The notes under the pieces are model-generated. The model saw only the letters and a list, made by a program, of their open reading frames with translations. It made no database searches and was not told the DNA's origin. From IMG/VR virus record IMGVR_UViG_3300021357_000065, positions 1 to 26,882 of that record: a stretch of DNA of 26,882 bases; one strand, written 5' to 3'. Below are positions 1-26,882 of this stretch, piece after piece (position 1 is the first letter of the stretch; the number at the start of each line of letters is the position of its first letter). This DNA comes from a virus. Both the position numbers and the translations under genes were made by a program.

Positions 1-441
1 AGCGGAGTTTATCTTAAAACTGAAGAACATAAAAAGAAGATTAGTTTAGCGAAATTAGGAGGAAAACTCACAGAAGATCATAAAAGTAATATTTCTAATG
101 CTCTTAAAGGAAAAAATATTTGGTCTAAAGGCACAAGAATATCATTGGAAACTAAGAAAAAGATAAGCGAAGCAAATAAGGGAAATAAAAATTATTTTTA
201 TGGTAAAAGATTTTTCGGTGAAAAAAGTCCAGTTTGGAAAGGAAGTAAAGTTAAATATCGTGGTTTGCATATGTGGGTTGAAAGTAAATTTGGAAAACCT
301 AAAATATGTAGCAATTGTAAAATTACTTCAGCTAAATTCCATTGGGCAAATAAATCTGGTCAATATTTAAGACAACTAGATGATTGGATAAGATTGTGTG
401 TTAAATGTCATAAACAATATGACTTAGAAAGGATAAAATAA
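1..441 (+). CDS. HNH homing endonuclease with NUMOD3 repeats, 5' end cut by window edge
   Basis: The frame is open from base 1, so the start lies outside the window; the ATG at 145 is internal. Three NUMOD3-like DNA-binding repeats can be read in the N-terminal part (TEEHKKKISLAKLG, TEDHKSNISNALKG, and LETKKKISEANKG after base 145). A WKG linker and a zinc-type nuclease module follow, with C-x2-C (CSNC), HWANK, and DW-x-RLC-x2-CH near the C terminus. This C-terminal module is shared with the genes at 12213-12665 and 21724-22161, so the three are paralogues. The family makes site-specific breaks that promote its own spread. The TAA stop shares one base with the ATG of the next small gene. The call as an HNH-family protein is secure; whether it is active is unknown. 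Confidence 0.88.
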   Translation, partial: SGVYLKTEEHKKKISLAKLGGKLTEDHKSNISNALKGKNIWSKGTRISLETKKKISEANKGNKNYFYGKRFFGEKSPVWKGSKVKYRGLHMWVESKFGKPKICSNCKITSAKFHWANKSGQYLRQLDDWIRLCVKCHKQYDLERIK

Positions 442-614
442 TGGTTATTCCTGAACAAATAACTAAAACTATTCACTGGTGTGTTCATTGTAGCGAGGAA
501 TGTTCGGGTAAATATTGTAACGGTTGTTCTACTGTGGTAGGACGGAAAAAATTAGACGATGAACAAGAAAAAGTTAAGCAAGAGAATCTGGCCAAGGGTT
601 ATATTTATAAATAG
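441..614 (+). CDS. small cysteine-rich protein, probable zinc knuckle, 57 aa
   Basis: I found this short frame by reading on from the TAATG junction at the end of the HNH gene. It begins at the overlapping ATG and ends with TAG at 612-614. The N-terminal half has closely spaced cysteines and histidines (WCVHCSEEC followed by YCNGC), which suggests one bound zinc ion. The C-terminal half is charged and probably helical (KKLDDEQEKVKQENL). The one-base stop/start overlap suggests translational coupling to the endonuclease. I do not recognise a family. The regular cysteine spacing and tight junction argue for a real gene. Confidence 0.6.
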   Translation: MVIPEQITKTIHWCVHCSEECSGKYCNGCSTVVGRKKLDDEQEKVKQENLAKGYIYK

Positions 615-657
615 TAGTTAAAAAATTTAAGGAAGAATATAAATTAAAAATAATAAA

Positions 658-1002
658 ATGACAATCCGTATAAAACAATTATTTGAGTCGTATCGTTTGT
701 CAGGGAGAGCGAAGATGTGGAAATTGGATTTATTTGCATATCGTAAATTAGAATCATTGATTTATGATATGGTTAGAGAAAGCAAAAAAGAATTTTATCT
801 TCGATTAGAAGATTTAGGAATTATAAATTTAAAAGGTTTAAACCTAAGAGAACAAAAAATTATAAGAGAAAGGTTTTTTGAATTTAAAACTTATAAAGAA
901 ATAGGCAAAGAATTTGGAGTTACGATGGAACGAATTAGACAAATAGAAGCTCGGGGATTAGAAAAATTAAGGAATATAAGCGTTGAACCTACGGGCAAAT
1001 AA
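658..1002 (+). CDS. sigma-70 region 4-like DNA-binding protein
   Basis: The C-terminal half (about residues 60-108) matches sigma-70 region 4. LNLREQKIIRERF is followed by YKEIGKEFGVT and the recognition helix ERIRQIEARGLEKLR, very close to the region 4.2 signature of primary sigma factors. Regions 2 and 3 are absent. At 114 aa it is therefore a stand-alone region-4 protein, as found in phage transcription regulators that contact -35 DNA or the beta-flap. Start choice is uncertain. The ATG at 658 has no nearby Shine-Dalgarno, whereas an in-frame ATG at 715 is preceded by AGGGAG about 8 bases upstream, which would give 95 aa. A role in switching on later phage genes is inference. Confidence 0.8.
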   Translation: MTIRIKQLFESYRLSGRAKMWKLDLFAYRKLESLIYDMVRESKKEFYLRLEDLGIINLKGLNLREQKIIRERFFEFKTYKEIGKEFGVTMERIRQIEARGLEKLRNISVEPTGK

Positions 1003-1312
1003 ACAAAATCCGCAGTAGAGTAGTGAAAAAACTACTAACCTAAACCCATTACGGATATCTGCAACAATTGGTAAATGACCGCAATACAGCCCTATCCCAA
1101 GTTCTTAAATTACTTAGAAAGGAATTACATATATGATTTATTGCTGTCATAAACATTATAGATATTGGAAACGACGAAAATCTAAAAAGCCCTATGTTCT
1201 CAGAAGTAAGTGTAAATAATAAATTTCTCGCCAACTATTAACTCCTAAGAATATATATTTTGAAGGCAATAAAAGATTATGAGGATATTTCTTTTAATTA
1301 AAATAATCGGCG
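1003..1312 (+). other. 310-bp stretch without a convincing gene
   Basis: No ORF of normal length is supported here. A short perfect hairpin (AGTAGT, loop GAAAAA, ACTACT; 1019-1036) follows the sigma-like gene but has no T-tract, so it is not a clear terminator. I see no tRNA cloverleaf. A basic 28-codon frame at 1133-1219 is listed separately. A second short frame (1075-1152) has no ribosome-binding site. A 61-aa minus-strand frame is discounted because every supported gene is on the + strand. Confidence 0.4.
1133..1219 (+). CDS. possible small basic protein, 28 aa
   Basis: The frame starts at ATG 1133 and ends at TAA 1217-1219. An AAAGGA motif lies roughly 10 bases upstream. The product (MIYCCHKHYRYWKRRKSKK and nine more residues) is strongly basic and contains a Cys-Cys-His cluster. 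It may be a tiny nucleic-acid-binding protein, or it may be chance. There is no family match that I recognise. Confidence 0.25.
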   Translation: MIYCCHKHYRYWKRRKSKKPYVLRSKCK

Positions 1313-1534
1313 ATGAAAAAAGAAATAATAAACTTTAACGAAATGCCTGCCGAAACCTATGTGGCTGATAATGGTTGGATAAGTCAATGGTGTTGCACTT
1401 GTAAGACACGGCACATACTTCATCTAAAAATACGCAAAGGCAATAAAGAAACAGGTGGAAATTATATTGAGATAAATTGGTTTCAGGATGATATGGGAAC
1501 TAAACTTAGAAAGTTTTATGAGAAGCATAATTAA
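1313..1534 (+). CDS. hypothetical small phage protein, 73 aa
   Basis: This is a compact protein with a cysteine-rich segment (WCCTCKTRH) near residues 26-34, a following beta-like stretch (ILHLKIRKG), and a basic C-terminal helix. The Cys/His pattern suggests a metal-binding turn or half of a zinc ribbon. It sits in a run of small early-type genes between the sigma-like protein and the glycan cassette. The start ATG has only a weak upstream purine stretch. I do not recognise the family. It is reported because it is the only long frame in this interval and its composition looks protein-like. Confidence 0.55.
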   Translation: MKKEIINFNEMPAETYVADNGWISQWCCTCKTRHILHLKIRKGNKETGGNYIEINWFQDDMGTKLRKFYEKHN

Positions 1535-1605
1535 CCTAACTCTCTCCAACCTTAACTACAGTATGAAAGAAGGAAAGAAAATAAATATGTTTTATCGTAG
1601 TTTGC

Positions 1606-1959
1606 ATGTCGGAAAAAATGGAAGTTAACGAACATATCCTCAAGTTAATAGGCACAGTTTCTCTATTCGGATCTTTAGAAATCGGTGATAATTATCATGT
1701 AATTATTGAAGGAAGTATTGTTGGAAAATCGGAGGATAATAATGAAGATGGAACTGTGAATCTGACTTATAAATTCCGTCCGATAAAAGTTGAAGTTTTA
1801 ACCCCAAAAGGACAGATGATTAAGACTAAAGATAACAGGAAAATGAGCCAGAAACTTCGGGGAAGGATTTGGATGTTATGGCAGGAAAGTCATGAACAAA
1901 TAGATTTTTTGGAATATTATGAAAAAAGAATGAAGGAGATAATTAGTAATTTGACATGA
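1606..1959 (+). CDS. hypothetical protein, 117 aa, beta-rich with helical tail
   Basis: The first two thirds alternate hydrophobic and polar residues as in a small beta barrel (HILKLIGTVSLFGSLEIG, then YHVIIEGSIVG and VNLTYKFRPIKVEVL). A basic linker (KDNRKMSQKLRGR) and an amphipathic helix follow. The basic linker would suit nucleic-acid or single-strand binding, but this is inference and no family is recognised. An in-frame ATG at 1618 is a possible alternative start with GGA a few bases upstream. Its stop overlaps the start of the next small gene (ATGA), which supports expression of both. Confidence 0.6.
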   Translation: MSEKMEVNEHILKLIGTVSLFGSLEIGDNYHVIIEGSIVGKSEDNNEDGTVNLTYKFRPIKVEVLTPKGQMIKTKDNRKMSQKLRGRIWMLWQESHEQIDFLEYYEKRMKEIISNLT

Positions 1960-2093
1960 GAATTAAAGTTGATAATAAGTTTTTTATTATTAGTCGGAGG
2001 GAAATGAGAAGATTGTTTATTAAACCAAAATTTATCCCCGCTTTTTTATGGCAATGGTGGTTAAAAAAATATGGAAAATTTTTAAATAAGTAA
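1956..2093 (+). CDS. small basic protein, 45 aa, translationally coupled
   Basis: The ATG overlaps the TGA of the preceding gene in an ATGA junction, and the frame runs to TAA at 2091-2093. The product is rich in Lys and Arg (MRIKVDNKFFIISRREMRR) and ends in an aromatic segment (FIPAFLWQWWLKKYGKF) that could be an amphipathic or membrane-associating helix. No family is recognised. The four-base overlap and the lack of any other explanation for the interval support a real gene, but the short length keeps confidence moderate. Confidence 0.5.
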   Translation: MRIKVDNKFFIISRREMRRLFIKPKFIPAFLWQWWLKKYGKFLNK

Positions 2094-2110
2094 AATTAAT
2101 CCATAAATTA

Positions 2111-3199
2111 GTGGAAAATAATCAAATAGTTTTAAGTTCTGCAGAATTTATCAGATTGGCTAATAAATTTTATTACGATAACAATATAATCAGTGATATT
2201 AACCGTATTAGTATAGATTCGTACCTTTACAATTATATAACTACGCATATACCTGATGCTAAAAAGAAATATAAAGTCGTATTTGTTTGGATTTGTTTAA
2301 ATCCTCTTTATTGGCAATATGCGAAAGATATGATTTTGGGGGCTAAACAATTCTTTTTGCCAGGCCATGAAGTTGAATATTTTGTTTGGTCGGATATGCC
2401 TGAATTGGATAGTCCTGAATTAAAGATTTTGTTGGACAATTTGCCTACTGAAGCCGACATTGCGGCTAGGATCGTACAAGGACAAGATACAAGAATGTTG
2501 CAAAGTCGGGAAAATATTTTGAAAATTGTGCAAGATACCAGAAAAGAATTTGGCAATCATATCTTTTTTACCGAAGGCATAGAATGGCCAATGCCGACTT
2601 TAATGCGTTATCATTTATTTTTGCAGCAGGAAGAAAAGCTGAAAGAATTTGACTATATTTTTTATTGCGATGTGGACATGAAATTTGTGAATGTGGTGGG
2701 TGATGAGATTTTAGGTTCTGGATTAACAGCAGCCTTACACCCGATGTATGCTTTCGATAAAACTATGTGGCCGCCTTATGAACCGAATAAGGAATCTAAG
2801 GCATACATACCAAGACCAGGACAGCTAATTGATGATGCTGGCAAACCAAGATTTATGCCGATGTATTTTGCAGGTGGGTTGCAAGGCGGCAAAAGTGATG
2901 AGTATATCAAAGCTATGAAAATAATGAAGAAAAACATAGACGCAGATTTTAACAAAAATTATATCCCTATCTGGAATGATGAGTCAATTTGGAATCGTTA
3001 CTTATTTGATAACCCGCCATCAGTTGTCCTTACTCCTTCGTATATCTATCCTGATAGTTTGATTAAGGAATTTTATGAACCAAGATGGGGCTGTAGTTAT
3101 TTGCCAAAGTTAATAACTCTTACTAAGAAATTTACAATAAAACAACTAACCCCTGAAGAACAAAGACAAATAACGGCAATGCAAGGTATACAAAAATGA
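2111..3199 (+). CDS. family GT6 glycosyltransferase (ABO / alpha-1,3-Gal(NAc) transferase type)
   Basis: GT6 enzymes transfer Gal or GalNAc from UDP-sugar in alpha-1,3 linkage, often onto Fuc-alpha-1,2-Gal acceptors. The family signatures are visible in order: YDYIFYCDVDM-like DXD (DVD, residues 187-189), LHPMYAF (209-215), KESKAYIP (227-234), YFAGGLQGG (252-260), and WNDESIWNRY (288-297) with the Asp-Glu pair that carries the family's catalytic Glu. SVVLTPSYIYPD follows. Length (362 aa) is close to the vertebrate enzymes, but there is no N-terminal membrane anchor, so it should be cytosolic. Characterised bacterial GT6 proteins usually have NXN instead of DXD, so the DVD here is notable. The start is a GTG with no clear ribosome-binding site, and no earlier in-frame ATG is available. 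Its stop overlaps the next gene by 4 bp. The actual donor and acceptor are unknown. Confidence 0.88.
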   Translation: MENNQIVLSSAEFIRLANKFYYDNNIISDINRISIDSYLYNYITTHIPDAKKKYKVVFVWICLNPLYWQYAKDMILGAKQFFLPGHEVEYFVWSDMPELDSPELKILLDNLPTEADIAARIVQGQDTRMLQSRENILKIVQDTRKEFGNHIFFTEGIEWPMPTLMRYHLFLQQEEKLKEFDYIFYCDVDMKFVNVVGDEILGSGLTAALHPMYAFDKTMWPPYEPNKESKAYIPRPGQLIDDAGKPRFMPMYFAGGLQGGKSDEYIKAMKIMKKNIDADFNKNYIPIWNDESIWNRYLFDNPPSVVLTPSYIYPDSLIKEFYEPRWGCSYLPKLITLTKKFTIKQLTPEEQRQITAMQGIQK

Positions 3200-3852
3200 A
3201 TATAACAATTGGGATTCCAGTATATAATCAAGTTGAATTTCTAGCCGATGCTTTGGATTCTGCTTTAAATCAAACAGTTAATTGTGAAGTTTTGGTTTGC
3301 AACGATGGTTCGACTGATGGGTCACTGGAAGTCGCTAAAAAATATCCAGTTAAGATTATCAATCAAGTTAATAAGGGATTAGCGTCCGCAAGAAATAGTT
3401 TGATTATGAACATGATTGGGGATTTTTTTCTTCCACTTGATGCAGATGATATGCTAGTGGATAATTGTGTAGAAAAAATCCTGACAAAAATAGAGGAAAC
3501 GAATGCGGATATAATTGGGCTTTCTTTTAAGGAATTTGGGATTAGTCAGCGAGAAATAATATTAATGCCTAACCCGACTGTAGAGGATTTTAAGACGGGA
3601 AACAGGATTGGTTATTGTTCGGCAATTAGGAAATCGGCTTTGTTGGAAGTTGGAGGATATAGTCCACGAATGACTTGGGGTTATGAAGATCTCCACTTGT
3701 GGTTTGATCTTTTAAGTCGAGGGAAAAAAATAATAACTATTCCAGAAATATTGTGGTTGTATCGAACAAAGGAAAAATCTATGATCCATGAAGCTCAAGA
3801 ACATCACGAATTTTTAATGAAGCAAATAAATAAGGATTTTAAATTATGGTAA
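3196..3852 (+). CDS. family GT2 glycosyltransferase, 218 aa
   Basis: This is a GT-A fold inverting transferase of family 2. The N-terminal nucleotide-sugar motif reads ITIGIPVYNQVEFLADALDS, followed by VCNDGSTDGS (34-43), the metal-binding LDADD (81-85), and a late GYEDLHLWFDL acceptor/catalytic segment typical of the family. It is short but has all the core elements and no membrane anchor. The ATG overlaps the GT6 stop by 4 bp, with AAGG about 9 bases upstream, so the two are probably co-translated. Substrates cannot be read from the sequence. Confidence 0.9.
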   Translation: MNITIGIPVYNQVEFLADALDSALNQTVNCEVLVCNDGSTDGSLEVAKKYPVKIINQVNKGLASARNSLIMNMIGDFFLPLDADDMLVDNCVEKILTKIEETNADIIGLSFKEFGISQREIILMPNPTVEDFKTGNRIGYCSAIRKSALLEVGGYSPRMTWGYEDLHLWFDLLSRGKKIITIPEILWLYRTKEKSMIHEAQEHHEFLMKQINKDFKLW

Positions 3853-4463
3853 ATCCAGACAAAATTTTTGGAAGGTTGTCTAATAGAATGTTCCAAATGG
3901 CTGCTTTGTATGCTTATTGCAAAGATAATAATTACCCAATTTTCGTCCAAGATGAAAAGTATTTTAAGAAGTATGAGTCTGAAATCAGACAGTTGTATGG
4001 AGAGGGGATAGTGCCTAATAGCATAGACCGAGTGGCAATTCATGTTCGGCGGGCTAAGAACCCAATTAATCCACAAGAACCGGCTTATCACGAAAATCAG
4101 TTTTATATAGATTTAGGACACCATCTACACGAAGATATGTCGGATAATTATTATGTTCGGGCAATGGCAATGTTTCCAAATGAAAAGTTTACTATATTTA
4201 GCGATGACATTGAATGGTGCAAAAAATGTCTATTGTTTCAAGGGGATCAGTTTGAATTTTCAGAAGGAAGAAATGAAGTAGAGGATTTAAATTATGCAGC
4301 TTGTCACAAATCGCACATAATCGCAAATTCTTCATTTTCTTATTGGTTTGCATGGCTTGGGAAACATGAGAGACAAGTTGTTGTAAGACCTCATCAATGG
4401 TTTTCAAATCCGCAACATGATAAAGAGTTCATAGGTTTACCAAATCATTGGATAAAAATGTAA
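3846..4463 (+). CDS. family GT11-like transferase (alpha-1,2-fucosyl/colitosyltransferase type), compact
   Basis: GT11 enzymes use GDP-6-deoxy sugars (GDP-fucose, or GDP-colitose in WbgN of E. coli O55). Visible signatures are GRLSNRMFQMAALYAYCKD (residues 9-27; compare the G-x-GNQMFQYA motif), AIHVRRAKN (64-72, the HxRR motif without the usual Gly-Asp that follows), FSDDIEWCK (118-126), and NSSFSYWFAWLG (161-172). At 205 aa it is shorter than the usual ~290, because little lies between the first motif and HxRR. This is an internal deletion or a minimal form. It has AAGGA about 9 bases upstream and overlaps the GT2 gene by 7 bp. Neighbouring Gmd and ColD-like genes would supply a GDP-deoxysugar donor. 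Confidence 0.8.
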   Translation: MVNPDKIFGRLSNRMFQMAALYAYCKDNNYPIFVQDEKYFKKYESEIRQLYGEGIVPNSIDRVAIHVRRAKNPINPQEPAYHENQFYIDLGHHLHEDMSDNYYVRAMAMFPNEKFTIFSDDIEWCKKCLLFQGDQFEFSEGRNEVEDLNYAACHKSHIIANSSFSYWFAWLGKHERQVVVRPHQWFSNPQHDKEFIGLPNHWIKM

Positions 4464-4464
4464 C

Positions 4465-4971
4465 ATGGCACATAAAGGACATATCCCTTGGAATAAAGGG
4501 AAAAAAGGAGTACAGGTTAATTGGACAAAAGGTAAAAAACGCCCGCCTTTTTCAGATGAATGGAAAAAGAATATGGGGTTAGCACAATTAGGGAAAAAAA
4601 GAAGTCTAGAATCTATACAAAGAATGAGAATTGCTTCAATAGGAAGAAATAAAGGAAGGATTTTAACGGAAGAACATAAAAGAAAAATAAGTTTAGCCAT
4701 GAAAGGTGATAAATCTCCAAGTTGGAAGGGCGGTATAACTTATTGGCAAAAGCTCTTGAGGAAATCAGTAGAATATAGATTATGGCGAACCGTAGTTTTT
4801 GAAAGAGATGGATATGTTTGTATCTGGTGTGGTGCTTTAGAAAATCTTCATGCTGATCACATTAAATCATTTGTATCATTTTCTGAAATTAGGTTTGCGT
4901 TAGATAACGGAAGAACTTTATGTTTTGATTGTCATAAATCAACCGAAACTTATGGAAGGAATATTAAATGA
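4465..4971 (+). CDS. HNH homing endonuclease with NUMOD3 repeats
   Basis: The N terminus has Lys/Gly-rich NUMOD3-type modules (HIPWNKGKKG, NWTKGKKRPPFSDEWKK, LTEEHKRKISLAMKG). A WKGG linker and a canonical zinc HNH domain follow: RDGYVCIWCGA, HADHIKSF, LDNGRTLCFDCHK. The C-terminal half is closely related to the gene at 10372-11058 (shared SVEYRLWRxxVxERD, HADHIK, NGRTLCxxCHKxTETY), so the two are recent paralogues. It sits between the GT11-like and gmd genes and overlaps the gmd start by 4 bp. No promoter with the geometry seen upstream of other HNH genes was found here. Confidence 0.92.
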   Translation: MAHKGHIPWNKGKKGVQVNWTKGKKRPPFSDEWKKNMGLAQLGKKRSLESIQRMRIASIGRNKGRILTEEHKRKISLAMKGDKSPSWKGGITYWQKLLRKSVEYRLWRTVVFERDGYVCIWCGALENLHADHIKSFVSFSEIRFALDNGRTLCFDCHKSTETYGRNIK

Positions 4972-5915
4972 AAGCTCTTATAACCGGCATTAACGGGCAA
5001 GACGGTTCATATCTGGCCGAACTGCTATTGGAGAAAAATTATGAAGTTCACGGAATTATTAGACGTTCTTCGGCAGGAAATACCAGACGCATTGACCACA
5101 TTTTAGATAAAATTACTCTCCATTACGGAGATTTAAGCGATGTAAATAATTTAGTAAAGATATTGCAGGAAGTTATGCCTAACGAAATATATAACTTTGC
5201 GGCAATGTCGCAAGTAAGGATAAGTTATGAAATACCAGCGTATACAGGACAAATTACAGGACTTGGGTTTGCAAATCTTATTGAAGCAGTACGGCTTGTC
5301 TGTCCGACTGCCAAAATATACCAAGCTTCAAGTTCTGAAATGTTTGGAAAAGTGCAGGAAATTCCACAAAGGGAAACTACACCTTTCTATCCACGAAGCC
5401 CCTATGGGTGCGCCAAAGCATACGCTTTTTATCTTGGAAGAAGTTATAGAGAAGGTTATGGTTTAAAAATATACAACGGAATTTTATTTAACCATGAAAG
5501 CCCACGCAGAGGAGAAGAATTTTTATCTAAAAAAGTAGTTAAAGCCGCAGTTAAAATCAAAAAAGGACTCCAAGATAAATTAGTTCTGGGAAACTTGGAA
5601 GCCAAACGGGATGTAGGCTATGCCAAAGATTATGTCTATTGGATTTGGAAGATGGTGCAAGGTGAACCAGATGATTTTGTGATTGCTACTGGTGAAACTC
5701 ACAGTATGCAGGAGTTTGTGGAAGAAACTTTTAACTATCTAGGTCTTAATTGGCAAGATTATGTGATGATAAACGAAAAATTAAAACGTCCGGCGGAAGT
5801 AGATTATTTACAAGGTGATCCGAGTAAGGCCAAAAGGATATTGGGATTTGAGATTCAAACGAATTTTAAAGATTTAATAAAAATAATGTGTGATTGGGAG
5901 ATGGAAAATGCCTAA
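4968..5915 (+). CDS. gmd: GDP-mannose 4,6-dehydratase
   Basis: The enzyme converts GDP-D-mannose to GDP-4-keto-6-deoxy-D-mannose, the entry point to GDP-fucose, GDP-rhamnose, GDP-perosamine and GDP-colitose. The short-chain dehydrogenase NADP-binding motif is GINGQDGSYLAE (7-18), with the Gmd-specific RRSS(A)xNTRRIDH segment (32-44), FAAMSQV (77-83), the catalytic SSSEMFG (121-127) and YGCAK (146-150), then FNHESPRRGEEF (174-185) for substrate and tetramer contacts. Thr/Ser, Glu, Tyr and Lys of the catalytic set are all present. Length (315 aa) is slightly below the E. coli enzyme, with a shorter C-terminal part. AAGGA lies 7 bases before the ATG. It is followed by an overlapping GT2 and then the ColD-like gene, implying one biosynthetic operon. 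Confidence 0.95.
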   Translation: MKALITGINGQDGSYLAELLLEKNYEVHGIIRRSSAGNTRRIDHILDKITLHYGDLSDVNNLVKILQEVMPNEIYNFAAMSQVRISYEIPAYTGQITGLGFANLIEAVRLVCPTAKIYQASSSEMFGKVQEIPQRETTPFYPRSPYGCAKAYAFYLGRSYREGYGLKIYNGILFNHESPRRGEEFLSKKVVKAAVKIKKGLQDKLVLGNLEAKRDVGYAKDYVYWIWKMVQGEPDDFVIATGETHSMQEFVEETFNYLGLNWQDYVMINEKLKRPAEVDYLQGDPSKAKRILGFEIQTNFKDLIKIMCDWEMENA

Positions 5916-6588
5916 AGTAAGTATTTGTATTCCCATATATCAAGGAATGGGAAATAGTTGGCAACTTTTGAAGCGTAATTTAGATTCTATTATTAAGCAG
6001 ACTTTTAAAAATTATGAAATTGTTATTTCTGATGATTCCACTGATGAGTATTTATCTAATTTGGTATTAAATTATGTTTCGCAATATCCTATATTTTGTC
6101 ATTATTCTCAAAATAGAGGTGAAAAAGGAATGGCTCAAAATATTAACTATGCTATTGATAAAGCCAACGGGGAATTAGTTAAGATTCTTTTCCAAGATGA
6201 TTTCTTTTATAGCCAAGATTCTTTAGATGATATAATTAGACATTTTACTTATCAAACGACTTGGTTGGTAACAGGTTGTACACACTTTATGGACGGATTG
6301 TATTTTAATCCTCATGAACCTTATTTTTCGGAATCAGAAAATACTATTGGTTCGCCATCAGTTTTGACTTTTAGACGGACAGCAGATATTAAATTTGATC
6401 CGCAATTTAGGTGGGTGCTTGATTTGGATTTGTATAAACAATTTTTTAGAAAATATGGCAGTCCTAAAATATTAAAGAAAATAAATGTAGTAATTGGGAT
6501 TCATGAAGGCCAAACTACATATAATTTAAGTGATGAATTTAAAATTGAGGAACATAGGCGGTTAAAAGAAAAATACGAAAAGGGATGA
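5908..6588 (+). CDS. family GT2 glycosyltransferase, 226 aa
   Basis: This is a GT-A fold transferase. It shows VSICIPIYQG at the N terminus, IVISDDSTDEY as the nucleotide-binding segment, ILFQDDFF as the metal-binding DXD equivalent, and IGSPSVLTFRR in the acceptor region. I chose ATG 5908 because GGGAG lies about 7 bases upstream and the protein then begins MPKVSICIP, the normal family start. An in-frame GTG at 5890 would add six residues. The chosen start overlaps the gmd stop by 8 bp. No membrane segment is present. The linkage formed is unknown. Confidence 0.87.
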   Translation: MPKVSICIPIYQGMGNSWQLLKRNLDSIIKQTFKNYEIVISDDSTDEYLSNLVLNYVSQYPIFCHYSQNRGEKGMAQNINYAIDKANGELVKILFQDDFFYSQDSLDDIIRHFTYQTTWLVTGCTHFMDGLYFNPHEPYFSESENTIGSPSVLTFRRTADIKFDPQFRWVLDLDLYKQFFRKYGSPKILKKINVVIGIHEGQTTYNLSDEFKIEEHRRLKEKYEKG

Positions 6589-6592
6589 TAAG

Positions 6593-7717
6593 ATGAAAAT
6601 TCTTTATGCTCAGGCAATTTATGGGAAAGAGGAAATGGATGCAGTTGTAAAAGCGGCAGATAATACTTTTCTTTCTGTGGGATTATTATCTACTGAATTT
6701 GAAAATAAAATAGCTAAACTTTTTGCTAAAGAATATGGAATCTTTGTCAATTCCGGTAGTTCAGCTAATCTTTTAATAAGTCAATTAATTCCGAAAGGTG
6801 AAGTTATTACTCCGGCTTTAACTTTTGCTACAACTTTAACACCACTTTTACAAGCAGGATTAATACCAGTATTTGTAGATAGTGAAATTCAAACATTTTT
6901 ACCAACGATTGAAGATATAAAAAAGAAAATTACTTCTAAAACAACTGCAATAATGATTCCAAATCTTTTAGGAAATAAAATGGATTCATATAGTTTGCGA
7001 AATTGGTGTGATTTAAAAAATATATTATATATAGAAGATTCTTGTGACACGATTACTAATTCAAGAGGTCATTTGGTTTCTACTTCTTTTTATGGTTCAC
7101 ATATTATAACTGCTTATGGTAGTGGTGGTATGGTAATGACAAATAAAAAGGAATGGGCTGATCGAATTAGGACTATGCGAGATTGGGGACGAGGAGTAGA
7201 TGTTTCTGAAAAGATTGAAGATAGATATAAATATGAAATTGAGGGATTTCCTTATGATGGTAAATTTTGGTATGTAGAAAAAGGATTTAATATGAGACCA
7301 ATCGAAGCTCAAGCAACTTTTGGTTTGGAGCAACTTAAACGCTTAGATGGATTTATTTTGAAACGAAAAGAGAATTTTCAAAAACTTTACGATTTTTTTG
7401 CTCAATTCTCTTATTTTAATTTACCTATATCGCAATTTGATCCAAATTGGTTAGCATTTCCTTTAACTTTAAATAATGCTCCATTTACTAGATATGAATT
7501 GGTTAAATGGTTTGAAAATCATGAGATACAGACTAGACCAATTTTTTCTGGTAATGTTTTGCGACATCCAGCGTTTAAAGAATTAGGAAAAGCTGATAAT
7601 TTTCCTAATGCAGATTATATTATGAAAAATGGCATACTTTTAGGAATTCATCAGGGGTTAGGTGATAAAGAAATAGAGTATATTAAACAGACCTTTAATG
7701 AATTTATAGATAAATAA
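6593..7717 (+). CDS. DegT-family PLP enzyme with catalytic His: probable GDP-4-keto-6-deoxymannose 3-dehydratase (ColD-like)
   Basis: The fold-type I DegT/DnrJ/EryC1/StrS signatures are clear: VNSGSSANL (52-60), TPALTFATTLTP (73-84), YIEDSCD (146-152), GFNMRPIEAQATFGLEQL (231-248), TRPIFSGN (314-321), and a C-terminal GIHQGLGDKEI. In aminotransferases of this family the PLP Lys lies in SF-x3-K. Here the sequence is SFYGSHIIT, placing His170 at that site, as in ColD and RfbH, which remove the C3 hydroxyl rather than transaminate. The cysteines that hold the 2Fe-2S centre of RfbH-type enzymes are absent, so ColD-type chemistry is favoured. GGGA precedes the ATG. Gmd upstream makes exactly the ColD substrate. 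The reaction is inferred from this residue and context. Confidence 0.82.
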   Translation: MKILYAQAIYGKEEMDAVVKAADNTFLSVGLLSTEFENKIAKLFAKEYGIFVNSGSSANLLISQLIPKGEVITPALTFATTLTPLLQAGLIPVFVDSEIQTFLPTIEDIKKKITSKTTAIMIPNLLGNKMDSYSLRNWCDLKNILYIEDSCDTITNSRGHLVSTSFYGSHIITAYGSGGMVMTNKKEWADRIRTMRDWGRGVDVSEKIEDRYKYEIEGFPYDGKFWYVEKGFNMRPIEAQATFGLEQLKRLDGFILKRKENFQKLYDFFAQFSYFNLPISQFDPNWLAFPLTLNNAPFTRYELVKWFENHEIQTRPIFSGNVLRHPAFKELGKADNFPNADYIMKNGILLGIHQGLGDKEIEYIKQTFNEFIDK

Positions 7718-7727
7718 GCTTTGAGAA

Positions 7728-8480
7728 ATGCTACATACAATACGACAAAATGAGTTCCAAAAAAAAAGGTACATAATCACGGGATCGGAGGGTTTTATCG
7801 GTTCAAAATTAACTAAAGCCTTAGAAGATTTAGGTTATACAGTTTTAAAAATTGATCGAAGATTAGGAAAAACAATTTCTCAAAGTGTTCAATTTGAAAA
7901 TATTGATTTGATTTATCATTTGGCCGCTCAAATTGATTTGCAATATTCTCGTTTGCATCCTTTGCAAGACGCGATGGATAATATTATAGATACGATTAAT
8001 TTAATTCAACTTTATCCGAATATTAAAATAATTTATCCAGCAACCGCCGCTTCATTGCCGATTACTTCACCTTATGGTTTGTCTAAGAAAACAGCTAGTG
8101 AATATATAAAATTGCTTTGTCCTGAATATATAATTCTTACTTTGCCTAACATTTGGGGTGAGGGAGGACATGGAGTAATCAATAAATTTATAGACGCTGA
8201 TGTGATTAAGGTCAATGGTGAAGGACATCAAAGCCGAACGATTGTGCACGTGGATGATATAGTTAAAGGATTTGTAAAAGCTAAAGACTGGCCAACAGGA
8301 GAATATATGCTAGGAAGCGATAGAGTTTATTCTGTAAAGGAAATTGCTCAAAAGATTGCGGCTAAAACAGGAAAAAAAATAGAGTTTAATTTAAAGTACG
8401 ATCCTAAAAAGGAAGGCGAAATTTATGCTTCGGTAATTCCAAATACTACACCAAATTGGAAAGCGGAAATTGACTTATGA
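7728..8480 (+). CDS. extended SDR, NAD(P)-dependent sugar-nucleotide reductase/epimerase
   Basis: The Rossmann motif is ITGSEGFIGSKL (17-28), followed by HLAAQID (64-70), a Ser/Thr site near TAASL (106-110), and YGLSK (116-120) as the Tyr-x3-Lys dyad. IVHVDDIVKGF is typical of the extended family. Following Gmd and a ColD-like dehydratase, the expected role is C4 reduction, with or without epimerisation, of the GDP-4-keto-dideoxysugar. The Cys that GDP-fucose synthase uses for C3/C5 epimerisation (in its SSCIYPK segment) is not present in the matching YPATAASL segment. A plain 4-keto reductase is therefore at least as likely as a ColC/Fcl-type epimerase. At 250 aa it is short for an extended SDR (~300+). 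Its last bases overlap the next gene by 4 bp. Confidence 0.78.
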   Translation: MLHTIRQNEFQKKRYIITGSEGFIGSKLTKALEDLGYTVLKIDRRLGKTISQSVQFENIDLIYHLAAQIDLQYSRLHPLQDAMDNIIDTINLIQLYPNIKIIYPATAASLPITSPYGLSKKTASEYIKLLCPEYIILTLPNIWGEGGHGVINKFIDADVIKVNGEGHQSRTIVHVDDIVKGFVKAKDWPTGEYMLGSDRVYSVKEIAQKIAAKTGKKIEFNLKYDPKKEGEIYASVIPNTTPNWKAEIDL

Positions 8481-9064
8481 TTTATTTACCACAAATTACA
8501 CTTATAGCAATGACAGGGTTAGGATATAAAACTCAAGAACACTTGAAAGCTATTGAGAAATGTCTTGAACAGATAGAATTTGGAGCAATTAAACTGGTTA
8601 TGGACAAGAAGATTGATAACGTGGATGATTGGAATAAAGCTGTCATTTACGATTTGCCTAGATATGTGTTTACTACCCATGCTTTATTTATTCACGGGGA
8701 CGGTTATGTAATTAACCCTGATTTGTGGAATCCTGAATGGCTGGAACTAGATTTTATCGGAAGCCCATGGCCTTTGCCGCAAGACAGCTTTAGTTACCGA
8801 GACGAGGAAGGAAACTTGCAAAGGGTGGGAAATGGTGTGGGACTGCGAAGCAAGAAGTTAATGGATTTAGCCGCTACTCGGCCTTTGCAATATCGGTATG
8901 GCAATAATAACGAGGACGGACATATCTGCTGCTGGAATCGGAAATGGCTGGAAAGGCAGGGATGCAAGTTTGCGACATTTGAACAAGCGTTAGTTTTCGG
9001 CAAAGAGCATGAGATACCGGAGAATAAAGGAATTAAAACATTTATGTTTCATCAAGCGACATGA
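8477..9064 (+). CDS. DUF5672-like putative glycosyltransferase
   Basis: The protein resembles DUF5672, found in glycan gene clusters and thought to be a GT-A-like transferase. Its key segments are LFIHGDGYVINPDLWNPEWL (about 71-90), DFIGSPWP (92-99), and VGNGVGLRSKKLMDL (about 117-131), where DUF5672 proteins have a VGNGGFSLRS-type motif. NNNEDGHIC could be the acidic catalytic segment. No signal peptide or transmembrane segment is seen. The ATGA overlap with the SDR gene places it in the same transcription unit. Function beyond glycan transfer cannot be read. Confidence 0.75.
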   Translation: MIYLPQITLIAMTGLGYKTQEHLKAIEKCLEQIEFGAIKLVMDKKIDNVDDWNKAVIYDLPRYVFTTHALFIHGDGYVINPDLWNPEWLELDFIGSPWPLPQDSFSYRDEEGNLQRVGNGVGLRSKKLMDLAATRPLQYRYGNNNEDGHICCWNRKWLERQGCKFATFEQALVFGKEHEIPENKGIKTFMFHQAT

Positions 9065-9083
9065 TTGAAGGATATTAAAATGT

Positions 9084-9112
9084 TTGCATTTCAATCTGCT
9101 TTATGATATTAT
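9084..9112 (+). promoter_or_regulatory. sigma-70-type promoter for the HNH-AP2 gene, leaderless
   Basis: TTGCAT (9084-9089), a 17-bp spacer, then TATTAT (9107-9112). The ATG of the next gene begins 7 bases after the last base of the -10, where transcription normally starts, so the mRNA would have no leader. It lies in one of the few intergenic gaps in the cassette. The spacer and -10 region resemble those at 10336-10364. Confidence 0.6.
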
Positions 9113-9118
9113 TATAAC

Positions 9119-9595
9119 ATGAAGTATATTGATTTAAGCAAACAAGGCAAAAATAAAGGTAAATATCAAACATTAGTAGATGATAAAGACTATGACCGAT
9201 TAAATAAATTTCGGTGGTCTATTACTAATAATGGGTATGCTATTAGAAGATCAAAATATGGATACTTTTTAATGCACAGAGAGATTATTGAGATTCCTAA
9301 TGGTTATGAAGCAGATCACATTAATGGTAATAAATTAGATAACCGTAAACAGAATTTACGAATTGCTACGAGATCACAGAATAATGCTAATCAACGGATA
9401 AATTCATATAATACTTCGGGCTATAAGGGAGTTAGTTGGAATAAGACTCTTAAACTTTGGATGGCATATATCAAAGTTGATGGAAAAAGATATGTTAAAT
9501 GGGCAAAAAATAAGGAAAAAGCGGCAGAAAAATACAATCAAATGGCTAAAGAATATTTCGGAGAATTTGCAAAATTAAATATAATCAAATGGTAA
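9119..9595 (+). CDS. HNH homing endonuclease with C-terminal AP2 domain
   Basis: The central HNH_3-type domain reads LMHREIIEIPNGYEADHING (about 51-70) with ADHINGNKLDNRKQNLR holding the His and Asn catalytic residues. A C-terminal AP2 DNA-binding domain follows (SGYKGVSWNKTLKLWMAYI, 100-118, then a basic helix rich in Lys and Ala). This architecture is common in phage homing endonucleases. It belongs to a different branch from the NUMOD3 proteins in this window. It lies between the DUF5672 and second GT11-like genes, has its own promoter, and its stop overlaps the next ATG by 7 bp (ATGGTAA). Confidence 0.92.
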   Translation: MKYIDLSKQGKNKGKYQTLVDDKDYDRLNKFRWSITNNGYAIRRSKYGYFLMHREIIEIPNGYEADHINGNKLDNRKQNLRIATRSQNNANQRINSYNTSGYKGVSWNKTLKLWMAYIKVDGKRYVKWAKNKEKAAEKYNQMAKEYFGEFAKLNIIKW

Positions 9596-10347
9596 TTGGT
9601 AAAATCAAACCTGGATCAGGAATTGGAGATATGTTGTTTAGTTATATCTGTACTAGAGTCGTTGCTCTTGATAAAGGATACGATTTTGGTTTTATGGGAA
9701 AGGAATATTTTAAAGGAAATTCTTTTATGTCATTAGATTGGGGTAAGCTAGTAGATTTAAAATATGAAGTTGATCCTAAATCAGGAGACTTAATTTTAGA
9801 AGATGAATCTAAAACTTTTATAGTTAATACTCCGTATTATAATCCGGAAATAAATTTTATATCCGATGGTTCAATAATAGATGGTTATGGAGCGCAGGAT
9901 ATACGATACTTTGAACATAGATTGGATGAAGTAAGAGAATGGTTGAAAGTTGAACATTTATTTGTCCATCCAAATATTTGTGTTATCAATTTTCGAGGTG
10001 GAGAATTTACTGTAATACCTGAATTATTTTTACCACAAGAATACTGGGTTAAGGCTATGCAAATAATAAAAGAAAAGCATCCTAAAATAAGATTTGAAGT
10101 GCATACTGATGATCCAAAAACAGCAGAGCGGTTTTTTCCAGGTTTACCGATTATTCAAGACATAGGATTAAATTGGCGGGCGGTGCGATACGCCAAACAT
10201 TTGATTATCTCTAATTCGGCTTTTGCTATTTTACCAGCATTGTTAGGCAATGCGGAAGAAATTATTGCCCCGAAATACTGGAACAGAAGAAATGTAGGGC
10301 GATGGGACTGGCCGATGAATTATTATAAGAAATTCTTGTATATTTAA
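9589..10347 (+). CDS. GT11/fucosyltransferase-like protein, 252 aa
   Basis: The N-terminal segment KPGSGIGDMLFSYICTRVVA is in the position of the GT11 G-x-GNQ(M/L)FQYA motif. CVINFRGGEF (about 140-149) matches the HxRRG region with loss of the His-Arg pair. HTDDPKTAERFFPGLP resembles the FSDD-x2-W segment. ISNSAFAILPALLG near residue 205-218 corresponds to the NSSFSWWAAWL motif. It is therefore a diverged relative of the gene at 3846-4463. It may use a GDP-sugar, but substitutions at the HxRR site make its activity uncertain. No Shine-Dalgarno is visible and the start overlaps the HNH-AP2 stop, so translation is probably coupled. Confidence 0.65.
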   Translation: MVIGKIKPGSGIGDMLFSYICTRVVALDKGYDFGFMGKEYFKGNSFMSLDWGKLVDLKYEVDPKSGDLILEDESKTFIVNTPYYNPEINFISDGSIIDGYGAQDIRYFEHRLDEVREWLKVEHLFVHPNICVINFRGGEFTVIPELFLPQEYWVKAMQIIKEKHPKIRFEVHTDDPKTAERFFPGLPIIQDIGLNWRAVRYAKHLIISNSAFAILPALLGNAEEIIAPKYWNRRNVGRWDWPMNYYKKFLYI

Positions 10348-10364
10348 TACTTTTATGATAAGAT
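10336..10364 (+). promoter_or_regulatory. sigma-70-type promoter for the second NUMOD3 HNH gene, leaderless
   Basis: TTGTAT (10336-10341), a 17-bp spacer, then TAAGAT (10359-10364). The ATG follows after 7 bases (10372). The -35 lies inside the last codons of the preceding GT11-like gene. The stretch CTTTTATGATA is nearly the same as in the promoter at 9084-9112, suggesting common origin. Confidence 0.5.
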
Positions 10365-10371
10365 TAGTTAT

Positions 10372-11058
10372 ATGATAAGAGGCTCAAAGCATAAACCTGA
10401 ATCAATAGCTAAACAAAGAGAAGCGCATAGGAGAAATCCCACTGGTTTTAAATTGGGTCATAAACATTCTGCTAAAACGATTGAAAGAATTAGATTAGCT
10501 ATTACGGGCAAGAAATATGGTAAAAGAAGTGACCAATGGCGGAAAAATATTAGTAAGGGCAAGAAGGGTGTAAAATTTTCTGAAGAACATATTAAAAATC
10601 TTTCTCTATCTCATAAAGGTCAGATAAGTTTTTGGAGAGGTAAAAAACGAGGGTCTATGCCTGAATGGTGGAAGGAAAAGATTAGAACTAGCAATATAGG
10701 AGCACATACAGATTTTACTAATTTTAGGAGAGGGCCACAAAATAATATGTGGAAAGGTGGGGTTACTCCAATAAATGAAAGGATAAGAAAATCTATTGAA
10801 TACAAATTTTGGCGTAAATCTGTTTTGGAACGAGATAATTATACTTGTGTCTTATGTGAAATTAAATCAGAAAAAGGAAAATTTGTTTTATTGCATGCCG
10901 ACCATATTAAACCTTTTGCAAATCATATTCAATTAAGATTTGATATAAATAATGGTAGAACCTTGTGTATTCCATGCCATAAAAAAACTGAAACATATGC
11001 AGGTAAAAATATAAAGCGTCCTAATTATGGAAAAAATAACTCAATATATCGTTCATAG
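10372..11058 (+). CDS. HNH homing endonuclease with several NUMOD3 repeats
   Basis: The long N-terminal region carries about four NUMOD3-type modules (HKPESIAKQREAHRRNP, HSAKTIERIRLAITGKK, FSEEHIKNLSLSHKG, MPEWWKEKIRTSNIG). The WKGG linker is followed by a canonical HNH zinc domain (RDNYTCVLCE, LHADHIKPF, INNGRTLCIPCHKKTETY). It is a longer paralogue of the gene at 4465-4971. The final codons run 32 bp into the start of the following DUF3431-like gene. It has its own leaderless-type promoter. Confidence 0.93.
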   Translation: MIRGSKHKPESIAKQREAHRRNPTGFKLGHKHSAKTIERIRLAITGKKYGKRSDQWRKNISKGKKGVKFSEEHIKNLSLSHKGQISFWRGKKRGSMPEWWKEKIRTSNIGAHTDFTNFRRGPQNNMWKGGVTPINERIRKSIEYKFWRKSVLERDNYTCVLCEIKSEKGKFVLLHADHIKPFANHIQLRFDINNGRTLCIPCHKKTETYAGKNIKRPNYGKNNSIYRS

Positions 11059-11653
11059 ATATAACCATCAAGCCTCTTGGCTCAAAGACTATACAAGCAG
11101 TCCTATTATTTTTGATAGTTCTGCAAGTCCTCTTAAGGGAAGTATTAAAGTTGATAATATTGGAAGTGATATTAATTGGAAACTAAAATTTATTATTGAT
11201 AACTATTCTAATTTGCCTGATGTAGCAATCTTAATAAAATGTAATTTATTTGATTACATAAAACCGCGCGAATTTGAAAAGATTAAAGATAATAAGACCT
11301 TTACTCCAATACTTAGCCAAGAACACCATACATATATGCCAGTATGTTACTATAAAGACGGGATGTATTATGAGATCAATAATTTTTGGTATTTAACGGC
11401 ACATCCGCCAAAAAATGAGCAAGCAGTGGAGGAATTAAGCGATTTGTTAGGATTAAGAAGTCTAAAGTATGTGCCATTTGCTCCTGGCAGTAATTATTTA
11501 TTACCTAAAGCGAATATTTTAAAACATCCTAAAAGTTTATATGAGAAATTAAGAAGTTATTTGGACTGGACTGTTTACCCTGGAGAATGTCAAATAATAG
11601 AAAGAGGATTGTATCTTTTATGGAACATACCCCAATTCCCGCATCAGAACTAG
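11027..11653 (+). CDS. DUF3431-like protein, glycan-cluster associated
   Basis: The protein has the DUF3431 layout. VDNIGSDINWKLKFIIDNYS (about 42-61) then LPDVAILIK parallels the family's NxGRE...HIIxNYDxLPD segment, YVPFAPGSNYLLPKANIL is the middle block, and YPGECQIIERGLYLLWN is the C-terminal ER-W block. The family is found beside glycosyltransferases and is suspected to be one, but no reaction is proven. The ATG at 11027 lies inside the end of the HNH gene with no clear ribosome-binding site. That suggests the endonuclease gene inserted immediately before or into the original 5' end. Confidence 0.68.
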   Translation: MEKITQYIVHRYNHQASWLKDYTSSPIIFDSSASPLKGSIKVDNIGSDINWKLKFIIDNYSNLPDVAILIKCNLFDYIKPREFEKIKDNKTFTPILSQEHHTYMPVCYYKDGMYYEINNFWYLTAHPPKNEQAVEELSDLLGLRSLKYVPFAPGSNYLLPKANILKHPKSLYEKLRSYLDWTVYPGECQIIERGLYLLWNIPQFPHQN

Positions 11654-12174
11654 AGATAATTAAATCCCTAAAAAATATTGAGATTGTATTTGATGTCGGT
11701 TCAAGAACAGACATAGATTATTTTGACATTTTCCCTAAAGCGACTTATCACTTATTTGAGCCAAATCCAGAGTTTTTTGCAGAATTAAAAGCGAAAATTG
11801 GAGATAGAAAAAATGTTTATTTAAATAATTATGGGTTAGGAGATGTGGAAGGAGAGTTTTCCTACAGTAAAAATACCCAAGCCTTCTCTGGTGGGGAAGC
11901 CATTCCTGATGTGAATACTCTAGGAGATATGACATTACCAATTAAAACTTTGGATTGGTATATTAAAGAATACAATATAAAACGAATTGATTTTTTGAAA
12001 ATAGACACTGAAGGGTTTGATTTTAAAGTTCTCCAAGGTGGACAAGAGGCTATTAAAATATGCAGATATATTCAATACGAACATTGGAATGATAGGTGGC
12101 GTTTTCATGAATTGTTAAATAATGACTTTTGGATGAAGTATATTGGGGGTAGAAATGTTTTATGCCAAAGATAG
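11620..12174 (+). CDS. FkbM-family methyltransferase
   Basis: This is a SAM-dependent methyltransferase of the FkbM type, which O-methylates sugars or other polyols. Motif I is FDVGSRTDIDYF, followed by LFEPNPEFFAELKAKI (motif II region), NYGLGDVEGE, and FLKIDTEGFDFKVLQGG, the diagnostic FkbM block. I prefer ATG 11620 with GAGG about 12 bases upstream. An earlier in-frame ATG at 11587 would add 11 residues but has GGAGA only one base before it. Either start overlaps the DUF3431-like gene. It probably caps or decorates a sugar made by the cassette. Confidence 0.87.
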   Translation: MEHTPIPASELEIIKSLKNIEIVFDVGSRTDIDYFDIFPKATYHLFEPNPEFFAELKAKIGDRKNVYLNNYGLGDVEGEFSYSKNTQAFSGGEAIPDVNTLGDMTLPIKTLDWYIKEYNIKRIDFLKIDTEGFDFKVLQGGQEAIKICRYIQYEHWNDRWRFHELLNNDFWMKYIGGRNVLCQR

Positions 12175-12177
12175 GCG

Positions 12178-12206
12178 TTGACTTATAATGGCGAAAGAGT
12201 TATAAT
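12178..12206 (+). promoter_or_regulatory. near-consensus sigma-70 promoter for the HNH gene at 12213
   Basis: TTGACT (12178-12183), an exact 17-bp spacer and a perfect TATAAT (12201-12206). The ATG begins at 12213, the expected +1, so the transcript should be leaderless. The nine bases TTATAATGG occur twice 17 bases apart (12183-12191 and 12200-12208). This is the strongest promoter match in the window and starts 4 bases after the FkbM stop. Confidence 0.78.
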
Positions 12207-12212
12207 GGAGAT

Positions 12213-12665
12213 ATGCCATTATATAAAAAATGTTTAGTTTGTAATAAAGAATTTTTGACATATCCTTATGATGAAAAAGTAAGAAAATATTGTAGTTTTC
12301 AATGTTACTGGAAAGCTAAAAAAGGTTCTGTGGGGTATTGGATTGGTAAGAATAGAAGTAAAGAAACAATTGAAAAAATAAGACAAGCTAAATTAGGGAA
12401 GCCGAGTAAGCGAAAAGGTAAGCCTAGTCCGAAAACAGCTAATGAGAATCATCCATTTTGGAAAGGCGATAAGGTTAGTTATTCTGGTTTGCATTATTGG
12501 ATTGTTAGAAAACGAGGTAAGCCAACTACTTGTGAACATTGTGGCAAAATTAACTTAAAGGGGAAATTTATCCATTGGGCTAATAAAAGTCATAAGTATA
12601 AACGGGATTTAGAAGATTGGTTAAGGCTTTGTGCGGAATGCCACAAAAAATATGACAAACTCTAA
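12213..12665 (+). CDS. HNH-type homing endonuclease, HWANK subgroup
   Basis: An N-terminal zinc knuckle (KKCLVCNKEF then YCSFQCYWK) precedes a NUMOD3-like basic repeat (KETIEKIRQAKLGK) and a WKG linker. The nuclease module follows: CEHCG, IHWANKSHKYKRDLEDWLRL, CAECHKKYD. The C-terminal module matches the genes at 1-441 and 21724-22161, and the N-terminal zinc knuckle matches the latter. The central Asn of the HNH triad seems replaced by Trp/Asp in DWLRLC. The stop lies 14 bp past the preferred start of the following GT17-like gene. Confidence 0.9.
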   Translation: MPLYKKCLVCNKEFLTYPYDEKVRKYCSFQCYWKAKKGSVGYWIGKNRSKETIEKIRQAKLGKPSKRKGKPSPKTANENHPFWKGDKVSYSGLHYWIVRKRGKPTTCEHCGKINLKGKFIHWANKSHKYKRDLEDWLRLCAECHKKYDKL

Positions 12666-13419
12666 AATTTACGATTGCATTACATTTAACGGCGAATATG
12701 ATTTATTTGAAATTCGCTATAATATCTTGAAGAATTATGTGGACAAGTTTATTGTTGTTGAATTTGACAAGACGTTCAGCGGCAAGCCTAAAATCGCTTT
12801 ATTCGCTCAAAAATGGCCTAAGATAAGGTATTACTTCATAATCGAAGATATCTGGTCAGAATACAAAGATTTAGCAGTCAGGAGTCCGAATACGGAATAC
12901 GGCAAAGGAGCGAAACATTGGATCAGGGAGTTTTGTCAAAAAGAGGCGATTAAAGGCTGCTTAACGGATTTACAAGATGATGATATAATATTGATAGGTG
13001 ATTGTGATGAGATCCCTAACCCGAAACTTTCTTTTAATGGCTTACCAGTCAAGTTAAAATTAAAAGTTTATTCTTATTATCTAAACAATCGCTCAAATGA
13101 ACAATTTTGGGGAACCTTAGTAGGATTTTATAAAGATATTAAAAATGAAATTCTTAATCATTTAAGGAGCAGGACAAAAAGAACAGAAGAAGAACAAGGC
13201 TGGCATTTTACGTCGCTGAAGGATGGATTAAGACGCAAGCTAGAAGATAGTTATACGCAAGAATCTTATGCCACGCCACAAGTAATGGACAATTTAGACA
13301 AGAACATAGCGGAGAACAAAGATTTTCTTGGTAGAGATTTTAAGTACTGGACGGACGAAAGCGATTGGCCGCAATACTTAAAAGACAACAGAGAGAAATA
13401 TAAATATTTATTAAAATAA
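12652..13419 (+). CDS. family GT17-like glycosyltransferase
   Basis: GT17 contains beta-1,4-N-acetylglucosaminyltransferases (GnT-III type) and many bacterial relatives. Signatures: IYDCITFNGEYDLFEIRYNI near the N terminus, FIVVEFDKTFSGKPK, DDDIILIGDCDEIPNP as the DXD-containing core, and GWHFTSL. Length (about 255 aa) fits the bacterial members and there is no membrane anchor. I chose ATG 12652 because the protein then starts MTNSKIYDCITFNGE, the family's usual beginning. An in-frame ATG at 12631 adds seven residues and lies deeper in the HNH gene. It is the last glycan gene before the packaging genes. Confidence 0.86.
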   Translation: MTNSKIYDCITFNGEYDLFEIRYNILKNYVDKFIVVEFDKTFSGKPKIALFAQKWPKIRYYFIIEDIWSEYKDLAVRSPNTEYGKGAKHWIREFCQKEAIKGCLTDLQDDDIILIGDCDEIPNPKLSFNGLPVKLKLKVYSYYLNNRSNEQFWGTLVGFYKDIKNEILNHLRSRTKRTEEEQGWHFTSLKDGLRRKLEDSYTQESYATPQVMDNLDKNIAENKDFLGRDFKYWTDESDWPQYLKDNREKYKYLLK

Positions 13420-13420
13420 T

Positions 13421-13723
13421 ATGGAATCTAGTATTGTAAATTCAATTCAAGCGGAAAATCCAAATAAATTGGTAGAGAATTGGAGAAATCCTGATGGAAC
13501 ATTCAAACCAGGACATCCCGATCTTGGAGCAGGGCGACCAAAAGGACAAACACTTAAAGAATATTGGCGGGAACGCTTTAAGAATATGACTGAGGAGGAA
13601 AAGTTAGAATTTACCAAAAAAGTGGGTAATGAAAGTATTTGGAAAATGGCTGAAGGTATGCCGCCTCAAGAGATAAAAGGCGATATAGAAGTTTTAAGTA
13701 AAGTAATTAAATTAGATGAATGA
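13421..13723 (+). CDS. putative terminase small subunit (DUF5681-like N terminus)
   Basis: The 100-aa protein contains NPDGTFKPGHPDLGAGRPKG (23-42), the conserved start seen in DUF5681 proteins that precede large terminase genes. A basic helical segment follows, and the tail is acidic and ends eight bases inside the large terminase gene. Small terminases recognise phage DNA and recruit TerL. The assignment rests mainly on position and the GAGRPKG motif. The protein is short and lacks a clear helix-turn-helix, so an accessory packaging factor is possible. Confidence 0.65.
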   Translation: MESSIVNSIQAENPNKLVENWRNPDGTFKPGHPDLGAGRPKGQTLKEYWRERFKNMTEEEKLEFTKKVGNESIWKMAEGMPPQEIKGDIEVLSKVIKLDE

Positions 13724-15095
13724 TGAAATCAGCTTTACAGAGCTTAGCAATTTCTTTCCTAAACAGAATGAAGCTAAGTTAGCTTCTAAAAGATTTAAGT
13801 TTACGTTATTTGGCGGCAGTGTAGGTTCAGGTAAATCACGCTGGCTTAGATGGATGTGCGTTTATTGGTTAATGGATTATTATGCAAGATATAAAACCAA
13901 AGGAATACGAGCCGGTTTGTTTTGCGAGGATTACCCATCTCTTAATGATCGGCACCTTACCAAAATTAAGTTCGAGTTCCCTGATTGGTTGGGAAGATAT
14001 AACGAACAAAAGCATGAATTCACTTTGGCCCCCGAATATGGATCAGGCATTATTGCTTTCCGAAACTTGGATGACCCCCCAAAATACTTATCAGTCGAAT
14101 TTGCCGTCATTGCTATTGATGAAATCAACCGAAATCCAAAAACTACATTCGACATGCTCCGTTCTCGGCATCGCTGGCCAGGAATAAAAGATGTAAAATT
14201 CTTAGCAGGTTGCAACCCTTTGGGCGAAGCGTGGGTCAAGAATATGTGGGTCAAACGGATGTTTGGTCCTGACGAGAAGGAACAGTATGAGTTTGTTTAT
14301 GTACCGGCTTTGCCTACAGATAATCCGTACCTTCCTCAAGAATACTATAAGGGTTTAGAATCCTTACCTGAAAACCAGCGCAAAGCTTATTTAGAGGGGA
14401 ACTGGGATGCGTTTGACGAGGGCATGGATGAGAAAGGATATATACGATTAGTTACTGACCGTGAATTACAAAGCTTTTATACTACTCAAGGCGAACACTC
14501 AGGGTACAAAATATTGGGTGTTGATCCAGCGGCAGGAGGAGATAATTCTGCGATTGTACTCAAAAGCGGAAATTTACAAGAGGTTCTTTTCAATCAAAAA
14601 CTCCAAAATACCATGGATTTAGTAGGAGTGATTATGGAAAAGTATCGAGACTATAGATGCGATTTTATTGTTATAGACAAAACAGGCGTTGGGCAGGGAG
14701 TGTTTGATCGTTTGAAAGATTTAGACTATCCAGTTAGGGGCGTGGCGTTTGGCGAAAAGAGCGAAGATGATCAATTTGTTAATTTAAAAGCTGAGTGGCA
14801 TTGGAGAGAGCGTAAATGGTTATTGAGTGGTGGCCGATTAGTTCACAATATAGCTTGGAACGAGTTTGAGTATGTTAAGTACAAGAATAAAGATGGTAAG
14901 ATTATTATTCAGCCGAAAGAAGATTTGTTTAGAGAAGGAATTGGTAGCCCTAATTGTGTTGACGCGGCTGTGTTGACAATGGTTATAAACGATCAAACTA
15001 TTAGAACAGCTAAAATAATTAAAATGAATCAAGGACGACCATTTGCAGATAAGATGGTCGAAATTTGGCATGGCGGAAAAGAAATACCAGACTAA
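13716..15095 (+). CDS. terL: terminase large subunit
   Basis: The DNA-packaging motor ATPase and nuclease. The Walker A loop is GGSVGSGKS (33-41), Walker B is FAVIAIDE (129-136), and the coupling motif is FLAGCNP (162-168). The C-terminal RNase-H-like nuclease has LGVDPAAGGDN (Asp270), FIVIDKTGVGQGV (Asp321) and PNCVDAAV (Asp416), the expected three acidic residues. At 459 aa it is a normal length. The start overlaps the small-terminase stop by 8 bp. The gene is undisturbed by insertions. Confidence 0.96.
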   Translation: MNDEISFTELSNFFPKQNEAKLASKRFKFTLFGGSVGSGKSRWLRWMCVYWLMDYYARYKTKGIRAGLFCEDYPSLNDRHLTKIKFEFPDWLGRYNEQKHEFTLAPEYGSGIIAFRNLDDPPKYLSVEFAVIAIDEINRNPKTTFDMLRSRHRWPGIKDVKFLAGCNPLGEAWVKNMWVKRMFGPDEKEQYEFVYVPALPTDNPYLPQEYYKGLESLPENQRKAYLEGNWDAFDEGMDEKGYIRLVTDRELQSFYTTQGEHSGYKILGVDPAAGGDNSAIVLKSGNLQEVLFNQKLQNTMDLVGVIMEKYRDYRCDFIVIDKTGVGQGVFDRLKDLDYPVRGVAFGEKSEDDQFVNLKAEWHWRERKWLLSGGRLVHNIAWNEFEYVKYKNKDGKIIIQPKEDLFREGIGSPNCVDAAVLTMVINDQTIRTAKIIKMNQGRPFADKMVEIWHGGKEIPD

Positions 15096-15486
15096 AGAAG
15101 AAATGATCGCTGAGCATGGACAAGCTTTTGGGGTGAAGACTGAGAAAGAAGGATGGTATGGGATGGAAATGCAGACTAAGCCTTCTGATCCTATGGTTGA
15201 TTCAGGCACAGGCAAACCTTATGTCTTGCGTACTTTTGAATTTGCTAAAAATCTAAGCTTTAAAGGAACTTTGACTAAACAAGAAATATTTAATATGCAC
15301 TGGCGACAGATACAAACATTTCTTTGGGGTGATGGACTTGTGGCACACGAAGATGTGAACCCGAGAATTGTAATTGGTAAGAAAAAGTATCGGATATTTA
15401 TACTCTGCAAGCCCAGACTTATGACTATAGTAGTTGATAAACCCCAGACTTTACAGGAGATATTTAAGCCGAAATCAAATGCCTAA
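15070..15486 (+). CDS. hypothetical protein between terminase and portal, 138 aa
   Basis: This soluble protein begins MAEKKYQTKEEMIAEHGQAF. A central stretch with many aromatic residues (FNMHWRQIQTFLWGDG) is followed by a beta-rich part (RIVIGKKKYRIFILCKPRL) and a C-terminal KPQTLQEIFKPK. I do not recognise a family. Its place between terL and portal suggests a role in packaging or portal assembly, but that is inference only. ATG 15070 is preferred. A TTG at 15043 in the same frame has AAGGA upstream and would add nine residues. It overlaps both neighbours. Confidence 0.65.
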   Translation: MAEKKYQTKEEMIAEHGQAFGVKTEKEGWYGMEMQTKPSDPMVDSGTGKPYVLRTFEFAKNLSFKGTLTKQEIFNMHWRQIQTFLWGDGLVAHEDVNPRIVIGKKKYRIFILCKPRLMTIVVDKPQTLQEIFKPKSNA

Positions 15487-15916
15487 AGGTATATATCAGA
15501 GAACTAAAACTTTAGTTATATCAAAGCAATTAAATTATCAAAGAAAACATAAACAATTAGGATTATGTCGAAATTGTTCTAATCCAGTTTTTAATCCAGT
15601 AACTACAGTATATTGTGAATATCATAGAAAAGTTCACCTCGTTAGAAATAAAACAATATATGCTCTTCACAAAGGAATAATAAAACAAGAATCTTGTGAA
15701 GTATGCAATGATCCAAACACTGAATCGCATCATTTAGATTATTCTAAACATATGCTAATAAAATGGTTGTGTCGTAAGCACCACAAAGGTCAACACCCAA
15801 ATCATAATAGGAATTATCCTCGAATGGTTGACTTGTTAAAAACAAATTTGCCATACTTAAAGTACAATGGCAAACGAACAAAAACTACCCAAGCACTTAA
15901 AATACATTCAAGATAG
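15479..15916 (+). CDS. HNH-type endonuclease inserted before the portal gene
   Basis: Two zinc-binding blocks are visible. The first is CRNCSNP with YCEYHRKVH. The second is the nuclease-like SCEVCNDPNTESHHLDYSKH followed by WLCRKHHKGQH (His-His-x-Asp, then C-x2-H-H), the layout of small phage HNH proteins. It lacks NUMOD3 repeats and belongs to neither of the paralogous groups here. I chose ATG 15479, which overlaps the preceding stop by 8 bp. An ATG-less extension to 15434 is unlikely. The last 50 bp run into the portal gene in another frame, so its C-terminal tail (GKRTKTTQALKIHSR) is read from portal DNA. Confidence 0.8.
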   Translation: MPKGIYQRTKTLVISKQLNYQRKHKQLGLCRNCSNPVFNPVTTVYCEYHRKVHLVRNKTIYALHKGIIKQESCEVCNDPNTESHHLDYSKHMLIKWLCRKHHKGQHPNHNRNYPRMVDLLKTNLPYLKYNGKRTKTTQALKIHSR

Positions 15917-17849
15917 TTATGAAGAGTCTCGCAACTTTCTTGAAACTTGGAAACGGCGTAAGGTCAAACAACTAGTTCTGCTTAATAATCTTCAGCGAGG
16001 TGATCAAAATATAGCGTCCACTCTTTTGGTGACGCTTTTTAATCGTGTATTATCCAGTCTTTATGACGATAAGATACAAGTTAAATTCCTGCCATCCCAA
16101 GGTATTACCCAAGAACAACTTAATTCTTACAATGTGCTTGCCCAATCTGATTACTTGGAAATGGCTAAGAATAAGTTGGATTATGACTGGTGTTGGGATG
16201 CTTTGTTTTTCAATCGCGGTTATATGGAAACCTTGCGGTTTAACAAGAAACGCAAGATTATGGAGCCGCACGTTATTAACCCCTTGGCCTTTGGTTACGA
16301 CCCCTACTTTGAGAATGTCCAAGATTGGCGATATTACTGGAAATGGATTACTAAGTCAAAAGTTGAAATAAACAGATTGATTAAAAACGGCACGATTACA
16401 GGCATTACAAAGCCAGAGGAAATTCCATCAGGTGTGGATGAGTATTTATGGAATTATAAAGTCTTGAGGGATCAGGCCAAGAAAGCGGTAGAACCTTCGG
16501 CTGATTCAATGGGCGGGGATATTTACCAGATTCTTGAGTTCTATGGCTATAACAATGATGGTGAGAAATGCGTACATTGGTTGGATCGGGACATGACTAA
16601 GGTTTTATGGGAAGATACGTTGGATTTGGATGATTTAGTGTTTGAGAACCCATCAAGCGACAAGGAAGAAGAAAAGGGCTCTAAGTGGCCGGTTGCCACT
16701 AAGGAAGTATTTAGAGAACCTCACGCCTCAATTAATTTCGGTATTGCTGATTTACTTGAGGATAAACACCGGGCTAAGAGTGTGCTTTTGAACCTAGCTT
16801 TTATCGCGGCCAAAGATAAAGCTAATCCGATTTATATGTATAATCCTGATAAAGTTAAGGACATTACTCAATTATTCTCCCGACAGATTAACCAGCACAT
16901 TCCTGTTGAGGATATTGAAGGAGCGGTGGCCCCACTTAACACACAAGAGCCGATGTCGCCTGAACTAATTCAGTTTATTTCTATGCTCCAACAAGAAGCT
17001 AATGCTCCCATAGGAACAGGTGTCGTTTTACAACCACAAAGGACCAAGACTTCTAATACGGCCACAGAAGCAGCCATTGACCAGCAACTTAATGACATGG
17101 CTCAAAGTTTACAAAGCAAAATCATGCAATTCGGAGAATCGGAATTTTGGTCTCATTGGTTTCATCGTTACGCTAAATATGGGCCGGAATTAAAAGAAAA
17201 GATGGCCAATATCATAGGAGTGAAAGGAGTTACTTCGCAGACAATCAATTTAAAAGACTTTAATACTGACTATCCTCCTGGTGTTCTTGTGTACTCAGCC
17301 AAAGAAGCGGAATACAAAGAGTTGGTGTTGAGACGGGATTTGATGCAACTTTATCCAGCTTTGATGCAAAGTATGAACCCTGACGGTTTAAGGAATTTTA
17401 ACAAGCATGTATTCTTCCCTAAATTCCTGCAAGATCCCAGTTTGATTGATGTCATGTTGCCTAAAACCATTGATGAGATTAAGGCAGAGACAGAAAACGA
17501 GCAGTTGGTTAACAATGAATGGGTGGAAGCGTTGCCGACTGATAACCACACTACCCATATTTATACTCATCAAATGCTTCAGCCTAAAACTTGGGCGGTT
17601 TTGTTTCACTTGGCTAGGCACGAACAATTATTAGCCCAACAAAAAGCGATGGAACAGCAAATGATGCAAATGCAAATGCAGAATCAGGTGCTAAAACAAG
17701 GACAAACCCAAGTGCTTGACAATAGTAGGGGACAAATTGGTAAAATTAATGTAGGAACAGAAAAGAGATCGCCGATGGCGGCAACCACGCCTTTGAAAAC
17801 GGAATTTCAGCCACGAACTACGATGAGGCAAGCACCATCTCAAGTGTAA
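15867..17849 (+). CDS. portal protein
   Basis: The portal forms the dodecameric ring through which DNA is packaged and to which the tail attaches. At 660 aa the size suits podovirus-type portals. Recognisable regions include a helical N terminus (HLKYIQDSYEESRNFLETWK), a mid-domain (EPHVINPLAFGYDPYFENV) and the late segment APIGTGVVLQPQRTKTSNTA leading into the crown helices. The C-terminal tail is rich in Met and Gln (MEQQMMQMQMQNQ). Position after terL and before scaffold and capsid is decisive. The start lies inside the HNH gene with no Shine-Dalgarno, so translation may depend on the upstream ribosome. Confidence 0.85.
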   Translation: MANEQKLPKHLKYIQDSYEESRNFLETWKRRKVKQLVLLNNLQRGDQNIASTLLVTLFNRVLSSLYDDKIQVKFLPSQGITQEQLNSYNVLAQSDYLEMAKNKLDYDWCWDALFFNRGYMETLRFNKKRKIMEPHVINPLAFGYDPYFENVQDWRYYWKWITKSKVEINRLIKNGTITGITKPEEIPSGVDEYLWNYKVLRDQAKKAVEPSADSMGGDIYQILEFYGYNNDGEKCVHWLDRDMTKVLWEDTLDLDDLVFENPSSDKEEEKGSKWPVATKEVFREPHASINFGIADLLEDKHRAKSVLLNLAFIAAKDKANPIYMYNPDKVKDITQLFSRQINQHIPVEDIEGAVAPLNTQEPMSPELIQFISMLQQEANAPIGTGVVLQPQRTKTSNTATEAAIDQQLNDMAQSLQSKIMQFGESEFWSHWFHRYAKYGPELKEKMANIIGVKGVTSQTINLKDFNTDYPPGVLVYSAKEAEYKELVLRRDLMQLYPALMQSMNPDGLRNFNKHVFFPKFLQDPSLIDVMLPKTIDEIKAETENEQLVNNEWVEALPTDNHTTHIYTHQMLQPKTWAVLFHLARHEQLLAQQKAMEQQMMQMQMQNQVLKQGQTQVLDNSRGQIGKINVGTEKRSPMAATTPLKTEFQPRTTMRQAPSQV

Positions 17850-17875
17850 TTTTTATTAATTAAAGGAGAAAAAAT

Positions 17876-18064
17876 ATGGGAAGAACAAAACGAGTGGATT
17901 TTGTGGAGCCAGTCTCTGAGTCAGTCGCAGAACCTATGGCAGAGCCAACTATGGAAGCTCCAGCCAAAATGGGTATTGTTCCGCTTGATCTTGATTTGGG
18001 CCGTCAAGACCTGAATGTAATGGTCGGCAAGATCAACGAGATTATCAAGAAAGTGAACGAATAA
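17876..18064 (+). CDS. small virion-region protein, 62 aa
   Basis: It has the best ribosome-binding site in the window (AAAGGAG, 7 bases before ATG), implying high expression. The N-terminal half is acidic with repeated VEP/AEP motifs (EPVSESVAEPMAEP), probably disordered. The C-terminal half is an amphipathic helix (LNVMVGKINEIIKKVNE) that could oligomerise. No family is recognised. Position right after the portal suggests a head or assembly accessory protein. Confidence 0.7.
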   Translation: MGRTKRVDFVEPVSESVAEPMAEPTMEAPAKMGIVPLDLDLGRQDLNVMVGKINEIIKKVNE

Positions 18065-18065
18065 T

Positions 18066-18479
18066 ATGAGTAATTACGCACCAAGAGTGGCTTTGGATAA
18101 AAGCGGGTTACCTATCCAGAACGCTCCACCACCGACATCAATCTTAGCCAGTTTTAATAGAGAAAATGCCAGTACTTCTTCGGTGACTCTTATGGGTCAT
18201 GATACCACTATGCTTGAAATTGCGGCGATTGGCGGTCCTGCTGCGATGCGGTTTATACGTACTGGTGATACGCAAGCAAGTATAGTCAGCGCAACATCAG
18301 GAGCTAACTTTGCCCACGTTATTGCCAGTGGTACAATCAGGCAATTTGTTTTGCCTATTGAAGTGGTTGGTACATCAGGCGCATCAGTGCAGGGCATAAA
18401 TAGAGGTGAAGGATTATACCAACGAGTGGCTACTATTTCAGCAGGAGCAGTTAGTAGCGTGTTATTAACTCAATACTAA
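18066..18479 (+). CDS. putative structural protein, beta-rich, 137 aa
   Basis: After a flexible N terminus (YAPRVALDKSGLPIQNAPPP) the rest is small-residue rich with alternating beta strands (SVTLMGHDTTMLEIAAIGG, MRFIRTGD, VIASGTIRQFVLPIEVVG). It ends in a strand (VSSVLLTQY). This composition is typical of phage head decoration or appendage proteins. No signal peptide or enzyme motif is seen. It begins one base after the previous stop and belongs to the same unit. The function is inferred from composition and position. Confidence 0.7.
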   Translation: MSNYAPRVALDKSGLPIQNAPPPTSILASFNRENASTSSVTLMGHDTTMLEIAAIGGPAAMRFIRTGDTQASIVSATSGANFAHVIASGTIRQFVLPIEVVGTSGASVQGINRGEGLYQRVATISAGAVSSVLLTQY

Positions 18480-18481
18480 AT

Positions 18482-18697
18482 ATGCCTAAATTTTTAGAGC
18501 AGAGATTAAAAAAGCAATATGGAGCAAATAGTTCCATACCTTATAAGATTATGAACAAAATGGGAGTTATGAAAGGAAGTAAGATAACGGCAAAAGGTAA
18601 GGCAATGGAAAAGAAACACCATTCTGGTAAAGGCACAAAAGCTCGGTTGGAAACTGCCGCTGAAAAAGTCATGTTTGGGTCTAAATATAGTAAATAA
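18482..18697 (+). CDS. small basic protein, 71 aa
   Basis: The protein is Lys-rich throughout (FLEQRLKKQYG, KGSKITAKGKAMEKKHHSGK) and probably largely helical. It could bind DNA inside the head or during packaging, but no motif proves this. It starts two bases after the preceding stop. I do not recognise a family. The operon position and protein-like composition support it as a real gene. Confidence 0.65.
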   Translation: MPKFLEQRLKKQYGANSSIPYKIMNKMGVMKGSKITAKGKAMEKKHHSGKGTKARLETAAEKVMFGSKYSK

Positions 18698-18730
18698 ATG
18701 GTCGATTAAACAATTAAATAAGAGAAAATT

Positions 18731-19258
18731 ATGTCAATAAGATTACCGTTAACAAATATACTCGCCGTCTCTACACCTCTTACGGCTACTGGTCCAGCTT
18801 CTACGGCAGGCGGGATAGCAAATACATTTGTTCTTCCGCAAGATACCGATAATGTCGTGGTTAAATTTAGAGCTTCCGTGATGGCTGGCGGTGTTTCAGT
18901 GACTTTCCAAACTTCAGATGATGGTGGAACAACTTGGTATGACGTTGCTAGAACAAGCATTGTATCCAATGCCAACGCAGACAACGCAGAGTGGTTGTCT
19001 ATCCCTGTGGTGGGAGTTGGGGTAAGAACTGGTATCGTTGCTCCAAGTGTAGTTGCGACTGGAAGTGTGCAAAGTTTCGGAAGTGTTTATGGCGCAACGG
19101 GACGCTCGGCAGCCTCAGCGCTTGGACAGTTGCAAGTATCAGGTCTTCCAATTCTAGGCCCGACTAACCGCGTCTTTCGACAATACACCAGTGCTGTTAC
19201 CAGCATCATCAGCGAAAATATTGATGTCATGGTCAATAACCAATCACCAAGAGCTTGA
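18731..19258 (+). CDS. putative structural protein, beta-rich, 175 aa
   Basis: The sequence is low in charge and high in Ala, Gly, Ser, Thr and Val. It contains a strand pair with an Asp-box-like turn (VTFQTSDDGGTTWYDVART), also seen in phage tail and head surface proteins. Later parts (GSVQSFGSVYGATGR) look like beta-sandwich strands. Similar composition to the 137-aa gene upstream suggests both are virion surface or decoration proteins. A GAGA stretch precedes the ATG. The stop overlaps the next ATG (TGATG). Confidence 0.7.
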   Translation: MSIRLPLTNILAVSTPLTATGPASTAGGIANTFVLPQDTDNVVVKFRASVMAGGVSVTFQTSDDGGTTWYDVARTSIVSNANADNAEWLSIPVVGVGVRTGIVAPSVVATGSVQSFGSVYGATGRSAASALGQLQVSGLPILGPTNRVFRQYTSAVTSIISENIDVMVNNQSPRA

Positions 19259-19623
19259 TGAACAACTCAAAAATCGCAATCAATGATGTTTCCTTTTTTC
19301 AAGTGGAAGAAACGCTTGATTTGAAACCGATGTTGAGGCAAAAGGAAACCGAATTGATTGAGATTATTGAGGCAATAACCGCTATAGCAGACAGTAAAGA
19401 ATGGAAAACATTGAAAGAAAAGATATTTGATGGAGTGGTCGAAAGCTTAAAAAGGCAACGAGATATTGAAGTAGAAAAAAAACCTCTCAATGGCCCAGTG
19501 ATTCATTCTCTTAATGGGCAAATTGCGTGGGCTAAAAAGTATTCAGATTTTTCCATTCTGGCGCGTATTTATAAGCTAGAGTTGGAAAATATAAGGAAAA
19601 AGTTACATGCCAAAAACGATTGA
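19258..19623 (+). CDS. helical hypothetical protein, 121 aa
   Basis: It is mostly charged and helical. ELIEIIEAITAIADSKEWKT and LKEKIFDGVVESLKRQRDIE are likely long helices and the C terminus (RIYKLELENIRKKLHAKND) is another, so a coiled-coil bundle is likely. I place the start at ATG 19258, overlapping the preceding TGA, rather than the TTG one codon earlier. It overlaps the following gene by 17 bp. It sits between structural genes and the scaffold. An assembly role is possible but unproven. Confidence 0.7.
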   Translation: MNNSKIAINDVSFFQVEETLDLKPMLRQKETELIEIIEAITAIADSKEWKTLKEKIFDGVVESLKRQRDIEVEKKPLNGPVIHSLNGQIAWAKKYSDFSILARIYKLELENIRKKLHAKND

Positions 19624-19936
19624 ACGACAAGGTGCAATTTCAGTTCCATATACACATCATTATCCTAAAGTTATAGGTGGAACATGTGAATGGTGTGGAG
19701 TAAAAGATCCTGTTCAGCCAGCTTATATGCAGTATCGGCTTTGCGACCATTTTAAGGATATGGGCGAATTGCGATGTTCTTATTGTCCGGAATCAGCGAA
19801 TCCTGAAGATGTGATTTATCATTCGACTTTAAATATTCATGATCATCCTGACAAACCTAATCAAGTAGTAGTAGTATGTGATTCCTATAATTGTTCGGAG
19901 AAGCATTTAGCTCGCTTCGATTTATCACGGAAATAG
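19607..19936 (+). CDS. zinc-ribbon-like hypothetical protein, 109 aa
   Basis: Paired cysteines and histidines occur in three places: GGTCEWCGVKD, CDHF followed by RCSYCPES, and VVCDSYNCSEKHLARF. This pattern suggests one or two structural zinc sites. The rest is compact and mixed alpha/beta. No catalytic HNH residues are evident, so I do not call it an endonuclease. It lies within the head gene run, just upstream of a paired-hairpin region. The family is not recognised. Confidence 0.68.
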   Translation: MPKTIERQGAISVPYTHHYPKVIGGTCEWCGVKDPVQPAYMQYRLCDHFKDMGELRCSYCPESANPEDVIYHSTLNIHDHPDKPNQVVVVCDSYNCSEKHLARFDLSRK

Positions 19937-19947
19937 GAGCTATATTC

Positions 19948-19976
19948 GTAATTATTAACTAGTCCCTAATAATTAC
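19948..19976 (+). other. perfect 10-bp inverted repeat before the scaffold gene
   Basis: GTAATTATTA (19948-19957) and its exact reverse complement TAATAATTAC (19967-19976) flank a 9-base loop. It is AT-rich and not followed by a T-tract, so an intrinsic terminator is unlikely. It could be a processing site, an operator, or an mRNA stabiliser at the boundary of the capsid genes. Confidence 0.6.
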
Positions 19977-19995
19977 TGATTAAAAAGACTAAAGC

Positions 19996-20023
19996 GTAGT
20001 GTAAAGTTCGCCGCTTACATTAC
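19996..20023 (+). other. second hairpin upstream of the scaffold start
   Basis: GTAGTGTAA (19996-20004) pairs with TTACATTAC (20015-20023) with one G-T wobble across a GC-rich 10-base loop. It ends just before the AAGGA ribosome-binding site and ATG 20036. Together with the preceding hairpin it forms a structured 5' region for the scaffold and capsid mRNA. Confidence 0.5.
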
Positions 20024-20035
20024 TGAAAGGATAAT

Positions 20036-20524
20036 ATGGCTGATGAATTAGATCTTGATCTTGACCAAGTTGATCAAGATCAGGAACGTGCGAATAAGGT
20101 AGAAAAAAGAATTAAAGATCTTTCCGAAAAAGTTAGATTGACGGCTGATGAGCGAGATGAGCAAAAAAGGCTCTTAACTGAACGTGATGATCAGCTCGCC
20201 AAGGCCAATAAGGAAATAGACTTCTTTAAAAATTTCTCTCCGTTGACTTCCAAATATCAAGCCGCTGGCGAATATCAGGACAGGATTAAAGAAAAAGTCA
20301 TGGCTGGATATGAAGTGGAAGACGCGACAGTCGCTGTTTTGTCCAAAGAAGGCAAACTGATAACTTCGGCTGCTCCGCTACCACCAAAGGAAACTCCGGC
20401 AGGGGGTAGTGCTACAAATATTATCAAGGCTGGAGGCGAAAAACCTCTAAGCGAAATGACGCGGGATGAGAAACGAGCGGCATTATTGGAAGCTGAAGCC
20501 AGGGGAGACATTTCACTAACTTAA
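20036..20524 (+). CDS. putative capsid scaffold protein
   Basis: The 162-aa protein has an acidic N terminus (DELDLDLDQVDQDQE) and a long heptad-rich coiled coil (about residues 18-68, KRIKDLSEKVRLTADERDEQ and onward). A Pro/Gly hinge (APLPPKETPAGG) and a charged C-terminal helix (MTRDEKRAALLEAEARG) follow. This acidic coiled-coil layout directly upstream of the major capsid gene is characteristic of phage scaffolds, which template the procapsid and then leave. AAGGA sits 5 bases before the ATG. The fold and position agree; there is no direct sequence signature. Confidence 0.75.
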   Translation: MADELDLDLDQVDQDQERANKVEKRIKDLSEKVRLTADERDEQKRLLTERDDQLAKANKEIDFFKNFSPLTSKYQAAGEYQDRIKEKVMAGYEVEDATVAVLSKEGKLITSAAPLPPKETPAGGSATNIIKAGGEKPLSEMTRDEKRAALLEAEARGDISLT

Positions 20525-20547
20525 ACGGGTAGGTCAGAAAGTCAAAT

Positions 20548-21633
20548 ATGCCAGTAACAGTACGTGGATCAGGTTGGGGTGGCGTTTCATACGACCAGTC
20601 CGCGCTTTTGGTTTCATATATCAATGACGAAATCAAGGTGCTCGAACCTGATCTTAAATATGCCCGCTTGGGCGTAAAACGGGATGCTCCAAAGGGGTAT
20701 GACCGTATTCTCTTTCCGCAGACAAACCAACTTCCTGTTCGGATTAACATTCCAGTTCCTAGCGTTGGTTCAAGTACCAGCGTTGTGACTGGCGGTTCTG
20801 TGTGGGGTGCGGGTGCGTCTATTCAGGGAGGAGCAGCAGCTACGGCTCCTGGATTTCCAGTGTCCAGCACTGAAGGTGTGGCTGCAATTCAGGAAGGTAC
20901 TAATCCTACCGCAGTGACTTGGGGTGCGACATCATATAGTTCGACAGGAACCCAATATGGTATTTTGGTGACAGTTACCGATCTTTTGGTTCATAACTCT
21001 GCTATTGAAGTGGTTGATGCTGCATCAGGGCAAGTTAGGAACGCTTTAGCTAGGCTTGTTGATACGGTAATTCAAGGTGTTGTTAACGCCGGAACTAATG
21101 GTGTGACTTATTCTGGTGGTAGAACGGCTCGCGCGGATGTAGCCGCAGGCGATACGATCACTCAGAGTAATATGACCAGAGCTGTTAAGATGCTTCGTTC
21201 ATCTAACGCTGCTGGTCTTCGTCCGTTTGAGGGCGCTTATTATGTCGCAGTCATTCATCCACAGGTTATGGGCGATCTAATGGATTCAACCGCTACCGGC
21301 GGTTGGATAGATGCAGGCCGTTATACTTCGGTTGATGATATTCGTGAAGGCAAGATGAAAGATTATCGTGGAGTGCGATATCTTGAGTCTGCTTGGCAGA
21401 ATTACTTCAACTCAACGGTTGCGGTTTTTCCGACAACTGTCTTGGGCGAACAATCGTTTGGGTGGGGTTTCTTTCAAACACCAACGCCTATCTTAGTGAC
21501 GACTCCAGATTCTAATAATCCCCTAAACCTTTACACCTCGATTGGTGGCAAGGTTAGTTTGGGTGTTACAAGGTTTGAAGACACGTTGGGGACACAAAGA
21601 ATTCGTCGGATTGAATCAGCTATATCGAACTAG
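20548..21633 (+). CDS. major capsid protein, N4-gp56 family
   Basis: The protein has features of N4-gp56-type HK97-fold capsid proteins. These are an EGTNPTAVTWGAT segment (116-128), VTVTDLLVHNSAIEVV (141-156), a long helix (GQVRNALARLVDTVIQGVVN, 161-180), YYVAVIHPQVMGDL (231-244), and a C-terminal GVRYLESAW (275-283) block. 361 aa is a normal size. An Ala/Gly-rich insertion (about 82-106) may be a surface loop. The HNH gene downstream separates it from its connector-like partner. Confidence 0.88.
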   Translation: MPVTVRGSGWGGVSYDQSALLVSYINDEIKVLEPDLKYARLGVKRDAPKGYDRILFPQTNQLPVRINIPVPSVGSSTSVVTGGSVWGAGASIQGGAAATAPGFPVSSTEGVAAIQEGTNPTAVTWGATSYSSTGTQYGILVTVTDLLVHNSAIEVVDAASGQVRNALARLVDTVIQGVVNAGTNGVTYSGGRTARADVAAGDTITQSNMTRAVKMLRSSNAAGLRPFEGAYYVAVIHPQVMGDLMDSTATGGWIDAGRYTSVDDIREGKMKDYRGVRYLESAWQNYFNSTVAVFPTTVLGEQSFGWGFFQTPTPILVTTPDSNNPLNLYTSIGGKVSLGVTRFEDTLGTQRIRRIESAISN

Positions 21634-21644
21634 GCTATTACTAG

Positions 21645-21673
21645 TTGATAGTTAGCTAAATATAATATATTAT
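21645..21673 (+). promoter_or_regulatory. sigma-70-type promoter after the capsid gene
   Basis: TTGATA (21645-21650), a 17-bp spacer and TATTAT (21668-21673). Predicted transcription start is near 21680, just before a hairpin and about 45 bases before the preferred ATG of the HNH gene. It has the same spacing as the promoters of the HNH genes at 9119, 10372 and 12213, but here a leader would be made. Confidence 0.5.
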
Positions 21674-21684
21674 GTATTAGGGTC

Positions 21685-21708
21685 ATGCGGCACTTCATTA
21701 AGCCGCAT
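21685..21708 (+). other. 7-bp perfect hairpin between capsid and HNH genes
   Basis: ATGCGGC (21685-21691) and GCCGCAT (21702-21708) flank a 10-base loop. There is no downstream T-tract, so it is not a standard terminator. It would fold at the very 5' end of a transcript from the promoter at 21645-21673 and hides an alternative in-frame ATG (21685). It could protect the mRNA 5' end or restrict start choice. Confidence 0.5.
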
Positions 21709-21723
21709 CCCCTAGGACGTAAT

Positions 21724-22161
21724 ATGTTAAATAAAAAATGTGTAATATGCGGTAAGGAATTTGAGAAAGATAAACGTATAAGTATGCGAATTTGGGAAAC
21801 TCAAACAAGGTTTTGTTCCCAAAAATGTGTAAGTAAAGATAAACAAATTCTTGTAAATAGAAAAAAGGGGATTGTTGAATCCTTTAAAGAAGGACGAAAA
21901 GCTTGGAATAAAGGAATACCAAGCCCTAAGGGTGAATTAAATCCAAGTTGGAAAGGTGAAAAAGCTGGATATGCTGCAAAGCATAAATGGATAGTTACTG
22001 TACTTGGTAATCCTGAAACTTGTAAGTATTGTGATAAAACTGGATTGAAACGACAACAAATTCACTGGGCTAATAAGAATCATAAATACAGGAGAAATAT
22101 TAAAGATTGGATGAGATTATGCCGTGAATGTCATCTAATCTATGATAGGAAATTTAAATAA
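21724..22161 (+). CDS. HNH-type homing endonuclease, HWANK subgroup
   Basis: Starting at ATG 21724 (AGGA six bases upstream), the protein reads MLNKKCVICGKEF with a second knuckle RFCSQKC, a short basic NUMOD3-like region (AWNKGIPSPKGELNPSWKG), then the nuclease module CKYCD, IHWANKNHKYRR, DWMRLCRECH. It is collinear with the gene at 12213-12665, which begins at the equivalent residue. An upstream ATG at 21685 would add 13 residues unlike the paralogue. It lies between the capsid and connector-like genes and its stop directly abuts the next ATG. Confidence 0.9.
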   Translation: MLNKKCVICGKEFEKDKRISMRIWETQTRFCSQKCVSKDKQILVNRKKGIVESFKEGRKAWNKGIPSPKGELNPSWKGEKAGYAAKHKWIVTVLGNPETCKYCDKTGLKRQQIHWANKNHKYRRNIKDWMRLCRECHLIYDRKFK

Positions 22162-22845
22162 ATGGTTTTGAGTACTGTCCTCAACTTTGCCCGCGCCCAA
22201 GCCCAAACCGATTCCAACGGTCTGACTAATGCCAATGGGATTATCTTTGCTAATGAGGCTTTAGAGGATTTTCACCGCCGATTAGTGACTGCGGGTGTGG
22301 ATGCTTCCCAGCTTCAGGAATCTTATCGGGACGGCACGGTGGATCAAGGAACATATCTCTATCCAACAGATATGTTATTTTTGAAAGCTATTGCTTTGAA
22401 TTACGTCAATACTATAATTCAAGATTACAAAACGGCCTTGCAAGTGGATGTGTCTAATCTTCCGGATCAATCATTTGGCTGGCTAAGAACTAATGCTGGC
22501 ACTGCCAGTCCACAATTTGATGATCGAGGAGATTGGTTTGAGATATTCCCGACTCCGACTTCTGCGCACAACGTTACAAGATTGATGCGGATTTTTTATT
22601 ATCTCCAGCCGACTCAATACGCGGTCGTGACGGATACTGTGGCTTATCCTGAAGATTTAGATCAGGCGATTTTAGGCTGGCGGATTGCCGCTTCTTATCT
22701 TTACTCATTAGGGAAAATGTTAGAAGGTAATGCGTTTAATTTTAAATACGAGCAAAGAGTCAAGGATTATATCGCGACACTGGCTCGTGGCGTTCAACAA
22801 CCCTTACAGGCAGTTCCGCTTCAGATTGATGGGTTCGATTTCTAA
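22162..22845 (+). CDS. putative head-tail connector (adaptor) protein
   Basis: The 227-aa, largely helical protein sits immediately after the capsid region, where podoviruses and siphoviruses encode adaptor proteins that join portal to tail. Segments such as GIIFANEALEDFHRRLVTAG, LYPTDMLFLKAIALNY and YPEDLDQAILGWRIAASYLY resemble adaptor-type helices, and FEIFPTPTSAHNVTRLMRIF the beta insertion. No enzyme motif is seen. It begins on the base after the HNH stop, with AGGA 12 bases upstream inside the HNH gene. The function is inferred from position and layout. Confidence 0.65.
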   Translation: MVLSTVLNFARAQAQTDSNGLTNANGIIFANEALEDFHRRLVTAGVDASQLQESYRDGTVDQGTYLYPTDMLFLKAIALNYVNTIIQDYKTALQVDVSNLPDQSFGWLRTNAGTASPQFDDRGDWFEIFPTPTSAHNVTRLMRIFYYLQPTQYAVVTDTVAYPEDLDQAILGWRIAASYLYSLGKMLEGNAFNFKYEQRVKDYIATLARGVQQPLQAVPLQIDGFDF

Positions 22846-22848
22846 TTT

Positions 22849-23136
22849 ATGCCATGGACAAATATCAACAAACCAGCAACTTCTTCGGTGGCGGCGATCA
22901 GAGGACAATATTATGGCTTTGGAGCATTGACTTACGCTGGCAGTGAAGTAATAGGAGCGAATGTTGGATATACAAATATTTCCAAGCCGACAGGAGCAAG
23001 TTATACCAATGTAGCTAAGCCAACAGGAGGCAGACTTATCCAAATCGGGATGATTACAGGACTGCTCATTCCCTTGACTTATTCCAGAATCAGGTCAATC
23101 GGCAGTCCATGGACGAATATTCTTAAACCAACATAA
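22849..23136 (+). CDS. small repeat protein with TN-x-x-KP motifs, 95 aa
   Basis: The motif (W/Y)TN-x-x-KP occurs four times: PWTNINKPA at the N terminus, GYTNISKPTG and SYTNVAKPTG in the middle, and PWTNILKPT at the extreme C terminus. Between them lie a Gly/Tyr-rich stretch and a hydrophobic turn (IGMITGLLIPLTY). The protein thus begins and ends with the same unit. Such motifs are seen in phage appendage proteins. A role in tail or fibre attachment is likely but unproven. It starts 4 bases after the connector stop. Confidence 0.7.
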   Translation: MPWTNINKPATSSVAAIRGQYYGFGALTYAGSEVIGANVGYTNISKPTGASYTNVAKPTGGRLIQIGMITGLLIPLTYSRIRSIGSPWTNILKPT

Positions 23137-24012
23137 ATGGCCTACAGATTTTTTGACGCAGATTCATCAATACTAACTGCCGCTTCCAGTGTGGTGGCAG
23201 GGGATCACCGGCCAATCGTACAGATTGGTTCGGTACTTTTGGCTATTCCTACGACCGTTAGCGGCTCGCCTTCCATTTCGGGAGCGGTAACTGTTATAGG
23301 CAACCCCAGTATTTCAGGGCAAGTAGGTGCTAGTATTATAGGCACTGTGCCTGTGGTTCAGTCAGGGACTGTTATTACTTCTATTGTTAGTACTGTACCA
23401 TCCAGTGTTATAGTCGGCGCTTCAATATTTGGTCTTGCACCTGTAAACGTTACGAATACTAATTTGAATGTTGGTGGTTCAGTAGTTGGATTTCAGGGTG
23501 GTGCTTGGACTGCTTCAGTGGTTGGTAATGTAGGATTAACTGGAACTATCATTACTTCTTTGGTTAGCACGATTCCTTCTAGTGTCATAGTTGGTGCTTC
23601 AATATTTGGTTTAGCTCCAGTGAATGTGACTAATACAGTAACTATCAATCCTGTATCAGTTAGTGGCACAGTGGGAGCTTCGGTTATTGGCACAGTTCCG
23701 ATGGTACAATCAGGCACTCAAATAACCTCCGTGATAGGAGCAATTTCTCCAACAGGTATAGTTACCTCCGTAGCAACTCAAGCTTCAACTTTAAATTTGC
23801 TCGCGTCTAATTCAGGACGCAGAGGGGCAACATTAAGCAACTATTCTGGTACTTCAGTTTTGGTTAAACTAGGTTTGATGTCGGGAGTTACTGACCATAC
23901 CGTAGTTATGCAGGACACCGACTATTACGAAGTTCCGTTTAATTATTCAGGTGTGATACAACACTTTTCTTCTTCGGTTGCGGGATTTATTAGAATAACA
24001 GAGGTAACATAG
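23137..24012 (+). CDS. repetitive tail/appendage protein, 291 aa
   Basis: The N terminus is followed by Val/Ser/Gly/Ile-rich repeats (about residues 43-200) that look like a beta-helical or fibrous shaft. Two long units share the core VSTVPSSVIVGASIFGLAPV, and further partial units read GASVIGTVPMVQSGT. The C-terminal domain (about 215-291) is a separate small beta sandwich ending YYEVPFNYSGVIQHFSSSVA, a form common at the ends of phage surface proteins. No chaperone or enzyme motif is seen. The repeat block is shared with the gene at 25177-26307. A fibre or spike role is likely. Confidence 0.75.
   Translation: MAYRFFDADSSILTAASSVVAGDHRPIVQIGSVLLAIPTTVSGSPSISGAVTVIGNPSISGQVGASIIGTVPVVQSGTVITSIVSTVPSSVIVGASIFGLAPVNVTNTNLNVGGSVVGFQGGAWTASVVGNVGLTGTIITSLVSTIPSSVIVGASIFGLAPVNVTNTVTINPVSVSGTVGASVIGTVPMVQSGTQITSVIGAISPTGIVTSVATQASTLNLLASNSGRRGATLSNYSGTSVLVKLGLMSGVTDHTVVMQDTDYYEVPFNYSGVIQHFSSSVAGFIRITEVT
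23320..23730 (+). repeat. coding repeats of a GASIIGTVPVVQSGT-type module
   Basis: Unit 1 spans residues 62-108, unit 2 residues 132-167, and a partial unit 3 residues 176-198 of the tail protein. The protein repeats are nearly identical (for example VPSSVIVGASIFGLAPVNV in both long units; I/V changes only before it), while the DNA differs mainly at third codon positions. Confidence 0.8.
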
Positions 24013-24777
24013 ATGCCACTATCATCTAAAATTGCTAACGCACTTAAATCCGCGACAACTGTCGTAAATGTTTCTCGTGCCACTGCGCCTTCTGCCGACC
24101 AAATTTTAACCGCGACAAGTGCAACTGCGGCGACTTGGCAGGCTGCGGGGGGAGCAACAAGAACTGTTTATTCTGTAAGTACAACATTTGAAGCAACTGG
24201 TCGTTTTAGTCTTGCTGTTACAAGTGCTGGAACGAATACATTTGGTGCAACGGGCTTAGCCCAAGAAACATCTGCGACAGGAACAAGCGGCACTCGTGGC
24301 TTATGGCTTCATATTACAGCAGGAGAATCAGTAGGGGGTAGTCCATTATGGTCTACACATTTTGAAATAACGCTTCTTGGTAGTGATGTAAATACTTTTT
24401 GTGGAATGGGCTTAGTGGGCAATACGGGTGGTACAATAAGTTACACTTTTGGTCATTATGGTTTTAAGGTAACCAGAGCTGCTTCAGGCACTGCGAGTCT
24501 TTTTGGCACCCAAGCGGATGGTACGACAGAAACCGCAACATCTGCTTTGCGGACAGTGATTGAAACTGATGCACTTGATGTAATAGTAAAAGTCAACGGT
24601 ACAACCAGTGCAGATTATTATAGTCGTATAAATAGTGGTGCATTATCTGCTGCAACCAATTTGACAGCAACTATACCTGCAGCGACAATTGATGGAAGGT
24701 CAGCATTTTCTATTAGTAATGTGGCTACAGCCACTAATAGTATATTTATTTACTATGGAGCTTCTTACGAAAGATAA
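24013..24777 (+). CDS. tail/appendage protein, beta-rich, 254 aa
   Basis: The N terminus contains SADQILTATSATAATWQAAG, a short segment that recurs in phage fibre and appendage proteins just before the distal domain. The remaining ~200 residues alternate hydrophobic and small polar residues with many Thr and Gly (THFEITLLGSDVNTF, TISYTFGHYGFKV, ALDVIVKVNGT), as in a jelly-roll or lectin-like domain. It could bind a receptor. It abuts the repeat protein upstream. No catalytic motif is visible. Confidence 0.7.
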   Translation: MPLSSKIANALKSATTVVNVSRATAPSADQILTATSATAATWQAAGGATRTVYSVSTTFEATGRFSLAVTSAGTNTFGATGLAQETSATGTSGTRGLWLHITAGESVGGSPLWSTHFEITLLGSDVNTFCGMGLVGNTGGTISYTFGHYGFKVTRAASGTASLFGTQADGTTETATSALRTVIETDALDVIVKVNGTTSADYYSRINSGALSAATNLTATIPAATIDGRSAFSISNVATATNSIFIYYGASYER

Positions 24778-24782
24778 AATCT

Positions 24783-25145
24783 ATGCCACAGGTTAAAATA
24801 TCCCAAATTACGTTCATGTGTCCCACAGGATTAGGAAATCCTAACGCTCCTTGCCGTTTTCATCGAGCAAGCGATAATCTTCCGCCTGACAATATGTGCC
24901 CGACTTGCAAGAAAGTGTTAGTAAAATCCACTGACCCGAATGATAAAATCACCATGACAGTTATGGGTGAAGAAGATATTGATACGGAAATCGAACAGAT
25001 AAAAGAAAGAAAACAGAAAGGGGAAAGCAGAAAAGACGACCCTAATGTCTCAAACCCTGCCAAAGAAAACGTCTACCGAACCAAAAGAAAAGCAGACATC
25101 GCAAAAGCAATAATTGAAGCTAGGAAATTATCCGACTCTGCATAA
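24783..25145 (+). CDS. zinc-knuckle hypothetical protein, 120 aa
   Basis: The N-terminal half has CPTGLGNPNAPCRFH and NMCPTCKKVL, giving a CxxC pair plus another Cys pair and a His, a plausible zinc site. The C-terminal half is highly charged and helical (IDTEIEQIKERKQKGESRK, KADIAKAIIEARKL). It lies inside the tail gene run, which is unusual for a zinc protein. It may be a chaperone or assembly factor, or an intruder. No family is recognised. Confidence 0.65.
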   Translation: MPQVKISQITFMCPTGLGNPNAPCRFHRASDNLPPDNMCPTCKKVLVKSTDPNDKITMTVMGEEDIDTEIEQIKERKQKGESRKDDPNVSNPAKENVYRTKRKADIAKAIIEARKLSDSA

Positions 25146-25176
25146 AGCTATGTCGGACAAGGAATATAAATAATTT

Positions 25177-26307
25177 ATGCCCACAGGACAAATAATTGTC
25201 AGTTCTGGTATAGGAGTAAATGTCGGAACTCATACAATCACTGAAGACGCTTTAACTAAGCATCTTCAGAGAGTAGCATTGACCACAGCAGATGGTTCAG
25301 TTTTTGGCACAACAACAGTGCCAATAGGAGTTTCTATTATTGGGGCTATTACAGCCACTCTTAGTGGCACTCCTTCGATTTCTGGGCAGGTCGGAGCGTC
25401 AATTATCGGGTCGGTGCCTGTAACTTTTGCCGCGAGTGCCAATCAATCGGTATCAGGAACAGTTGGAGCTTCAATTATTGGAACCATATCTGCGGGAACT
25501 CAATATGCCGAAAATGCCGTTATTGCTTCGGTAACAGGAACAGCTGTAATTTTCCGTTCTAATGTTTCCACTTCCACTTTAAGTGTGGTTGAGTCAACAA
25601 ATCCATTGCCAATTAGAGGTTCAATATCAGGAACCGTGGGATCATCAGTAATTGGAACTGTACCAGTGGTACAAAGTGGAACAGTCATATCATCTTTAGT
25701 CAGTACGGTTCCTTCTAGTGTATTGGTAGGAGCTTCGATTATAGGTACTGTGCCAGTGGTGCAGAGTGGAACTGTACTTACTTCAGTGTCGGGAACAGTA
25801 GTGGTTCAATCTATTGTTGGTACTTATGCGGAAGATGCGGCGCATACGACAGGAGCTTCGGGTTTATTTGTTTTAGGTGTCCGCAACGATGCGATGCCGT
25901 CCATTACTTCAGCAAACTTAGATTATTCACCTATTGCAGTTGGCCCTGTCGGTGAAGTTTTGACTGCTAACGCGCCTTTGACTAGATGGGTGCAAGGGAC
26001 AGCATCTATGTTGACAGGCACGCCAGTAAATGGTGGTTCTGTAACGGTAATTGCCGCTCAAGGTTCAAGCATTTTTACGTATATAACTTCAGGACAGGTT
26101 GCAAATGCCAGCGCGAATAATGTTTACTTAACTTTCTATGGGGCAACAAGTTCAATAGTAGGTTATTTGCCAGTACCCGCTAATAGCGGGGCATTGCCTA
26201 TTTTACCTAACGCTTGGAAGACCAACGCTAATGCGGCGTTTGCGGCATCGGTCAGTGGAGTAGCAAGTGTATTTCTCTCATTTCAAGGATTTATAAGTGA
26301 AACATAA
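25177..26307 (+). CDS. repetitive tail/appendage protein, 376 aa
   Basis: A different N terminus leads into the same Val/Ser/Gly/Ile repeats as the gene at 23137 (about residues 68-103 and 150-208, for example SGTVGSSVIGTVPVVQSGTV). A middle domain (TYAEDAAHTTGASGLFVLGV, about 216-235, then DYSPIAVGPVGEVL) matches a segment widespread in environmental phage structural proteins. The C-terminal domain (about 270-376, ending VASVFLSFQGFISET) is unrelated to that of the 291-aa protein. This is a mosaic fibre-like design with a shared shaft and a different tip. Confidence 0.75.
   Translation: MPTGQIIVSSGIGVNVGTHTITEDALTKHLQRVALTTADGSVFGTTTVPIGVSIIGAITATLSGTPSISGQVGASIIGSVPVTFAASANQSVSGTVGASIIGTISAGTQYAENAVIASVTGTAVIFRSNVSTSTLSVVESTNPLPIRGSISGTVGSSVIGTVPVVQSGTVISSLVSTVPSSVLVGASIIGTVPVVQSGTVLTSVSGTVVVQSIVGTYAEDAAHTTGASGLFVLGVRNDAMPSITSANLDYSPIAVGPVGEVLTANAPLTRWVQGTASMLTGTPVNGGSVTVIAAQGSSIFTYITSGQVANASANNVYLTFYGATSSIVGYLPVPANSGALPILPNAWKTNANAAFAASVSGVASVFLSFQGFISET
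25378..25788 (+). repeat. second block of GTVPVVQSGT-type coding repeats
   Basis: At least four copies of the SG-x-VGASIIG core occur, including a tandem pair (residues 150-204) separated by VSTVPSSVLVG. The copy VPVVQSGTV has the same nine residues as in the gene at 23137, yet eight of nine codons differ between the two genes. Confidence 0.8.
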
Positions 26308-26882
26308 ATGCCTAATTTAAATGCTCAAGTATTAGTAGTTGCAGGGGGGGGAGGCGGGAGAGGAAATTCTACTTTGGCGGGTGGTGGTGGTGCAGGAGGT
26401 CACCGTTATGATGCGGCTTTTGCTATTACTGTTCCGGGTACTATTACAGTAACAGTTGGTAATGGTGGCGATGGTGGTAATCCAGGAACTAGTGGCGGTA
26501 ATTCAGTTTTTAGTACAATCACATCAACTGGTGGGGGATTTGGAGAAAGTAATGCGGGTGCGGGTGCCAATGGTGGATCAGGAGGAGGTGGTAACCCGGG
26601 TGGTTCTGGAACTGCAGGGCAAGGAAATGCAGGTGGTAACATTAATTCTAATGCTGGCGGAGGAGGCGGAGGTGGCGGTACTGCTGGTGCTAACGGGGTA
26701 ACGAATCAAGGTGGTAATGGTGGTGATGGAGTAGCAAATTCAATAACAGGGACATCTGTTACTCGCGCAGGTGGAGGGGGAGGTGCAGTAGCTAGTGGAT
26801 TGACTCCTGGGTCAGGTGGATCAGGAGGAGGAGGTGCGGGGAGTGCGGGAAATAATAATGCGGTAAATGGCACCGTTAATAC
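26308..26882 (+). CDS. glycine-rich tail fibre/adhesin-like protein, 3' end beyond window
   Basis: The frame starts at ATG 26308 on the base after the previous stop and stays open to the window end (191 complete codons). MPNLNAQVLVVAGGGGGRG begins a protein dominated by Gly, Asn, Ala and Ser. A short strand region (FAITVPGTITVTVGNGGDGG) is followed by long glycine runs. Glycine-rich phage adhesins use polyglycine helices at the fibre tip, and this gene's place at the end of the fibre run agrees. A run of eight G at 26344-26351 lies near the start. The distal domain is outside the window. Confidence 0.75.
   Translation, partial: MPNLNAQVLVVAGGGGGRGNSTLAGGGGAGGHRYDAAFAITVPGTITVTVGNGGDGGNPGTSGGNSVFSTITSTGGGFGESNAGAGANGGSGGGGNPGGSGTAGQGNAGGNINSNAGGGGGGGGTAGANGVTNQGGNGGDGVANSITGTSVTRAGGGGGAVASGLTPGSGGSGGGGAGSAGNNNAVNGTVN
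26344..26351 (+). repeat. homopolymer of eight G near the 5' end of the glycine-rich gene
   Basis: Eight consecutive G residues encode part of the AGGGGG segment at residues 12-17. Poly-G tracts of this length are prone to slippage, and a one-base change would put the adhesin-like gene out of frame. It could also be a site of sequencing error, though the frame is intact here. Confidence 0.7.

Follow-up and report, generated by a model that had tools for sequence, protein, structure and literature searches.

The window, by which we mean the whole stretch of 26,882 bases that was analysed, is the virus record IMGVR_UViG_3300021357_000065, with a tailed-phage structural module occupying its right half. 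Two genes of this module, here called A and B, encode fibre-like proteins of 291 and 376 residues; a large terminase, an SU10-type portal and a major capsid gene lie upstream, together with a weak match to a tail protein. On its 3' side the weak match is followed by five genes that we read as surface structures or unknowns, A and B among them, and these in turn by a glycine-rich protein truncated by the contig end. A and B may be tail genes, as the initial annotation labelled them; their position fits tail or head alike. No PHROG, Pfam or NCBIfam model matched A or B at E<=0.01.

13716-15095, large terminase
15867-17849, SU10-type portal
20548-21633, major capsid
22162-22845, tail protein, weak match
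23137..24012, + strand, gene A, 291-aa fibre-like protein with a short N-terminal domain, repeat shaft and C-terminal domain (the relative L014 has the same two ends)
23323..23460, + strand, A shaft copy 1, residues 63-108, VGASIIGTVPVVQSGTVITSIVSTVPSSVIVGASIFGLAPVNVTNT
23530..23637, + strand, A shaft copy 2, residues 132-167, of which 147-167 equal 88-108 in protein with 13/21 codons differing
23656..23742, + strand, A shaft copy 3, degenerate, residues 174-202, SVSGTVGASVIGTVPMVQSGTQITSVIGA
23770..24009, + strand, A C-terminal domain, approximately residues 212-291
25177..26307, + strand, gene B, 376-aa fibre-like protein with a repeat shaft and a predicted C-terminal jelly-roll domain
25372..25410, + strand, B word PSISGQVGASIIG, residues 66-78, also in A at residues 57-69
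25447..25485, + strand, B word SVSGTVGASIIGT, residues 91-103
25621..25749, + strand, full block of B, residues 149-191, with VPVVQSGTV at 162 and VSTVPSSV at 175
25726..25806, + strand, second VPVVQSGTV copy of B, residues 184-210, without the VSTVPSSV half
25972..26304, + strand, B C-terminal domain, residues 266-376, predicted jelly roll (pLDDT about 80-92 for most residues, and fold matches)

In gene A a repetitive shaft stands between distinct N- and C-terminal domains. The related locus L014 resembles A at its N- and C-terminal ends (aligned identity 70%) and has a different shaft, the longest identical run common to the two being 40 residues, within gene A. The strongest repeat in A is PSSVIVGASIFGLAPVNVTNT, which occurs at residues 88 and 147 with 21/21 residues identical and 13/21 codons different; the initial annotation did not list it. 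A structure model of A had a mean pLDDT of 30.8 and was set aside.

The C-terminal domain of B (residues 266-376) is predicted to be most like viral turret and cement domains. When its model was compared with known structures the best VIA Z was 10.4, to 4ind (rmsd 2.7, 102 aligned), with unrelated beta sandwiches at about 8, and the best Foldseek match was 7dou (E 4.9e-5); a PDB sequence search with the tip gave no match at E<=1. The predicted fold resembles the trimeric cement, decoration and turret jelly rolls of KHP40, Pam1, STIV and the HFTV1 turrets, whereas the domain of B closes a long repeat region at its C-terminus. The modelled tip also recalls head cement proteins. A function for the tip was considered from the fold and rejected, many unrelated beta sandwiches scoring alike. 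Among the predicted viral proteins similar to the tip is one of Microbacterium phage Burro, whose gp42 also resembles the C-terminus of B by sequence.

Shaft words in the window and its relatives

The block GTVPVVQSGTV-x-(T/S)S-(I/L)VSTVPSSV, reported by the initial annotation to recur in A and B, is indeed complete at one place in each gene, residues 69-91 of A and 160-182 of B, and there are partial or degenerate copies at A132, A187 and B192. Recurrence at the protein level is far above chance, the best self-match over 20 residues reaching 20/20 (A) and 16/20 (B) where residue-shuffled proteins give at most 8 and 9. For VPVVQSGTV it had been stated that eight of nine codons differ between the genes, and this holds for A71 against B162; it is the larger of the two A-B comparisons, A71 and B192 differing at 5/9. 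The further statement that five of nine differ between copies inside B is correct (B162 against B192). Synonymous-codon shuffles reach at least 8/9 with a probability of 0.16 for A71-B162, or 0.30 when whichever A-B value is larger is taken, so that "eight of nine" is unremarkable in itself.

Related loci, given L numbers below, came from IMG/VR scans with A, B, shaft pieces, an alignment of the B C-terminus and a capsid alignment. The working set comprised 28 shaft-type genes from 27 viruses, or 32 after the addition of L060-L063 (the L061 ORF in this set is without a clear shaft); the closest 26 genes made up the core set, from which L035, L036 and L060-L063 were left out while being kept in the 32-gene counts. 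L050 (coding DNA identical to that of L049), L037 (protein identical to that of L036) and L015 and L016 (1 and 3 base differences from L014 over the compared stretch) were dropped, as were loci fetched a second time from contigs in use. L014/L015/L016 and L049/L050 are near-copy contigs and their repeat number is therefore the same.

About two dozen related IMG/VR viruses use the same words as A and B in varying order and number. The common words include ITSLVSTVPSSVIVGASIFG, ANQSVSGTVGASVIG and QGTNPW, and 78% of the 20-residue windows of A have a match of >=14/20 in one or more of 26 genes from other viruses. The single-copy structural orthologues of the window and these relatives are themselves near synonymous saturation, with most ratios of observed to expected codon difference at 0.8-1.1. 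Exact runs of 21-55 residues come from a listing of 18 ORFs, in which L006 12838-14094 and L010 9204-10094 are not shafts.

Beyond these viruses, tblastn of B, L018, L035, L036 and a shaft-only piece of L035 against 50,697 isolate phage records gave no match, a result to which the masking of low-complexity shafts probably contributes. In the same isolate set gene A matched three Manatee Spring records, L017 four Microbacterium phage records, and the C-terminal piece of B two records of Microbacterium phage Burro and one Manatee Spring record; the neighbourhoods of TinyTimothy gp36 and Burro gp42 were looked at. Bacterial and archaeal genomes held no match to L017 or to the capsid alignment.

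Codon choice and the age of the copies

Over all exact peptides of at least six residues shared within or between A and B, with expectations from each gene's codon usage, 57/81 codons differ between A and B where 56.6 are expected (shuffles 56.6 +- 3.9), 13/21 within A (expected 13.0) and 25/40 within B (expected 26.6). The codons of the copies thus act as independent draws, that is, they are at synonymous saturation, with neither an excess of difference nor a residue of likeness. The same is seen across the 32 shaft-type genes, where 84 within-gene repeat pairs differ at 931/1461 codons against 930.8 expected (ratio 1.000), and stricter detection, leaving 37 pairs, gives 638/984 against 636.0 (ratio 1.003, bootstrap 0.94-1.06). 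For instance, a repeat within L035 is identical at 101/107 residues with 70/101 codons different, one in L013 at 58/60 with 40/58, and one in L025 at 38/39 with 24/37. Word pairs from different viruses, a control in which intragenic recombination cannot act, number 320 and differ at 4446/6754 codons against 4676.6 (ratio 0.951, bootstrap 0.92-0.98); the ratio is flat over three bands of amino-acid identity (0.943, 0.955 and 0.951).

For the 24 within-gene pairs of at least 18 residues pS is 0.747 (shuffled 0.751 +- 0.018) and pN 0.079, the Nei-Gojobori method counting serine box switches as replacement changes, so that pN exceeds zero even for identical peptides. The initial annotation had described strong protein conservation with near-maximal synonymous change. 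The conservation stands, and so does the proposal of selection to keep the shaft, given a low pN at saturated pS and words that recur across viruses at synonymous saturation; "near-maximal" does not, the pooled difference being equal to the random expectation. Neither codon shuffles, nor the length of the longest exact repeat in the DNA, nor repeated 12-mers, nor shuffled pS showed any excess of synonymous difference.

With regard to age, the 26 core genes hold 13 internal repeats of at least 18 residues at >=85% identity, or 0.50 each, and the 324 gene pairs between viruses share 164, or 0.51 each (a count that takes in end-domain matches); this equal frequency is expected if the words belong to a common stock. 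Long repeats of at least 30 residues are commoner within genes, 7 in 26 against 33 in 324 between-virus pairs, and the flanks of shared words are more alike there, at 47% versus 35% (the pairs are not independent). Codon likeness, by contrast, is no greater within genes than between viruses (ratio 1.00-1.02 vs 0.95). Because long repeats and word context both favour the within-gene copies, some of these probably postdate the separation of the viruses, although the codons of none are young.

In no core-family shaft did we find a near-identical DNA duplicate, and the recent identical repeats that the initial annotation named as grounds for abandoning its reading are thus missing from these shafts. 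Among within-gene repeats of at least 18 residues the ratio is lowest in L035 (0.75) and L018 (0.79 and 0.83), the minimum in the core set being 0.79; the distant shaft-type gene L063 has lower ones (0.59-0.88) and holds partly diverged repeats with 26 identical nucleotides. Exact direct DNA repeats of at least 22 bases occur at ten distinct places over all loci, only one of them in a shaft-type gene (L063). Others lie in the small gene adjoining the fibres (L068, 26 nt; L088, 28 nt) or at the corresponding position (L095, 31 nt), and it follows that short young repeats are tolerated and assembled beside the fibres. Long exact repeats may be lost in short-read assembly. The longest exact repeat, 121 bases in L069, starts from the first base of its contig and looks like a contig-end effect.

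L098/L108, the only moderately diverged orthologue pair of shafts, has a pN of 0.086 at a pS of 0.49 (80 residues, partly beyond the shaft), and setting it against within-gene pN/pS is biased, the repeats having been picked for high identity. Moderately diverged pairs for omega were located through the capsid, and most fibre-like genes there are without a word shaft; these other fibre-like orthologues have an omega of 0.12-0.31, inflated by tip swaps, and the capsids 0.05-0.15. Tips are swapped in fibre-like pairs, and collinear alignment then inflates dN.

Origin and meaning of the shafts

The reading we favour, with a probability of roughly 0.7, is that the shafts draw on an old, family-wide vocabulary of modules kept under strong purifying selection and shuffled over long times. 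A and B would be virion surface fibres with a variable N-terminal attachment end, a shaft of words and an exchangeable C-terminal domain. The words (VSGTVGASIIG, VPVVQSGTV, ITSLVSTVPSSVIVGASIFG, PSISG and others) would be the old stock of a whole clade of uncultured viruses, each near-fixed by purifying selection, probably because it would make one exact turn of a trimeric beta-structured shaft. Whether within a gene, between genes or between viruses, the copies would have been parted long enough for codon equilibrium, with a slow turnover in which modules are deleted and exchanged, not recently duplicated. Since words from different viruses are nearly as codon-random, no process peculiar to repeats inside one gene is needed. 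The observation of the initial annotation is accordingly confirmed and its interpretation in part supported, very old duplication being the better of the two readings it offered.

Its other reading, that synonymous change serves to avoid recombination, would in its active form require selection for synonymous differences between copies beyond those of drift, and this we find hardly credible. The repeats of L006 do differ at 79/106 codons where shuffles give 68.8 +- 5.1 (p 0.03, one of 14 genes with such repeats among 19 run, uncorrected for multiple tests), but L018 deviates equally the other way (50/92 vs 59.6, p 0.03), the pooled ratio is not above 1, pS falls at its shuffled value, in none of the 19 genes is the longest exact DNA repeat significantly shorter than codon shuffles make it, and word pairs from different viruses behave nearly the same. 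Convergence, in which similar words arose independently since the shaft uses few residue types, is very improbable: S, V, G, T, I and A do make up about 71% of both proteins, but residue shuffles reach at most 11/20 in any gene against up to 20/20 observed, which refutes it for long words, and there are exact runs of 21-55 residues. It could account for some six-residue matches only.

Alternatively, homologous recombination might delete near-identical duplicates fast, so that only silently drifted copies survive; selection would then act on the survival of copies and not on particular codons. Such a filter would fit the lack of near-identical duplicates in core shafts whose repeat number differs among relatives, the more so as the short young repeats of the neighbouring small gene (L088, L068, L095) do assemble, and it would fit within-gene copies that are closer than between-virus ones in protein context and not in codons. 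If duplication is continuous, moreover, old age alone does not predict the lack of low-divergence core repeats. We nevertheless hold the filter to be unlikely: the words of different viruses are nearly as codon-random without any filter, short-read assembly that breaks on long exact repeats would give the same absence, and L018 (0.79) and the distant L063 hold partly diverged repeats. That shaft copies are younger than their codons imply, the survivors being "recombination-proof" repeats whose fast silent divergence escaped recombinational deletion, is distinctly unlikely. If true, such shafts would be a natural counterpart of synthetic codon-scrambled genes.

The old-vocabulary reading has partial parallels in known systems. 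As in modular phage tail and side fibres, L014 keeps the ends of A with a different shaft, and elsewhere in the clade fibre-like genes share the N-terminus while the C-terminus is exchanged; unlike in those fibres, the A/B shaft is composed of words that recur literally in other viruses with their synonymous sites saturated. Triple-stranded beta-helix and beta-spiral shafts are built of short repeats rich in V, I, T, S and G, and the repeats of A and B are alike in this, whereas their single-chain shaft models lie mostly under a pLDDT of 45 and give no confident shaft fold. T4 gp5 (PMC4576200) is an example of such a shaft. Persi et al. 2016 (PMC5120217) compare within-protein repeats by Nei-Gojobori pN and pS, as here, and report that they diverge faster than orthologues, a published rule that recombination-proof shafts would contradict. 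Pairs with pN or pS >=0.75, about a third of comparisons, were discarded there, and the term "virus" is absent from the main text. The shaft repeats described here differ in having a low pN at saturated pS, and many shaft pairs would land in that discarded class. A literature search of open-licence papers found no earlier report of codon-randomised phage shaft repeats.

The observation is real, well conserved and codon-random, and its mechanism most likely ordinary. Given codon-random shaft DNA, homologous recombination should rarely bring about exchange within the shaft, and fibre diversity should arise by other routes. The missing young repeats offer a simple way to test if phages purge direct repeats from their coding sequence. 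What we describe is a large clade of uncultured phages that would build its fibre shafts from a conserved peptide vocabulary, with DNA that keeps no memory of duplication, and its modest interest lies in that family-wide vocabulary and in the missing young copies.

Genes accompanying the fibres

Alongside the fibre and other structural genes, we note the following features of the window:

2111-13419, a gene cluster for sugar-nucleotide enzymes and glycosyltransferases, located upstream of the structural module
21685-22161, a 158-aa protein rich in cysteine and histidine, between the capsid and the following structural gene
22849-23136, a small gene adjoining the fibres, with spaced (Y/W)TN-I-x-KP(T/S) motifs
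26308-26880, a glycine-rich protein truncated by the contig end

The cluster, which comprises a GT6 family member, a GDP-mannose 4,6-dehydratase/epimerase, a DegT aminotransferase, a second epimerase and a GT17 family member, is possibly a viral glycan pathway. Judged by eye from its sequence, the 158-aa protein appears HNH-like, and a Pfam comparison (E 0.001) returned no match for it. Relatives of the small gene occur at a conserved position in many contigs, and some of them (in the related loci L088 and L068) contain short exact DNA repeats. The glycine-rich protein matches Pfam Gly_rich_2 and PHROG 2295, and is a possible adhesin.

A longer unit shared by three shaft-type genes

The shaft-type genes of L035, L060 and L062 differ outside a common longer unit, NLH-VVDNFPADAD-AQGSTTSGQLG...DPLSL, the codons of which are saturated among the three; this unit may represent a small domain.

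Patchy divergence between viruses

Divergence is patchy along the genomes of three related viruses, L118, L121 and L122. A 541-aa gene is almost identical between L118 and L121 (dS 0.01), as compared to a dS of 1.27 for their capsids, while the capsids of L121 and L122 are near-identical (dS 0.09) and the neighbouring genes have diverged. This patchiness is suggestive of recent recombination among viruses.
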